NCBI GenBank assembly: GCA_021740915.1
Contig: JAIOYW010000005.1
Coordinates: 62,001 to 126,000, forward strand
Length of the DNA: 64,000 nucleotides
Direction: 5' to 3'
DNA from: Ignavibacteriales bacterium
GTDB taxonomy: Bacteria > Bacteroidota > Ignavibacteria > Ignavibacteriales > Melioribacteraceae
Under the pieces are notes generated by a model. The model was not told the DNA's origin. It ran no database searches and worked only from the letters and a program-made list of their open reading frames with translations. This document shows positions 1 through 64,000 of this stretch, in pieces (position 1 is the stretch's first letter; the number at the start of each line of letters is the position of its first letter). The position numbers and the translations under genes were made by a program.

Positions 1-704
1 CCGACCGTTCTTTCGGATCCACTGCTCATTACACTTCTGATGAAATTCTAATCGCTCTTGATTCTGCGGTTATAAAAAATCTTATCGTCAATAATAACGG
101 CAGTTACTCATTAAACATTGAGACTGTACTTTTCGGTGAAGAGGGAGAAAATGATGAGGAATTTCCGCGGATTCAGGAAACGAATACTCCGTTTATTATG
201 AACAAATTAATTGAGGCAAGAAAAAATATCGCAGCAAAATTCCTGCAAAAACCTGAGATGATCTGTTCTGATGAAGTTTTGAAAGCGATAGCTTCAAAAA
301 TGCCTGAAAACGAAAACGAATTATTTCAGATTGAAGGTTACACCCGTAAAACACATTCTAAGTTCGGAGATGAGGTTTTATTTACTATCAAACAAAATAC
401 TAAGCCTGAAATTCCTGATGGCTTAAAATTCCTGAGAGATCTCCTTGATCGGGGAAATAATTTTGATCAGATTTTAAAGATTACCGGTCTGAGCGATATA
501 CTTATAGCTGCACAGCTAATAGAATTAGAAAAATTCACCAAGACACCTGATGTGATAAAACTCCTCGGAAAGACAAATTATGAAAAACTAAAAAAAAGTT
601 ACAATGATGGTAATACGGAATTGCTTCAGTTAAGAAATTCTCTCCCGGCAAATATCAGCCAGGGAATGATAATGCTGTTTCTGAATAAAACACTTACTGA
701 TTAA
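1..704 (+). CDS. recQ: RecQ-family ATP-dependent DNA helicase, C-terminal part (5' truncated by window edge)
   Basis: The frame is open from the window edge (first full codon at base 3) to the stop at 702-704, so 233 residues are visible and the helicase core lies outside the window. The visible part begins with a segment like the end of the winged-helix RQC domain (GSTAHYTSDEILIALDSAVI). An HRDC domain follows from about visible residue 65 to 135, with the LIEARKNIAAKF helix and the IEGYTRKTHSKFG turn. A helix-turn-helix-like tail follows, as in many RecQ proteins of this phylum. RecQ unwinds DNA 3'-5' in recombination and fork repair, and HRDC tunes DNA binding. The Met codon at 198 lies inside the HRDC helix and is not the start. 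Its end overlaps the convergent lipoprotein gene by 11 bp. The family call rests on the accessory domains only. Confidence 0.82.
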   Translation, partial: DRSFGSTAHYTSDEILIALDSAVIKNLIVNNNGSYSLNIETVLFGEEGENDEEFPRIQETNTPFIMNKLIEARKNIAAKFLQKPEMICSDEVLKAIASKMPENENELFQIEGYTRKTHSKFGDEVLFTIKQNTKPEIPDGLKFLRDLLDRGNNFDQILKITGLSDILIAAQLIELEKFTKTPDVIKLLGKTNYEKLKKSYNDGNTELLQLRNSLPANISQGMIMLFLNKTLTD

Positions 705-1047
705 TCCGTTCACGTGTTTTCAGAGTATCGAGATAATCCGCAGCTACCTTGAAAAATTCCTCCCATTTGGCCCGGTCGGCTTCAAAACTCTTTATTTTTT
801 CCTCGTATTCTTTTTCGGGAATATCATATATCAGAAATAATTTTTCTTTTTCATTTCTAATTTTAACCGGATCGCTTGCATATTTTTCATTAACCACAAG
901 CATATCAGCATATAGCCTTGCATATTCATGAGCAGATCTTTCATCACGGGAACACCCTATAACACTAAAGACTGTTAAGAATATCGCAAGAATAAGTAAT
1001 AAGCTATTTTTTGCTTGCTTCAAAAAGAATTTTCTTTTCACGTTCAC
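694..1047 (-). CDS. Small lipoprotein of unknown function
   Basis: Up to 117 residues with a lipoprotein signal: a basic start, a hydrophobic stretch (LLLILAIFLTVFSVIGC) and a lipobox ending at Cys32, followed by SRDERS. The mature part is about 85 residues, highly charged and predicted helical, with no domain I recognise. It starts inside the 3' end of the rhomboid gene (44-bp overlap), which suggests translational coupling. The start is uncertain: GTG at 1047, GTG at 1041 or TTG at 1023 all leave a usable signal peptide. It may act in the periplasm or at a membrane. Confidence 0.6.
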   Translation of the reverse strand: MNVKRKFFLKQAKNSLLLILAIFLTVFSVIGCSRDERSAHEYARLYADMLVVNEKYASDPVKIRNEKEKLFLIYDIPEKEYEEKIKSFEADRAKWEEFFKVAADYLDTLKTRERINQ

Positions 1048-1909
1048 TTAAGTTCTGATAACCCGATTTGCTAATTTTATCAAGAATTCTGTCAATCTCA
1101 TCCTGGTCAATATCATCTTTTGTCTCATTGTGGATTTCATAATATTTAACTTCTTCGGCATCTTTCTCGTTACCGAAACCAGAACCCGGCCGCCTGAATT
1201 TTGCTGTCTTTCTCTGTCCAAAACTCAACCAGCGCTGAAGAAATTCAAAAGAAAAATGGTTCCTCCGGTCCAGTAAAATAAAAATAAATCCGGTTAAGGC
1301 GCCTCCTATATGAGCCAAATGAGCCACGATACTGGGTTCCCCAACAGACAAAAATTCTATTACAATCAAAAACGCTATAAGATATTTTGCTTTAACGGGA
1401 AGAAGAAAATAAATATAAATATACCTGTCAGGAAAAAACATGGCAAAAGCTATCATTACTCCATAAACTGCACCGGAAGCTCCGATCGTTGGACCTGTCA
1501 TTTCACCAATCAAAGGCGCTCCCAATAACTGTAAAAGTCCCGCACCCACACCCGAAAGTAAGTAGAAAAATAAAAATTTGGATGAACCCCACAGATTCTC
1601 AAGTTCCATTCCAAACATCCACAGCATAAACATATTAAAAAATATATGGCTGAAACCGCCATGAATAAACTGATATGTTATGAGTTGCCAGGGATAAAAA
1701 GAAACATCAGAATAACCGAGCGGAATCAGCCCAAAATATCGCACAATCCAGTCTTCAACCGGAATTCCGCCAATAAGAATAGTTTTGCCCAGGAGACCAA
1801 GCACAAAAACTGCGGCATTAATTATTAGCAAATTTTTTATAATCGGAGGGAAAAAAGTAAACCCGCCAAAACCTGCAGGTTTGTAGTATCCCCTGTCCTG
1901 ATAACCCAT
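1004..1909 (-). CDS. Rhomboid-family intramembrane serine protease
   Basis: A 301-residue polytopic membrane protein that cleaves substrates within the bilayer. The rhomboid hallmarks are present: the GASG motif at residues 143-146 with nucleophile Ser145, and the partner His200 in the HLAHIGGALTG helix (H-x2-G-x3-G). An HGGFSHIFFNMFMLW segment (from about residue 83) matches the conserved HxxxxHxxxN region. Six core membrane segments span roughly residues 22-215. The cytoplasmic tail (about 215-301) is charged and similar in style to other Bacteroidota rhomboids. The start MGYQDRGYY is preceded by a GAGG-like site (complement of 1914-1918). It is first in a two-gene run with the overlapping lipoprotein. 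The substrate is unknown. Confidence 0.93.
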   Translation of the reverse strand: MGYQDRGYYKPAGFGGFTFFPPIIKNLLIINAAVFVLGLLGKTILIGGIPVEDWIVRYFGLIPLGYSDVSFYPWQLITYQFIHGGFSHIFFNMFMLWMFGMELENLWGSSKFLFFYLLSGVGAGLLQLLGAPLIGEMTGPTIGASGAVYGVMIAFAMFFPDRYIYIYFLLPVKAKYLIAFLIVIEFLSVGEPSIVAHLAHIGGALTGFIFILLDRRNHFSFEFLQRWLSFGQRKTAKFRRPGSGFGNEKDAEEVKYYEIHNETKDDIDQDEIDRILDKISKSGYQNLSEREKKILFEASKK

Positions 1910-2074
1910 TGTTACCTCTTCATTGCAAAAATCAAGAAAACATTATATCCGTATTTCGGATAATGAAATATTCAACATAATTAAAACAGACTAAATGTAT
2001 GATAAGTTTCTGTAATAAAAAGAAGAATAAAACAATAAATTTTTATCTGAATAAGAAATTAAGAAATCAAAGAT

Positions 2075-2110
2075 AAAAAAAAAGAAGCAGCCTATAAAAA
2101 TGGCTGCTTC
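2075..2110 (-). terminator. Intrinsic terminator after pgk
   Basis: The 9-bp perfect stem is GAAGCAGCC at 2084-2092 paired with GGCTGCTTC at 2102-2110, with a 9-nt loop. On the minus strand it is followed by a run of nine T (A run at 2075-2083). It lies 12 bp past the pgk stop, so it is a standard Rho-independent terminator. Confidence 0.9.
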
Positions 2111-2121
2111 CAAATGGAGAA

Positions 2122-3318
2122 TTAATTATCGTTGAGGGCTGCAACACCAGGAAGAATTTTGCCTTCCAGAAATTCGAGAGAAGCGCCGCCGCCTGTACTG
2201 ACGTGTGTAACCGCTTTTGCAACACCGGCTTTTTTAACAGCACTTGCAGAATCTCCACCGCCAATAACAGTGATAGCTCCTTTTTCTGTAGCTTCAGCAA
2301 GTTTTTTTGCTATTGCAAATGTGCCTTTCGCAAAATTCGGAAATTCGAAAACCCCCATAGGACCATTCCAGATGACCGTTTTACTGTTAAGAATTTCATC
2401 TGAAAATAGGGCGGTTGTTTTCGGACCAATATCTAGCCCCATTCTATCAGCAGGAATTTTATCAGAATCACATACAATAGCAGGAGAATCATCTTTGAAC
2501 TCAGTTGCTGCTAACACATCAACCGGGAGAAGTATTTTTTTACCGCTCTCTGCCGCTCTTTTTAATAATTGCCCGGCAAGTTCAACTTTATCTTCTTCCA
2601 ATAGCGATGAGCCAATTTCATAACCCTGAGCTTTAAAGAATGTAAATGCCATACCTCCGCCGATTATAAGTGCATCAACCTTGGGAAGCATATTTTCAAT
2701 AACATCAATTTTGCCTGAGATCTTTGCACCGCCAAGAATTGCAAGCAGAGGTCGTTTAGGCTCAAGAATCGCCTTACCTAAATAATCAAGCTCTTTTTGC
2801 ATCAGATAACCCGAAGCACATTTCTGCATATATTTTGTAACGCCTTCGGTTGAAGCGTGCGCCCTATGTGCGCTTCCAAAAGCATCATTCACATATAATT
2901 CACCAAGTTTTGAGAGTAATTTAGAAAATTCAGGATCATTACCCTCTTCTTCTTTATGATAACGGAGATTTTCTAACAGCATTACGTCACCATCTTTCAT
3001 TGATGCAGCTAATTTTTCAACTTCATCCCCAACACAATCCGGTGCCATAATTACATTTTTCCCAATATGTTCTGCCAGTTTGGCGGCCGCTGGTTTGAGG
3101 CTGAAACTGGGATCGGGTTTTCCTTTGGGTCTTCCTAAATGGCTCATTAAGATCACCCGCGCTCCAACCGAAATAAGTTTTTTGATTGTAGGTAACGACG
3201 CTACTATTCTTTTGTCGTCAGTAATCTGAAGGGACTCATTCAGCGGAACATTAAAATCAACCCTTACAAGAGTGCGTTTCCCCTTAAAATCCAAATTGTC
3301 AATTGATAATTTGTTCAT
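2122..3318 (-). CDS. pgk: Phosphoglycerate kinase
   Basis: Transfers phosphate between 1,3-bisphosphoglycerate and ADP in glycolysis, or the reverse in gluconeogenesis, in the cytoplasm. The 398 residues match the family length. The N-terminal substrate domain carries RVDFNVPLN (about 19-27), SHLGRPKG (about 59-66) and the LLENLRYHKEEEGND segment. The C-terminal nucleotide domain carries GGAKISGKI, WNGPMGVFE and GGGDSASAV. The start has an AGAGG ribosome site 5 nt upstream (complement of 3324-3328). Only 23 nt separate this start from the end of the terminator behind gap. Expression may therefore depend on read-through from gap or on a promoter inside gap. Confidence 0.98.
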   Translation of the reverse strand: MNKLSIDNLDFKGKRTLVRVDFNVPLNESLQITDDKRIVASLPTIKKLISVGARVILMSHLGRPKGKPDPSFSLKPAAAKLAEHIGKNVIMAPDCVGDEVEKLAASMKDGDVMLLENLRYHKEEEGNDPEFSKLLSKLGELYVNDAFGSAHRAHASTEGVTKYMQKCASGYLMQKELDYLGKAILEPKRPLLAILGGAKISGKIDVIENMLPKVDALIIGGGMAFTFFKAQGYEIGSSLLEEDKVELAGQLLKRAAESGKKILLPVDVLAATEFKDDSPAIVCDSDKIPADRMGLDIGPKTTALFSDEILNSKTVIWNGPMGVFEFPNFAKGTFAIAKKLAEATEKGAITVIGGGDSASAVKKAGVAKAVTHVSTGGGASLEFLEGKILPGVAALNDN

Positions 3319-3341
3319 AAAATCCTCTGAAAATATTTGAT

Positions 3342-3380
3342 AAAAAAAAGACGCAGTATCCTAAAAGATTACTGCGTCTT
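3342..3380 (-). terminator. Strong intrinsic terminator between gap and pgk
   Basis: An 11-bp perfect stem (AAGACGCAGTA at 3348-3358 with TACTGCGTCTT at 3370-3380) has an 11-nt loop. On the minus strand it is followed by an eight-T tract (A run 3342-3349, shared with the stem base). It lies between the gap stop (3403) and the pgk start (3318), so it would stop or attenuate transcription from gap into pgk. Confidence 0.88.
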
Positions 3381-3402
3381 CAGATAAATCATTTAATTAC
3401 GA

Positions 3403-4425
<1,023 letters not shown>

Positions 4426-4441
4426 TTATTTGTAAAATGTA

Positions 4442-4470
4442 AATATACTTATTATCAAATATCTTATCAA
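4442..4470 (-). promoter_or_regulatory. Sigma70-like promoter of gap
   Basis: On the minus strand, TTGATA (complement of 4465-4470) is followed by a 17-nt spacer and TATATT (complement of 4442-4447). This predicts a start near 4435 and a leader of about 40 nt with AGGAGG at 4405-4410. The TTGATAA word occurs twice in tandem here. The match is to the general sigma70 consensus. Bacteroidetes-type sigma factors often prefer other boxes, so this is a prediction. Confidence 0.6.
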
Positions 4471-4936
4471 TCTAAAGCTTTTATATCCTTTTATATTAAT
4501 AAATTATTTTTGTGTTAAGTTTTCTAAATACTGAGGAAAGAGCAATATTATTAAGCCTATTCAGAGCAGCAATGATTGCTCATACTAAACATTCAATTAA
4601 TTTTTGCTGCCCGATGGTGACTTTTACATGTGAAAGAATAATCCATAAAAATTATGCTTTAGAAGAAAAATGCCGGAATTGTTCCCTGTCTATTTCGTTA
4701 TCTCGTTTAGAACTTGGTTTCCCGGATAAATTACCAATCTATTCTGGTATTTTGAATAATTAATATAAGTTCAACACTCGATTAGTGAATAATAATTCAA
4801 TATTCATAAGAATAATGCAAAAGTGAGTAGATTTAGAAAAAATTACAGGCAATAAGGTTACTTTTACTTGCCAGATATCAAATTTTTTCTTATTTAAAGT
4901 TGATAAATTCCGGATTATAAATATTTTGAGGTCTAA
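4471..4936. other. Gene-free interval between gap and the Crp/Fnr gene
   Basis: About 540 bases separate the divergent gap and Crp/Fnr genes. The gap promoter occupies the left end. The rest is AT-rich. One 83-codon open frame (4512-4763, GTG start) lacks a ribosome site and resembles no family, so I do not call it. I see no structured RNA and no clear palindromic Crp/Fnr site here. Confidence 0.5.
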
Positions 4937-5620
4937 ATGGCAATAACGAACGATTTTTTATTTTATGTCCCGATTTTTTCATCCCTTGACGAGGACACAA
5001 TCCATAAAATTTCGACAATCGGCACCGCAAAAACTTTCAAAAAAGATTCTGTAATATTTATGGAGGAGGAAGCCGGTTCTGCCCTTTTTGTTATCATTAG
5101 TGGAAAAGTTAAGATCTCAAGAACCAGCAGCGATGGAAGAGAAGTGATCCTTTCTATCCTTGATGAGTCTGATTTCTTTGGCGAAATGGCGATTCTCGAC
5201 GGACTTACACGATCTGCAAATGTTATTGCAATTGAAGATTCGGATGTTTTCCTGATACAGCGTGAACAGTTCCTTAATTTATTGCATGAACATCCGGAAG
5301 TTTCGGTAGCACTTCTACAGGAATTGACCAAGCGCTTACGTATGGCTGATATGAAAATAAAAGCCCTAAGTCTAAAAGATGCAGAGGGGAAAGTCGCTAC
5401 GGTCATTCTCCAGATTGCTGATGATATTGGTAAAATTCAACGCGGAATCGTTGAAATTGAGAAATTACCGCTCCAGCAAGATCTTGCCAATATGGCCGGA
5501 ACATCGAGAGAAACAATATCCCGGACTCTTCATGCTTTCGCTAAAAAGGGATTGATTGAACTGGAAGGTTCAAAACTCAGAATTTTGAACTACGAAAAAT
5601 TTAAAGAAACTTTTGTGTGA
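4937..5620 (+). CDS. Crp/Fnr-family transcriptional regulator
   Basis: A 227-residue cytoplasmic DNA-binding regulator. Residues about 10-125 form the cyclic-nucleotide-binding beta-roll. The phosphate-binding cassette FFGEMAILDGLTRSANV keeps the Gly-Glu and Arg-Ser pairs that bind cAMP in Crp, so a cyclic nucleotide ligand is plausible. A long dimer helix (about 128-150) leads to a winged helix with the recognition segment MAGTSRETISRTLHAF (about 185-200), the usual Crp E-T-x-S-R form. There are no cysteines, so it is not an Fe-S Fnr or a heme CooA. It stands alone, divergent from gap across 540 bp. Whether it controls gap cannot be told from the sequence. Confidence 0.93.
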   Translation: MAITNDFLFYVPIFSSLDEDTIHKISTIGTAKTFKKDSVIFMEEEAGSALFVIISGKVKISRTSSDGREVILSILDESDFFGEMAILDGLTRSANVIAIEDSDVFLIQREQFLNLLHEHPEVSVALLQELTKRLRMADMKIKALSLKDAEGKVATVILQIADDIGKIQRGIVEIEKLPLQQDLANMAGTSRETISRTLHAFAKKGLIELEGSKLRILNYEKFKETFV

Positions 5621-5688
5621 TATATTTTTCCACTCCTGTTAGTTCATGATTTGATTTTGTTTAATAATTCAGTGCCGTAATTCTTATT

Positions 5689-7257
5689 ATGAAAAATTTC
5701 GGTAAGTACTCATTCAATTACGGTAATTCTGATCTCCTGTATTACCTGATAATAATATTCTCAGGTTTATTTGTATATGTAAACGCTCTTGAAATAAAAT
5801 TTTTTGGTGATGAAATTGCATTTCTTGAACGGACAAAAGTTGCAGACCTAAACGGATTGTTTGCACTATTGGGGAAGCAGGATTTTGACGCAGATTATTA
5901 CAGACCTGTTCCTAACTTTTTCTCAGGCTTCGTTTCTTTTCTATTGTCTGACTCCCTCAAACTTCACAGGGGATTTGCCATAATTCTTCACATTGCAAAT
6001 TCTCTTTTAATATACCTCATTGCAGTTACATTTTTTCATGAGCGGATAAAGGCATTATTGTCCGCGCTTATATTTTTGTTTTTCCCTATTAACGATCTGG
6101 CTGTATTCTGGCTTACTGATACTTTTGACAGGTTTTTATTTTTGTTTTATTTTGCAGGATTATTGAAGCTCCTAAAATCAGGCGGAAGATTTACACTTGT
6201 ATCCGGCATCTTTTTTATCCTCGCTTTTCTTTCCAAAGAAACTGCTCTGAGTTTTCCGGTACTGGTTTTCCTCACTAACGCTGTGCTGCTGAAAAAGCCG
6301 CTAAAAGAGTCTTTGTTCCAGATGCTCCCCTTTCTGTTAATACTTTGTACAATTATTGCCTTCAGATATTTTGCGTTCGATAATAATATCTTTGCAGTAA
6401 ACGATTCACATTCAAGCGCCGGATATGGAGTGATTCTTAAAAACCTTATGATCTTTGCCGGACTTCTGCTGCTTCCTTTTTTCAACTACCAGCTTACAGA
6501 TTTTTTTTCAACCAACATACTAACTACTTCGGTTATTCTTGCTGCAATTACTGTATCCATGCTTATTTCCTTTGCCCGAAAAGCTGATTTCGTATCCCTG
6601 AAATCTGCATTTTTTCTTGTTTTGGGTTGTATCTTAATCCTTTTACCTGTTTCCCGGTTAGTGATGAAATGGTACATTTATCTTCCTTCAGGCCTTTATT
6701 CCATTTTACTGATACTTATTATTGGAGCACTAACGAAGGATCGCGCAGGAAAAAAATTATTTTTTATAACAGGCGGCACAATTATTTTACTTTCCCTGTT
6801 TTCGATATCTATTACAATTTTTGATTGGATAAAACTGACGGACAAAGCTGAGAAGAATGTAAAATATTTTGCACAAAACAACCCCTCCTTCATTGAGAAT
6901 TCAGATACATTAAACTTTATTACGATTCCAGCAAAAGTTGCCAATTATCCGGTTAATCACCTCGATTTTGGAGCATATTTTAATTACTATCTGCCAACTA
7001 ATAAAGTAATAAATGTGTTTTCGCGAAGCTCCATTAAAAACATGAACGATAAGATTGAATGCAGAAATGGAGGAGACTTCTTTGAGGTGATTCATTCAGG
7101 GGCGAATTTTTTTATACTCTTTGGGTATGAAAAATATATTAACTTTGAACCTTCCGATTTGGTCGAAGGAAAATTAAAACGATTCAGACTAAATTATAAT
7201 AGAACTGATAGAAGTACTTTTATCGGTTTTACAGAAGGCAAGTATATTTTATATTAG
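5689..7257 (+). CDS. GT-C fold membrane glycosyltransferase-like protein
   Basis: A 522-residue integral membrane protein with about 11-12 hydrophobic segments. The acidic pair in FFGDEIAFLERT (Asp41-Glu42) in the first outer loop is the usual catalytic feature of GT-C enzymes (GT39/PMT-like), which use polyprenyl-phosphate sugars. DYYRPVPNFF, WLTDTFDRF and the LSKETALSFP motif recur in Tmtc/GT39-type proteins. A soluble domain occupies about residues 385-522. It is first in a tight run with the PorZ-like gene (8-bp gap) and ABC-F. Sugar and acceptor are unknown; glycosylation of an envelope polymer or protein is an inference. Confidence 0.72.
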   Translation: MKNFGKYSFNYGNSDLLYYLIIIFSGLFVYVNALEIKFFGDEIAFLERTKVADLNGLFALLGKQDFDADYYRPVPNFFSGFVSFLLSDSLKLHRGFAIILHIANSLLIYLIAVTFFHERIKALLSALIFLFFPINDLAVFWLTDTFDRFLFLFYFAGLLKLLKSGGRFTLVSGIFFILAFLSKETALSFPVLVFLTNAVLLKKPLKESLFQMLPFLLILCTIIAFRYFAFDNNIFAVNDSHSSAGYGVILKNLMIFAGLLLLPFFNYQLTDFFSTNILTTSVILAAITVSMLISFARKADFVSLKSAFFLVLGCILILLPVSRLVMKWYIYLPSGLYSILLILIIGALTKDRAGKKLFFITGGTIILLSLFSISITIFDWIKLTDKAEKNVKYFAQNNPSFIENSDTLNFITIPAKVANYPVNHLDFGAYFNYYLPTNKVINVFSRSSIKNMNDKIECRNGGDFFEVIHSGANFFILFGYEKYINFEPSDLVEGKLKRFRLNYNRTDRSTFIGFTEGKYILY

Positions 7258-7265
7258 GGAGAAAC

Positions 7266-9470
7266 ATGCATTTTTTTCTTTTCTTTGTTTATCTTTTTCT
7301 CGTTACTAATCTTCTTGCTCAGAATGAATATTCCTGGAAAAACTACACCGGGAAAAACAACATCAGCGGATTAACGGTAGCCGCAGATCATTATTGGGCT
7401 TCAACATCCGGTGGGGTTTTCAGATATCTTAACGGGGAATTCTTAGCTTTTACAAAATCCGAAGGATTAAACAGCCATAATATAACAGCAATCTCTTCAG
7501 ATGCCTCTGGTGCAGTCTGGGCGGGTGATGCGGACGGAGTCGTTCATGTTATATTTAATGATAACAGTATTCTTAAGATTTCAGATATCTCAAGAAGCGG
7601 TGAAAATAATAATCAGATTAATAAAATTGTCATAAGCGGCTCAACAGCTTATATATGTACGGCTTTTGGAGTAACACTGATAAGCACGGAAAATTTCCAG
7701 ATTAAGGATACTTTTTTCAAGTTTGGAGATTTTCCTTCAAAAATTCAGGTATTTGATCTGCTTGCAGACGATAGAATTTTTGTTGTCACCGAGAACGGCA
7801 TCGCCATATCCAATCCCGGAGCAGTCAATCTTTCGGCTCCGGATTCCTGGCAAATTTATTCATACTCAATTGATCTTAATGCCACGACGGCAAAATCAAT
7901 ATCCAAATATGGTAATCTACCCGTTTTAAGCAGTGATAAAGGTATCTTTTCATTTACCGGAAGTACTTGGCAGCAATATAGAATGAAAGATACTTCACTA
8001 ATAAAAATAGTTGTTTCTCAGGATACATTATGGGCTTTAACTCAGAACAGTTTGATAAAATTACTTCCCGGAACGAGGGAAACGGTATTTTCGATAACAA
8101 ACAGCTTATTTACTGATCTTAAAATCAATGAAGATGAAAAAATTCTTGGAACCACTTTGGGATTTCATATTCTCAGAGCAGACGGAAATCAGAATATTCT
8201 TGTGCCTGGACCTCGTGATAATTTATTTGCAGGGATTGCAGTCGGAGAAAATGGTGTGTTATATGCTTCGAGCGGAAGGGGTGCAAATGGGCCAGGAATA
8301 TATATAAAGGACGGCGAAGAGTGGTCTAATTTTAATATTTCCAATACACCTTCACTTCTTTCTAACGCCTACCATAATACAACGGTGATGAAAGACGGCT
8401 CAGTTTGTTTCGCCAATTGGGGAAAGGGCTATGCCCTCCTGAATCAAGGCAATTTTTCAGCTTATAATGCTGATTCTACTGGAATGACCGGGATTGTAAA
8501 GGATCCCAAATTTCTTGTGATCAGTGATATTCAGGAAGATTCCAAAGGTGACCGGTGGTTTGTAAATTTTGAATCAGCAGCAACGGCACCCATCAGTAAA
8601 AGGTCTTCTGAGGGTGTGTGGAATCATTATCAGTTGAAAAACCCTCTGCTTTCAACTGTCACCGTGGCTGAACATCTGCTTATTGATCAGTATGATACCA
8701 AATGGTTCGCTTTGACCGGATCGGAAGGAAGCGGACCTGGACTTGTTTATTTTATGGATAATAAGACAGCAGATAATCTTGATGATGATGAATGGGGAAT
8801 TATTAAAGAGACAGATGGGCTGACCAACAATAAAATAACTTCACTTGCCCTTGATCAGAGAGGCGAAATTTGGGTTGGGACTGATCTCGGTGTCAGTATA
8901 ATTACGGATCCATCAAATCCCGACTACAGAATATCAAGCGCATTCGCTCTTCGTCAGCAGGCGATAAAATGTATCGCTGTGGATCCGCTTAACCAAAAAT
9001 GGGTTGGGACCATCAAAGGTGTTTTCCTCGTCTCTTCAGATGGCAGCGATCTTATTGCACAATTTAATGCAACAAATAGTCCCCTACCCTCTGATCTCAT
9101 TAATGATATTGCAATCGATCCTAATTCCGGTAAAGTATATGTTTCAACCGATCAGGGGCTGACGATGATTGAGACACCTTTTCCCGCTCCGCTCAAAGCT
9201 TTTGGTGAAATTGAGATTTATCCTAATCCGTTTAAACCTGTTGGTTCGAATTATATCACAATTGATGGACTGATTCGGGACGCTCAGATAAAAGTCCTCA
9301 CAATTTCGGGAAGACTTGTGACTGCTTTTGAATCACCTGGCGGAAGAGTCGCTTTCTGGAATGGAACTGATTTTTCCGGCAAACCGGCGCCCTCGGGTAT
9401 TTATCTTATCGTAGCTTATGACCGCGACGCCAAAAATGTTGCAACCGCTAAACTCGCTCTTATCCGTTGA
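7266..9470 (+). CDS. porZ: PorZ-like T9SS component: secreted two-propeller protein with T9SS sorting domain
   Basis: A signal peptide (about 18 residues ending LLAQ) is followed by repeated WAS..GGVFRY, VWAGDADGVVHV and IWVGTDLGVSII blades, typical of the two-component-regulator propeller fold. The opening NEYSWKNYTGKNNISGL and the blade order resemble PorZ, which in Porphyromonas has two seven-bladed propellers plus a C-terminal domain and works with PorU in the attachment complex. The length (734) is close to P. gingivalis PorZ (about 776). The C-terminal sorting domain runs from YPNPFKPVG at about residue 651 to the end. GGGAG-type spacing (AGGGAG just before the ATG) supports the start. 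It could instead be an ordinary T9SS cargo propeller; the start-to-end architecture favours PorZ. Confidence 0.66.
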   Translation: MHFFLFFVYLFLVTNLLAQNEYSWKNYTGKNNISGLTVAADHYWASTSGGVFRYLNGEFLAFTKSEGLNSHNITAISSDASGAVWAGDADGVVHVIFNDNSILKISDISRSGENNNQINKIVISGSTAYICTAFGVTLISTENFQIKDTFFKFGDFPSKIQVFDLLADDRIFVVTENGIAISNPGAVNLSAPDSWQIYSYSIDLNATTAKSISKYGNLPVLSSDKGIFSFTGSTWQQYRMKDTSLIKIVVSQDTLWALTQNSLIKLLPGTRETVFSITNSLFTDLKINEDEKILGTTLGFHILRADGNQNILVPGPRDNLFAGIAVGENGVLYASSGRGANGPGIYIKDGEEWSNFNISNTPSLLSNAYHNTTVMKDGSVCFANWGKGYALLNQGNFSAYNADSTGMTGIVKDPKFLVISDIQEDSKGDRWFVNFESAATAPISKRSSEGVWNHYQLKNPLLSTVTVAEHLLIDQYDTKWFALTGSEGSGPGLVYFMDNKTADNLDDDEWGIIKETDGLTNNKITSLALDQRGEIWVGTDLGVSIITDPSNPDYRISSAFALRQQAIKCIAVDPLNQKWVGTIKGVFLVSSDGSDLIAQFNATNSPLPSDLINDIAIDPNSGKVYVSTDQGLTMIETPFPAPLKAFGEIEIYPNPFKPVGSNYITIDGLIRDAQIKVLTISGRLVTAFESPGGRVAFWNGTDFSGKPAPSGIYLIVAYDRDAKNVATAKLALIR

Positions 9471-9476
9471 AATTGA

Positions 9477-11429
9477 ATGATTGACCTTATTAATCTTTCA
9501 ATCCAGTATGGCGGTACTTTTCTTTTTGAAAATGTTAACCTCAAAATAAATCCGGGAGAACATATTGCCCTCGTCGGTGCAAATGGTTCCGGAAAATCGA
9601 CTCTGCTGAGGCTCTTAACTGGTAATGAAAAGCCTGAAACCGGAGAAATCGTGATTAAGAAAAACCTCAGAATCGGTTATCTTCCTCAGGAATTTTCAGG
9701 TTTAAAGGGATTACCATTAAAAGAAGAAGTCCGGGCATCTCTTCCGAATATTTCCGATCTTGAAATTGAGGAAAAAGAAATAATTGGTTTACTTGAGAGC
9801 ACTGATCATTCAGATCAAAAGTATCCTGAACTGATAGATAGACTCGGTGAAATACATCATTTGCAGGAAGCCCTCGATTTCTATAGAATTAACTCAAATA
9901 TTGAAGAAATTCTTATAGGTCTCGGATTCCAGGAAGAGGAATTTTTAAAAAATTCATTCGCTTTTTCCGGCGGCTGGCGAATGAGAATACTGCTTGCGAA
10001 AATTCTCCTTAGTCAAAATGATATTTTACTTCTCGATGAACCAACAAATCACCTTGATTTCGATAGTCTAAGCTGGCTGATAAATTTTCTTACTGAGTAT
10101 AAAGGTGCATACCTGATCGTTTCACACGATACATACTTTCTGAATTCTGTCACAAATAAAACCCTTGAGATTTATAACGACAAATTATCTTACTATAACG
10201 GAACATACGAGCAGTACATTGATTTCCGGGAAGAACGCGAAGAGCAATTAGAAAATACCAGATTGCAGCAGCAGAAAGAGATTAAGCATATTGAAAAATT
10301 CATTGAACGATTCCGTTATAAAGCGACAAAAGCCAAACAGGTTCAGAGCCGGATTAAGATGCTTGAAAAAATTTCAAGAATTGAGAACGCCGACAATGCT
10401 GAGACTGTCAGAATCCGCTTCCCGGATCCTCCTCATAGCGGTATCCTTCCGTTAACAGTTGAGGGTCTTTCCAAATCATTTGGAGACAATGTTGTTTTAG
10501 ATAATCTTGATCTTCAAATTGAAAGAGGTGAAAAAGTAGCCTTGTTAGGCAGAAACGGAACCGGAAAAACCACTTTCGTTAAATTGATTTCAGGCAGATT
10601 AGAGCCGGACAAAGGAAAACTGATCCGAGGTCATAATGCGCTGGTATCATACTATGCTCAGGAAGCTGCCGAAGAGCTTAATCCGGACGAGAATATACTT
10701 GAAGCAGTATCAAACATCGATCCTGACTATAAAGAGTCCTTTTTACGGACTGTTCTTGGAAGTTTCCTTTTTCACGGAGATGATATTCTTAAAAAAATAA
10801 GAGTTCTTTCCGGAGGTGAAAAAAGCAGAGTCGCTCTTGCCAGGATGCTTCTTTCCAAAGCGAACTTCCTCATATTGGATGAGCCCACTAATCACTTGGA
10901 TATTTCTTCAAAAGCGATACTGCAAAATGCTTTGATAAAATTTCCGGGTACTGCAGTTATTGTATCCCATGATATTGATTTTCTGCTTCCGCTCATAACG
11001 AAGGTAGTCGAATTCAGAAAACGGTCAGTAAAAATTTACCCGGGCGGCATCGATTATTTTCTGGAAAAGAAAAAGGATGAGGATATAAAAATTATCCCAA
11101 AGAATACTGAGCCAATCGCAAAGCAACCCAAACCTGGAAAAGACAATAAACGAATTGAGGCTGAGTTACGTCAGGAAAGATATAACAAAACAAAGAATCT
11201 AAAGAATCTGATCAGCCGGATTGAAAAAGAGATTGCAGTTCTTGAAAAAAACATTCAGATACTTGAGGACAAATTTGCCAGCCCTGGATTCTATGATGAT
11301 CAGGCAGGAGCAAGATCGGCTTCTGCCGAATACGAAAAATATAAGGCTGAACTTGAAATAAAATTCGCTTCCTGGACTCAGTTAACTGAAGAACTTGAAA
11401 AAATTGAGGCTGAATTCTCAGGACTGTGA
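9477..11429 (+). CDS. ABC-F family ATPase (ribosome-associated, Uup/YdiF type)
   Basis: A 650-residue soluble protein with two ATP-binding domains and no membrane segments. Walker A sites are GANGSGKST (about 33-41) and GRNGTGKTT (about 359-367), signatures are FSGGWRMRI and LSGGEKSRV, and Walker B sites are LLLDEPTNHLD and LILDEPTNHLD. The P-site tRNA interaction linker (about 240-305, charged helices) joins the domains, and a C-terminal coiled coil (about 555-650) is present. ABC-F proteins act on stalled or antibiotic-bound ribosomes. It follows the PorZ-like gene by 6 bp and its end overlaps the convergent ROK gene by 12 bp. Which subfamily (Uup, EttA, Vga-like) is not resolved, but the C-terminal coil favours Uup/YdiF. 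Confidence 0.93.
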   Translation: MIDLINLSIQYGGTFLFENVNLKINPGEHIALVGANGSGKSTLLRLLTGNEKPETGEIVIKKNLRIGYLPQEFSGLKGLPLKEEVRASLPNISDLEIEEKEIIGLLESTDHSDQKYPELIDRLGEIHHLQEALDFYRINSNIEEILIGLGFQEEEFLKNSFAFSGGWRMRILLAKILLSQNDILLLDEPTNHLDFDSLSWLINFLTEYKGAYLIVSHDTYFLNSVTNKTLEIYNDKLSYYNGTYEQYIDFREEREEQLENTRLQQQKEIKHIEKFIERFRYKATKAKQVQSRIKMLEKISRIENADNAETVRIRFPDPPHSGILPLTVEGLSKSFGDNVVLDNLDLQIERGEKVALLGRNGTGKTTFVKLISGRLEPDKGKLIRGHNALVSYYAQEAAEELNPDENILEAVSNIDPDYKESFLRTVLGSFLFHGDDILKKIRVLSGGEKSRVALARMLLSKANFLILDEPTNHLDISSKAILQNALIKFPGTAVIVSHDIDFLLPLITKVVEFRKRSVKIYPGGIDYFLEKKKDEDIKIIPKNTEPIAKQPKPGKDNKRIEAELRQERYNKTKNLKNLISRIEKEIAVLEKNIQILEDKFASPGFYDDQAGARSASAEYEKYKAELEIKFASWTQLTEELEKIEAEFSGL

Positions 11430-12389
11430 AGCCCTGAATTCCTCCTCAAGTGCGATTCCTCCGTAGAGAGCGGCATCATCGCCTAAAACAGTTGTGGCAA
11501 ATTTGATTGTTTCGCCAGGCTCTTTTAACACCGCCTTGTAAAATGATTTCTCGATTACCGGCAGAATCTCGGATCCCATTGCTTCCATCACTCCTCCTCC
11601 GAGTACAATCGTATCAAAATTGAGCAGGGTTACGAGACTGCCAAGCACGGTTCCAGTAACTTTTCCAGCCCTGTGAATATGTTTGATTACAAGTTTATCC
11701 TTCTTACTCAAAGCATTGGAGAGATCTTTACTCTTTATTTTTTTATTTGAGTCATGAAAACTGTAGAGTTCACTCTTTTTATTATTTTTTAGTTCACTCA
11801 GGATATTATTTACGATAGCAGTCCTGCTCGCCAAACCCTCAAATGTTAAGGATTGTGACTTGGAAGAAAGTTTGCCTGATGGATTCACCTTCATATGTCC
11901 AATTTCACCTGCAAAAAACGAACTGCCACGGTAAAGTTTTCCATCGAAAATCAAAGCGCCTCCAATCCCTGTGCCTATAAAAATAACAAGCATATTGGCA
12001 ACCTGATTATGATATTCAAATTTCTTTATGCCCAGTGCACCCAGATTTACGTCATTCTCAATATATATCGGGATATTAAAATACTGTCTTAGTGCTTCTT
12101 TGATATTAAAATTTGTCACTCCCAGATTTGGGGCATTACCAATAACCCCTGTGTGCGGATTTACTGTCCCGGGAACACCGAGTGAAATTCCTTTTATATC
12201 ATCTGAAGTCAGATTTTGAGCTGTGAGAATATCCTGAATGGAATAAGCGATATCCTTAACTATTTTTTCTTCTCCTTCCGATATAACAGTAGTACGCTTG
12301 TCGCGGTGTATGATTGAATTATTTTTGTCAATTAATGCGCTAAGGATTTTGGTGCCGCCCAGATCAACGCTGATAAGATAATCTTTCAT
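11418..12389 (-). CDS. ROK-family sugar kinase lacking the zinc cysteines
   Basis: A 323-residue ASKHA-fold kinase. It has the N-terminal phosphate loop DLGGTKI (9-15), the ROK segments VPGTVNPHTG and NAPNLG, catalytic Asp in IENDVN, and the adenosine-side FIGTGIGGAL. The conserved His of the substrate site is in AGEIGHMKV. Most ROK members follow this with a CxCGxxGCxE zinc site, but here that stretch is replaced by PSGKLSSKSQ and the whole protein has no cysteine. Some glucokinase-type ROK proteins are also zinc-free, so activity is still likely. Glucose or N-acetylhexosamine phosphorylation is the best guess. It is convergent with ABC-F and divergent from ksgA. Confidence 0.87.
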   Translation of the reverse strand: MKDYLISVDLGGTKILSALIDKNNSIIHRDKRTTVISEGEEKIVKDIAYSIQDILTAQNLTSDDIKGISLGVPGTVNPHTGVIGNAPNLGVTNFNIKEALRQYFNIPIYIENDVNLGALGIKKFEYHNQVANMLVIFIGTGIGGALIFDGKLYRGSSFFAGEIGHMKVNPSGKLSSKSQSLTFEGLASRTAIVNNILSELKNNKKSELYSFHDSNKKIKSKDLSNALSKKDKLVIKHIHRAGKVTGTVLGSLVTLLNFDTIVLGGGVMEAMGSEILPVIEKSFYKAVLKEPGETIKFATTVLGDDAALYGGIALEEEFRASQS

Positions 12390-12474
12390 ATTTAGTCCCG
12401 GATGTTTTTCTGAAGTATTTGAATAATCTTAAATTAGTATTCCGTTTTTACAATTGCAAAATAAATTTTAAGTT

Positions 12475-13269
12475 TTGAAAAATAGAACAGCTTTAGGGCG
12501 TTATTCACAGAATTTTCTGAAAGATCAAAACACAATCTGCAAGATCGTGACTGAGATAATTTCAAAATGCGGTAAATCGGTTATTGAGATTGGACCCGGC
12601 AGAGGCGCCATTACTGGTGAATTAATAAGATCAGGTATTGATTTAACTGCAATCGAAATTGATAAGGAACTCTCTGCAACCCTTCAAACGACCTTCCCGG
12701 AACTAAAAATATTTAACGAAGATTTTCTGAAATTTGACCTGGAATCCATTGGAATGGATAATTTATTTCTGGCTGGCAACCTTCCGTACAATATCACAAA
12801 AGAAATTTTTTTCAAAATAGCGGATAATCACAAACTAATTGCAGCAGCAGTTTTTATGGTACAGGATGAAGTTGCCCGCAAATTCGCAAACATTGATGAC
12901 AGGAGAACAGCGCTTCAGACTTTGACAAAGTTTTACTTTGATATCGAATATCTTTTTAAGATACCAAACACAGTATTTGAACCAATGCCCTCCGTGAACT
13001 CTGCATTGATCCTGCTTAAAAGAAATTCAAGGTCAGAACTTAAACTTGATCATGAATTATTCAAAAAACTTGTTAAAACAATTTTTCAATCTAAAAGAAA
13101 AACACTAAAAAATTCTCTTAAGAATGGTATATTTGGGAACATCGATCTATCCGATAGCGGTGTTAATCTCCAATTAAGACCGGAACAGCTCGGTATAAAC
13201 CAACTGATCATATTAACCAGATTTCTGCAGGGACTGCAATATGACCGAGAACAACAATCTTACCATTAA
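12475..13269 (+). CDS. ksgA: 16S rRNA dimethyladenosine transferase
   Basis: Dimethylates the two adjacent adenosines in helix 45 of 16S rRNA using S-adenosylmethionine (RsmA/KsgA). The 264 residues include GRYSQNFLKD (8-17), the SAM loop EIGPGRGAITG (38-48), the acidic EID at strand 2 and the catalytic NLPY (102-105). The start is TTG: the next in-frame codon upstream is a stop two codons away, and no ATG exists before the conserved QNFL motif. Its 3' end overlaps mgtE by 29 bp, indicating co-transcription. Confidence 0.96.
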   Translation: MKNRTALGRYSQNFLKDQNTICKIVTEIISKCGKSVIEIGPGRGAITGELIRSGIDLTAIEIDKELSATLQTTFPELKIFNEDFLKFDLESIGMDNLFLAGNLPYNITKEIFFKIADNHKLIAAAVFMVQDEVARKFANIDDRRTALQTLTKFYFDIEYLFKIPNTVFEPMPSVNSALILLKRNSRSELKLDHELFKKLVKTIFQSKRKTLKNSLKNGIFGNIDLSDSGVNLQLRPEQLGINQLIILTRFLQGLQYDREQQSYH

Positions 13270-14635
13270 AGAACTTATCAAAGTTGACAAGGAATTACTC
13301 GAAAATGTTTCTATCCTGATTGAAAACCAGGATAGTCAGAGTATTCTTAATCTGCTTGCCGATTTGCACCCTGCCGATGTTGCTGAAATCCTAAATCACC
13401 TCAATCTTGAAGACGCTACCTTCATATTTAATCTGCTCGATAACGAAACTGCTTCGGAAGTGGTCGTTCACCTTGATGATAATTTCCGATCTGATATTCT
13501 GGGTGAGCTTAACAGCGAAAAAATCAGTGACATTGTTGATGAATTAGATAGTGACGATGCAGTAGATATTATGGGCGACCTGCCTGAAGAGGTTGCCGAA
13601 GAAGTCCTCAGCAAAATCGACAAAGAAGATTCTGAAGAATTTAAAGAACTCATGAAATATCCGGAGGATTCCGCCGGCGGTATCATGAGCAGCGATTTTG
13701 TATATGTGCATAAGGATTCTACAATAAAAGATGCTATTCGGGAAGTAAGAAAAAATGCAGAGGAATTTGAGCACATCTATCAGGTTTATGTTATTGATGA
13801 TGCGGGTAGGCTGCTTGGGTTTGTCCAGCTAAAATTATTGCTGATCAAACCTCTTAAAACCAAAGTTAACACAATTATGTCGGAAGACCTGATTTTCGTC
13901 TCTCCTACCGCAGATCAGGAAGAGGTTGCCCGAATAATGGAGAAATACGATCTCGTCTCCCTTCCTGTTGTTGATGAAAACCGTATAATGCTTGGAAGAA
14001 TTACAATCGATGATATTGTTGATGTTATTAATGAAGAGGCAACGGAAGATATTCAGAAAATTGCGGGACTTTCTGAAGAACAGGAACCAAATTATTCTGT
14101 ATTCAGAATTTCCAGAATCAGGCTTCCCTGGCTCGCTATGGCACTAGTATTGGAATTCTTTAACGCGATCCTGCTTTCATCTTACGAAAATATTATCGAA
14201 CAATTTTATATCGCAACATTTTTTATACCAATCGTTATGGCAATGGGCGGAAGTTCAGGAACTCAGGCTGCAATAGTCATGGTAAGGAGTCTAAGTTCAG
14301 GGGAAATCTGGTTCAAACACAGTCTGAGCCGACTCATTAAAGAATTTGGTGTTGCTCTCCTGAATGGTCTTGCTTGCAGTGTTGTCCTTCTATTGGGTGT
14401 CACTGTATTTTTTCCGGGAAATAAAGTAACCTTCGAATTCGGGATATTTCTTTCAGCAGCACTATTAACAGTAATGGTTACCGCTACAATGCTCGGAGCA
14501 ACTATACCGCTGATTTTTAAGAAATTTAAAACTGATCCGGCTATAGCCACGGGCCCGTTTGTTACTACAGCAAACGATATTCTCGGACTGATTATTTATT
14601 TTTCGCTGATAACGATATATCTTGCAGGAAGATAA
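13241..14635 (+). CDS. mgtE: MgtE-type magnesium transporter/channel
   Basis: 464 residues with the full MgtE plan. The N-terminal superhelical domain (about 20-130) carries LHPADVAEIL and DELDSDDAVDIMGDLP, two CBS domains follow (about 140-260, PEDSAGGIMSSDFVYV first), and then comes a plug helix with IRLPWLAMAL. Five membrane helices (about 290-464) carry the selectivity-region motif GGSSGTQAA and the conserved TANDILG helix. Acidic residues of the N and CBS domains sense cytosolic Mg2+ and close the pore. It begins inside ksgA (29-bp overlap) with a GAC-rich rather than GGAGG leader, so it is probably translated by coupling. Confidence 0.96.
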   Translation: MTENNNLTIKELIKVDKELLENVSILIENQDSQSILNLLADLHPADVAEILNHLNLEDATFIFNLLDNETASEVVVHLDDNFRSDILGELNSEKISDIVDELDSDDAVDIMGDLPEEVAEEVLSKIDKEDSEEFKELMKYPEDSAGGIMSSDFVYVHKDSTIKDAIREVRKNAEEFEHIYQVYVIDDAGRLLGFVQLKLLLIKPLKTKVNTIMSEDLIFVSPTADQEEVARIMEKYDLVSLPVVDENRIMLGRITIDDIVDVINEEATEDIQKIAGLSEEQEPNYSVFRISRIRLPWLAMALVLEFFNAILLSSYENIIEQFYIATFFIPIVMAMGGSSGTQAAIVMVRSLSSGEIWFKHSLSRLIKEFGVALLNGLACSVVLLLGVTVFFPGNKVTFEFGIFLSAALLTVMVTATMLGATIPLIFKKFKTDPAIATGPFVTTANDILGLIIYFSLITIYLAGR

Positions 14636-14639
14636 TTTT

Positions 14640-14900
14640 TCATAGAATTAAAGTGATCAGACTGGCACATAAATCACTCTGAAAATAATTCCGCATTGAT
14701 CTGAGTATCCTCAGACTCTCTTTATTACCAGGATAATATCTCCTCCTTCCTGAACAGTGAAATTCCCAGAATAAAAATTCATGACTTTTCGTTTTTATCA
14801 TTACATTATATTCAATTTCACTTTTCCAGTCAAAATGAATTGGATCACAGTAAAACAACTCCAGAGACCCGTAAGTTAAACTATCGTTTTTCAGCCGCAT
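14640..14900 (-). CDS. Uncharacterised small protein downstream of the four-cysteine duplicate
   Basis: Eighty-six residues from the ATG at 14900, which overlaps the end of the upstream cysteine-protein gene by 20 bp; a TTG at 14924 would add eight residues. I recognise no family. It mixes beta-like and basic segments (HCSGRRRYYPGNKES) and has three cysteines at scattered positions. The overlap with a real gene and the stop placed 4 bp from the convergent mgtE stop favour a genuine but lineage-limited gene. Confidence 0.45.
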   Translation of the reverse strand: MRLKNDSLTYGSLELFYCDPIHFDWKSEIEYNVMIKTKSHEFLFWEFHCSGRRRYYPGNKESLRILRSMRNYFQSDLCASLITLIL

Positions 14901-15207
14901 CCACCTGAAGAACGGTCTCAACAATTATATGATAGTAACGATCGAGAGAGCAGTTTGCATCTTCCTTGAGGTAACATTTGTCTGATCCTTCCTTAACCCT
15001 GCATTCCCGGCAAACATGGTCTTTAAGTGCCCTATATTGCAGAGTAAGATCATCGGTCTCTGCTTTTCGAATTGTTTCAATTATTTTGGGCAAAAATAAT
15101 TCAACGGCACATCTTTCTTTTTCATTGAGAGTACAGTTACCATTTTCGTCCGAATCTATGCATAAAGAACAAACATTTTTTCTGATGGCTTCTAAATATT
15201 TTTCCAT
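14881..15207 (-). CDS. Protein with two identical-spacing Cys4 motifs (putative metal or Fe-S binding)
   Basis: One hundred and eight residues that are an internal duplication. The first copy has Cys13, Cys16, Cys25 and Cys33; the second has Cys66, Cys69, Cys78 and Cys86. Both are C-x2-C-x8-C-x7-C, with a period of 53 residues, and each is followed by a helical F/YLP/H-x-I-x-ET segment. Eight cysteines in such a small soluble protein suggest zinc or Fe-S ligation. Similar proteins occur in anaerobic bacteria without an assigned function, as far as I recall. It is divergent from menaquinone methyltransferase across 100 bp and overlaps a small downstream gene. Confidence 0.78.
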   Translation of the reverse strand: MEKYLEAIRKNVCSLCIDSDENGNCTLNEKERCAVELFLPKIIETIRKAETDDLTLQYRALKDHVCRECRVKEGSDKCYLKEDANCSLDRYYHIIVETVLQVDAAEKR

Positions 15208-15312
15208 AATTAAGCCTTAAATTGAATTGTATTAAGTTCAAGCGTGTTAAATTAGTATATTAAAAATATTAATAGACAGTTACCTTTAAAATAGTAAAAT
15301 TTTTGAACAGTG

Positions 15313-15996
15313 ATGAGCGATAAAAAAAACAGAGTTAAAAGAATCTTTGATTCAATTTCACCCCGATACGATCTCTTAAACCATCTCCTCAGTGCTTATA
15401 TTGATGTGTACTGGAGAAAAAAAGCGCTGAAATTATTAAAACTAAATCCGACTGATATACTGCTTGATGTGGCTTGCGGTACCGGTGATTTCGCACTCGA
15501 GGCATCCAAAACTAAAGGTATTAAGATATTCGGCGCAGACCTCTCTTTTAATATGCTCAGTTTCTTTAATAAAAAATCTAAAATGATCCGCGGGAAACTT
15601 GTTCAAAGCGTTGCCGAATACCTCCCTTACCGTGATTCCGTTTTTAATGTGATAACAGTGGCATTCGGTGTCAGAAATTTTTATGATATCCCCGAAGGGT
15701 TTAATTCTTTTCACAGGGTGCTCATAAAAGGGGGAAAAGTATGCGTATTGGAATTCCGTTTGCCTGAAAAAGGTATATTCAGGACGCTTTACCGTGCCTA
15801 CTTCACAAAAGTTCTCCCTATCATCGGGAAAATAATCTCAAAGGATAATGAAGCTTATAAATATCTTCCTGATTCAGTGCATGAATTTGACGAAAAAGTA
15901 AATCTTAAAGAATTATTCCTGAGCAGCGGTTTTAAAGCAGTCCATGCACATTCACTTACTTTCGGTATAGTTCAGGTTATTATTGCAGAAAAATAG
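15313..15996 (+). CDS. menG: Demethylmenaquinone / ubiquinone C-methyltransferase
   Basis: SAM-dependent methyltransferase that makes menaquinone from demethylmenaquinone, giving the respiratory quinone of this lineage. From the ATG at 15313 it has 227 residues (a GTG at 15310 would add one). Family motifs are FDSISPRYDLLNHLLS near the N-terminus, the SAM loop LDVACGTGDFAL, AEYLPYRDSVFNVITVAFGV, and the RVLIKGGKVCVLEF motif. The LPIIGKIIS segment and YKYLPDSVHEF near the C-terminus are typical of UbiE/MenG. No quinone genes are adjacent. Confidence 0.95.
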   Translation: MSDKKNRVKRIFDSISPRYDLLNHLLSAYIDVYWRKKALKLLKLNPTDILLDVACGTGDFALEASKTKGIKIFGADLSFNMLSFFNKKSKMIRGKLVQSVAEYLPYRDSVFNVITVAFGVRNFYDIPEGFNSFHRVLIKGGKVCVLEFRLPEKGIFRTLYRAYFTKVLPIIGKIISKDNEAYKYLPDSVHEFDEKVNLKELFLSSGFKAVHAHSLTFGIVQVIIAEK

Positions 15997-16034
15997 TTAA
16001 ACTTTTGATAAAGTAATTATCAGCGCATCATCCA

Positions 16035-16889
16035 TTAAAATGTATAGGATGCTGCAAGGTTAATTGTTAATGCTCTTTGTAAACCATCTGTATTATCTTC
16101 TCTTTTTAGAGTTGGAAATGCGAGAATACTGCTAAACCTGATTTTTTCTGAAATAGTCTTTGTGATTTTTAATGAAAGATTAATCTGAAAATTATCACTT
16201 CCTGATATCTCATAATAGCTTAAGCGGGAAATTGCAGGTTCGGGAGATATTATTGAAGATTTCTTTAATCTTTTTATTGCCAGAGCATCAATTTGATAAT
16301 CAAGACCGTAACCTAATGTTCCAAAATGTCCCAATTTCAACATAATATCATCACCCCTCTCCATCTGCAGGATATTAGAATTTCTTTTACCGCTGTTTTG
16401 GTAAGCAAAACCGGCATAATAATTATCTACATTATAATGAATCCCAAAAAGGAAATCTGTTGATCCAAGTCCCGGCTGATATTTCTGAGGAAAATTACCG
16501 ATTTCATCTGCCCCTGTGTTAAATTTAATTCCTCCTGAGATACTAAGAGAGTTCTTTTCAAAGTACAGCGAATGTGTGAGGATCAGTATCAGATCACCGA
16601 TTCCGGAAACGCTTCCAAATGGTCCGCTGACCTTTTGAAAAGGGACGGACAGAGATATTTTAGTATCCCACGGTAATTGAATTCCGGTTGAAAGCTTTAA
16701 AGCATTTATGGTGAGACTATCGGGATCACCGCTAATTCCATATGAATATTCAATCTCCAAATGGTTATGACTTTTTTCTTCAAAAACTCCATTATCGATA
16801 CTGCATATTCCGGCATCAGAACACTGTCCGAAATATTTGGTATTCTGAAGAAAAAGCATCATAACAATTATTGTGATTATATATCTCAT
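16035..16889 (-). CDS. Putative outer-membrane beta-barrel protein
   Basis: The ATG at 16889 (preceded by GGGGAAAG) gives 284 residues with a signal peptide ending near FGQ. An upstream in-frame start would add 15 residues and bury the signal. The mature start CSDAGICSI has two cysteines, and the rest alternates polar and hydrophobic residues in amphipathic strands ending in an aromatic residue (LAASYTF), the classic terminal barrel strand. Such proteins resemble the MetA-pathway/transporter barrels of Bacteroidota. Substrate unknown. It is last in the uvrA-headed minus-strand run. Confidence 0.7.
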   Translation of the reverse strand: MRYIITIIVMMLFLQNTKYFGQCSDAGICSIDNGVFEEKSHNHLEIEYSYGISGDPDSLTINALKLSTGIQLPWDTKISLSVPFQKVSGPFGSVSGIGDLILILTHSLYFEKNSLSISGGIKFNTGADEIGNFPQKYQPGLGSTDFLFGIHYNVDNYYAGFAYQNSGKRNSNILQMERGDDIMLKLGHFGTLGYGLDYQIDALAIKRLKKSSIISPEPAISRLSYYEISGSDNFQINLSLKITKTISEKIRFSSILAFPTLKREDNTDGLQRALTINLAASYTF

Positions 16890-16947
16890 AACTTTCCCCA
16901 AAGTATTTGTAAAACTGAGATCCAAAGGCTGCACATGAAGATATTTT

Positions 16948-17823
16948 TTATTCCGTCGAAATATTTCTTCTCATAAAATCCAGCAGAATATGAAATGCCG
17001 GTCCTGCCATTGCGCCGTGATCAAATCCCTGCAATTCATACAATTCTGTTTTCTTGTGTCCTGCTACTCTCATCATTCTCATCATATAGGCATTCTCTTC
17101 ATAACGCCCTAATAATTCCAGTTCCCTGTCCCCGGTTATCAGAATAAGCGGAGGCGCATCCGGTCGAACATAATATAGTGGTGCAAATTCATCGACCACG
17201 GGTTTTCCTCCCGGTATTCCCCTTTCTTCTCTGATGCTGAAATGCGTTATTGTATGCCCGCTGAACGGTACCAAACCTGCAATTGAATCAGCACTGACAC
17301 CATATTTTGCCAACCATATCTTATCGAGACCAATCATACTCGTAAGATAACCACCGGCTGAATGTCCGGAAACATAAATCTTTCCTGAATCTCCTCCGAA
17401 AAGTCCGATATTTTTAAAGACCCAGGCAACTGCAGCAGCTGCATCCTCGATATAAGCAGGACTTTTAACGCCCGGATATAGCCGGTAATTAACTGCCACA
17501 ACTGAAATTCCCTTTCCCATTAGCTCTATTGGGAAAAATTTCTCTCCAGCCTGTAATCCGCCGCCATGAAACCAGACAACAGTTGCAAATCCTTTAATAT
17601 TATTTGGATAGTATATATCCAAGCGGCACCTTTCAGCTTTATAAGGATCGGAACTGGTAATAGAATCCGGATAATAAACAATGTCTTTGATCGTCTCATA
17701 GTCTTTAAGAGAATCCGGCATACAATTTCCGGCTGCATCTACTCTCAGCAGAAGTAAAAATAATGAAAGAGTAAACAGTTTAATAAACGACGTAAAATGA
17801 TGAATTGAATGTTTTTCAGACAT
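16948..17823 (-). CDS. Secreted alpha/beta-hydrolase (carboxylesterase/feruloyl-esterase-like)
   Basis: 291 residues. The N-terminal hydrophobic segment (about 13-30) is a signal peptide ending near DAAG. The oxyanion motif is HGGG (from WFHGGGL), the nucleophile elbow is GHSAGG, the acid is in LITGDREL and the catalytic His is in GFDHGAM. This is the HSL/BD-FAE-type esterase layout. Its start lies 1 bp after the stop of the upstream lipoprotein gene. The substrate is probably an acyl or carbohydrate ester outside the cytoplasm. Confidence 0.85.
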   Translation of the reverse strand: MSEKHSIHHFTSFIKLFTLSLFLLLLRVDAAGNCMPDSLKDYETIKDIVYYPDSITSSDPYKAERCRLDIYYPNNIKGFATVVWFHGGGLQAGEKFFPIELMGKGISVVAVNYRLYPGVKSPAYIEDAAAAVAWVFKNIGLFGGDSGKIYVSGHSAGGYLTSMIGLDKIWLAKYGVSADSIAGLVPFSGHTITHFSIREERGIPGGKPVVDEFAPLYYVRPDAPPLILITGDRELELLGRYEENAYMMRMMRVAGHKKTELYELQGFDHGAMAGPAFHILLDFMRRNISTE

Positions 17824-17824
17824 C

Positions 17825-18634
17825 CTATTTAATTTCCTTATTTACTAATAATTCCCTGGTTATTCCGGAGGAATCTGCAAGTTCAATACCCCCGCCGGAC
17901 AAAGCATTTATCAGGAAAGTGTTTCCCTCAATTTTAACCAATCCTGTGTTTTCAACAAAATATGCATTGGATATAAATACAGTGGTTGGAGGGTTGAGCA
18001 GATTTTCAATTGTTGGGATTCGCAGTGTGATTTTGTATTCAATTCTTTCTGAATCAACATTGCTTTCGGAAAATGGAACCGAGACTGATTCTTCACCACG
18101 ATATGTAGCGGTAATATCTACGATTGACAGTTCGTAAGCAAAGGTGGGAATTGAAAGACTCAATTGATAAGCAGTCCAGGTTTTTCCTTCAAAAAACGGC
18201 AGAGAAAGCACATTCATCTCTTCGTCTATTGAGAAAGAAAGGAGTGATTTGAGTGTATCTGGCAAACTTGAAATCAAATTACCAAATCCGGTTGTATCAA
18301 TAAAATAATAAACACCCCGGTCAGACAGCCTGAAGTAAGAAATTCCTGTAGTATCTTTTTCCGGGGTAATGTACTTGTTTTCCTGTGTCACATAATCAGT
18401 GTTCCTGAGTTTAATTATGTTATTATAAGTTACTTCTTTTTTACCCTTATAAAGAAAAACCCCCTGAGAAGAATCAAATTCTTCCACAGAGTATATAAAC
18501 CGGGACCCGATTTTACCGGGGAAGTATTTCGATGCAGAAGTTCCTGTTTCATCAATGACCGGATCATTCGGTTTATCAGAACAACCATACACGACAAAGA
18601 TAAAAAGTATAATAAAAACTTTTAAATATCTCAC
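17825..18634 (-). CDS. Lipoprotein of unknown function
   Basis: 269 residues with a lipoprotein signal ending VVYGC (Cys18), so it is anchored in an envelope membrane. The mature part is beta-rich and repeats short strand patterns (FIYSVEEFDSSQG, TYNNIIKLRNTDY, YFRLSDRGVYYF). It resembles generic secreted proteins of this phylum and has no enzyme motif I can name. It overlaps rdgB by 4 bp (ATGA) and is followed 1 bp later by the esterase, so it is translationally coupled on both sides. Confidence 0.72.
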   Translation of the reverse strand: MRYLKVFIILFIFVVYGCSDKPNDPVIDETGTSASKYFPGKIGSRFIYSVEEFDSSQGVFLYKGKKEVTYNNIIKLRNTDYVTQENKYITPEKDTTGISYFRLSDRGVYYFIDTTGFGNLISSLPDTLKSLLSFSIDEEMNVLSLPFFEGKTWTAYQLSLSIPTFAYELSIVDITATYRGEESVSVPFSESNVDSERIEYKITLRIPTIENLLNPPTTVFISNAYFVENTGLVKIEGNTFLINALSGGGIELADSSGITRELLVNKEIK

Positions 18635-19224
18635 TTTAACACTCCCTCAGATTTCATTTGTTCGAATAAAGAATTGAATGCTCTGGCTCTGTGACTTATG
18701 GAATTTTTCTGCTCAGCGCTCATTTCGGCAAGAGTTTTTTCATACCCGTCCGGAATAAATAACGGGTCATAACCGAATCCGTTTTTCCCTCTCTGCTCTA
18801 ATATCAACTCTCCTTTAAGTGTTCCTAAAGCTTGAATGATCTTAGCCCCATCAAAAAAAATCGCACAACATTTGAACTGCGATTTGTAAGGAATAGGAAA
18901 ATCACTTAATTCGCTTATTATTTTACGGTTATTATCATCGTATGAACAATTTTCGCCTGCATATCTCGCTGAGAAGACTCCCGGCGCTCCACTTAATGCC
19001 TCCACCTCCAGACCGCTGTCATCTGCTATTACTGGTAGTCCGGTGATGTTGTAAACCGTACTCGCTTTTATTGATGCATTCGCTTCAAGAGTATTCCCTG
19101 TTTCAGGAATCTCAAGTTCTCCGACAGCTTCTGAAAGTCCGATAACCTCACAGCCAAGTGGTTTCAGAATTTGAGTAACTTCTCTGAGTTTACCTTTATT
19201 ATTTGTTGCAAAGATCAGCTTCAT
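18631..19224 (-). CDS. rdgB: XTP/dITP diphosphatase (RdgB/HAM1)
   Basis: Hydrolyses non-canonical purine triphosphates (XTP, dITP, ITP) to monophosphates and keeps them out of DNA and RNA. The 197 residues show the nucleotide grip FATNNKGKLREV (5-16), catalytic-loop DDSGLEVEALSGAPGVFSAR with its acidic metal ligands, FGYDPLFIPDG and SHRARAF at the C-terminus. It sits in the uvrA-headed run 2 bp after the AhpD-like gene. The pairing with UvrA is a DNA-quality theme but may be chance. Confidence 0.96.
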   Translation of the reverse strand: MKLIFATNNKGKLREVTQILKPLGCEVIGLSEAVGELEIPETGNTLEANASIKASTVYNITGLPVIADDSGLEVEALSGAPGVFSARYAGENCSYDDNNRKIISELSDFPIPYKSQFKCCAIFFDGAKIIQALGTLKGELILEQRGKNGFGYDPLFIPDGYEKTLAEMSAEQKNSISHRARAFNSLFEQMKSEGVLK

Positions 19225-19226
19225 AA

Positions 19227-19589
19227 TTATAGCAGTTTAGTCTGCTGTTCAGGAAGGATTTCATCAAGTTTTTCCATCGCAAAACGGAGATGAGGAATGA
19301 CTATCGAACCTCCTACAATCAGAGCAATATTAAAAACTTCAAATAGCTCCTGTCTGGTTGCTCCTTCCTGAATCGATTTATCGATATGATATAAAATACA
19401 ATCATTGCAGCGGAGTACCATTGAAGAAGCAAGTCCCATCATTTCTTTATATTTTGCCGGCAGCGAGCCCTCTAAATAGGCTTTGTTATCGAGAGCAAAG
19501 AATTTCTTGAAATCGTTAAACCCCGAATTCAATATTTTATCATTCATTTCAAGTCTGTATGCCTTAAATTCATTTAATGATTTTGACAT
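19227..19589 (-). CDS. Carboxymuconolactone decarboxylase family / AhpD-like protein
   Basis: 120 residues from the ATG at 19589, which overlaps the uvrA stop in a TGATG arrangement. The core has the AhpD-like redox pair CNDC followed by YHIDKSI (C-x2-C-x3-H) and the helical EGATRQELFEVFNIAL segment. Members act as alkylhydroperoxidase partners or as gamma-carboxymuconolactone decarboxylases. The CxxC plus His favours a peroxidase-type thiol role. Its physiological partner is not apparent nearby. Confidence 0.88.
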   Translation of the reverse strand: MSKSLNEFKAYRLEMNDKILNSGFNDFKKFFALDNKAYLEGSLPAKYKEMMGLASSMVLRCNDCILYHIDKSIQEGATRQELFEVFNIALIVGGSIVIPHLRFAMEKLDEILPEQQTKLL

Positions 19590-22426
19590 CAATTTACTCC
19601 TGTAATCGTTAATTCTTTTTTAAGATATCTGCCGGTTAAACTTTGATGCGATTTTGCAACTTCTTCAGGTGTCCCGGTCGCAATTATTTCTCCGCCTCTT
19701 TCTCCGCCCTCAGGACCGAGATCGATAATATGATCGGCTACCTTAATAACATCAAGATTGTGCTCAACAATAACTACTGTGTTCCCTTTATCCACCAATT
19801 TTTCGAGTACTTTCAGAAGAATCCTTACGTCCTCAAAATGCAGTCCCGTTGTGGGTTCATCAAGTATATAAAGCGTTTTACCTGTTCCGATCTTGCTTAA
19901 TTCAGTTGCAAGTTTAACCCTTTGTGCTTCTCCGCCGGAAAGTGTAGTTGCCTGTTGTCCCAATTTAATATAACCAAGTCCGACATCATTTAAGGTTTTC
20001 AGTTTTCTTTTTATTCTGGGGTGATCTTCAAAAAATTGAAGTGCTTCCTCAATAGTCATATCCAGAACATCTGAGATACTCTTTCTGTTATATAAAATTT
20101 CAAGCGTTTCACGGTTGTATCTTTTGCCATTGCATGTTTCACAATGAACATAAACATCCGGTAAAAAATTCATCTCAATTTTTTTAAGTCCATCGCCCTC
20201 GCAATCCTCACATCTGCCGCCCTTAACATTAAAACTGAACCGCCCCGGAGCAAATCCCCTGATTTTTGATTCGGGTAATTGTGCGTAAAGATCTCTAATA
20301 AAAGTGAAAAGCCCTGTATAAGTTGCAGGATTCGATCTTGGTGTTCTTCCAATCGGTGACTGATCAATTTCAATTACTTTGTCAATATTTTCAAGGCCTT
20401 CAATACTCTCAAAAGGAAGTGGAGCAATTTTCGACTCATAGAAATGGCGCATTAGGTGGCTAACCAAAGTCTCATTAACTAGTGAGGATTTCCCGGAACC
20501 ACTAACCCCGGTAACAGCCGTGAGCGTTCCTAAAGGAATTTCAAAATTAACCTTCTTCAAATTATTTCCTGATGCACCGGAAATCCTTAAATGTTTTCCA
20601 TTTCCCAACCTGCGCTTTTCGGGAATTTCTATTAGTCTTTGGTTTTTCAAATATTTGATAGTAAGAGAATCATAAATTTGGTCTGATCCCACAATCTCTG
20701 CTGTGCTTTTTGCTATACACACTTTTCCGCCATGCTCTCCTGCAAGTGGTCCGAGATCAACAATAAAATCAGAGTTTTCAATGGTTTCCCGGTCATGCTC
20801 AACAACTAAAACAGTATTTCCAAGATCTCTCAGATTTCTAAGGGAGTTGATGAGCTTCAGGTTATCGTGCTGATGTAAGCCAATACTTGGTTCGTCGAGG
20901 ACATAAAGAACACCAGCAAGTTGCGAACCGATCTGAGTTGCTAATCTTATTCTCTGCGCTTCTCCGCCGGATAGGGTTCTTGCCGATCGGCTTAATGTAA
21001 GATAATCCAGCCCGACATTAAGCAAAAAATCGAGCCTCGAATTAATCTCCTTTAATATAGGCTGTGAAATGATTTCTGCTCTTTCTTTTAACTCTATTGT
21101 ATTAAAAAACTCTTTTGCTTTGGAAATCGAAAATGAGGCAACCTCACTGATATTTTTTTCTCCAAATTTTATTGCGAGTGATTCCTTCCTCAATCTTCCT
21201 CCGTTACATGTCGGGCAGGTCATCGTATTCATAAATGATTCTGCCCAGTCCCGAATTTTTGAACTCGAAGTCGTTTCAAAAAAATGCTTTACATATTCAA
21301 CAACACCATTGAATTTATGATTATAGGTAATATTTTTGCCGCCCCCGAAAGAATAAACAAAAGGCACCTTTTCCGCAGTACCATGCAGGATAATATTCAA
21401 CTGTTCTTCAGTTAATGTCGAAATTTTTTGATCGAAAGTAAAGCCGAATTTAAGGGCAACACCCTCAAGCTGCTGAAAAAACCACATACTTCTGGGCTTT
21501 CCAATAGCAGCAATACCACCCTCTTCAATAGAAAGATTACGATCAGGAATTAGTAAGTCGATATCAATAAGCTTCTTCTCTCCAAGTCCCTCACAATCAG
21601 AGCATGATCCGTATGGTGAATTGAACGAAAATGAATTGGGAGCCAGTTCCTGGTATCCGATACTACAATGTGTGCAACTTAGATTTCTGCTGTAGAAATG
21701 ATCATTTTCTCCATCATTGATTATCAGGTTTCCCCCACCATAGTTCAAAGCGACCTCCAAAGATTCGGTAATCCGGTGTCTTGAAGAATCGTTTACTGTG
21801 ATTTTGTCAACCAAAATCTCAATATTATGGATTTTGTATCTGTCAACTTTGAAGCCTTCCTCAAGTTCAATCAATTCCGAATCAACTCTTGCCCTAAGGA
21901 AGCCATCTTTTAATATTTCTTCAAATAATTCCCTGTAATGTCCTTTTCTACCACGAATGACGGGAGAAAGGATCATTATTTTAGTATTTTGAAAACTGGA
22001 GAATATATGCGTAAGAATTTGTTCTGAGGTTTGTTTCTCAACAGGGCGTCCGCAATTGTAGCAATAAGGAGTTCCAACTTTGGCATAAAGCAGGCGCATA
22101 TAATCATAAATTTCTGTTATTGTGCCAACGGTTGAACGAGGATTTCCGCCTGCTGTTTTCTGTTCAATTGAAATTGCCGGGCTGAGTCCTTCTATAAGAT
22201 CAACATCCGGTTTTTCCAGCATGTCCAAAAACTGTCTGGCGTATGCCGATAGAGATTCAATATATCTTCTCTGACCTTCGGCGTAAATAGTATCAAATGC
22301 AAGAGACGATTTTCCTGATCCTGAGAGACCGGTAATAACCACAAAAGCATCACGCGGCAAATCGAGGTCAATATTTTTCAGATTATGCTGTCTTGCACCT
22401 CTGATAATTATTTTATTTTCTGACAT
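19589..22426 (-). CDS. uvrA: UvrABC excinuclease subunit A
   Basis: Damage-recognition ATPase of nucleotide excision repair. The 945 residues match full-length UvrA. The N-terminal Walker A is GLSGSGKSS (about 34-42) and the second is GVSGSGKSS. Signatures are LSGGEAQRI and LSGGEAQRV, with Walker [13 protein letters not shown] and [12 protein letters not shown]. Zinc ligands appear as CTHC paired with CSDC, and as CEDC paired with CETC. The [20 protein letters not shown] block is characteristic. It heads a minus-strand run of six tightly spaced genes. The upstream 80 bp is shared with the divergent yigZ. Confidence 0.98.
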
Positions 22427-22506
22427 TCGGAATAAAGTTGACTAAAGTTTAAATTTAAATTTTAAATATACCTGCACAACAAAGTCAAATATTTATTTTA
22501 CTTTTT

Positions 22507-23130
22507 ATGAATAATGATATACTCTACCAAACAATAGAATCGGGAAAGGAATTCAAGTATAAGGAAAAAGGTTCATTATTTATTGCTCACGGACAAAAAA
22601 TATTGTCAAAAGAACATTTTGCAGAAATCCACTCACAAATTAAAAAGAAATATTATGATTCAACTCATGTCTGTTTTGCATTCCGTCTTTTTGACGAATT
22701 TCGTTATTCTGATGATGGAGAGCCGAACGGGACAGCCGGAATCAGGATTTTTAACACGATCAAGAGTTTCAGTCTTTTCTATTCAGCAATTTTTGTGATC
22801 CGTTATTTCGGAGGCACAAAACTTGGCGCCGGTCCACTTGCAAAAGCATACTCTTCAGCAGCCAACGGTTTTGTGAATGACTCGGACCTTCGTGAAATCC
22901 GCTTTTATGATAGATTGAGGATCCGCTATTCATTTGAGAACACTGGATTCCTTTGGCACCAGTTGGCAAATTTCAATGCCGAGATCATTGGAGAAGGTTT
23001 TACAGAATGTCCTTTTATAGATGTAAAAATTCTGAATCAGGATTCATTTAAGTTTGCAAATCTTATATCAGAAGTCAACAAGTCCGATTTTTTCATTGAT
23101 TTTATTGACTCAAACAGCCCAAATTTGTGA
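22507..23130 (+). CDS. yigZ: YigZ/IMPACT family protein
   Basis: 207 residues of the UPF0029/IMPACT family. The N-terminal domain has SDDGEPNGTAG (about 76-86) and VIRYFGGTKLGAGPLAKAYSS (two overlapping blocks, about 97-117), which define the family. A C-terminal DUF1949-like ferredoxin fold covers about 140-205. In other organisms the family is linked to translation or ribosome-associated control, but its biochemical activity in bacteria is unclear. It is divergent from uvrA and followed by an independently promoted Rrf2 gene. Confidence 0.92.
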   Translation: MNNDILYQTIESGKEFKYKEKGSLFIAHGQKILSKEHFAEIHSQIKKKYYDSTHVCFAFRLFDEFRYSDDGEPNGTAGIRIFNTIKSFSLFYSAIFVIRYFGGTKLGAGPLAKAYSSAANGFVNDSDLREIRFYDRLRIRYSFENTGFLWHQLANFNAEIIGEGFTECPFIDVKILNQDSFKFANLISEVNKSDFFIDFIDSNSPNL

Positions 23131-23167
23131 AAAAATAAGGAAATTTGGAGAAAATGTCCGATTATGA

Positions 23168-23196
23168 TTGACAAAAAGATTCATTTTACTTATTTT
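23168..23196 (+). promoter_or_regulatory. Sigma70-like promoter of the Rrf2 gene
   Basis: TTGACA at 23168-23173, a 17-nt spacer and TATTTT at 23191-23196 make a good -35 box and a moderate -10 box. The predicted start near 23203 leaves a 50-nt leader ending in GAGG before the ATG at 23255. Rrf2 genes are often autoregulated, so an operator could overlap this site. Confidence 0.55.
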
Positions 23197-23254
23197 GTAA
23201 AGGGGATAAATAACTCCATTAACAATAACATTTTCACCATTTTGAGGTAGCATA

Positions 23255-23692
23255 ATGATATACACCAAAACCGGAGAATATGCCATTCGGGCGATACTAT
23301 TTTTAGCAAGGCAGCCGAAGGAAGCCCTGATTATGTCATCAGAAATTGCTAAAAGTGAAGATATTCCGGCTCATTATCTTGCGAAAATCTTACAGAGAAT
23401 GGCAAAATACGGTTACGTCGATTCCTATAAGGGGAGAGGCGGGGGATTTAAAATTACGGAATTGGCTAAAAAAAGTTCGATTCTAGAAATTGTTGAAAGA
23501 GTCGAGGGACCGGTTATTAATCTTAAATGTGTCACCGGATTGAAAGAATGTTCAGATGAAACTCCTTGTCCTCTGCATGAAGAGTGGGCAGAACTCAGAG
23601 ACCGGATTTATAATCTGATCTCAAGTAAAACTGTGAACGAAGTTGCCATTAAATACTCTGAAACTCTTAAAAAGACAAAAAGAAGAAGATGA
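23255..23692 (+). CDS. Rrf2-family regulator with IscR-like Cys3His ligand set
   Basis: 145 residues. The winged helix (1-70) begins MIYTKTGEYAIRAI and has the Rrf2 recognition region IPAHYLAKILQRM with the GRGGGFKI wing. Cys92, Cys99 and Cys105 plus His108 lie in the same places as the 2Fe-2S ligands of E. coli IscR (Cys92, Cys98, Cys104, His107), with one extra residue between the first two. It is therefore likely an Fe-S-sensing regulator of cluster assembly, nitrosative stress or iron. No isc or suf genes are in the window. It has its own promoter and a strong terminator, so it is monocistronic. Confidence 0.93.
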   Translation: MIYTKTGEYAIRAILFLARQPKEALIMSSEIAKSEDIPAHYLAKILQRMAKYGYVDSYKGRGGGFKITELAKKSSILEIVERVEGPVINLKCVTGLKECSDETPCPLHEEWAELRDRIYNLISSKTVNEVAIKYSETLKKTKRRR

Positions 23693-23746
23693 TGAGTAGG
23701 CTATTAATAATTGCCTGAGGTTTTTCTAATGTTTTTATGTTCAAGT

Positions 23747-23777
23747 AAAGCTGTTTTCAAAAAAAAACAGCTTTTTT
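23747..23777 (+). terminator. Intrinsic terminator after the Rrf2 gene
   Basis: An 11-bp perfect stem (AAAGCTGTTTT at 23747-23757 with AAAACAGCTTT at 23764-23774) has a 6-nt loop and runs into six T (23772-23777). The stop of the convergent gene overlaps it at 23776, so it may also serve that side weakly. Confidence 0.85.
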
Positions 23778-24192
23778 ATTTTCTGCCAAATGTATTCAGT
23801 AATTCTTTAACCCGGGCAAGATCGGTACATAATGATGAAAGGTTTTGAAGTACATCAGGGCTAATCTCAAGGTATTTCTTTCTGAATATATTTTGTAAGA
23901 ATTCACTTTCATTTTCAATAAGCGATTTTATATTGTTTCTAACGCCTTCTAATTTACCCGTCAATTCTTTTTTAATTCGTTCAAAATAATCTTCGTCAAA
24001 ATCATTATCCCGATTCCTGATAATTCTTAATAATCCTTCAATATATTTGCCATCAAACGCTAATTGTTCGACTAATTCAGTTTTGTTGTGTTCAATAGAA
24101 ATAGAAAGGAATCTATAAATATCTTCAAGATTTTGAATTTTGGAATTTAACTCCTTCTCAACTTCTGCAATAAAATTATTATCAATCTTCAT
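23776..24192 (-). CDS. Uncharacterised helical protein
   Basis: 138 residues, almost wholly predicted alpha-helix with heptad-like runs (ELNSKIQNLEDIYRFL; RIKKELTGKLEGVRNNIKSL), so a coiled-coil bundle is likely. There is no signal peptide or membrane segment, and no family is recognised. Its start lies inside the end of the O-methyltransferase gene (11-bp overlap), which argues that it is real and co-translated with it. Confidence 0.62.
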   Translation of the reverse strand: MKIDNNFIAEVEKELNSKIQNLEDIYRFLSISIEHNKTELVEQLAFDGKYIEGLLRIIRNRDNDFDEDYFERIKKELTGKLEGVRNNIKSLIENESEFLQNIFRKKYLEISPDVLQNLSSLCTDLARVKELLNTFGRK

Positions 24193-24853
24193 TTTTACTC
24201 TCTTTCTTCAATGCGAGTCCGAGTCCATCACCCACCGGCAGTATTAGTGATTGAACCTCCCGATCTTTGATGAAATCTTCATTAAACTGTTTTAAAATGG
24301 CTATGCTTTTTTCTTTTTCAACATCTTGCGAATCGCGGGTTACTCTCCCCTTCCATAGCAAATTATCAATTAAAATTATCCCGCCAGGATTCAGTATTTT
24401 TTTTGCGTTGTGATAATGTAAAGGATAATCTCTTTTATCTGCATCAATAAATATAAGATTATAAGTATTTTTCCAGGTGGTGAGGAGTTCGAGCGCATTT
24501 CCCAAAACAATGTTGATCTTATCCTGCAATCCCGCCCTTTTTACGAAATCTGATGCCAGAGAATAATTATTTTTAGAGATCTCTATTGTGTCCAATTTCG
24601 AATCTTCAGGCAATGTTCTTGCAATCCTTATTGCTGAATATGCGATGGCAGTCCCTATTTCCAAAACTCTGTCTGGTGATTGTACAGATACCAAAAACTC
24701 TAATAGTTTTGCAGATTGCCGACTCAGAATCGGTATCCTATTTTGTAATGCGAAAGATTCAATCGCCAGCAATAAATCATCAGTTGGCGTATCGAATTTA
24801 TCCAGGTAATTAAATATATCTTCACTCAGAAAACCAGGTGTTTTGTTAATCAT
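24182..24853 (-). CDS. SAM-dependent O-methyltransferase (YrrM/TrmR/COMT-like)
   Basis: 223 residues of the class I methyltransferase group that includes caffeoyl-CoA O-methyltransferase and tRNA methyltransferase TrmR. The SAM loop is VLEIGTAIAYSAI (about 73-85), an acidic DTIEIS follows strand 2, and the metal-binding IDADKRDY plus LIDNLLWKGRV are typical. A metal-dependent hydroxyl methylation of a small molecule or of a tRNA hydroxyuridine is likely; the sequence alone does not decide. It is upstream of and overlaps the small helical protein. Confidence 0.87.
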   Translation of the reverse strand: MINKTPGFLSEDIFNYLDKFDTPTDDLLLAIESFALQNRIPILSRQSAKLLEFLVSVQSPDRVLEIGTAIAYSAIRIARTLPEDSKLDTIEISKNNYSLASDFVKRAGLQDKINIVLGNALELLTTWKNTYNLIFIDADKRDYPLHYHNAKKILNPGGIILIDNLLWKGRVTRDSQDVEKEKSIAILKQFNEDFIKDREVQSLILPVGDGLGLALKKESKNED

Positions 24854-24904
24854 CGAGTTTCTTTTGACTACAGCCCATTCGTAAAAAAATTATCAAACGA
24901 CCTG

Positions 24905-26878
24905 TCAATGTAGCAGGATCATTTTTCGTGTCTGAACAAAATCATCTGTCGAGAGCATATAAAAATAAATTCCTGAAACTACACTTTGACCCGATTGCTT
25001 TTTCCCATCCCAGTAGAAATGATTATATCCTGATTTACTTATCCCATCAAATAGAGTGACAATTCTTTCACCAATAGAATTAAAAATTTCCAACTGAACT
25101 GATTTTGAAACCGGTGTATAGAATCTTATCAGCGTCCCCGGATTAAAAGGGTTGGGATAATTCTGATCGAGTGTGATTTCAATAGGAATTAGTTTTTCTT
25201 TTTCGAAACTTGTTAAAAGGCTTATGTTTAAATTTCCATAAAGGAGTTTGTAAGTATTCGTTCCCGGTTCTATAAAATTTCCAGTGTTACTTGATATTTC
25301 AAAATAAAATTCCAATGTATCAGAACTCGAAAATCCGGAAAAATCGTAAAAAAATCTGATTGAATCTTTTTGTATCATTGTGTATGGCATAAAACTGCTT
25401 CCATTCCTGCTTAGGTGGATTGTCACGCCATTTATCTGCTGAGCTGAATCAGGAAAGAAAATCTTATTCAGCCTGTAATCAGAGGCTATTCGTTGAATAT
25501 TAGGAAATGAAAGCGCCTTTTTTGCTGAAAGAAGTCCGTAACCTCTCTCATTATCAGGAACTGCCGAATTATCACAAGATTCATGAAAAATTTTTCTGAC
25601 CTGATAATTACTGAGATGTGGGTATTCAGATAATAATAATCCTGCAATACCGGCAGCAATAGGTGTTGCAGCCGAAGTGCCGGATTGGAAGGTATAAATT
25701 CCTGCTCCGGTTGATGCTCCAAAAACGGATACTCCAAGAACGGAGACATCTGGTTTAATTCTTCCGTCATAACTGGGCCCATGTCCGCTGAATGATGCGC
25801 GTGTCCCAAGAGCAGATAATGCTCCGACCCCAATAGTATTAAATCCATCAGATGGAGCTGAGAGATAATACCAGGCAGAATTCCCTTCATTACCTGCCGC
25901 AGAGAATGTAACAACTCCCCTCTGAAATGCAAGTTCAGCAGCCTGTGTAACAATTGTCGTCTCTCCATCCATATCGGCATAAATATATGAACCCTGACCT
26001 GCGTCAAATTCGGTATATCCTAAGGAAGATGATGTAATATCAACTCCCTGAGCTTCCATCCATTCGAGTGCCGCAGCATAATTATCTTCCTCGATATGTT
26101 TTTCCGAGCGAATATCTTCGGTTTTTGCAAGAATAAAAGCCGCATCATAAGCCGGACCGATCAAATTACCCGGGTCATAGCCCCCCAAAATAGAAAAACA
26201 ATAAGTGCCATGATTATGCTGTCCGGGTGTATCATTTGCCTCATCCCTTGTGATTCCGTCATTAAATACAAAATCATATTCATTGATAACGTTTCTTGTA
26301 TTTAATGAAATATGATTCTGCCAGTCAAATCCGGTATCAAGAACACCAATTATAACATCCGTCCCTTTGATACCTGCCTGATGAACTCTTGGAATTTCTG
26401 ACAAAACAGCCTGATCGAGTGAATAACCATAATCTGAGGCAAATACTAATTTGGATAATGGTAAGGACGCAGCATTAATTGGGGCAGACCGATCAATAAA
26501 TTGCCTTATTTTTTTAATTTTTTTAACATAATCCAGTTTTTTGAGCATGCTAATTTCATTCTCGGACAAAAAAGCCGATACTCCATTGAACCATTTGAGT
26601 ACACGAAGAATTTTTATCCCATTATTTTCGATATCCCTGATATAAGCATCGTAAACAGGGAAATCTTCCCATCTTATCATATCCTCACCCATCGATTTTA
26701 TTCGCCGGGCTATTGCTCTGTCATTCAGTTTCAGTGTACTGTTCAGAAAATTTTTATCCATTTGCTTAAGATTAAAATTCTCATAAATTCCTTTATCTTT
26801 AAATATGATAAGGTACTTTTGTTCTTTTGCAAATGCAATTGAAGCAAAGACAAATATGGCAATGAGTAATTTTTTCAT
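24905..26878 (-). CDS. Secreted subtilisin-family (S8) serine protease with T9SS sorting domain
   Basis: From the ATG at 26878 it has 657 residues (an upstream GTG adds three). The signal peptide ends near AFA (17), followed by an N-terminal propeptide-like domain (about 20-130). The catalytic triad is Asp181 (VLDTGFD), His223 (HNHGT) and Ser402 (SGTSAATP), with the oxyanion Asn330 in SAAGN. The C-terminal domain (about 575-657) begins YPNPFNPGT and is a textbook type A T9SS sorting signal (SIGERIVTLFDG, SGIYFY). It should be exported by T9SS, with the tail removed by a PorU-type sortase. It probably degrades extracellular protein. Confidence 0.93.
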   Translation of the reverse strand: MKKLLIAIFVFASIAFAKEQKYLIIFKDKGIYENFNLKQMDKNFLNSTLKLNDRAIARRIKSMGEDMIRWEDFPVYDAYIRDIENNGIKILRVLKWFNGVSAFLSENEISMLKKLDYVKKIKKIRQFIDRSAPINAASLPLSKLVFASDYGYSLDQAVLSEIPRVHQAGIKGTDVIIGVLDTGFDWQNHISLNTRNVINEYDFVFNDGITRDEANDTPGQHNHGTYCFSILGGYDPGNLIGPAYDAAFILAKTEDIRSEKHIEEDNYAAALEWMEAQGVDITSSSLGYTEFDAGQGSYIYADMDGETTIVTQAAELAFQRGVVTFSAAGNEGNSAWYYLSAPSDGFNTIGVGALSALGTRASFSGHGPSYDGRIKPDVSVLGVSVFGASTGAGIYTFQSGTSAATPIAAGIAGLLLSEYPHLSNYQVRKIFHESCDNSAVPDNERGYGLLSAKKALSFPNIQRIASDYRLNKIFFPDSAQQINGVTIHLSRNGSSFMPYTMIQKDSIRFFYDFSGFSSSDTLEFYFEISSNTGNFIEPGTNTYKLLYGNLNISLLTSFEKEKLIPIEITLDQNYPNPFNPGTLIRFYTPVSKSVQLEIFNSIGERIVTLFDGISKSGYNHFYWDGKKQSGQSVVSGIYFYMLSTDDFVQTRKMILLH

Positions 26879-26939
26879 GTATTCCACATTCTTTTATTCT
26901 TCAAAATAACTGATTTGACAACACTGGAAAATACCAAAA

Positions 26940-27857
26940 TCAATCTACAAGTTTTGCGATTCGGTCAAGACGAACTGAACTCAGCAATTTAATCGGATTA
27001 AAGAACGAAATTGATGGGTCCCATGACCAATAAATCATTAATGCTTTGCCCATAATATTTCTTCGCGGAACAAAACCCCAGTAACGTGAATCGGCACTCT
27101 CATCTCGGTTGTCTCCCATCATAAAATAGTAATCATCCTGGATAACATAATCATCTGTCACTTTGCCGTCAATTAGTATTTTATTTCCGGAAACACTGAC
27201 AACACTGCGCTCAAATTCCCTGTTTATCAATGTTCTATAGATTTCAATGTTGGATCTTGTCAGACGGATCGTATCACCTTTCGAAGGTATTAGAAGAGGT
27301 CCGTAATTATCTGGATTCCACCCGCTGTTTTTGGGAAAAATGTATGGTTCAGGAATTCCCGCAGGAACTGTAATTCTGTTTCTGTACTGAATATGCTCCG
27401 GTTTGAAAACTTCATCTCCATTAATGAAGGCAACTTTGTCTGTGATATGCAGTGTATCTCCAGGGGTTCCAATACATCTTTTAACATAATTATTTACTAT
27501 TTCGGGAAGTAGTTCATCCCTGTCGCCAGGATATTCGAAAACGACGATATCACCTTTTTCAGGTTCGCGGAATGCCGGCAGTGAAAAATGAGGCAGCCTG
27601 ATATTTGTGAATGGAATCGTGCGGAATGAAGTCGAACCATAAATAAACATATTCACAAAAAGAAAATCGCCGACAAGAATTGTATTCTCCATAGATCCGG
27701 TCGGAACCCTGGAAGTTTCAATCAAGAAATTCTTTACTGAAAGCGCTATTATTAGAATAAAGATCAAACTTTTAGCTGATTTCCACGTCCGGTGAAAAAA
27801 GTCTTTCTGAATTTTGTTTTTATTCTGCTTACTGTTTTTTGAAGAAAAAGGGCTCAT
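26940..27857 (-). CDS. lepB: Signal peptidase I, second tandem copy
   Basis: Membrane-anchored Ser-Lys peptidase that removes signal peptides. The 305 residues have one N-terminal anchor (about 30-48), nucleophile Ser55 in VPTGSMENTI and general base Lys126 in YVKRCIGTPGD. Boxes D and E are GDNRDESADSRYWGFVP. It has the same length and register as the adjacent copy, so it arose by duplication. It is last of a lepA-lepB-lepB run with 35-bp gaps. Both copies look catalytically complete. Confidence 0.95.
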   Translation of the reverse strand: MSPFSSKNSKQNKNKIQKDFFHRTWKSAKSLIFILIIALSVKNFLIETSRVPTGSMENTILVGDFLFVNMFIYGSTSFRTIPFTNIRLPHFSLPAFREPEKGDIVVFEYPGDRDELLPEIVNNYVKRCIGTPGDTLHITDKVAFINGDEVFKPEHIQYRNRITVPAGIPEPYIFPKNSGWNPDNYGPLLIPSKGDTIRLTRSNIEIYRTLINREFERSVVSVSGNKILIDGKVTDDYVIQDDYYFMMGDNRDESADSRYWGFVPRRNIMGKALMIYWSWDPSISFFNPIKLLSSVRLDRIAKLVD

Positions 27858-27892
27858 GTATTTCCAGTTTCATTAAATTTTCAATAATTAAT

Positions 27893-28810
27893 TTAGTCGA
27901 TAATTTTTGCAATTCTATTTAACCTAATCGTGGAAAGCAATCCAAAAATATCACTGAAAGGCACACCAGGATTCCATGACCAATAAATCATCATAGCCTC
28001 TCCCAGAATATTCCTTCTTGGGACAAATCCCCAATAACGGCTGTCTGCGCTATCATCACGATTATCTCCTAATACGAAGTAATAGTCATCATTGAAAACA
28101 TAATCATCACAATACTCACCGTTGATATTAATACTATCGCCTTCAATCAATACAACACGCCTGCCAAAATCCCTGTCGATCAGTGTTCGATAAATTTCAA
28201 TATTTTCTATTGTGAGTCCAACACTCTGTCCATTAGCAGGAATTACCAGCGGCCCATAATTATCAGCGTTCCAATTGCTTTTTCTTGGAAAAATATTTTG
28301 ATCAGGAATACTGGCAGGAATTGTATATCTTCTAATATGCTGAATACCCGGGAATTTTTCTGCCGCTTCACCGTTAATATAAACCACTTTATCAATAATC
28401 TGCAAAGTATCTCCGGGTAAGGCAGCGCAACGCTTCACATAATTAGTAAAATCATCATGAAATATTTCATCCCGGTCACCGGGATACTCAAAAACAATAA
28501 CATCATTCCTTTCCGGCTCCCTGATAAATGGAAAACTGAAATGTGGTACCCGAATATCAGTAAAAGGAATATTCCTTGGAGAGGATGATCCATAAACAAA
28601 TTTATTTACGAAGAGAAAATCGCCGGTAAGAATAGTCCCCTCCATAGAAGCCGTGGGGACTCGTGAAGTTTCCAGAACAAATGTCTTAATAATAAGTGCG
28701 GCAAAAAGTGCAATGGCAAAATTTCTTATGAAGTGGAGTAACTTCCTGCCAATTTTGTTATTACGAGCAGTTTCTTTATTTAAAAAATATTTTTTTAGGA
28801 GATATATCAA
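27893..28810 (-). CDS. lepB: Signal peptidase I, first tandem copy
   Basis: 305 residues. Ser55 in VPTASMEGTI and Lys126 in YVKRCAALPGD make the catalytic dyad at exactly the positions of its neighbour, and GDNRDDSADSRYWGFVP closes the active site. The N-terminal anchor is about residues 30-48. It follows lepA by 34 bp on the same strand, the classic lepA-lepB order. Exported T9SS cargo first needs Sec signal removal, so the duplicate may reflect heavy secretion load. Any division of labour between the copies is unknown. Confidence 0.96.
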   Translation of the reverse strand: MIYLLKKYFLNKETARNNKIGRKLLHFIRNFAIALFAALIIKTFVLETSRVPTASMEGTILTGDFLFVNKFVYGSSSPRNIPFTDIRVPHFSFPFIREPERNDVIVFEYPGDRDEIFHDDFTNYVKRCAALPGDTLQIIDKVVYINGEAAEKFPGIQHIRRYTIPASIPDQNIFPRKSNWNADNYGPLVIPANGQSVGLTIENIEIYRTLIDRDFGRRVVLIEGDSININGEYCDDYVFNDDYYFVLGDNRDDSADSRYWGFVPRRNILGEAMMIYWSWNPGVPFSDIFGLLSTIRLNRIAKIID

Positions 28811-28844
28811 GGACGATCCAAAGATTTATTGCTTATACAATAAA

Positions 28845-30638
28845 TTATTCTTCAAGTTGCAGGACTGCGAGGAAAGCTTCCTGCGGGATTTCAATATTTC
28901 CGACCTGTTTCATCCTTTTCTTCCCTTCCTTCTGTTTTTCTAGCAGTTTCCGCTTTCTGGTAATATCGCCGCCATAACATTTAGCTGTTACATTTTTGCG
29001 CAGGGCTTTTATATTGGTTCTTGAAATAACCTTTGTCCCGATAGCTGCCTGTACTGCAATTTCAAACATCTGACGTGGAATCAGATCCTTTAATTTATTA
29101 CATACTCGTCTTCCGTATTCAAATGATTTCGACCTGTGCACAATAACGGATAATGCATCCACAGGTTCACCGTTCAGCATAATATCAAGTTTAACCAAAT
29201 CACTGTCACGGTAATCCTTAAACTCATAATCCAAGGATGCATAACCCCTGGAAGTTGACTTCAGTTTATCATAAAAATCAAATATTATTTCAGATAGTGG
29301 AAATTCATACTGTATATCCGCCCTTGTGGGATCAATATAGGTAGTATTGATATAAACACCTCGTTTCTCCATTGCCAGTTTCATTATGTTGCCGACAAAT
29401 TCACTTGGTGTCACAATTTGAGCCCTTACATAAGGTTCTGCAATCCTTTCAATATGTCCGGCGTCAGGCATGTCCGCAGGATTGTCTATTACAATTTCTT
29501 CACCATTTTTTTTATACAAAATGTACTCGACGTTTGGCAGAGTGGTAACAATTGATTGATTGAACTCCCGCTCAAGCCGTTCCTGGATAATTTCCATATG
29601 CAGCATCCCAAGAAACCCGCAACGGAAACCAAAACCCAGAGCGACTGAGGTTTCAGGGACATAAAGCAATGATGAATCATTCAGTTTCAATTTATCCAGG
29701 GACTCTCTAAGATCTTCAAAATCATCGGAGTTCGTGGGGAATAACCCGCTATACACCATCGGTTTAATCTCCTGATAACCCGGGAGTGGTTCAGGCGCTC
29801 CTCCGCGGACAGAAGTGATTGTATCACCGACTTTAACATCATGAACATCTTTTATCCCGCCGATTACATAACCAACATTTCCGGCACTAAGTTCTTTGCT
29901 TTTGATTTTGCTTAATCTTAATGTGCCGACTTCTTCTGCCAAAAAATATTTATCATTTGCGAAACACCTAAGCTGATCCTTCTCGCGAATGGTGCCTTCA
30001 AACACTCTGACGTATGCTATAGCGCCCCGATAAGCATCAAATATTGAATCAAAGATCAGAGCTTTGAGAGGCTTTTCAGGATCGCCTTTGGGCGGCGGAA
30101 CTCTTTTTACAACAGCTTCGAGAATTTCCTCAATACCTAATCTCTGTTTTGCGCTCGCAAGAATTATCTCTTCTTTTTTGCATCCTAACAGATCAATCAC
30201 CTGCTGCGAAACTGCATCGACCATTGAACTTGGTAAATCTATTTTGTTTAGAACAGGTATTATTTCAAGCCCAGCTTCTACTGCAAGATACAGATTGCTT
30301 ATTGTTTGTGCTTCAACCCCTTGTGCGGCATCAACAATTAATAATGCGCCTTCGCAGGCTGCTAATGAACGTGAGACTTCATATGTAAAATCGACATGTC
30401 CAGGTGTATCAATTAGATTGAGGATGTAATTCTCTCCGCTACGGGCTTTGTATTTCATCTGGATAGCGTGAGATTTTATTGTGATTCCGCGCTCCCGCTC
30501 CAAATCCATACTATCCAGCAGTTGTTCTTTCTCTTCTCTTACCGAAATCGTTTTTGTAAAAGAAAGGAGCCCATCGGCAATAGTTGACTTACCGTGATCT
30601 ATATGAGCAATGATGCAAAAATTTCTTATATTTTCCAT
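28845..30638 (-). CDS. lepA: Elongation factor 4 (LepA), back-translocating GTPase
   Basis: Ribosome-bound translational GTPase, 597 residues, the family length. The GTP loop is [10 protein letters not shown] (about 9-18), switch II is DTPGHVDF, and NKID is the guanine motif. The LepA-specific C-terminal domain ends with KAKCYGGD-like [22 protein letters not shown] blocks (read in two parts: [10 protein letters not shown] and [11 protein letters not shown]). It is first in the run with the two lepB genes. The 246-bp space upstream to the divergent phosphoesterase gene must hold both promoters. Confidence 0.98.
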
Positions 30639-30884
30639 GTGCCGTAAAATTTAAACTTATAAAATAACCATACTACTGAGCAATTACAATCTGATTTGCC
30701 TCTTTGCATTAAAACAATAGAATATCAAATCAATTTAGCATGATTTCGGAGAAAAAATGCAGAGTTTTATCAGTTTAGGCATATGAATTCTTTTGAGTGG
30801 TTGATATTTTAATTACGGACAAAATTTTTAATCCTATAAATTTTCGAATAAAATAGTTCTGGCAACAGAAAGTAAACTAAAAAA

Positions 30885-32768
30885 ATGAAATTTGATTCAA
30901 ATAATCTTAAGTCATCGCACAAAATGCTTTTTGCTATTATTTATCTGATCCTGATCTCAGCAATATCAAAACCTGTCGAATCCAATGACTACAAATTTGC
31001 TTGGATAACCGATACACATATTGGATATAAAAATGCTGATCTGGAACTTGACTCCGCAATAGCTCTGATTAATATGGATAACAGCTACAAATTCGTTATA
31101 GTTTCGGGAGACATAACCGAGAAAGGAAAAAACGAGGAGCTTGAAAAAGCCAAAGAAATACTCGATAAACTCAGGGTAAAATACTACGTGCTGCCAGGGA
31201 ACCATGATACTAAATGGTCAAGTTCCTGCGGAACAAAATTCCTTGAATTGTGGAAAGATGACAAATTCAGTTTTGAAATTGAGGGTTCTCTTTTTATCGG
31301 CCTAAATACTGGAATATTATGGAAAGGTGGAGGAGGGCATCTCTCTCCTGAAGATATTTCCTGGACAAGTGAGTTAGTTTCAAAATCCAAAGCGAAAGAT
31401 TTTATGGTTTTCACTCATCATCCATTAGATGGTGAAACTGATAACTGGTTCAAATTAACTAATATTTTTGCAGACGACAATGTTCTCTACCATTCAGGGC
31501 ACTATCACGTTAACAAATTATTTAGTGATTTTGATTTTAATAATGTACTGGCAAGGTCAAACCTGAGTAAGAATAACGATTCTTGGGGTTTTACAGCTGT
31601 TACTGTCACAAACGATTCGGTTCATTATGCTGAAGTTGAACGAGACGGAATAATCAATAATTGGCTTTCCATAAGTCGTGTTGATACAATTTCTTTTACC
31701 CGCATTGATTCTTTACAATACTATTCCAAAGATATTGAGGTAAACTGGATTCATGATAACTTCAAAAGTCTTCTGGCACCGATAGAATATTACGATTCAA
31801 AAATCCTGGTCGGAACACTCTCTGGAGAACTTTTGAGCTACGATGATAAGGGTGAAAAGCTCTGGACTTACAAAAGTCCCGGAAAAATTATCAACAAACC
31901 TGTTTCGGCGGATGGTATTGTTGCATATGCCTCGGCGCCAGGGGATTTGATAACTCTTGATGAAAAGTCAGGGGAAAACATAATGGCTATTGGATTCGAA
32001 AATCTTATTACTTCAGGTCTTGCTATACTGGACTATAGATGGGATAAGCGATTAATGGTGCCAAAAGAATCGGAATCTCAGTCCGCAGTGCTTTTTGCTA
32101 CTTCTGATGGAACTCTTCATTGTTATGATCTTGAAACTCTTGAGCAGATTTGGAAGAATAAGATCAGTTCCGGAATGATCGAGTCCACACCTCTGATCTG
32201 GAATGATCGAATTTATTTCGGTGCATGGGATGGGACATTCTATTGTGTTGAAGCAAAAACCGGACTTGTTATTTGGAAGTGGAGTAATAATCCATCTTTC
32301 TATTATAGCCCGGCAGCATGTCCTCCTGTTACCGATGGCAGAAATATTTACTTTACAACTCCGGATAAAAAAGTCCATTCAATTGAAATGCTTATCGGTA
32401 AGACAAACTGGACTGTCGAAAAAACCAGTGCGTGGGAATCAATCGGCTTGTCGGATGATAAAAAAGCTATATATATAAAAGGAATTGATGGGAAAATTTC
32501 AATTATAGATGCAAAGTCAGGCAAAATAAAAAAAACAATTAAAGCTTTTAATGATATTGATACCCTGCCCTCAAATTTATATCAGGCTGGGGATAACATA
32601 ATTCTTGCATCAAAAAACGGACATTTATATAAAATAGATAAAAAATTTAACGTGACATCGGTTTTATTTCTAGGCGATTCCCGAATTCACTCGTTGATCA
32701 AAACCGGCAAGAAAAGTTTTATTGCGGCAAATATGGATGGTTCAATCATTTCTTTTAACCTGAGGTAA
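30885..32768 (+). CDS. Secreted metallophosphoesterase fused to a PQQ-type beta-propeller
   Basis: 627 residues. A hydrophobic signal segment (about 13-31) precedes the calcineurin-like phosphoesterase domain (about 35-260). Metal ligands are in TDTHIG (Asp-x-His), SGDITEKG, PGNHDTKW, FTHHPLDG and SGHYHVN. From about 300 to 627 there are repeated propeller blades with W/Y-acidic turns of PQQ type (KLWTYKSPG, QIWKNKISSG, VIWKWSNNP, TNWTVEKTS). It likely hydrolyses phosphomono- or diesters outside the cytoplasm, the propeller acting as a binding scaffold. No C-terminal sorting domain is present. It is followed 4 bp later by the HAD phosphatase, so the two may process phosphoesters together. Confidence 0.85.
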   Translation: MKFDSNNLKSSHKMLFAIIYLILISAISKPVESNDYKFAWITDTHIGYKNADLELDSAIALINMDNSYKFVIVSGDITEKGKNEELEKAKEILDKLRVKYYVLPGNHDTKWSSSCGTKFLELWKDDKFSFEIEGSLFIGLNTGILWKGGGGHLSPEDISWTSELVSKSKAKDFMVFTHHPLDGETDNWFKLTNIFADDNVLYHSGHYHVNKLFSDFDFNNVLARSNLSKNNDSWGFTAVTVTNDSVHYAEVERDGIINNWLSISRVDTISFTRIDSLQYYSKDIEVNWIHDNFKSLLAPIEYYDSKILVGTLSGELLSYDDKGEKLWTYKSPGKIINKPVSADGIVAYASAPGDLITLDEKSGENIMAIGFENLITSGLAILDYRWDKRLMVPKESESQSAVLFATSDGTLHCYDLETLEQIWKNKISSGMIESTPLIWNDRIYFGAWDGTFYCVEAKTGLVIWKWSNNPSFYYSPAACPPVTDGRNIYFTTPDKKVHSIEMLIGKTNWTVEKTSAWESIGLSDDKKAIYIKGIDGKISIIDAKSGKIKKTIKAFNDIDTLPSNLYQAGDNIILASKNGHLYKIDKKFNVTSVLFLGDSRIHSLIKTGKKSFIAANMDGSIISFNLR

Positions 32769-32772
32769 TTAC

Positions 32773-33417
32773 TTGGCATACCAGGGATTCATTTTCGATA
32801 TTGATGGAACACTTACCGCCACAGGCGATCTGATCATCAGTTCATTCAATCATGTCACAGAAAAATACATGAAACGTTCTTACACTCTGAATGAAATTAT
32901 TGATTTTTTCGGTCCGACAGAAGAGACAATTATCAGGCAATTAATGGAAAAAGATTTCGATGCAGCACAAATTGATTACTTCAGTTTTTACAGTGCGAAT
33001 CATAGCACTATGGTCAATGTTTATGCAGGACTTGAAGATGTACTAAAGTCAATTAAAAAGAAAGGATATCCATTAGGGATTTATACCGGGAAAGGCAGGC
33101 GGAGTACATTGATCACTCTTAAGGAAACTGGTTTGAGCAGGTATTTTGACCATGTAATGACAGGCGATGATGTGAAAACCCATAAACCAAGTCCAGAAGG
33201 AATACTCTCCTTTGCTGAGAAGTATCATCTGAATACTGATGAAATACTGTTCGTTGGAGATTCAATCCATGATATTAAAGCAGCCCGGAATTCCGGATGT
33301 CATATTGCTTCAGTTTTGTGGGACAGTTATGGAAAGGAAGAGGTCGAAAAATCGGGAAGCGATTATTACTTCTATACAGTAGATGAATTTGCAATATTTG
33401 TCAATTCACTAATTTAA
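32773..33417 (+). CDS. HAD-superfamily hydrolase (phosphoglycolate-phosphatase-like)
   Basis: 214 residues with HAD motif I FDIDGTLT (Asp9 nucleophile, Asp11), a helical cap domain (about 17-80), motif II YTGKGRRST, motif III Lys in THKPSPEG and motif IV VGDSIHDI. This is the Gph/PgmB-type subfamily, and the substrate is not evident. The start is TTG, supported by GAGG seven nt upstream inside the end of the previous gene. It is coupled with the metallophosphoesterase, 4 bp upstream. Confidence 0.92.
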   Translation: MAYQGFIFDIDGTLTATGDLIISSFNHVTEKYMKRSYTLNEIIDFFGPTEETIIRQLMEKDFDAAQIDYFSFYSANHSTMVNVYAGLEDVLKSIKKKGYPLGIYTGKGRRSTLITLKETGLSRYFDHVMTGDDVKTHKPSPEGILSFAEKYHLNTDEILFVGDSIHDIKAARNSGCHIASVLWDSYGKEEVEKSGSDYYFYTVDEFAIFVNSLI

Positions 33418-33471
33418 TTCTGATTCTCTGTGATTATTTCATTGTGATCAAATAAACAAATCGAAACTAAC

Positions 33472-33513
33472 AAAAAGTTATCCTGCCGAATCAAAGCTAA
33501 ATCCGGCAGGATA
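33472..33513 (-). terminator. Intrinsic terminator after the beta-barrel gene
   Basis: A 10-bp perfect stem (TATCCTGCCG at 33479-33488 with CGGCAGGATA at 33504-33513) has a 15-nt loop. On the minus strand five T follow at 33476-33472. It lies just past the stop of the beta-barrel gene at 33536, and may also serve the convergent HAD gene weakly. Confidence 0.75.
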
Positions 33514-33535
33514 TATTAAATGATTGCGAAATATA

Positions 33536-34873
33536 TCACATTCCGAGAGGATAAATAAATGAGATTCTTGGCTCAACTTTTTTCTGTGGCACATAAGATA
33601 TCACATTATCATCAGCATCCCTCATTGGAGTAAATGTCCAGGTATAAACAAACGAAACGAGCAAATAACTCATTGGCTTATAACCAAATTCAGCAAACAT
33701 AAATGTTCTGTCATCAACCTTAAATATTGCTGACTCATTTCCGATTCCTGCCTTGTCATATCCGGCACGGGCAACAAATGGTGCTTGCTTTGGTGATATA
33801 TCGGCAGACAAGTGTAAGATTCCGCTGTTGGGTGCTTTGTCAAGTCTCTGATAACTTCCAAGAATATTCAGCAAGCCAAGTAAACCGATCTGCAGTTCAC
33901 CATAATTACCGTTTCCGATATTCGTCGCAGCAAGGAGCAATGAAGCCTTTGACTGCACATTCCCATCGACAGGATTAAAATTTAATCTTTCGATTTCATA
34001 TAATGAGTTGAAATAACTCGGAATGTACTGATCATTATTAAAACGTTTTTCGAATTTAAGGCTGGCAGTTAGAAGACCCAGACCATTTAATGCAAGTTTT
34101 GTACCAGCTGCGCTGCCGCTTCCATAATCTGCAATTTTCGAATAATCAAAATAAATATCCCAGTTAAAGGCTCCTGTTTTAACTATTGGCAGCCCAAGAT
34201 CAAAACCATAAATAGTCATCGACCCATTTTCTACAGGATCGAATTGTCCGGTATTTGCATTTATTACCGACGATGTAACATTGGAACGCTTGTCCATATC
34301 AGTCGCTACTGTGGCGCCAACTTCAAGATTTCCCAGGACAGGAATTTTTGACAAGGCTGTAAATTGCAGCGGGCGGATATAGCCCCTGAAACCTAATAAC
34401 CCTGATTGAAGAAAATTTCCGTAAACAGTTTCGAATCCAAATTTGTTAAAATCAACATCAAGTTCAAGACCTACCTTTCGGGTGTCAAAACTAGTACTAT
34501 TATTATACAAATATACAATGGAACCATGTCCTAATGTTGCATAGTCAAGAGCACCCAGCCTGGCATAAACCGGGTCACCTTTGAAACCATAACGCAAATA
34601 ACGAATAATGCTAAGATAATCACTAAATTCATTATAGTTTTCCTTCCTAAGGCTGCCAGATTTATCAAAATCAAGCCTAAGATCAAGTCCAAGCCCTATT
34701 TTCGAAAACGAAAACTCAGGGAAAATTCTGAAGGAATAATACGGATCCCCGTCTATCCATGACATTCCTAATCCCCCGCCAACATATCCTTCTTTATCTT
34801 TAAGATTGGGATGTTGAGCAAAGAAATTGTTCGTTAAAAAAACAAACAGCATTAATAACAACATTTTTTTCAT
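33536..34873 (-). CDS. Outer-membrane beta-barrel protein of unknown function
   Basis: 445 residues with a clean signal peptide ending FFAQ (about 20). The rest alternates polar and hydrophobic residues in many amphipathic strands with Gly- and Asn-rich turns, and the C-terminus ends in aromatic strands (FAEFGYKPMSYLLVSFVYTW, then PRISFIYPLGM). It appears to be a barrel in the outer membrane. I do not recognise the family or its cargo. It is divergent from the SGNH hydrolase and has its own terminator. Confidence 0.72.
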   Translation of the reverse strand: MKKMLLLMLFVFLTNNFFAQHPNLKDKEGYVGGGLGMSWIDGDPYYSFRIFPEFSFSKIGLGLDLRLDFDKSGSLRKENYNEFSDYLSIIRYLRYGFKGDPVYARLGALDYATLGHGSIVYLYNNSTSFDTRKVGLELDVDFNKFGFETVYGNFLQSGLLGFRGYIRPLQFTALSKIPVLGNLEVGATVATDMDKRSNVTSSVINANTGQFDPVENGSMTIYGFDLGLPIVKTGAFNWDIYFDYSKIADYGSGSAAGTKLALNGLGLLTASLKFEKRFNNDQYIPSYFNSLYEIERLNFNPVDGNVQSKASLLLAATNIGNGNYGELQIGLLGLLNILGSYQRLDKAPNSGILHLSADISPKQAPFVARAGYDKAGIGNESAIFKVDDRTFMFAEFGYKPMSYLLVSFVYTWTFTPMRDADDNVISYVPQKKVEPRISFIYPLGM

Positions 34874-35003
34874 TATTTTAACTCCGTAGTGTGTAGAAAT
34901 TCTAAAATATTAATATAAAAAAACGTTTAATCACACCTCAAATTATTTTAATGATAACGGTATTTTTACCTGCAATGTAATTATCTATTAAAGCCCAGAG
35001 AAA

Positions 35004-36104
35004 ATGTTTCTATCAAATTTGTTAAAAAATCTTCTTCTCGTGATCGCAGGAATCGCTTTAGGATTCGTGATGAGCGAGGGAATTCTAAGGATGTTTTTTT
35101 CCGAAAACATTGTTTTATTCCCAAGATTTCATGAATCTGTTTCCTATGGTGACTATATTCTGCGAAGACACATGCCAAATCAAAAATTTACTCATCAGAG
35201 TATCGAGGGCAGATGGGATTTTACAATTAATAACAAGGGATTTAGAAACTATCAAAATTCTGATTATTGGAAGAGTGAAGATATGATCAGAATCTTATCT
35301 GTTGGAGATTCACAGACACTCGGATTTGAGGTTTCACAGGATTCAACGTTCTCATCGCGGCTTGAAAATATGTTCAGGGATTCTGGTCACAAATGTGAGG
35401 TTTTAAATACCGGAGTATCCGGATTCAGTACAGCAGAAGAATTCGTTTTTCTTAAAGAAGAAGGATTAAAATATAAGCCCGATTTTGTTGTAATTGGCTT
35501 CTTCAATAATGATTATCAAGATAATTTACGAACAAAACTGTTCGGACTCAGAAATGACTCTCTAATCAATATTTCCTGGGAATATGCACCGGGGACTGAA
35601 ATTCAGCAATTATTATACAGTTTTTCTTTATTCAGGTGGCTGAGTTCAAATTCGTATTCCTATTCATTTATATTCAACAATGTATGGAATTACTTTAAAT
35701 CAAAGTCCATATCAAATGCGCATAATGAAAACCTGGAATATGCGGTAAGTATCGACACAAGTATTGAAGAATATGGGATTAAACTCACTGAAAAACTCCT
35801 TGAAAAAATATATGATGTCTGCTTAATTTATAAAGCAAAGCTGATCATAGTTGATATTCCGGCTATTAATTCGGAGGGACAGGCAGTTGCATCATTGGAT
35901 TTAATTCAAAAAAATCATCCCCGGAAATTCTGCGATATCCTGGTCAGTTTTGATCACCTAGTCTCTGAAATTCATTCAACTGAAATTCATAGAAGATATG
36001 GACATAGGCACATTTCTGAAAAAACCCATGAGGCTATTGCAAGAAATATTTTCGAAGCAATTCAACTAAACTTTCCTAAACAGCAAAATCCTCGAGGGGA
36101 ATAA
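35004..36104 (+). CDS. Membrane-anchored SGNH/GDSL-type hydrolase
   Basis: 366 residues. The N-terminal hydrophobic segment (about 6-24) is an anchor or signal. Block I is LSVGDSQTLGF (GDSxT, with the nucleophile Ser), block II is NTGVSGFST with its Gly, and block III is GFFNNDY with its Asn. The C-terminal block usually reads D-x-H; here it looks like GHRHIS, with His in place of the Asp and a downstream TH. It may therefore work as a dyad. Such proteins acylate or deacylate envelope sugars. It is next to but not obviously operonic with the glycan cluster (convergent with it). Confidence 0.75.
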   Translation: MFLSNLLKNLLLVIAGIALGFVMSEGILRMFFSENIVLFPRFHESVSYGDYILRRHMPNQKFTHQSIEGRWDFTINNKGFRNYQNSDYWKSEDMIRILSVGDSQTLGFEVSQDSTFSSRLENMFRDSGHKCEVLNTGVSGFSTAEEFVFLKEEGLKYKPDFVVIGFFNNDYQDNLRTKLFGLRNDSLINISWEYAPGTEIQQLLYSFSLFRWLSSNSYSYSFIFNNVWNYFKSKSISNAHNENLEYAVSIDTSIEEYGIKLTEKLLEKIYDVCLIYKAKLIIVDIPAINSEGQAVASLDLIQKNHPRKFCDILVSFDHLVSEIHSTEIHRRYGHRHISEKTHEAIARNIFEAIQLNFPKQQNPRGE

Positions 36105-36261
36105 AGCGATTCTATATTCACGATACAAAGGCACTCAAATAGAGATCGACCTGTATTTTTGCATGCACCGTTTATTATTCAATCGCCTTAGTATTATCTG
36201 CGAAAAATAATCAGAACACTATTCTTTAATGCCCAGCTAAAACACTTAAAGAATTGCGACT

Positions 36262-39200
36262 CTATTTTACTCTAGCAATTTTTATTGTCTCAACGACTGT
36301 TTCCTCCTCTCTTTTCATCACAATCTTGGCCAGATATACACCATTAGCAATAAAATCACCGTCCTGGTCACGTAAATCCCAATAAATTCTGTTGAAATCA
36401 TATTTTAGTTCAGAAGCTACGGGTTCAATTTCTCTTATTAGCCTTCCTGAAACTGAATAAATAAGGATTTTCAGTTCATCTGGCAACTGAGAAAGTCTGA
36501 ATGTAAAGAAAGTTTCTGTCTGAGCAGGATTAGGATAATTAAACAAGTCTATAAACTTAAGCTGATTGCTCACGGTGAAAATCTTTTTGTAACCATTCGA
36601 ATCAGCAAGATTACCACTCTGATCTGCCGCGAAAAGTGTCAGTTCATGGCGCCCATCAGAAAGTGATGGTGTGTATGTAATGCTCACTTTTGGATTCGAA
36701 GCACTATAATTGATTGTAAGATCATTATTCCCAGAATAATAAACCGGTTTATTATCGAGTCTTATTCTGATCGAATTTGTGTCAGTGATTGGGACTGATG
36801 AAGCATCAAAGAGATCAATCTGGATAGCCGGATGTGAACTAATATAATCGCCGTCAAAAACATCAGTACCATCAAAAGTTACCTTGAGAGTTGGTTTAGT
36901 GCTATCGCCAATAACATAAAATTTCTTTGAATATGAATTATTCTCCTTATACATCTCCTTAAGAGAATTCTCCGGATCAATTGTCACAGTAATCTTACGC
37001 TCACCCACTTCATAATTAGTATTAATATCAAGTTGCCGGTCAACTTTGCCTGCAGCATTAATTATTCCAATTATTTCATCAGACAAAACTTCCTTACTCG
37101 ACGCACTTCTTTCCATCTCAATTTTCACACGAACACTGTCTGCATTTGATGAACCAGAATTGAATACAGAATATTTGAATTCAAGCATTTCCCCTTGCTG
37201 CAAGGTATCCTGATTCACACTCACTCCTTCATAATTTGTACCTATCTCAGGCAAAGCGGAATAATTAATCCGTATAGAATTTATTTCAGGTGAAACTCCT
37301 TCGACTGATGCTTTAGCCTCAATAAGAAAGCGAAGTTCACTAAGACTGTCGCTATTTACAGAATTCAAATCTGCTGATGAATTTATGAGTGATAAAGCAT
37401 CCAGCGTATCAGTAAGTCCATTTTCATATTTCACCACGGGATAGATTCTTATACTGCTGCCGAGCGGCTGAATCAGGTCAGCGGACAGACTATTTGACTC
37501 AACAAAATAAGATAAAGGAAGACTGAGCATTTTGGCTGTCTCCTTAAATGCACTAAAATCATTTGCCAGAGTTATTGCCCCATTGTAAGGTCCCCTGACC
37601 TGTTCATCAAAGACTTGTGGAGTGGCACCAGTCATCGCAATAATAGCCCAGGACCCGCGAAACTGCAAAGAATCTATTTTTGTGCTACCGAGCCTGTTTT
37701 TCAAATTATCCCTTAAATTGGTGCTGAGGTTATTCCTGGCTTCATCTGCAACCCCAACCAATACTATTTTATTATCAGGGATTGATAATACAAAGTCTGC
37801 TAATTCCTGAACAGTAGTTGGATTTCCAAAAAGTTGGTACCAATTAACAGCATCAGCATTAAAAGTGACAGGATCAAAAACGCCGATTCCCATACCAGCA
37901 AAAAAAGAATTTGAGAGTAAATTGACTCCGTTTTTAGTAATAAGTGCATTAGCCCCTGCGTAATAACCTGCTGATAAAACTCCTAGCTCAATAGTGTCTC
38001 TTTTTATCTTTAAACTGTTTTCAGAATATTGGAAATTTTCAAGGATCTGATTACTGAATGCAAGTGAATCGCCCAGGAAAAAATCACCGCTGCCGCTATT
38101 AAAAAATGAAAACTTTTCTCCCCAGTCTGAGTCACCCTTAATTCTGTATCTAAGCCATGTTCTGGCTTTATCTGATGGTGAAAATAAAATCTTGGTAAAG
38201 AATGGCTCGGCTTTCTTTTCAAATTGCTGAAAATCCTGTGTGAAATTGAAATCAGATGCTCTCTGTACTTCATAAACAACAGAATCTGCTCTTTCATCGA
38301 ATGGATTTAAAACTCTGAAATTGTTTGCAGAAGCATTTTCAAATTCGTAAAGGGTTAAATTTTTTGATTTAGTTGAATTGACCAGAAGGGAGTTCTCATA
38401 ATAATTATTGTTTTCATTCAACTCTATAATTTCTGATCTGGCATCAACCGAAAATTGGAAATTATGAATACCTGAAGAATCCTTCACAGAGAAACTTAAA
38501 TTAATCGATTCGATATAATCCGGAATCTTTATTCTGCGAGAAAATGTCTGGATTTCACGTCCCTTAAAAAAATGAGATGTTTTCAGTTCCATACTGTCAT
38601 TTGAAGCCAATCCAATATTTCTAATTGTCCAAAGAAATTTGACGGAATCGGTCTGGTCATTTAATCTATCATTAATGAGTACGATATCTGCAGCATTGAT
38701 CTCCAGATCCGGTTTATCTGGTAAACGAATTTGTAAACTTGGATCGCCCATCAGCAGTGAAGTATAAGCAAAAATACGATTCGTTTGCGACAAACCATTC
38801 TGCTGAAATAACTTTATTTTACTTCCAAGATGTGCAGCTGCCGCAACTGTATTTCCTTCGAGTAAAAGGGATTCATAAAAATAGACAGGAGTGGAGGTTG
38901 AAGTTGAAAAGAAGCCAAGTGATGAATTACCAATATAGCCGAGCGCATTTCCATCCTCTTCCAATACAAATCTTTCTCCGAAAGCTGTGATATCCGGCTC
39001 TGCAAACTTATTCGTCGAACATCCAAAATCTGTCATCATTGCATGTTTGCCAGATTCACTTTTTAATTGTTTGGTATCGCTAATTGAATTATCCCATGTC
39101 GCTGTTCCCGAATGTCCTATATAGGAGACAATCAGACTGCCTTTTTTGATTGTTTCATTAAACTCCGCCGGTGTGTAAGGGCCAAAGTCTGAAACAGGTG

Positions 39201-41601
39201 TGGTTGTTTTGTAAAAATGAGTATAATTTCCTGCTATTGGCGCCGGTGCTATAATCTCATTGATAATCCTGTCGTTCACTGCCTTTAGTTGGGCTATTTC
39301 ACTGGGTGAATTGGCGGGACCACCGGAAAATAGGATATAATTTTTGTTCCATTCATCGAAGGGTTGTTCAAAATTATTAAGCAATTTTGCTTTATAAACT
39401 TCGAGTTCGGCGACCTCGTTAATTGGAATTCTTCCCGTCAGGAGTGATGGAAGATTCATACTGCCATCAGTCCAGACTGAGTACCAATTGTCAGATACCG
39501 GGTTTCCATATGACGGGACATAATTTCCCCCTCCGATTACACCATCGTTGAAGAATCTGTAACTTTTATAATCATTATTTGCATCACCGATCAAGCATAA
39601 GTATTCTGGCTTTAATGTTTGATTGTCGTAATATGCTTTCAGAAAATCCCTGATTGATTCAGGATATGGAAAGCCATAAGCGAATTCATCAAATATATCA
39701 TTAATATTTATGAGTACTGATGATAGTCCATATATGCCTTCAACCTCCTGAGTGTAAGTTTCTGCTGAAGTCATAAATTTTGGATGCGTTATACAGATAT
39801 AATCTGCTGAGTTAAGGTTGTTAATCAAGTCAAAAAACAAACCTTTTAGTTTTACTGAAGGCTTTAACATATTTGATTCCTTGAAAATTGCATATTTATA
39901 GCCTGTCCCAACGCTATCAGTGAAGTATAATTTATCATTCTGAATATTGAGATTTTCGATTTTCGAAAAAGTCGGGAGTATTCTATAAAGGGTGAAATCA
40001 GATCCGGTTACCCCATCGATCTTAATAACTCTCTCCTTCACAGGTAAATCCCTGACAATTTGAAATATCAGTTTATTATCAGCCAGATTTATTATCCGGT
40101 CGTAATCAATTTCGAACCAATCCGGCGACAATGTATTAACTGCCGGATTAAGAGCAGTATTATTTACCTGAAATTCATTAATTCCTTCTATAAGCTGTGA
40201 ATTTAAAACCTCACCGCTGAGAAGACATTGATCGAATCTGTTGATAACCTGGGAATCGATTGTTGTATTATTATATTTCAAGGTCAATGTGTGCGATCTC
40301 ATAGACTCAGAAGCACCTGCACTAATTACCTTATAATAAATATCTGCCTTTCCTCCGCTCTTTAATTGAGAGACAGGGAATTTATAATTGTAATATCTGT
40401 TACCATAGAACCACTTTGTCTGTGAAAATATCCATGTTTTATTCCTGACAAAATCCGGAGCCTGGTTTTCGGACTCAATATTACTTAATGGTTGATAAAG
40501 AGTATTTTCCTCATAATGATATTTGTGAGTATAGTAATCAAGAGTATCTGTAAGATTTGGAGTAATAACGCTATTAACTCCGATCCTGAGTCCCGGAATA
40601 CCATCCCAGGTAAGGAAATAATATGTTGAATCTGTATATCTGTTTAAAAACTCATTATATTGTTCCTCTGGTGCGTTGATTATTCTATGAGATATTTGCG
40701 GATAATTCCTCTCAGCATAAAACTCAAAATAATTGTCGGCTGAAAAACTATTTGCGTTATTATTTTTAAGATATATCGGGATTTCCTGCCCTCTTAAGTA
40801 AAGTTTAAGTGTAGCTGTGGAAATATTGGATGTATTTATACTTGCAGCTTCGAGATCTGAACCACTGACACGGTATATTCCATCAGAACCCACTGTCAGT
40901 TTTACATATTCTTTATTATTCTCATACCAACTTGTTATATTATTACTTGCTTTTCTCCCGGAACTAATATAATTACCTGCAATCGAAGCATTTATAAAAA
41001 GGCTGTTATAAATTCTGTCAAAATCGGTTCCGGTAATTATCGGTTTAGGTGTCGGAACGAAAGTATTTTCACCAAAATTCACATCGATCATAATTGATTC
41101 AGCCTGTCTTATTGAATTTGTTGACCGATCGTACCTCACGGGATTAATTATAACTTCGGCATAATAAAATTCACGATACTCGTAAAAACCACTAACCTTT
41201 CCAGGATAATCATCTGATTTTTTAATCAGATCTTGTTTGTTGATTTCGTTATAGCGGGCATCATCAATTATGTCAAAACGAGAAACCGGGATCATGTTCT
41301 CTGATACAGTTTCACTTTGTGCCTTCAATTTAATAACAGGTTTACTTCCGAAAGGCAAAGCAATAAAAACTGATTGAGATGGTAACTGAAATGGGCTGTC
41401 AGTGGAATCTCGTAAAGACTCATTATAAATTCTGAAATTAAACTTGCCTTTTTTAACATCCTGATAATTTAAATTGAGCCGCGGAATACTGAGCGAAAAA
41501 GAATTTTTTCCAACATTAATGGTTTGATTCTGACCAAACAATGATGTTGAGATAATAAAGGATGACAAAATTAAGGCACTTAGTAATCTGATCGGTTTCA
41601 T
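36262..41601 (-). CDS. porU: PorU-like gingipain-family (C25) cysteine peptidase with ILEI-like, CARDB and T9SS sorting domains
   Basis: 1779 residues with a signal peptide ending LFGQ (about 24). The N-terminal domain (about 25-250) contains INPVRYDRSTNSI, the PorU/gingipain propeptide style. The C25 catalytic domain is about 600-960, with His830 in YIGHSGTATW and Cys861 in MTDFGCSTN. Their 31-residue spacing is close to that of RgpB. Then come a CARDB-like domain (about 965-1085), an ILEI/PANDER-like module (about 1175-1335) with VLVGVADEARNNL and FRGSWAII, a second CARDB (about 1450-1570), an Ig-like domain and a T9SS C-terminal domain from YPNPAQTETF (about 1689). PorU cleaves sorting domains and attaches cargo to anionic LPS. 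It is 1 bp after the WecG-like gene. A gingipain-like protease role is the alternative. Confidence 0.83.
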   Translation of the reverse strand: MKPIRLLSALILSSFIISTSLFGQNQTINVGKNSFSLSIPRLNLNYQDVKKGKFNFRIYNESLRDSTDSPFQLPSQSVFIALPFGSKPVIKLKAQSETVSENMIPVSRFDIIDDARYNEINKQDLIKKSDDYPGKVSGFYEYREFYYAEVIINPVRYDRSTNSIRQAESIMIDVNFGENTFVPTPKPIITGTDFDRIYNSLFINASIAGNYISSGRKASNNITSWYENNKEYVKLTVGSDGIYRVSGSDLEAASINTSNISTATLKLYLRGQEIPIYLKNNNANSFSADNYFEFYAERNYPQISHRIINAPEEQYNEFLNRYTDSTYYFLTWDGIPGLRIGVNSVITPNLTDTLDYYTHKYHYEENTLYQPLSNIESENQAPDFVRNKTWIFSQTKWFYGNRYYNYKFPVSQLKSGGKADIYYKVISAGASESMRSHTLTLKYNNTTIDSQVINRFDQCLLSGEVLNSQLIEGINEFQVNNTALNPAVNTLSPDWFEIDYDRIINLADNKLIFQIVRDLPVKERVIKIDGVTGSDFTLYRILPTFSKIENLNIQNDKLYFTDSVGTGYKYAIFKESNMLKPSVKLKGLFFDLINNLNSADYICITHPKFMTSAETYTQEVEGIYGLSSVLININDIFDEFAYGFPYPESIRDFLKAYYDNQTLKPEYLCLIGDANNDYKSYRFFNDGVIGGGNYVPSYGNPVSDNWYSVWTDGSMNLPSLLTGRIPINEVAELEVYKAKLLNNFEQPFDEWNKNYILFSGGPANSPSEIAQLKAVNDRIINEIIAPAPIAGNYTHFYKTTTPVSDFGPYTPAEFNETIKKGSLIVSYIGHSGTATWDNSISDTKQLKSESGKHAMMTDFGCSTNKFAEPDITAFGERFVLEEDGNALGYIGNSSLGFFSTSTSTPVYFYESLLLEGNTVAAAAHLGSKIKLFQQNGLSQTNRIFAYTSLLMGDPSLQIRLPDKPDLEINAADIVLINDRLNDQTDSVKFLWTIRNIGLASNDSMELKTSHFFKGREIQTFSRRIKIPDYIESINLSFSVKDSSGIHNFQFSVDARSEIIELNENNNYYENSLLVNSTKSKNLTLYEFENASANNFRVLNPFDERADSVVYEVQRASDFNFTQDFQQFEKKAEPFFTKILFSPSDKARTWLRYRIKGDSDWGEKFSFFNSGSGDFFLGDSLAFSNQILENFQYSENSLKIKRDTIELGVLSAGYYAGANALITKNGVNLLSNSFFAGMGIGVFDPVTFNADAVNWYQLFGNPTTVQELADFVLSIPDNKIVLVGVADEARNNLSTNLRDNLKNRLGSTKIDSLQFRGSWAIIAMTGATPQVFDEQVRGPYNGAITLANDFSAFKETAKMLSLPLSYFVESNSLSADLIQPLGSSIRIYPVVKYENGLTDTLDALSLINSSADLNSVNSDSLSELRFLIEAKASVEGVSPEINSIRINYSALPEIGTNYEGVSVNQDTLQQGEMLEFKYSVFNSGSSNADSVRVKIEMERSASSKEVLSDEIIGIINAAGKVDRQLDINTNYEVGERKITVTIDPENSLKEMYKENNSYSKKFYVIGDSTKPTLKVTFDGTDVFDGDYISSHPAIQIDLFDASSVPITDTNSIRIRLDNKPVYYSGNNDLTINYSASNPKVSITYTPSLSDGRHELTLFAADQSGNLADSNGYKKIFTVSNQLKFIDLFNYPNPAQTETFFTFRLSQLPDELKILIYSVSGRLIREIEPVASELKYDFNRIYWDLRDQDGDFIANGVYLAKIVMKREEETVVETIKIARVK

Positions 41602-41602
41602 A

Positions 41603-42346
41603 TTATTTCCCGGATTTTCTTAACTGGTAATAATCATAAAAAAATATTAGCACAAATAAAGGATATCTAAAAATATATCGAGACAAAAGAGAGGGCTGAT
41701 GATATATTCGGAAAAGCCATCTGAGATGAAATTTATTAATTAAAGATGGGTAGAATTCAAGTTTTTCCGAGGATTGCTCAATGAACGCCCCGCACGTAAA
41801 AGTTGCACCTTTATAGTTGCTCATTAGCAATTCATTAATGTACTCTTCCTGTTTTCCGGAGCCCATTCCCACAATAACAATATCAGGTTTCATTTGAACT
41901 ATTTCCCGAATTGATAAATTCAGTTCTTCTTTATTATTAAAATAACCATTTCTAAAGCCTTTTAAAATAATATTTTGGTACTTAATTTTTATTGTCATGA
42001 TAAATTTTTCAATGGCTGATTCTGATGCACCGATAAAATAAACGGAGAGGCCATTTTTTGATGCAGATTCAAGCACTTGTTTCGCTAAGGAGCTAAAGTC
42101 AAAACTAAGCCTTTGCCTATTAACATTTAATAAAATGTTAAGTAGTTTGGTAACCAGAATACCATCGCTTAGAATGTAATCAAAAATATCCAATAAGTTT
42201 GTTTGACCCCTGAGAATCAAATATGAGTGTGGATTAACAAATGTTGTATTGTTACCCTTTGCTACTAGTATTTTAACAATTTCATCCTGTGAATATTCAG
42301 ACCTTTCTGAAATCTCTGATTTTTTAATTAAAGTATTTAAAATCAT
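41603..42346 (-). CDS. WecG/TagA/CpsF-family glycosyltransferase (GT26)
   Basis: 247 residues that transfer a sugar (ManNAc, ManNAcA or similar) from its nucleotide to a lipid-linked acceptor at the inner membrane. Typical blocks are TFVNPHSYLILRG, LSDGILVTKLLN (Asp61), RLSFDF (79-84) and IVGMGSGKQEEYI. The C-terminal basic-aromatic tail (FRYPLFVLIFFYDYYQ) is the family membrane-binding region. It overlaps the previous glycosyltransferase by 4 bp (ATGA) and precedes the PorU-like gene by 1 bp. This places it inside a glycan-assembly operon. Confidence 0.9.
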   Translation of the reverse strand: MILNTLIKKSEISERSEYSQDEIVKILVAKGNNTTFVNPHSYLILRGQTNLLDIFDYILSDGILVTKLLNILLNVNRQRLSFDFSSLAKQVLESASKNGLSVYFIGASESAIEKFIMTIKIKYQNIILKGFRNGYFNNKEELNLSIREIVQMKPDIVIVGMGSGKQEEYINELLMSNYKGATFTCGAFIEQSSEKLEFYPSLINKFHLRWLFRIYHQPSLLSRYIFRYPLFVLIFFYDYYQLRKSGK

Positions 42347-43416
42347 TGCTGCATTACTTTTCCGTAATATGCTTTATATTGTGGAAGAATACGAGTGCTT
42401 GAAAATTTATCTAAAATTCGCAGCCGCAAAGTTGATGTTAGTCGTATTACTAATTGAGAATCAAATCTAAGCATTTCAATTTTAGTAAAAAGTTCCTCAT
42501 TTGTTTCATATAGAAAACCACTAAGTCCATCTTCTATTATTTCGGGTATCCCGCCGGTTCTTCTTGCAATCACAGGTATCCCCATCATCCCGGCCTCCAG
42601 GAGTACAATACCAAAAGGTTCAATTTTTGACGGCAAAATAAACAGGTCAAATAATTCGTAGTATTGCCGAACCTGTGTCGTTTCCTTAATAAGCTCAATT
42701 GGCAGTTTATGTTCATCAATTCTTGTTTTAAGAATCCCGAAATCAACTCCATCACCAATAAGCAGGAACCTTATCGCCTGATTATTGGTTGCTGCATATT
42801 TGAGCCTGATTAGATCAATTAGTGTGTCTATGCCCTTTTCAGTAAAATCAATTCTGCCCACAAATCCGACTGTATAAATAGATTTTTTTGCATCAATAAC
42901 TTTGGGGGCATGAAACTCCTGGGGCGATACCATGTTGTATATGACACTGATCTTTGAATCTGGGATTCTGAAATAGCCGTTCAGGTGTTTTTTCACAAAT
43001 TCAGAACAAGCAATAATATTCCCTGACAAGTAACTAATTTTGCGATGCTTGTGAACAATGCTTTGAGCGCTGATTACAGTCTTAATATTGGTGAATTTCG
43101 AAATAATGAAAGATAAAATGCTAAAATGCCTGTGATATGAATGGAGAATATCAATTTTATTATTCCGCACAAAATTCCAAATTAGATATATGTCAGAAAG
43201 TATCTTGAGGATAAAAATTTTATGATTTAATAACTGACATATTTTATCATATTTAATGGAATTTTTAACATTCTCATCAAATTCATAACATGCAACAAAA
43301 TGCGAAAATCCGGAATCCAGACCATTTGTGATTAGTTGTATTGTCCTGGTGATGCCGCAGGAAGGTTTTAGATTATGATAAAGATGCAAAATTCTAATTC
43401 CCTTATCAGATTTCAA
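42343..43416 (-). CDS. Glycosyltransferase family 4 protein
   Basis: 357 residues, GT-B fold, retaining. The N-terminal Rossmann domain starts IRILHLYHNLKPSCGITRT (donor-site glycine loop), and the C-terminal domain has VGFVGRIDFTEKGID and the EPFGIVLLEAG motif (E-x7-E), where nucleotide-sugar is bound. It lies second-last of the transferases in the operon and overlaps its neighbours by 4 and 11 bp. Linkage and sugar are unknown; a role in building a surface polysaccharide is inferred from context. Confidence 0.92.
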   Translation of the reverse strand: MKSDKGIRILHLYHNLKPSCGITRTIQLITNGLDSGFSHFVACYEFDENVKNSIKYDKICQLLNHKIFILKILSDIYLIWNFVRNNKIDILHSYHRHFSILSFIISKFTNIKTVISAQSIVHKHRKISYLSGNIIACSEFVKKHLNGYFRIPDSKISVIYNMVSPQEFHAPKVIDAKKSIYTVGFVGRIDFTEKGIDTLIDLIRLKYAATNNQAIRFLLIGDGVDFGILKTRIDEHKLPIELIKETTQVRQYYELFDLFILPSKIEPFGIVLLEAGMMGIPVIARRTGGIPEIIEDGLSGFLYETNEELFTKIEMLRFDSQLVIRLTSTLRLRILDKFSSTRILPQYKAYYGKVMQQ

Positions 43417-44533
43417 ACAGACTCCTGAATTTATTCTGGATTATTTCCTTCGAAAAATCATTTCTGATCTTCCGACTTACATTCTTCGACATTTGAAGGA
43501 GTTCATCGGTCATATCATTATCAAATATTTTCAGAATACCATTCACAAATTCATTCTTATTCGAAGCAATAATAACGTCTTTTCCCGGTTTGAAATTATA
43601 ACCGAGCGCAGCCAATGAAGTTAGTATCATCGGGATTCCAATAGCAGCAGCCTCCATCACTTTAATTCTTTGTCCACTCCCTGAAAAAATAGGTGCAATA
43701 AATATGGAGCACTCTGAGTAGTATTTTTTAATATCTGGCACATTTTCCATAACCATTATATTCTTTGCACGAATTTTACCAATTTTATTTGTGTTACGTC
43801 CGACGATTAGCAGCCTGATCGATGAATCGTTTTTTTGCAGTTCAGGCATAATTTTATACAATAAGAACTCCACGGCTTCAAGATTTGGAAAATGATCAAA
43901 ATTCCCAACAAAAAGCAAAGTTTTTTTGATGATATTTCCAGGGAGCCATGAATAGTTGAATTCCCCGATATCGTGGGAATATGGAATCGTAATTATCTTG
44001 CGGTTGAATTTTTTCAGGAGTAAGTCTCTCTCCTCCCCGGTTATCGTTATCGTGATATCTGCCTTTTCAATGCTCTTTGCTTCGTAAACTTGCAATCTGA
44101 AATTTTTAATCCTTTCAATTATTTTTCTTCTAAGATTAAACTTTTCAATATATATCACACTCTCATCGTCAAAAAAAACGATCTTTGAATTATAATGAAG
44201 TTTAAGAAAATAATGCATCATAACTACATGTTCGACGTAAATAAAATCAGGCTTGAACTGATCAATTATCGCAATTAATCGCTTCTGAAATTTCTTGGAT
44301 GAAGTATCGGTGATCCTTGGCGGAATGCCGAAAAATAGGTTTATGATTTTTTTTAGTTTATTTACACTTTTCCGGACAATCTCAAAATTTTCAAATCGGC
44401 CACTGGTTTTTCCAAAACAAATACCGCGCACTTCAAAACCATCGAGGGCTTGCAGAAAAAAATGCTGCCCAAATGAACACATCTCTCCTTTCGGTGAAGG
44501 GTACCGATAGTTAACGAAGAGTATTTTTTTCAT
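43406..44533 (-). CDS. Glycosyltransferase family 4-like protein
   Basis: 375 residues. The N-terminus KKILFVNYRYPSPKGE is the GT-B first strand. Family features of the C-terminal half are LLFVGNFDHFPNLEAVEFL, MENVPDIKKYYSECSIFIAP and SGSGQRIKVMEAAA. The last is the SGxGxRIKxxEAMA variant, seen in EpsH1/PEP-CTERM-type sugar transferases, where the first Glu of the usual pair is absent. It overlaps its neighbours by 11 and 23 bp, which indicates tight translational coupling in the operon. Confidence 0.9.
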   Translation of the reverse strand: MKKILFVNYRYPSPKGEMCSFGQHFFLQALDGFEVRGICFGKTSGRFENFEIVRKSVNKLKKIINLFFGIPPRITDTSSKKFQKRLIAIIDQFKPDFIYVEHVVMMHYFLKLHYNSKIVFFDDESVIYIEKFNLRRKIIERIKNFRLQVYEAKSIEKADITITITGEERDLLLKKFNRKIITIPYSHDIGEFNYSWLPGNIIKKTLLFVGNFDHFPNLEAVEFLLYKIMPELQKNDSSIRLLIVGRNTNKIGKIRAKNIMVMENVPDIKKYYSECSIFIAPIFSGSGQRIKVMEAAAIGIPMILTSLAALGYNFKPGKDVIIASNKNEFVNGILKIFDNDMTDELLQMSKNVSRKIRNDFSKEIIQNKFRSLFEI

Positions 44534-45593
44534 GTAAAATTTTATCGTAAAGTTTTATTGTTTTATTAACCATTCCCTGGAAATTAAAAATTTCTGTAAA
44601 ATCATTAAATGTTCTAACCCTGATTTGTTCATAATCCGGAAAATCCTGAATAGCCCGTGCAAGATTTAATGTCAGATCTCCTGAAATATTCTTATCATAA
44701 AGAAGACAATTAACCCCATTTTGTAATACATGATCGGAGCCACGGAAATTTGAAGATATAATAAGATTGCTTTGCAACCCGGCTTCGATCAAACTTAAAG
44801 GAAATCCTTCATAATCTGCAACTGAAGGGAAAACAAATATTGAATTATTTCTCAACCGCTCCTGTAAATCAGCTATCGGGCCTAAAAATTTTACTGGTGA
44901 GGAAACCTTTTTCGCCAGATTATGCAAATATGGCTCCTCAGTTCCTTCGCCACCAATAAAAAACTCACATTTTTCTAATAAAGAAGTTTCTAATTCTGAG
45001 ACAGATATAATAAATTTATCAACACCTTTTTCGGGAACAAAGCGTGAAGCACATAAAACGCCTAATTTTTTTGATTTAAATGAATTATTCGTGGGTAAAA
45101 CCGGGATGCCGTAGGGTATTTCAAATATCCGTCCCGGATTAAATAATTTATTATTTTTCAAATATTCAGTCACATGCTTATTAACGGTAATCACATAATC
45201 AGAATTGAAATGATTCAGACGCCCCTGAATCGGTAGAATTCCATGGTTTGTTAATATTGTTGGAGTACCCGTCAGCCTCCTTGCATGCTTTGCTATCGAT
45301 GAAGCATAATGATGATGCGAATGGATCAAATCGATTTTGTATTTCTTCGAAATATCTGCAATTTTATAAATACCTTTCAGATATCGTACATAACTTCTTC
45401 TTTCATGAACTAATTCCGGAAGCACGATTGTTTTGATCCCAAGATTGTTAAACTTGGCAAAATTCTGGTTCGCTCCACAGGCCAAAATCACTTCAACATT
45501 TTCGATATTTTTTAACCCGGATATCAGATTAAAAACATGACTGCTGACGCCACACACTTTTAAGATTTGGTTTATCAGGATCAAGACCCTCAC
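44511..45593 (-). CDS. Glycosyltransferase family 4 protein
   Basis: 360 residues with the GT4 plan: VLILINQILKVCGVSSHV at the N-terminus, LIHSHHHYASSIAKH, TNHGI, ASRFVPEKGVDKFI and EGFPLSLIEAG (E-x7-E). It is soluble or peripheral, acting at the cytosolic face of the inner membrane. The start lies 3 bp from the stop of the preceding gene. It belongs to the Wzx-to-PorU operon and probably adds one sugar of the repeat unit. Confidence 0.92.
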   Translation of the reverse strand: MRVLILINQILKVCGVSSHVFNLISGLKNIENVEVILACGANQNFAKFNNLGIKTIVLPELVHERRSYVRYLKGIYKIADISKKYKIDLIHSHHHYASSIAKHARRLTGTPTILTNHGILPIQGRLNHFNSDYVITVNKHVTEYLKNNKLFNPGRIFEIPYGIPVLPTNNSFKSKKLGVLCASRFVPEKGVDKFIISVSELETSLLEKCEFFIGGEGTEEPYLHNLAKKVSSPVKFLGPIADLQERLRNNSIFVFPSVADYEGFPLSLIEAGLQSNLIISSNFRGSDHVLQNGVNCLLYDKNISGDLTLNLARAIQDFPDYEQIRVRTFNDFTEIFNFQGMVNKTIKLYDKILHEKNTLR

Positions 45594-45596
45594 GTA

Positions 45597-46697
45597 TCAG
45601 TTTCCCCTCTCATAAATCAAGGCAATTTTTTCAAAATGTCCCTCGAGTGAAAATTTATGTGCAAATTCAAGATTCTTCTGAATATAAAAATCCATTTTTT
45701 CTTCACTGAATTCACTAATCTCATTTAACAAGTCCAAAACATTCTCAATGTTCTTAGGATCAACAATAAATTTTTTCATATCCTCATCAAAATATTCCGA
45801 GACTCCGCAATTCTCTGATGTAACGGCAATCAAACCATTCGCCATTGCCTCAAGAGTGGACATACCAAAATTTTCATATTCAGACAGAGATAAAAAAACA
45901 TCAGATTCCTGTAGATTTTGAAGAAATATATCTCGCGGAATGCGTTCTAATATCCGAACCCGTTTTTCTGAAAAGTTTATAAAAATTGATCTTGCGAAAT
46001 TCGTGTTATTCCCCATGCAATACAGATCAAAAGAGAATTGAGCTCCGGATTTTTCAATCACTTTTGATAAATATTCTATCCCCTTCTCAGGCCTGTCAGC
46101 TCCGTCAAAAACTACTTTTATCTGCTTACGCGCTTTATTTTTAATCTTCGGCTTCAGTGCCTTTTCAATCCCGTGAGGAATGACTACCTTGTCTTTAATT
46201 ATTTTGAAATTTGATTCAAAATAATGTTTAGACCACTCAGAATGAAAAATCAATAAATTCGACTTTTTCAAAATGATTTTCTCAGCAAAAATTGTTTTTG
46301 TTTCTCTGAACCCAATCGATTTCCGAAACTTAACAATTTCTGACTTTGCGAAGCCGTGAACAGAATATATTATCTGCATGCTCCGAAAATATGAAAAGAT
46401 TAATATGGGCAAACTGAAATTTGCAAGATTAATAATGTGGATTATGTGAGCCTTATTTTCATAAAAAATGATTTTTAGCATGGGAAATATACCAGCAGTC
46501 ACCCTATTATTTGTTTCCTTGCTAAAACCAAAAAGTTTTTTGAATAAGTTGAATTTTCGACCATCCCAGAAATAATTAATAAAAAGCATATCTTGCCTTT
46601 CACTAAAGTAATCTCTCATTCTGCCGGCATATTGAACAGGTGCATCATCAATCGGAGACTCTGGAAATTTTCCTAAAATTATTATTACTTTCTTAAT
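45597..46697 (-). CDS. Glycosyltransferase family 4 protein with apparent AUU start
   Basis: The protein runs at least from the ATG at 46619 (340 residues). The in-frame sequence upstream is open to a stop at 46731-46733 and encodes KKVIIILGKFPESPIDDAPV followed by QYAGRMRDYF. That is the usual first beta-strand and loop of GT4 enzymes, so the real N-terminus is about 26 residues longer. No ATG, GTG, TTG or CTG exists in the interval. ATT at 46697-46695 is preceded by AGGGA eight nt upstream and would give an AUU start overlapping the flippase stop. The C-terminal half has VFDGADRPEKGIEYL and the SEYENFGMSTLEAM (E-x7-E) motif. Confidence 0.83.
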   Translation of the reverse strand: MKKVIIILGKFPESPIDDAPVQYAGRMRDYFSERQDMLFINYFWDGRKFNLFKKLFGFSKETNNRVTAGIFPMLKIIFYENKAHIIHIINLANFSLPILIFSYFRSMQIIYSVHGFAKSEIVKFRKSIGFRETKTIFAEKIILKKSNLLIFHSEWSKHYFESNFKIIKDKVVIPHGIEKALKPKIKNKARKQIKVVFDGADRPEKGIEYLSKVIEKSGAQFSFDLYCMGNNTNFARSIFINFSEKRVRILERIPRDIFLQNLQESDVFLSLSEYENFGMSTLEAMANGLIAVTSENCGVSEYFDEDMKKFIVDPKNIENVLDLLNEISEFSEEKMDFYIQKNLEFAHKFSLEGHFEKIALIYERGN

Positions 46698-47902
46698 ATG
46701 TGGTATCCCTGGACAGTTAAAATTGTAATTTCAGTTAAGAGTGTTGCGTAAGCAGCCGCAATGATGCCGTATTTCGTTAGAAAACTAAAATTAAAGATCA
46801 GATTTACACTCAATCCCAAAACTGAAGATGTCAAAACTTTCTCATATTTACCTGAAGCATTTAAATATATACCGGTTATTGAATTCATTGCGAGAAATAC
46901 AAACGCAAAACTTAATATCTTTATTATTTCCTCAACAGATGAAATTTTTGCTCCAATATAATAATCTGCTAACGGAGCCACGATAAATCCGATAAGCATT
47001 GCCAGAAGCAATCCGATAATAAATATAATAACAAAATATTTTTGAAGTAAATGTACTTTCCCCGACTGTTGTCTGGCTGCAATCTTATTAAAAAAGATTA
47101 CAAAAAGCGGACTTAAAAGAACTACCGGCAATTTGTATATCAGATAACTAAAAGCATAGGAAGCGATCATTTGCACCGGAATGAACATAGGTAAAATTAA
47201 AATATCGACGCGGTCATAAAGAATATTTATTATCTGGTTCAAACCCAAAGGGAAAGATTGTTTAATTAACGCATACGATTCTTTACCAAAAGCTATTCTA
47301 TTTGCCATTTCCGGGTAAACTTTTTCACCAGTAATAATAATTTTAATTTGCAAAAGGTTTGCAAAAATCATGGCTGCTGCGATATACTCAATTTCTGATA
47401 AATAAAGTATTATGACTAATATAAGGGTTATTAAAAAAATGCGTGAAATAAAACTCGCTTTAAAGATCAGTTTAAAATTCTGTTTCCCGAAGAGAAAGTG
47501 ATTATAAAAATTTATCAATGAACCAATCGATGAAGACACAGTGATGATTAAAATAAGTGTGATATTATCAAGACCACTGATGATAAGGTAAATTACTGCT
47601 GAAGCTATCTGCAACAGAATGAAACTGAATCTTAATGATATGGCATCAGAGAATTCATTCAGTATTTTTTTACCCGATGCAAGTCTTTGAAGATGAATAG
47701 GTATTCCGAGATCAAGTATTGTTCCGGCAATAAAATTAAAACCAAGGAATATCGAAAAACTCGCATAATCGATGGGAGAGAAGTATTTAACAATTAGAAG
47801 GTGAAAAACGAGTGAGAATAATTTTTCAGAGAATAAATTAAAGGCAAAATATCTGCTAGCAGAATAAATAGTCTTCAACTCAGTGAGTAAGGTCGATATC
47901 AT
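46685..47902 (-). CDS. Wzx-type polysaccharide flippase (MATE/PST superfamily)
   Basis: From the ATG at 47902 it has 405 residues (a TTG at 47932 would add ten). About 12 hydrophobic segments, with charged loops in the arrangement of oligosaccharide flippases (MOP superfamily). The first helices are FSLVFHLLIVKYFSP and FSIFLGFNFIAGTIL, and GIPIHLQRLASGKK follows helix 2. It would move undecaprenyl-linked repeat units across the inner membrane. It is first in the minus-strand operon of glycosyltransferases and the PorU-like gene; its stop overlaps the AUU-start transferase. Confidence 0.85.
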   Translation of the reverse strand: MISTLLTELKTIYSASRYFAFNLFSEKLFSLVFHLLIVKYFSPIDYASFSIFLGFNFIAGTILDLGIPIHLQRLASGKKILNEFSDAISLRFSFILLQIASAVIYLIISGLDNITLILIITVSSSIGSLINFYNHFLFGKQNFKLIFKASFISRIFLITLILVIILYLSEIEYIAAAMIFANLLQIKIIITGEKVYPEMANRIAFGKESYALIKQSFPLGLNQIINILYDRVDILILPMFIPVQMIASYAFSYLIYKLPVVLLSPLFVIFFNKIAARQQSGKVHLLQKYFVIIFIIGLLLAMLIGFIVAPLADYYIGAKISSVEEIIKILSFAFVFLAMNSITGIYLNASGKYEKVLTSSVLGLSVNLIFNFSFLTKYGIIAAAYATLLTEITILTVQGYHILRK

Positions 47903-47969
47903 TTTTTTCACGAAAGAGTATGACGTCCGCAATCAGGTTAATTTAATTATTATCTTTTGCATAATATCT

Positions 47970-48407
47970 TTACACCCTCTTCTTGATCTTTTCCCAAAGA
48001 CCTTTTCCGATCATTTTATCAGCGTTGACTAAAATGTTTTTAACAATGTAGAGAATATCGCCTTCCCCTGCCCAGTTTCTGATAATTATCTGATTATCAA
48101 TATTATTAATAAGATCATTAAGGACGTAAGCCGCAAATGCAAGATCATCCAGATAGCCAACCGGACCGGTTATAATTTCCGGAATAATGTCCATAGGTGA
48201 AATAAAATAGAGGATAGCCAAGCCAAGTTTTATCTTCTTATCCTTCGGCACTTCCGGATCTGTTACTAATTTTGCGATCAGATGAAATAGATCAGGAAGA
48301 AGCAGAATATATTCAAGCCATTTTTTGTTTTCACCAATCTGCGCCTCTGCCCAGATTTTAATTTCTTTCCTTAATTTTAAGTAAAAATCCTCGTGCTGCT
48401 TATTCAT
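47970..48407 (-). CDS. DUF1232 (YkvA-type) membrane-associated protein
   Basis: 145 residues. The central core LGLAILYFISPMDIIPE, followed by a GYLDDLAFAAYVL segment, is the DUF1232 signature (YFxSPxDxIPD...GxLDD). It has one or two hydrophobic helices, so it is probably inner-membrane associated. The function of the family is not established. It is divergent from the HD-domain gene, with a near-palindrome in between, and is separated from the flippase by 67 bp. Confidence 0.87.
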   Translation of the reverse strand: MNKQHEDFYLKLRKEIKIWAEAQIGENKKWLEYILLLPDLFHLIAKLVTDPEVPKDKKIKLGLAILYFISPMDIIPEIITGPVGYLDDLAFAAYVLNDLINNIDNQIIIRNWAGEGDILYIVKNILVNADKMIGKGLWEKIKKRV

Positions 48408-48452
48408 AGGATTACCTTCAAGTTATCTGAATGAAAAAATATGAATTTTTTA

Positions 48453-48471
48453 TCTTGTCTCATAGATAAGA
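48453..48471. promoter_or_regulatory. 19-bp near-palindrome in the DUF1232/HD divergent region
   Basis: TCTTGTCT at 48453-48460 and AGATAAGA at 48464-48471 are inverted repeats with one mismatch and a 3-nt spacer. Its central place in a 117-bp divergent interval makes it a candidate operator. It does not look like a terminator, since no T tract follows in either direction within three bases. Confidence 0.35.
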
Positions 48472-48524
48472 CTTGATTTTATCATTTTTTTTTAACTTCT
48501 TGCAATTTAAAATGGAGGGTCTCT

Positions 48525-49745
48525 ATGGGAATCAAACATCCGGTTTTACTTCGGCTTCGGGAAGAAACCAACTATAGATTTGCTGCCGAATTCCTTGAAT
48601 CACTCCTTCGCAAAGAGATTCCCGCCGAATCTATTATATCGAAACTATATGGCGCACACAGAATCAGACTTGTTAATGAGATGATAGAGAACTTCCTTAT
48701 TAAAAATACTTTCGCCGGGAAGCATCCCCGGAAATCATTGGACCCTGTCACAGAAATTCAGCAGAGACGGATTGAACTGGAGAAAAATCTTGATTATCAG
48801 AATCTTCAGACAAAACTGCTGCTTGGCAAACTACCGGAACTTTCCGATTTCAAACCTATTTATGGCGGCTATTCATCTGAAGTCCGCCGCGTTTTTGAAT
48901 TATTCAATATAAATAACCTGAAACGTAAATGCGGCGTGCCTGCAGTCGCCCACTTAAATCGGGTCGCATCACTTATCTGGGCAATCCATATGGATACGGA
49001 TGACAATTTTCATTACATCGCAACCGCAGCTTTTCATGATTCGATAGAAGATTTGTTAAATGTGATCAAAGATGACACCGGAATGAAATTCTCAATAGAT
49101 CGACTTGATGATTTCCAGACTTTTCTTGTTCCGGAAGAATTGAGGCGATCTGTATTGATGCTCACAAATATTTACGATCTTATCCTTACCCGGATTGCAA
49201 CAGAATTAAGGAATGAAGATAAAGCATTCAGACAGGAAAATATTCTTCTGAAAATAGATGAACTGATGAGTTCAACAAATCGCCCATCCATCCCGGTTTA
49301 TATGAAAATTATGCGCGATACATTATTAAACACCGTTATTGAGGAGGATATTCTGCAGGAAGCAAAGTGGGTCTGTTATAAAAATCTTTACATCAATCAA
49401 TTGGCGGATTACACAAAAGAAATTAAAGACTTCAGGTTGTATCAGATTAAAGCTGTGGATCTCTCTGACAATGCCCACGGCAGAGAGGCTTTGTCACTCG
49501 AAGGAAGAATTAAGAATATAATTAAACTTGGGATATGGGCTGATGCAGGATTTAATATGCATTCAACCTGGGCGCCGCTTAATAATTATATTATGGAGGT
49601 TCATTCAGAAGCGCTCACTCACAGCAGGTATCTCGTTATCAAAGATCTTCTCGAGCCGCATTCATCTCTTGATTTTTTGTATTCATCATTAATGAAAATA
49701 AAACAGCTCGAGAGTATCTTTTTTGTCGAAAATCCTTATAACTGA
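48525..49745 (+). CDS. HD-domain phosphohydrolase resembling the RelA/SpoT hydrolase domain
   Basis: 406 residues. His143 in VPAVAHLNRVASLIW, His171-Asp172 with Glu175-Asp176 in AAFHDSIEDLL, and Asp312 or Asp315 in IKAVDLSDNAHGR copy the order of the metal and catalytic residues of SpoT/MESH1-type ppGpp hydrolases (H...HD-x2-ED...D). Spacing is looser than in SpoT, with an insert between HD and the last Asp. No synthetase, TGS or ACT domain is visible. A helical region (1-135) has no recognised family. It may hydrolyse (p)ppGpp or another nucleotide, though residue order alone does not prove it. GGAGGG nine nt before the ATG gives strong translation. Confidence 0.68.
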   Translation: MGIKHPVLLRLREETNYRFAAEFLESLLRKEIPAESIISKLYGAHRIRLVNEMIENFLIKNTFAGKHPRKSLDPVTEIQQRRIELEKNLDYQNLQTKLLLGKLPELSDFKPIYGGYSSEVRRVFELFNINNLKRKCGVPAVAHLNRVASLIWAIHMDTDDNFHYIATAAFHDSIEDLLNVIKDDTGMKFSIDRLDDFQTFLVPEELRRSVLMLTNIYDLILTRIATELRNEDKAFRQENILLKIDELMSSTNRPSIPVYMKIMRDTLLNTVIEEDILQEAKWVCYKNLYINQLADYTKEIKDFRLYQIKAVDLSDNAHGREALSLEGRIKNIIKLGIWADAGFNMHSTWAPLNNYIMEVHSEALTHSRYLVIKDLLEPHSSLDFLYSSLMKIKQLESIFFVENPYN

Positions 49746-50566
49746 TTCTTTATATTATTCCTGTACTCTGTTCGGTAAATCCCGGTTGCATCCGATTTGT
49801 AATCATACACAGGTAAACTCGCATTCCGGAGTCTCTGGTCAGTAGATGCAATTCTTTCAAGGGGATCAGGATGTGTGGAGAGGAACGTCGCAATGCTTCC
49901 GCCTCCGCCAATCAGCCCATCATCTCTTAACTGTTCAAAGAAGAATTTTACAGCTCCCGGATAATATCGTGTATCCTTGAGATATTCAAACGATTTTTCA
50001 TCGCTTTCGTTTTCGTCTGCTCTTGAATTGGCTAAAAACCCTATGCCTGTAAAAAGGTTCGCTGCAATCACTGCTATTTCGGATGGATTCTGCCCTAAGA
50101 GTAATCCCAGGAGGAAAGAAACACCATAATGTTTTGTCATACGCGTAGTTGCATGACGTTCTTCAGCATGACCTATCTCATGACCGAGAACACCAGCCAG
50201 CGCTGCTTCAGTATCAAGATATTTCAGTATCCCGGTATATACATAAACCGGGCCGCCAGGTAATGCAAATGCATTATATACAGAATCATTATCAATTATC
50301 TCAATAGTATATTTATAAACATTTTTTTTAGCGATTTTCGGTGATGCTAAAAGGTGGTCAAAAATCCGGGTTTTTATATAGTCCTTTACTGCCGGATTTT
50401 TGGTATATACAGGATACTCCTGAGGATTCGACTGTATTTCTGCAACCACTTCCTGACCCAGTTGGACATCATCTTCATTCGAGAAGATATTTAAGTTTTC
50501 AATTTCCTCACAGGAAATAAAAAACAGCATACTTAAAAAAAGAAAGAATTTACCTGATCTTTTCAT
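49736..50566 (-). CDS. M48-family metalloprotease lipoprotein
   Basis: 276 residues. Lipoprotein signal ends FFISC (Cys19), so it is anchored in the envelope. The zinc site is HEIGH (His129, Glu130, His133) with AEERHA after it, and the third ligand lies in ADENESDEKSFEYL. GGPVYVYTGIL precedes the helix as in BepA/LoiP-type proteases, which perform outer-membrane protein quality control. Its end overlaps the convergent HD gene by 10 bp. No partner gene is adjacent. Confidence 0.93.
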   Translation of the reverse strand: MKRSGKFFLFLSMLFFISCEEIENLNIFSNEDDVQLGQEVVAEIQSNPQEYPVYTKNPAVKDYIKTRIFDHLLASPKIAKKNVYKYTIEIIDNDSVYNAFALPGGPVYVYTGILKYLDTEAALAGVLGHEIGHAEERHATTRMTKHYGVSFLLGLLLGQNPSEIAVIAANLFTGIGFLANSRADENESDEKSFEYLKDTRYYPGAVKFFFEQLRDDGLIGGGGSIATFLSTHPDPLERIASTDQRLRNASLPVYDYKSDATGIYRTEYRNNIKNQL

Positions 50567-50651
50567 CCTTATCCCAAATAATTAATCAGGCAAATATATT
50601 ATAAAGTATATAAAATTAACAATAAAAGAAATGTCGAAAAGGAAAGGAATT

Positions 50652-50672
50652 GGGGCGTCCCCCCGACGCCCC
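50652..50672 (-). terminator. GC-rich hairpin past the HEAT-protein gene, possible terminator
   Basis: An 8-bp stem (GGGGCGTC at 50652-50659 with GACGCCCC at 50665-50672) has a 5-nt loop, in an AT-rich background. On the minus strand it lies 33 bp past the stop of the HEAT gene, but no long T tract follows (AATTCCTTT). It could terminate poorly or be a small repeat-like element. Confidence 0.45.
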
Positions 50673-50705
50673 CGATAAACTTTGCTCAATACTACTGTAT
50701 GATGA

Positions 50706-51125
50706 TCATTTTGCTGCAAATACCGAAGGCTGCTCCACTGGTTTTTCTGACTGTGAATTTAAGTAAGATCTGTAAAATTTATCGCAAAAGTTACATACCC
50801 GATCCGAGTCATTAAATTGAGCTTCGCGACCAACCAAATAAACACCTCGTGGCTCTCCTATTTTTATGAGCGACAACGCTGCAATTACGCGCATATCGCA
50901 ACTTTCGGCGTTTCTGAGCATGTGCATCAGGTCAAGGACGGCTTTTGTACTCTTTAACTCTCCAAGCTGATACGCACAACTTAATATAAGACCGTGATTA
51001 TCGGAACGAAGCCCGTTTAAAAGATTATCTTCATACGACTGATAATCTTTGTCAGCAGAACCTGCGAAAATTGACGTTGCACCTGCCAAAACCAGAATTA
51101 CAAGAATATGTCTGAAATGTCTCAT
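50706..51125 (-). CDS. Small secreted HEAT-repeat-like protein
   Basis: 139 residues. Signal peptide MRHFRHILVILVLAGATSIFAG, read as MRHFRHILVI and LVLAGATSIFAG, ends near residue 22. Two helical pairs resemble HEAT repeats (LILSCAYQLGELKSTKAVL and DMRVIAALSLIKIGEPRGV). Four cysteines lie at the repeats and in CNFC near the C-terminus, which might make disulfides. The role is unknown; HEAT folds bind partner proteins. The 277 bp upstream to the next gene shows nothing else. Confidence 0.72.
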   Translation of the reverse strand: MRHFRHILVILVLAGATSIFAGSADKDYQSYEDNLLNGLRSDNHGLILSCAYQLGELKSTKAVLDLMHMLRNAESCDMRVIAALSLIKIGEPRGVYLVGREAQFNDSDRVCNFCDKFYRSYLNSQSEKPVEQPSVFAAK

Positions 51126-51402
51126 TGTTTCCCCCCAATGAAATAAATTATGAATTCAATTATTAAGACGTCCGAATTGTTTCTCGGTTCCAATCTGACT
51201 GAAACAAGTTATTGCATCAAGAATTTCCATCGAAGGCTGGAGAAAATTCCTTTGTTTTAATCTTAATAAGCATCTGCACTATTAATTTGTGAAGCGACCA
51301 AGAAAACTTGCAGCAAAGAATAAATTCCTATATTTCAAGAAAGGCACTTGAAGTTTGACAGGTTTTTTATTAAGTTAAAACCACACAGTTGGAGGCAAGC
51401 TT

Positions 51403-51777
51403 ATGTTTTCCACTCACGAATTCCATACCCCGCGTAACCTTTATGAAAAATTGATCCGTGATTCAGAAAAACTTGATATCATCATTAATGGGGATAATAT
51501 TTATAATTTTATCTCTACAGCTTATCATCTGAAGGATTGGGTTAAAAACTCACCAATAATGTCCAGCGTTAATGCCAAACGATTTGCCGGTAAAATTGCT
51601 AATGACAAAAACATAAAAACCTGCGGTGATATTCTAACTTTCAAAAAAGGTTTCCATTTTGAATCAGACCTCAAAGAAAAGAATAAGTCCCTGATCATCG
51701 GCGAAGAATATTTTGATCCGCTCACGCTGAGAGACGAAATCATGGAATTGTATTCGTCGTATTTCAAAGTTAAGTAG
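51403..51777 (+). CDS. Uncharacterised protein with a YHLKDW motif
   Basis: 124 residues, with GGAGG placed seven nt before the ATG, so it is probably translated well. It has no signal peptide or membrane segment. The helical NFISTAYHLKDWVKNS (residues 35-50) is a motif I have seen in small conserved hypothetical proteins of accessory regions, but I cannot name the family or function. It stands alone at the left side of a gene-poor region, which also fits an accessory origin. Confidence 0.65.
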   Translation: MFSTHEFHTPRNLYEKLIRDSEKLDIIINGDNIYNFISTAYHLKDWVKNSPIMSSVNAKRFAGKIANDKNIKTCGDILTFKKGFHFESDLKEKNKSLIIGEEYFDPLTLRDEIMELYSSYFKVK

Positions 51778-52498
51778 AACTTAAAGCCGGTGATTAATTA
51801 TTAATTTATAATTTTCTTCACATACTTAGATTATGAATGAAGGACAACTATGTTGAACAGAATTGTAAATAATTCCTAATCAAATAAGGTTTAATAAAGT
51901 TAATAGCCTCAATTTAAATCCTTAGAGATATTGAATTATTACCTATCCTTGATTCTTCGAAACAACCTATTAGGGTTTGATTCAACAAAATCAGAGTATC
52001 CTGAATAAATGAGCCTTAATATTGCTGACTTTTACGGAAAACCTTTATCAAATTACTGAGTCTTCGTCACTTTTATCGCAGTGCAGCGGACTTTAGCTTC
52101 AAGTGGCTCAGTTTTCAAAAACATAAACAACAATTGAGAGTGTTGAACTAGATCGTACTGGTTTCAGAGTGACAAATTGTAGCTTTAGCTAAAAAACGCA
52201 TTCTATAAAAAGCTTTAAACTTAGAGTTACGAAGTCCCCTTGCTACGACTATTCTGACGAAATCCTAATAATCTGAATTCTAAATAAAATCAGCAGGATG
52301 AAGCTTAAGGAGGATATAAAATCGCCATTTTCATACCCTATTTAAACAGGCGAAAGGATTTTAATAACTTTCTACGAGATAATCTAAAATCATAATTCTC
52401 AGAAGTGCTTCATGTTTATTCGTAAAACAAATTAAAATACAATCAATAATTTCCATTCACTATATTTAAGGTCAGATTACAAACACATGTGATGGAAT
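51778..52498. other. Gene-poor AT-rich region with no recognisable gene
   Basis: About 720 bases in which no long frame is open on either strand. A short frame with AGGAGG near 52307 has no coding support. No repeat, tRNA-like element or hairpin with a T tract stands out. Together with the broken gene to its right and the tRNA-Phe beyond, this looks like decayed accessory DNA. Confidence 0.5.
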
Positions 52499-52861
52499 AT
52501 GACCAAAACAATTTCCCAGGATGAACGCATAGCGAGGATGACCTTCGCCTCAGTCTATCCGATGTAAATTGCAAAAGTTGATAAAAAGGGCAGAACAAAG
52601 GAAGAATTGCACGATGTAATTGAATGGCTGACAGGATATGACCAGAAAAGGCTTTCCGAACTCATTGAATCAAAAGCAACTTTTGAAGAGTTCTTTCAAA
52701 ATGCCGTTTTAAACCCGAATTCAAATCTCATTACTGGTGTTATTTGCGGCTATCGAGTTGAAGAAATCGAAAATCCTCTTACTCAAAAAGTCCGGTATTT
52801 GGATAAACTAGTAGATGAGTTGGCGAAAGGCAGGAAAATGGAAAAAATATTGAGAAGCTAG
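52499..52861 (+). pseudogene. DUF2200 gene interrupted by an in-frame stop codon
   Basis: From the ATG at 52499 one frame encodes ERIARMTFASVYPM, then TAA at 52565-52567 (codon 23), then IAKVDKKGRTKEELHDVIEW and LTGYDQKR, ending at 52861. The whole frame is 121 codons, the usual size of DUF2200 proteins. The stop replaces the Tyr/Val position in the family YPLYVQK motif (TAT to TAA would do it). The rest (ICGYRVEEIENPLTQKVRYL, DKLVDELAKG, MEKILR) is intact with no frameshift. A TTG at 52607 could give an 84-residue remnant, but it lacks the N-terminal third. Either a recent nonsense mutation or a sequencing error. Confidence 0.82.
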
Positions 52862-53032
52862 TAATGCACTTAATATTAAGATATTAAAAAAATTGAACAG
52901 ATAGATCAACCTTTCTCCAGTAGCATAAGCCAATAAAGATTTGAATGAAATTTTAGAGTGTTACTGGGAAAAACTGAGCCCAATTATAAAAGTCTGTGAA
53001 ATATCAGATTTAAGAAAGACAAATAGCGGAAA

Positions 53033-53061
53033 TAAAAATGGCGACCTCGGTAAGTCGCCAT
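53033..53061 (-). terminator. Intrinsic terminator after tRNA-Phe
   Basis: An 8-bp perfect stem (ATGGCGAC at 53038-53045 with GTCGCCAT at 53054-53061) and 8-nt loop end in T-rich sequence on the minus strand (TTTTTATTT across 53037-53029). It lies 11 bp past the tRNA 3' end. Confidence 0.82.
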
Positions 53062-53071
53062 GTCAGTTCTG

Positions 53072-53144
53072 TGGGCGGGGACGGAATCGAACCGCCGACA
53101 CAAGGATTTTCAGTCCTTTGCTCTACCGACTGAGCTACCCGCCC
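53072..53144 (-). tRNA. tRNA-Phe (GAA anticodon)
   Basis: 73 nt with a complete cloverleaf. Acceptor GGGCGGG (53144-53138) pairs with CCCGCCC (53079-53073), and the discriminator is A at 53072. The anticodon arm is AAGGA-CTGAAAA-TCCTT, so the anticodon is GAA. TTCGATT marks the T loop. The CCA end is not encoded (next bases are CAG) and would be added by a nucleotidyltransferase. A terminator follows. It borders the gene-poor region on its 3' side. Confidence 0.97.
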
Positions 53145-53208
53145 TTCAAAAAGAACGTCCACAAATATAAGCAGATTTCCATTTTTTGCAAAATGAAATT
53201 TTTATTTT

Positions 53209-54141
53209 TTACATTACTAATGCCATAATTGCTTTCTGAACATGCAAACGGTTTTCTGCTTCATCAAATATTACTGAATTTCCTGAATCTGCAATTTCAT
53301 CAACAACTTCATCACCTCTGTGTGCCGGGAGACAATGCATAAACAAATAATCGTCTTTGGCTCCTTTTACAAGTTCAGGATTAATCTGATACTGTATGAA
53401 GTGCTTTCTTCTTTCCTGTGCTTCAGATTCCTGCCCCATACTTGCCCAAACGTCAGTATAAACAATATCGGCATCTTTAACTGCAGCCACCGGATCGCTG
53501 ATGATTTCAACTTTGCTGCCCATATAAGCGGCGTTTTTCTGTGCATTTTCAACAATCGTTTTATCTGGGGTATAACCAGAGGGAGACGCAATAACCACAT
53601 CCATACCCACCTTTGAACAACCGTGCAGAAGGCTGTGTGCCATATTATTCCCATCACCGATATATGCGAGTTTCAAACCTTTAAGAACTCTCTTCTTTTC
53701 AAGAATTGTAAAAAGATCAGCCAGAACCTGACATGGATGAAGCAGATCGGTGAGCCCGTTAATTACCGGGATTGTGCCGTATTTTGCAAGATCTACTACA
53801 TCCTGATGCGAAAATGTACGGATCATAATACCATCGAGATAACGTGACAATACCTTTGCTGTATCTGAAATATTCTCACTTTTTCCCAACTGCAGATCAG
53901 TAGGCCCGAAGTATAAGCCGGTTCCGCCCAGATGATAGATTCCGACCTGGAAAGAAACTCTTGTCCTGGTTGAAGGCTTTGTGAAAATCATTCCAAGCGT
54001 TTTGCCTTCAAGCAACCGGTGTGGTTCACCTGTATAATGCTTTTCTTTTAATGTTTTACTTAAATCAAAAATCTGATAGACTTCCTCAATCGTAAGGTCA
54101 TTTATTGAGAGAAGACTTTTACCTTTCATGCTTACTGCCAT
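53209..54141 (-). CDS. argF: Ornithine carbamoyltransferase
   Basis: Joins carbamoyl phosphate and ornithine to citrulline, or runs in reverse in arginine breakdown. The 310 residues include the carbamoyl-phosphate site STRTR (57-61), HPCQ (135-138), the DxxxSMG signature DVWASMG (230-236) and HCLPA (269-273), where Cys270 binds ornithine. AGGG six nt before the ATG supports the start. It is last in a cluster with carbamate kinase and a cDPG-synthase-like protein. Next to arcC, a catabolic role (arcB) is likely; without arcA in view this stays open. Confidence 0.95.
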   Translation of the reverse strand: MAVSMKGKSLLSINDLTIEEVYQIFDLSKTLKEKHYTGEPHRLLEGKTLGMIFTKPSTRTRVSFQVGIYHLGGTGLYFGPTDLQLGKSENISDTAKVLSRYLDGIMIRTFSHQDVVDLAKYGTIPVINGLTDLLHPCQVLADLFTILEKKRVLKGLKLAYIGDGNNMAHSLLHGCSKVGMDVVIASPSGYTPDKTIVENAQKNAAYMGSKVEIISDPVAAVKDADIVYTDVWASMGQESEAQERRKHFIQYQINPELVKGAKDDYLFMHCLPAHRGDEVVDEIADSGNSVIFDEAENRLHVQKAIMALVM

Positions 54142-54149
54142 ATAACACC

Positions 54150-55100
54150 CTAATCTTTATTATTAATTATTTTTGTCCCTTTTGATAGATCGGCAAGCAA
54201 CCCTGCTTCTGTAATAATTGTCTCTTTTCCGCCGGAATTCAGAAAACTGATAGCCGCTTTTATTTTAGGGCCCATACTTCCTGCACTGAAATGTCCTTCA
54301 TTGTAATATCTTTCCGCTTCATCCAATGTGAGAGAATCAAGCGCTTTCTCATTTTCTTTCCTGAAATTGATGAAGACTTTTGGAATATCTGTTAGAATGA
54401 AAAGAGAATCAGCAGAAATCTTGGTCGCAATCAGAGCAGAGGTAAGGTCCTTATCAATCACTGCTTCGATCGCCTCGAGATAACCATTTTCGTGCCTGGC
54501 AACCGGAATACCGCCGCCGCCGCCAAAGATTACTATGTAATCTTTATTGACAAGTTCTTCCACTAAGTCGATATTAAGAATATCAACCGGAGCCGGGGAA
54601 GCTACAACTCTTCTATAACCTCTTCCTGCCGGATCTTCTTTGAATACCCACCCGTATTTATTCTCAGCGGCTTCTTTTTCCTGTAGTTTATAATAACCTC
54701 CGACTGGTTTGGTTGGTGCCTCGAAAGCTGGATCCATGCGGTCAACAATTACTTCTGAGACCAGCGTGATTACCTTTCTATCGATACCGGAGGCTGAAAG
54801 TGCATTCCTTAGCTGCCTTTCGATCATATAGCCGATTCCTCCCTGAGAATCGGCTACACAAATATCAAGAGGCATTTTGGGGATGTTGAAAGTAAAGTAC
54901 CCTGCCTCATTCCTCAGAACTATATTGCCGACCTGCGGACCGTTGCCATGAGTGATGATAATCTGATAGCCCTGACGAATAAGCTCCACAAGATTCATGC
55001 ATGTATCATATGCATTTTTTTCCTGCTCATCTATTGTACCGGCTTCATTTCCCCTTAAGAGGGCATTCCCGCCGAAGGCAACTACGGCAACTTTGCTCAT
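54150..55100 (-). CDS. arcC: Carbamate kinase
   Basis: Reversibly makes ATP and carbamate from carbamoyl phosphate and ADP, the energy step of arginine fermentation. The 316 residues have the amino-acid-kinase start VAFGGNALLRGNEAGT, ITHGNGPQVGNI, and the FGGGGGIPVARHENG nucleotide loop. KAAISFLNSGGKETIITEA near the C-terminus is typical. It overlaps the upstream cDPG-synthase-like gene by 4 bp (ATGA) and precedes argF by 8 bp. Confidence 0.96.
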   Translation of the reverse strand: MSKVAVVAFGGNALLRGNEAGTIDEQEKNAYDTCMNLVELIRQGYQIIITHGNGPQVGNIVLRNEAGYFTFNIPKMPLDICVADSQGGIGYMIERQLRNALSASGIDRKVITLVSEVIVDRMDPAFEAPTKPVGGYYKLQEKEAAENKYGWVFKEDPAGRGYRRVVASPAPVDILNIDLVEELVNKDYIVIFGGGGGIPVARHENGYLEAIEAVIDKDLTSALIATKISADSLFILTDIPKVFINFRKENEKALDSLTLDEAERYYNEGHFSAGSMGPKIKAAISFLNSGGKETIITEAGLLADLSKGTKIINNKD

Positions 55101-56416
55101 ATAATCCCTTTTTCTTTCAGAATACTTTCCAGCGTAATTGAACCAATTTCCTGAAGTTCATACTGAACCCGGGTCGAAGGTTTATTAATCTTTATTATTC
55201 TTCCAAGATCAATAGGTGTACCAATAACAACAGCATCACAATCGCAATTGTTTATAGTTGTTTCAAGATCTTTCATTTGCTGGTCACCATAACCCATCGC
55301 TGGAAGCAGTGTGCCAATCGAAGGATACTTCAAGAATGTCTCGGAAATAGTACCGACGGTAAACGGTCTTGGATCGACAAGCTCAGCGGCGCCAAGTTTC
55401 TGGGCGGCAACAACGCCTGCACCATATTTCATTTCTCCGTGAGTAAGAGTGGGACCATCCTCAACAACAAGAACCCTTTTACCGCGGATTATTTCCGGCT
55501 TCTCAACAATAAGAGGTGATGCACCTTCAATTATTGCGGCAGTTGGATTAATGCTTCGGGAATTATTTATCACCTGAAGGATATTCTCAGGAGAAGCAGA
55601 GTCGATTTTATTTATAATCACGGCATCTGCCATCCTTAAACATGTATTTCCGGGGTAATATGTCATCTCATGGCCTGGTCTGTGGGGATCTGCTACGGTA
55701 AAAGTAACATCGGCATGGTAGAATGATGTATCATTATTACCACCATCCCAAAGAATAACATCTGCCTCTTTCTCAGCTTCGCGGAGAATTGCCTCATAAT
55801 CCACTCCGGCATAAATAACCCCGCCAAGAGCAATATGAGGCTCGTATTCTTCAATCTCCTCAATAGTACACTCGTGTTTTCGAAGATCATCAATTGTTGC
55901 AAAACGCTGAACTTTCTGTTTCACAAGATCACCGTAGGGCATTGGGTGCCTGATAGCAACAACTTTCTTCCCCGCAGCCCTCAGCAGTTTTACTATTTTT
56001 CTTGAAGTCTGTGATTTACCGCAGCCAGTCCTTACAGCCAGAACTGCGACAACAGGTTTGCTGCTCTTCACCATCGTTTCAGAACTTCCCAGAAGTCTGA
56101 ATGTGACTCCGGCAGCGTTTACTTCTGAGGCTTTTGTCATTACATAATTGAATGGAACATCGGAATATGAAAAGACCACCTCATCAACATTCATGTCTCT
56201 TATTAAAGTCAGAAGTTCTTTTTCATCAAAAATTGGGATGCCATCCGGGTACATTTTACCAGCGAGTTCGGCAGGATATCTCCTGTCATTGATATTAGGG
56301 ATTTGTGTTGCAGTAAAAGCAACTACTTTGTAATCCGGATTATTTCTGAAATAGACGTTGAAATTGTGAAAATCGCGCCCGGCAGCGCCCATGATAAGAA
56401 CTTTTTTTTGAGACAT
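55097..56416 (-). CDS. Cyclic 2,3-diphosphoglycerate synthetase-like P-loop protein
   Basis: 439 residues. Residues about 1-120 form a Rossmann-like domain starting KKVLIMGAAGRDFHNFN. The P-loop is VRTGCGKSQT (128-137), followed by KVVAIRHPMPYGDL, a DADVILWDGGNND-like acidic segment, NKIDSAS (guanine-type NKxD) and VVEDGPTLTHGEM. This is the family of archaeal cyclic 2,3-diphosphoglycerate synthetase (about 460 residues). In bacteria without that metabolite the true reaction is unclear. It is first in the run with arcC and argF, and its stop overlaps arcC (4 bp). A role in carbamoyl-phosphate or arginine metabolism is an inference from context. Confidence 0.86.
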   Translation of the reverse strand: MSQKKVLIMGAAGRDFHNFNVYFRNNPDYKVVAFTATQIPNINDRRYPAELAGKMYPDGIPIFDEKELLTLIRDMNVDEVVFSYSDVPFNYVMTKASEVNAAGVTFRLLGSSETMVKSSKPVVAVLAVRTGCGKSQTSRKIVKLLRAAGKKVVAIRHPMPYGDLVKQKVQRFATIDDLRKHECTIEEIEEYEPHIALGGVIYAGVDYEAILREAEKEADVILWDGGNNDTSFYHADVTFTVADPHRPGHEMTYYPGNTCLRMADAVIINKIDSASPENILQVINNSRSINPTAAIIEGASPLIVEKPEIIRGKRVLVVEDGPTLTHGEMKYGAGVVAAQKLGAAELVDPRPFTVGTISETFLKYPSIGTLLPAMGYGDQQMKDLETTINNCDCDAVVIGTPIDLGRIIKINKPSTRVQYELQEIGSITLESILKEKGII

Positions 56417-56428
56417 AATTACTCCAAT

Positions 56429-58261
56429 TTATTCGACAGTTACACTTTTTGCGAGATTTCTCGGCTGATCAACATTAAGACCCCGTTTTACAGCTATATG
56501 GTATGCAAGCATTTGCAGAGGAATAACGCTCAGAATTGGCATAAGCATTCTGATTGTATCCGGGATTTTAATAGAATATTCAACGAGTGAATCAATTTTG
56601 TTATCGTTCTCGCTGGCGATAGCAATAATCCGCCCTTTCCGGGCGCGTACTTCTTCAATATTACTTATTACTTTGTCATATACTGAATCTTTGGGTGCAA
56701 TGAACACGGCCGGCATATTTTCATCTATTAAGGCGATTGGACCGTGTTTCATTTCTGCTGCAGGATATCCTTCTGCATGGATATAAGAAATTTCTTTTAG
56801 CTTAAGTGCCCCCTCAAGAGCAACCGGGAAATTATATCCTCTTCCCAGATAAAGGAAATTTTTTGCATCTTTGAATTTCTCAGCAATCTTTTCGATTTCA
56901 GAATTGAGGGAAAGTATCTTCTTAATTTTTTCCGGTAATGATTGGATCTCGCGTATAATATTCTGCCCATCGACAAGACTTAAGCTCTTATGTCTTCCTA
57001 CCATAAGTGTAATCAGTGCAAGAACAATAAGTTGTGCAGTAAAAGCTTTTGTCGAGGCAACACCTATTTCCGGTCCTGCATGAATATAAACGCCTGCCTG
57101 ACTTTCTCTGGCAATTGAACTTCCAACAACGTTACATACACCCAGAACTAAAGCGCCTTTCCTTTTTGCTTCACGCATGGCAGCAAGAGTATCCGCTGTT
57201 TCTCCGCTTTGAGAAATAAAAATCAGAGTATCAGTCTTTTTGATGATTGGATTGCGGTACCTGAATTCGCTTGCATAATCAACTTCTACCGGCACTTCAC
57301 AGAATTGCTCAAGCATATATTCACCCACAAGTGCAGCATGCCATGAAGTTCCGCAGGCAGAAATAATTATTCTTTCGCTATCTGCGATTTTTTGTTCAAA
57401 ACCTTTAAGACCGCCTAATTTAGATATGCCATCTTCAAAGAGAAGCCTGCCGCGCATCGCGTTAAAAACAGATTCCGGCTGTTCCATTATCTCCTTAAGC
57501 ATAAAATGCTCAAAACCGCCTTTATCAACTTCATCGGCAGCCATTTCAAGCTCTACCACTTCCTTAACTGCTTCAATGTCCTTGATTGTTCTCGCATTAA
57601 ATCTGTCGCGGTAAATTTCAGCTATTTCATCATCTTCAAGATAGACAACCTGGCTTGTGTAGGCAACAATCGCATTAACATCCGAAGCGATAAAATTTTC
57701 TTCATCCCCTATTCCAATAACCAGCGGTGATCCCTTACGGGCAACGATAATTTTATCAGGCTCTTTGGAATAAATTACGGCTACCCCGTAAGTTCCCTCG
57801 AGGCTGTTTAATGCATATCTTACCGACTGGAAAAAGTTGTGTCCCTTTTTGAGAAAACTATCTATCAGGTGAACAATCACCTCAGAATCGGTTTCGCTCT
57901 TAAAGGTCACTCCCCTTTTCTGTAGTGTCTTTTTTAGTGTGGAGTAGTTCTCAATGATACCGTTATGAATTAGCGTCAGTGTCCCATCTTCGTTAGAGTG
58001 AGGGTGGGCATTGATTTCATTAGGTTCACCGTGTGTTGCCCAGCGTGTATGACCTATACCAACTGTTCCGTTTAGTTTATGTTCAATAACCTTCTTTTCA
58101 AGTATTGAAACCTTTCCTTTGCTCTTAATAATAGAGCATCTATCTGAATCAAGTACGCTGATTCCTGCGCTGTCATAACCTCTGTATTCGAGTCTTTTCA
58201 GACCAGATATTAAAATGGGGACACTATTTTTGTCTCCAATATACCCAACAATTCCACACAT
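56429..58261 (-). CDS. glmS: Glutamine-fructose-6-phosphate aminotransferase
   Basis: Makes glucosamine 6-phosphate, the entry to UDP-GlcNAc, so it feeds peptidoglycan and surface glycan. The 610 residues have the N-terminal glutamine amidohydrolase domain starting MCGIVGYIG (Cys2 nucleophile after Met removal) with RWATHGEPN and the HPHSNEDG loop. Two SIS sugar isomerase domains follow (about 285-600, with CGTSWHAAL and SQSGETADTL), and the C-terminal KSVTVE tail closes the sugar site. Its 3' end is 12 bp from the cDPG-synthase-like start, so it may share a transcript. No glmS ribozyme pattern is seen upstream. Confidence 0.97.
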   Translation of the reverse strand: MCGIVGYIGDKNSVPILISGLKRLEYRGYDSAGISVLDSDRCSIIKSKGKVSILEKKVIEHKLNGTVGIGHTRWATHGEPNEINAHPHSNEDGTLTLIHNGIIENYSTLKKTLQKRGVTFKSETDSEVIVHLIDSFLKKGHNFFQSVRYALNSLEGTYGVAVIYSKEPDKIIVARKGSPLVIGIGDEENFIASDVNAIVAYTSQVVYLEDDEIAEIYRDRFNARTIKDIEAVKEVVELEMAADEVDKGGFEHFMLKEIMEQPESVFNAMRGRLLFEDGISKLGGLKGFEQKIADSERIIISACGTSWHAALVGEYMLEQFCEVPVEVDYASEFRYRNPIIKKTDTLIFISQSGETADTLAAMREAKRKGALVLGVCNVVGSSIARESQAGVYIHAGPEIGVASTKAFTAQLIVLALITLMVGRHKSLSLVDGQNIIREIQSLPEKIKKILSLNSEIEKIAEKFKDAKNFLYLGRGYNFPVALEGALKLKEISYIHAEGYPAAEMKHGPIALIDENMPAVFIAPKDSVYDKVISNIEEVRARKGRIIAIASENDNKIDSLVEYSIKIPDTIRMLMPILSVIPLQMLAYHIAVKRGLNVDQPRNLAKSVTVE

Positions 58262-58490
58262 AGGGAAACCTCCACCGATTTTTTTTGATAAAAAAAATTT
58301 AGGCTATAATATAAGATATTTAATACGAAAATTTAGTGATCAGGACAGGGTCTGACCAGACGAAGAAAAAGAGAAAAGTTAATATGTGGTTTTATTGAGT
58401 ACAAATGATTTTTCATGTTCTTATTTTACTAAAATAAATAAGTTTCCTAACACAAAACAAGCGGTTTAAGCAGATTATTTTATTAACAAA

Positions 58491-58517
58491 TAAAGGAGGC
58501 GGAATAAATCCGCCCCT
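58491..58517 (-). terminator. Probable terminator after the second C25 gene
   Basis: GGAGGCGGA at 58495-58503 and TCCGCCCCT at 58509-58517 make an 8-bp stem with one G-U pair and a 5-nt loop. It ends 6 bp past the stop of the C25 gene on the minus strand. The T tract after it is short (CTTTATTTG). The 260 bp to glmS hold nothing else that I recognise. Confidence 0.55.
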
Positions 58518-58522
58518 AAATA

Positions 58523-61500
58523 CTACTTCACCTTTGCCAGTTTTTTCAATTCGGAGTAATGCTTATCCTTATAACTTGTATTCACTTTATAAAAATAAAC
58601 TCCGTTGGAAACCTCATCTCCATCCTGATCTCTTCCATCCCAGAAGATTTTGTTAAGATACTTGATGGCAAGCTCGGAAACCGGAACATCAATATCCCTT
58701 ATCAGTCTGCCGGCGATAGTATATACTTTAATATTCATTTCATCGGGCACCGTAGAACCAGTCAGAGTGAATGTAAAATAAGTATGATCGCTGAACGGAT
58801 TGGGATAATTATATATGTCCTTAACTTTATTTTCAGTATCAACAATAAAATTAACCCTGTACTCGGTTGAATCGAAGAAATTATCGGATGCATCTTTTGC
58901 AAAAACGGTCAGATCATAGATACCGCTCTCAAGTTCAGGTTTCCAGAGCAACGTTGCTTTGGAATTTGGATACGGTGTGTAATCGTAAATTATAGAATCT
59001 GCAGCAAAACTAATCTTTTTATTGTTAAGGTGAATAAAAAAGTCGGCTGTATCAAGCGCAAGCGGGCTGTTATCCGATAAAGAGATAAATATTTCAGGAT
59101 TGGGTCGGATAAGTTCTCCATTAATCGGTTCTTTGCCATCAATTGTAATATTAAAAACAGGATCAAGAGAATCCTTGGCGACATAGAAATTGTTATCTGC
59201 CAGATTATTAAAATTATAGAATTCAGGTAATTTAAGCGAAGCTATCGTCCTGACACTGTTTTTGAATAGGAGCCCATCCGTTGTTATTGTGTCTCTTGAA
59301 ATAACACTGCCCGAAGCAGGAATACTTAAATACTTTGAAAACACAACTGAATCAGAATTATTCAGGTAATATTCGAGTTTTACAGAATCTGCGATTGCAT
59401 AACCGATATTCGATACACTAAGGCTCATTTCAATTGGGAATCCCTGCATTATCGAATCGGGAGCGAACGAAAAATCCTCATCCCTAAGAATTATCTCAGG
59501 CAGAGATTCATAACTAACTTTTAATTTGGAAAGACTTGCCGGGTCACTGATTCCCGATGTAGAATCACCGAACGTAAAAAAAGCTCTTATGTACTGGTAA
59601 TCTGAAGTCCTGATAGAAGAGATATCTGTCGAAGATCCGACATCCTCAAAAAGATTTTCCCATTTCCTGTTTTGATTATCGTATCCCTGTACGTCAGTTT
59701 TTGCGTATCCGTTGTATCCCTGAGTGTTGATAACATATTCGAGATTTCCCCAGTTTGCGGCTGGTCCAATTCTTCCTGTGTATATGTAACCGCTGGATTG
59801 CTTATAATAGCCGGTGAATTTGTGAATCGCCGGAATGTAGCCATCAAGGGCGACAGAGGCATAGACAGCATCATTTTCAATATCATAACACCAGGCGTGG
59901 TATCCCTGGATCCCATTACCAGTGAACCACTGATCCTCATAAGCTCCGTTATTAAGATCAATTCTTCGCATTTTTCCTTCAGAATAATACTCGAACGGGA
60001 AGAAATAATGCCCTGCCACGAAAAATGCACTGAACTCATTACCCCAGCTAATGCTTTCAGTAATCAGGTCTGTCCTGGGTCTGTTCCAACCATTTTGTGG
60101 ATCAAAGGTCCTGATCACATAGTGGTCAAGTCCATTACTATCCTGAAAAGCCAGATTATAAACGTATCTGCCGTCTGTAGCAAGGTAAGAAGTCCCCCTC
60201 TTAACTTTGCCAGTGCCATTGTCCAAAATTCCGTCCGGCACAAATACATCTGAGGTCGAACCTGTTACCGGATTAATAGATTTTAGGAGAAACGGGTCAC
60301 CGGTGGAAACATAAATCCTGCTGTTTAGATAGAAAATCGAGTGTTTAATGAGGGCGCTGAAATTAGGGATAGTGTCGTAAACCTGCCCGTAAACATTACC
60401 ATTTCCGGTGCCGATTTTAAATATCGGGGATGGCTTTTCACCATTAAAAAAGGATTTGTTAGCGACATATAAATACGTGCCATCCGTTGTCATTGACGTC
60501 ATCTTAAAATTGGGACGGATAAGTGTAGTCACGGTATCAATAAGCCTTTCAGCCATTGGTTTCGGCGGTTTAATCTTTGTATCAAGAATAAGAGCTTTTG
60601 CCGAATCGCTATAAAAAAAATTATTCTTTGTAAACAGATCAAGCTGTGTGCCCTCTGCAAAATATCCAAAACCTGAAGTATTCGTAATTGTAAAAGAGCG
60701 GGTATCAGTCCAGTCACTGTATTTTTCACCATCTTTCAATCTTGTACGCCAGAAATAAACCCCCGGACTCAATGCCGATATTCTCCAGGAAACAAGCCCT
60801 TTATCAGCGATGATCGCATCTGTTGAAAAAATAACTGTAGCAAAATCCGCTTTGGAACTGACCTCAAAAAAGTATTCGAGATTCAGTCCGGCATAATAAC
60901 CAATATCAGCAAGCAGAAAATCGATGCTCCTTAAATTCGTAAAAAATCCATCGTTAGGTCTGATCACATTCGGTTCACTTAAATCAAAAACAGACATCTC
61001 AAATGAAGCTGAATTGTCTGAGGTATCCATTTCAGGAATCGGATTATCTTTATTTACCTCAACAGCAATATTAATAATCCCGTCAATACCAGGTTTCCAG
61101 AAAAAGCCTATTGAATCGATAGAAACAAAACTTGAAAGCCTTTTGCTGGCGATCATAAATGAGGTGTCACTTGTTGATGCAGTAAACTTAACGATTGCAG
61201 TATCTCCGGGAAAGATCCTGCCAAGGTTTCGGATCTTTGCCTGAACATAAACAGAATCGCCTAATAGAATATTTTCCGGAGTGATGCTGATCTCCTGGCG
61301 GCTGATACTGAAATCAGGTTTATCCGGTAATGCTAAAGTTAATCCAGGATCACCAAGGTATGAAAACAGAGCAATATTATCATTTTTGATCTTTGTCGGC
61401 AATCCGCCAAGGAAATTAATTTTTGAGGCAATCAAAGCATCGCCCATTACATAATTCCCTTCATCAAATAATTGTTTGAACAGGCTTTTATTTGCATCCA

Positions 61501-64000
61501 GCCCTTCACCCCAGAATGTAAGCCCTGTTGACCCCCAAAATCCTATTGATCCTTTTCCCGGTATTTTGTTGAAGACTTCGCCAAAAACATCCTGATTATC
61601 GAAATGAGCTGTATAGCAGGTCACGCTGCTGATAAATGGCAGCTTGTTTGAGTTTCGGAGTGCGTATATATCATCAGTATTGAAAACAAGATCCCATTGA
61701 TAACCGCCTCCATGTCCATAGAAATTTGCGATAACAGCGCCTTTATCAAATTCTTCTCGTATTTCAATTCGATCACCCTGATACTGCATATGTGCAGGTT
61801 TGTTAGGATATCTGAAAACTTTTGAGGCAGAATAACCATTCGGATTGATATAAGTATTCTCAAGATAAACACATTCATCGTTGAAACCGAAAGTCGATTC
61901 ATCTTCATTATCTTGTCCTGCTCCGATCAAGAGTATATTTTGTATCCAATCCTTATCGGTGACACCCGGATAATTTAATATTTTACTTACTAGTGTGTTT
62001 GCTTCTGTGGGAGTCTCACAGGAAATTCGTCCGATAGCTATATCGGGAATATAATCATCACCTGCAACGGCAGCAAGATTATTATCACTTACAGCAAACC
62101 CATATCGGGTGGAGTGATACATGAGCGATGGAATAAAATTGGGGCGGCTGGTGCTAATTATACGACGATAATCCCAACTCATATCGCCAAGCAGTGCGGC
62201 ATATGTCGGAGCAGGACTAGTCCACTCCTCAAATGTATATTTCAGGAAATTTTGAATTGCAGAAGCGCTGAGTAATCCGCCATTGAATTCATTATAAATA
62301 TCCTGAACATCGACTACCGCTACCCTGGCATTAGGGAAATTACTGAGATTATTCTTTCGGAAATTTGCAAGGTTTTGAGCCGCATCGCTGAAACTATGAT
62401 GTTTAATGATTATGTAATCAGCCCCATTGGTAATATTTCTGAGATCTGAATTATGATTCACAGAAATTGAATCAGGCTTTTTATAATAATCGCGGGCGAA
62501 ACAATAATACTCTGTCTTGTTGTATGTGGAATCACTGAAAAATATAGTGCCGTAAATATCATTCCACACCGTCAGTCTGTCAATCATTTCATTTTTTTGC
62601 GGGATATAAACTTTAGCAGAATCCCTGAAAAACTGCCAGATCTGATACCGTATAATACCATTAACGTTCGCCGGACTTGTAAAAAAGTAGCGATTCGTAT
62701 CAGCGCGGTTAAATCTCCAGTAATCAAATTCGAACCAGTTTACGCGGTATTCGTCTGAGAAAAAACCATTACATACTCTGCCGTCAGTCGATACCTGTAA
62801 AATATTTCCCGTCGGGTAAATTTTAATACTATCAGCGGTGTTCGAAAAATTTCTTTCAACAGTAATTGCATTTTGTCCATCCCAGTTCGCAAGTCCCAGA
62901 TATTGATCCGTGATATAAATATCTGCACGATGATCCGGATTACAGTTCAGACTTGTAATTCCATGCAGATTCACCCTCAGTGTCATGCTGTGATTATCGG
63001 AACTCATATTGCGGAAAGCATCGAAGTGCCCTTCGAAAATCTTTCCTTTTACTCCGCTCGAACCGTTTACTTTTCCCCAGTACCACTGGTCGCGGTTTCC
63101 ATCAACGGCATATCCCATCCTTTCAAATAATGTATCTTTTTCAAATCGGACGGTTGCCTGTGTATGCTTAAGCGTCCTCGTGAAATCTGTCCGATTTCCA
63201 CTTTTTTTGACATATCTTAATCCGTCGATTTCCCCGCTGAAAGTGAGCCAATAAATATTATTGGAAGTATAAATATTTAGTTTGGAGTTTTCTGAAGCCG
63301 GAGGTGGATACCCGACGAACTGAAGATAATCTGTGCCATTAAACAAACTATCCCCATCGTCAACAACATCGACCGGGATTTCCAGTCCTGAACTGTAGAT
63401 TTTTATTTTGGAGATTCTCAGGTTGGTGGTATCGTTCAACATCTTGGATTTGATATCGTCATAGGTGACTCTGTAAACATCTTTGTCCCTTACATATAAT
63501 TTTAGATATTTATGCCTCGGATTGTACCAGTAATCATCCTCAGAAGATGGTTTCTGAACTGTTTCGAATTTTTTTGCAATATGACTGAGGGCAAATTCTT
63601 TATTTAAAATGCTCCTCCTGATAAATTCTTCAGTAGTCTTATCACTAACCGGAATATATTCTTCACCGGAGATGGCTTTCTCATTATATTTTATCGAAAC
63701 TCTGATTCGGCTGTTGAATTTTAAAGTCCGTTCAACCGGATTGAATTGAAAAGGATTAATAAGTAATGTCGCGATTCTTGAATATCTGTATATAAAAGTA
63801 GTGGAAATCTCAGAGGGCTGTTCAGGGAAATTAATCGATCTTGAATATAATTCAGAGTTAAAATACAGATCATTAAAATTATCTTCCGGGTTTACGATAT
63901 CCTGATACGGATATATAAGTTTTTGAGAATAGGATTCAGATTCAATTATGCTGTAAGTAAGTAAGGGTTTCGAGTTATGCGGAATACCAATGTTAACACT
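58523..64000 (-). CDS. Second PorU/gingipain-like (C25) giant with propeller-like middle and T9SS sorting domain (5' partial)
   Basis: The frame is open to the right edge, so the start is outside. 1825 residues are visible, counted here from base 64000. The front has the propeptide-like NPFQFNPVERTLKFNSRIRV segment. C25 domain about 530-890 with His763 in YGHGGGYQWD and Cys795 in SSVTCYTAHF, a 32-residue spacing as in the other copy. Then a CARDB-like domain (about 895-1010), an FN3-like domain (about 1012-1110), a propeller-like stretch (about 1170-1420: DGTYLYVANKS, ATDGRYVYN), an Ig-like domain and the sorting domain from YPNPFSDHTY (about 1731). It is similar in front and tail to the other C25 giant but differs in the middle. 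It may be a sortase paralogue or a surface protease. Confidence 0.82.
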   Translation of the reverse strand, partial: SVNIGIPHNSKPLLTYSIIESESYSQKLIYPYQDIVNPEDNFNDLYFNSELYSRSINFPEQPSEISTTFIYRYSRIATLLINPFQFNPVERTLKFNSRIRVSIKYNEKAISGEEYIPVSDKTTEEFIRRSILNKEFALSHIAKKFETVQKPSSEDDYWYNPRHKYLKLYVRDKDVYRVTYDDIKSKMLNDTTNLRISKIKIYSSGLEIPVDVVDDGDSLFNGTDYLQFVGYPPPASENSKLNIYTSNNIYWLTFSGEIDGLRYVKKSGNRTDFTRTLKHTQATVRFEKDTLFERMGYAVDGNRDQWYWGKVNGSSGVKGKIFEGHFDAFRNMSSDNHSMTLRVNLHGITSLNCNPDHRADIYITDQYLGLANWDGQNAITVERNFSNTADSIKIYPTGNILQVSTDGRVCNGFFSDEYRVNWFEFDYWRFNRADTNRYFFTSPANVNGIIRYQIWQFFRDSAKVYIPQKNEMIDRLTVWNDIYGTIFFSDSTYNKTEYYCFARDYYKKPDSISVNHNSDLRNITNGADYIIIKHHSFSDAAQNLANFRKNNLSNFPNARVAVVDVQDIYNEFNGGLLSASAIQNFLKYTFEEWTSPAPTYAALLGDMSWDYRRIISTSRPNFIPSLMYHSTRYGFAVSDNNLAAVAGDDYIPDIAIGRISCETPTEANTLVSKILNYPGVTDKDWIQNILLIGAGQDNEDESTFGFNDECVYLENTYINPNGYSASKVFRYPNKPAHMQYQGDRIEIREEFDKGAVIANFYGHGGGYQWDLVFNTDDIYALRNSNKLPFISSVTCYTAHFDNQDVFGEVFNKIPGKGSIGFWGSTGLTFWGEGLDANKSLFKQLFDEGNYVMGDALIASKINFLGGLPTKIKNDNIALFSYLGDPGLTLALPDKPDFSISRQEISITPENILLGDSVYVQAKIRNLGRIFPGDTAIVKFTASTSDTSFMIASKRLSSFVSIDSIGFFWKPGIDGIINIAVEVNKDNPIPEMDTSDNSASFEMSVFDLSEPNVIRPNDGFFTNLRSIDFLLADIGYYAGLNLEYFFEVSSKADFATVIFSTDAIIADKGLVSWRISALSPGVYFWRTRLKDGEKYSDWTDTRSFTITNTSGFGYFAEGTQLDLFTKNNFFYSDSAKALILDTKIKPPKPMAERLIDTVTTLIRPNFKMTSMTTDGTYLYVANKSFFNGEKPSPIFKIGTGNGNVYGQVYDTIPNFSALIKHSIFYLNSRIYVSTGDPFLLKSINPVTGSTSDVFVPDGILDNGTGKVKRGTSYLATDGRYVYNLAFQDSNGLDHYVIRTFDPQNGWNRPRTDLITESISWGNEFSAFFVAGHYFFPFEYYSEGKMRRIDLNNGAYEDQWFTGNGIQGYHAWCYDIENDAVYASVALDGYIPAIHKFTGYYKQSSGYIYTGRIGPAANWGNLEYVINTQGYNGYAKTDVQGYDNQNRKWENLFEDVGSSTDISSIRTSDYQYIRAFFTFGDSTSGISDPASLSKLKVSYESLPEIILRDEDFSFAPDSIMQGFPIEMSLSVSNIGYAIADSVKLEYYLNNSDSVVFSKYLSIPASGSVISRDTITTDGLLFKNSVRTIASLKLPEFYNFNNLADNNFYVAKDSLDPVFNITIDGKEPINGELIRPNPEIFISLSDNSPLALDTADFFIHLNNKKISFAADSIIYDYTPYPNSKATLLWKPELESGIYDLTVFAKDASDNFFDSTEYRVNFIVDTENKVKDIYNYPNPFSDHTYFTFTLTGSTVPDEMNIKVYTIAGRLIRDIDVPVSELAIKYLNKIFWDGRDQDGDEVSNGVYFYKVNTSYKDKHYSELKKLAKVK

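Follow-up and report, generated by a model that had tools for sequence, protein, structure and literature searches.

The C25-family protein encoded at the end of a surface-glycan operon in this Ignavibacteriales bacterium, here called C25a, is by sequence a member of the PorU2-like branch and a paralogue of PorU. It is genuinely linked to glycan genes, and has been for a long time; the coupling is well supported across related genomes. As the best explanation, we see C25a as a sortase or lectin-protease at the cell surface, attaching part of the T9SS cargo to the glycan of its operon, which is, in our judgment, an even call. The features of the window, by which we mean the whole stretch of 64,000 nucleotides that was analyzed, are listed in Table 1.

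Table 1. Position of the C25a operon, its flank and the second C25 locus in the window.
Feature	Position	Strand	Remarks
p445, predicted outer-membrane beta-barrel, 445 aa	33536..34873	-	no named family
C25a (PorU2-like C25 protease, 1779 aa)	36262..41601	-	PF01364 9e-52
FAM3/POMGnT1-stem-like (ILEI) domain, about residues 1200-1339 of C25a	37584..38004	-	profile and model
WecG/TagA/CpsF glycosyltransferase	41603..42346	-	1 bp upstream of C25a
GT4 glycosyltransferase	42343..43416	-	family match
GT4 glycosyltransferase	43406..44533	-	family match
GT4 glycosyltransferase	44511..45593	-	family match
GT4 glycosyltransferase	45597..46619	-	family match
Wzx-type polysaccharide flippase	46685..47932	-	PF01943, 35.2 bits (cut-off 28.2)
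DUF1232 protein	47970..48407	-	37 bp before Wzx
GlmS (glucosamine-fructose-6-phosphate aminotransferase)	56429..58261	-	directly downstream of C25b throughout the order
C25b, second C25 paralogue, 1911 aa	58523..64000, continues past window end	-	terminal gene of another glycan cluster

The gene order given in the initial annotation, with a Wzx-type flippase, four GT4 transferases and WecG leading into the C25 gene, was confirmed on the minus strand, and the stop of WecG lies 1 bp before the start of C25a. From Wzx to C25a the successive intergenic gaps are +65, +3, -23, -11, -4 and +1 bp. Sequence scans found no terminator-like sites near the WecG-C25a junction, and promoter-like sites were no more frequent than in shuffled sequence. 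The DUF1232 gene is possibly the first gene of the operon. WecG scored above the cut-offs of both PF03808 (5e-32, 111 bits, cut-off 27.4) and TIGR00696 (71.2 bits, cut-off 69), placing it in the WecG/TagA/CpsF superfamily. A 406-aa gene that is divergent from the operon (window 48525-49745) had no Pfam or NCBIfam match.

C25a combines a signal-peptide-like N terminus, as judged from its sequence, with a C25 domain (residues 601-957), an ILEI domain (residues 1236-1325), CARDB repeats and a C-terminal sorting-type domain. Its membership of peptidase family C25 follows from the PF01364 match and an intact His/Cys dyad, His830 and Cys861, which lie in GHSG and DFGCST motifs, are invariant in 13 aligned sequences and are also kept in the wider set. 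The description of this gene as a C25 giant was accurate, whereas the T9SS sorting domain ascribed to it falls just short of formal recognition, since residues 1689-1763 scored 21.5 bits with TIGR04183 (T9SS type A sorting domain, cut-off 23). The best family match was the PorU2 model NF052324 at 394 bits (393.7), below the cut-off of 450, and the PorU model NF033707 gave 261 bits, below the cut-off of 420. Hence, C25a formally reaches neither cut-off; its similarity to these families takes in the C25 domain and the greater part of the N-terminal half. A tree of 85 C25 proteins, built with a quick method and SH-aLRT support only, grouped C25a with Bacteroidia-type PorU2 in a well-supported division that excluded canonical PorU and C25b. 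To our knowledge, no PorU2-like protein is known to act as a sortase.

The genome (4.35 Mb, 35 contigs) contains four C25 genes. One of these, on contig C10, encodes a protein of 1317 aa that scored 940 bits with NF033707 (cut-off 420) and is the true PorU of the genome; the next genes encode PorV (265 bits, cut-off 250) and a T9SS-dependent M6-like protein. Matches of PorU length (about 1300-1340 aa) accompany C25a throughout the same-family genomes. The initial annotation described C25a as a PorU-like sortase, and the C25 domain, sorting-type domain and glycan operon would suit PorU itself. With a separate PorU-PorV locus on contig C10, and 940 bits there against 261 for C25a, this identification is effectively refuted, provided that the PorU on C10 is active, and we rule it out with very little doubt. 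The fourth C25 protein is divergent (L064 2-4546, G000:C20), with weak PorU and PorU2 scores and no glycan genes recognized nearby.

The linkage between C25a and WecG was followed in two sets of relatives. Among 57 same-family genomes, in which C25a was counted as present when there was a substantial match, both genes occurred in 33, C25a only in 4, WecG only in 4 and neither in 16 (Fisher p 2.7e-7, uncorrected for shared ancestry); all 4 genomes with C25a only have fragmented contigs. The two genes were neighbors in 33 of the 33 genomes that have both, with zero to two genes between them. Because the 4.35 Mb genome has one copy of WecG and the adjacency is kept in every one of these relatives, chance is ruled out as its cause. 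The second set comprised 47 named loci, nearly all labeled Ignavibacteria or unclassified Bacteroidetes, which were fetched independently with at least 3.5 kb upstream. WecG lay within 3.5 kb of C25a in 41 of these and within 300 bp in 37, and was on the opposite strand in 7 of the 41 linked loci. The named loci partly overlap the 57 genomes, and the two counts are not mutually independent. Within the class, the link was found in several families (tree groups f1-f5, f10 and f16); it was not seen in other classes at PorU2 proteins with high scores, and some of these have a PorV-like gene adjacent instead. Conserved synteny across Ignavibacteria, as envisaged in the initial annotation, thus holds strongly for the C25 gene with WecG, while Wzx is not a constant near neighbor in the relatives. 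In the cultured relative Stygiobacter electus 09-Me (L084), the reading frames of WecG and C25a overlap. Some relatives carry tandem C25a pairs behind a single WecG operon (L221 6804-17688, L222 5500-16376).

The constant surroundings of C25a in relatives are WecG plus variable transferases. The 108 proteins upstream of C25a in 22 loci included 32 GT4, 24 GT2, 21 WecG, 10 GT9 and 7 UDP-galactopyranose mutase proteins. In contrast, among 67 control proteins upstream of canonical PorU and Bacteroidia-type PorU2, the only transferases in the 25 commonest families were 2 GT9. It is conceivable that C25a and WecG have no joint function and simply mark a conserved border of an O-antigen or EPS locus that is otherwise variable, and the right flank, consisting of p445 followed by HAD and metallophosphatase genes, does recur in 30 of the 60 loci whose downstream sequence was long enough. 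However, the WecG-C25a pair is kept where this flank is absent (e.g. L084, L085, L093, L101, L108 and L144) and where WecG is on the opposite strand, which favors a functional tie over a passive border and disfavors pure inherited synteny. The joint presence or absence of the two genes in the 57 genomes, together with a second C25 paralogue that stands independently at another glycan locus, also speaks against a passive border, which we regard as improbable. The position of p445 beside C25a is probably that of a shared flank. The protein is predicted to be an outer-membrane barrel; homology to PorV or Wzi was considered and dropped, given a weak match to a Leptospira membrane-protein model and structural matches to porin-like barrels at low TM-scores.

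The ILEI (FAM3/POMGnT1-stem-type) domain of C25a was detected with PF15711 at 58.3 bits (cut-off 27), and its profile matches were FAM3C (5e-22), POMGnT1 (5e-16) and cell-surface hyaluronidase (3e-13). Residues 960-1480, modeled with 45 sequences, gave a pLDDT of 89, and the best structural matches of the modeled region included the POMGnT1 stem (5ggj and 5ggl, TM-score about 0.78 by target) and FAM3B/C. The PF15711 score and the TM-score of 0.78 to 5ggj assign the domain to the FAM3/ILEI fold, which on the strength of this model we predict to be of carbohydrate-binding type. The POMGnT1 stem structures 5ggj and 5ggl were solved in complexes, and GlcNAc is among the sugars that FAM3C and the POMGnT1 stem bind (PMC9802357). 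When the three sugar contacts of the POMGnT1 stem given in that work were mapped by inference through a FAM3 alignment, two appeared to be largely kept, as Asp1286 (32/45) and Arg1315 (35/45), and the third was unconserved. The domain is strong in WecG-linked C25a and weak or missing in other PorU2-like proteins; canonical PorU and C25b lack it. Some Bacteroidia PorU2 members show weak ILEI similarity without a glycan operon.

A fold of this type could instead serve a gingipain-like surface protease that is tethered to glycan and is not a sortase. Its lectin-type domain would dock on the capsule or EPS that the operon produces, and the enzyme would there trim or mature proteins of the cell surface or break down food proteins. 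Gingipains belong to the C25 family, the ILEI domain would provide the docking and the glycan locus is conserved. The nearest families of C25a, however, are PorU2 and PorU rather than gingipains, and a linkage so strict would fit an enzyme and its acceptor better than a general protease. We consider a tethered protease unlikely, though deserving of attention.

C25b (window 58523-64000 and L065 8523-19432) ends a different glycan cluster from C25a, and the two C25 paralogues thus correspond to two separate glycan loci. Its cluster, all of it past the window end, holds an O-antigen-ligase-type Wzy_C, a MurJ-type flippase, GT4 and GT9; in relatives, it also includes WbaP-type initiators together with UDP-GlcNAc 4,6-dehydratase-like and DegT aminotransferase genes.

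In the C25a locus itself, no initiating transferase, polymerase or ligase was recognized. The genome has no WecA; its sole PF00953 protein is MraY, located between MurF and MurD, which rules out WecA as the initiating enzyme, and initiation must therefore come from PF02397 enzymes elsewhere, for which the genome gave six matches, all outside the C25a locus. The VimA/pepcterm_femAB-type model TIGR03019 produced one weak match (43.9 bits, cut-off 260), and judged from this single gene the known Wbp/Vim linker pathway is not evident. No EpsH/XrtA exosortase was found among the operon and adjacent proteins scanned. The T9SS is represented in the genome by SprA (1015 bits), the PorV family and at least 150 type A sorting domains. 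About 16 PorV-family genes scored over the cut-off beside this very large cargo set, and the many PorV paralogues could be cargo-specific shuttles.

The operon glycan might also decorate cargo internally, by O- or N-glycosylation for secretion or stability, with C25a checking or processing the glycosylated cargo. Passages in earlier work describe glycosylation of T9SS cargo at non-anchor sites in Bacteroidota (PMC10202324; PMC8729774, PMC11858162). No oligosaccharyltransferase was recognized among the window operon genes or the commonest neighbor families, which argues against internal decoration, and we hold it to be quite improbable.

For the anchoring of cargo by C25a, the chemistry of PorU offers a precedent: PorU cleaves the sorting domain and transfers the new C terminus to the amine of a glycan linker (PMC4560394, PMC7468200). 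In our model, the locus would build a surface glycan that varies between lineages but keeps a unit made by WecG. Judging from the gene families, the transferases and WecG would assemble an undecaprenyl-linked oligosaccharide that Wzx would flip. C25a, given its signal peptide and C-terminal domain, would be exported via Sec and the T9SS; its ILEI domain may then bind the glycan, with the WecG-made unit as the part that C25a would recognize. By analogy with PorU, the His/Cys dyad would cleave the T9SS sorting domain and pass the acyl-enzyme to a glycan amine, so that a subset of cargo would be anchored. We infer both the transpeptidation and the identity of the anchor, and the putative anchor function is plausible.

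This anchoring model is favored by the linkage in 33/33 genomes and 41/47 loci despite strand flips and different flanks, by the preponderance of transferases upstream of C25a, unlike in the control set, and by the intact dyad, the carbohydrate-binding-type domain and the second paralogue at a glycan locus; a T9SS with this many sorting domains and the PorU precedent add to it. Against it count the dearth of PorU2-like proteins known to act as sortases, the scores below both family cut-offs, the Bacteroidia PorU2 proteins that lack a glycan operon though some keep weak ILEI similarity, the unconserved third sugar contact, the lack of a recognized initiator, polymerase or ligase in the locus, and the weak linker-gene match. 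The earlier proposal of an anchor glycan encoded with its own enzyme is partly supported, by the WecG synteny and the carbohydrate-binding-type domain, with the amendment that the enzyme is a PorU2-like paralogue and not PorU.

C25b with its Wzy/MurJ/GT cluster and GlmS would form a second, parallel enzyme-glycan pair, and the same cell would have canonical PorU-PorV as a third route. More tentatively, we propose that Ignavibacteria may run more than one sortase-glycan pair in parallel, with a WecG-type glycan for C25a and a Wzy-type glycan (in relatives with WbaP-type initiators and amino-sugar genes) for C25b, each pair joining its own T9SS cargo to a dedicated polysaccharide beside PorU-PorV, in the case of C25a via the fused lectin domain. 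The choice of glycan acceptor by PorU-type sortases, and the routing of T9SS cargo to different anchors, are open questions in the field. With a sortase paralogue beside its presumed acceptor-glycan genes, the acceptor can be tested directly; a pair of paralogues whose glycan loci differ would be a demonstration of sortase-acceptor specificity, and a FAM3/POMGnT1-stem-like lectin fold fused to a C25 protease provides a concrete biochemical handle. Our data suggest that in Ignavibacteria an enzyme that anchors proteins is matched with a surface sugar dedicated to it.

C25a shares with PorU (NF033707) the C25 fold, the His/Cys dyad, the signal peptide and the C-terminal sorting-type domain, and presumably also surface location and use of a glycan acceptor; it differs in being about 450 aa longer, in carrying the ILEI domain and in lying at a glycan operon rather than beside PorV. 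With PorU2 (NF052324) it shares the major tree division and, for some Bacteroidia members, a weak ILEI similarity, whereas Bacteroidia PorU2 loci have no transferase cluster and in some cases a PorV-like neighbor. PorZ delivers A-LPS to PorU (PMC8545088), and the idea of a glycan-binding module that feeds a sortase is common to both systems, although the putative module of C25a forms one polypeptide with the protease and its fold is FAM3/POMGnT1-stem-like. The open-access literature searched contained no account of a C25 sortase whose gene accompanies a glycan operon, nor of one that bears a lectin fold. A parallel in genetic organization is the PEP-CTERM/exosortase system, in which a transpeptidase for C-terminal signals is likewise coupled to a polysaccharide locus (PMC1569441), but the exosortase is an inner-membrane enzyme unrelated to C25, and both signal and export route differ. 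Exosortase-polysaccharide coupling and the use of A-LPS by PorU in the T9SS were known already.
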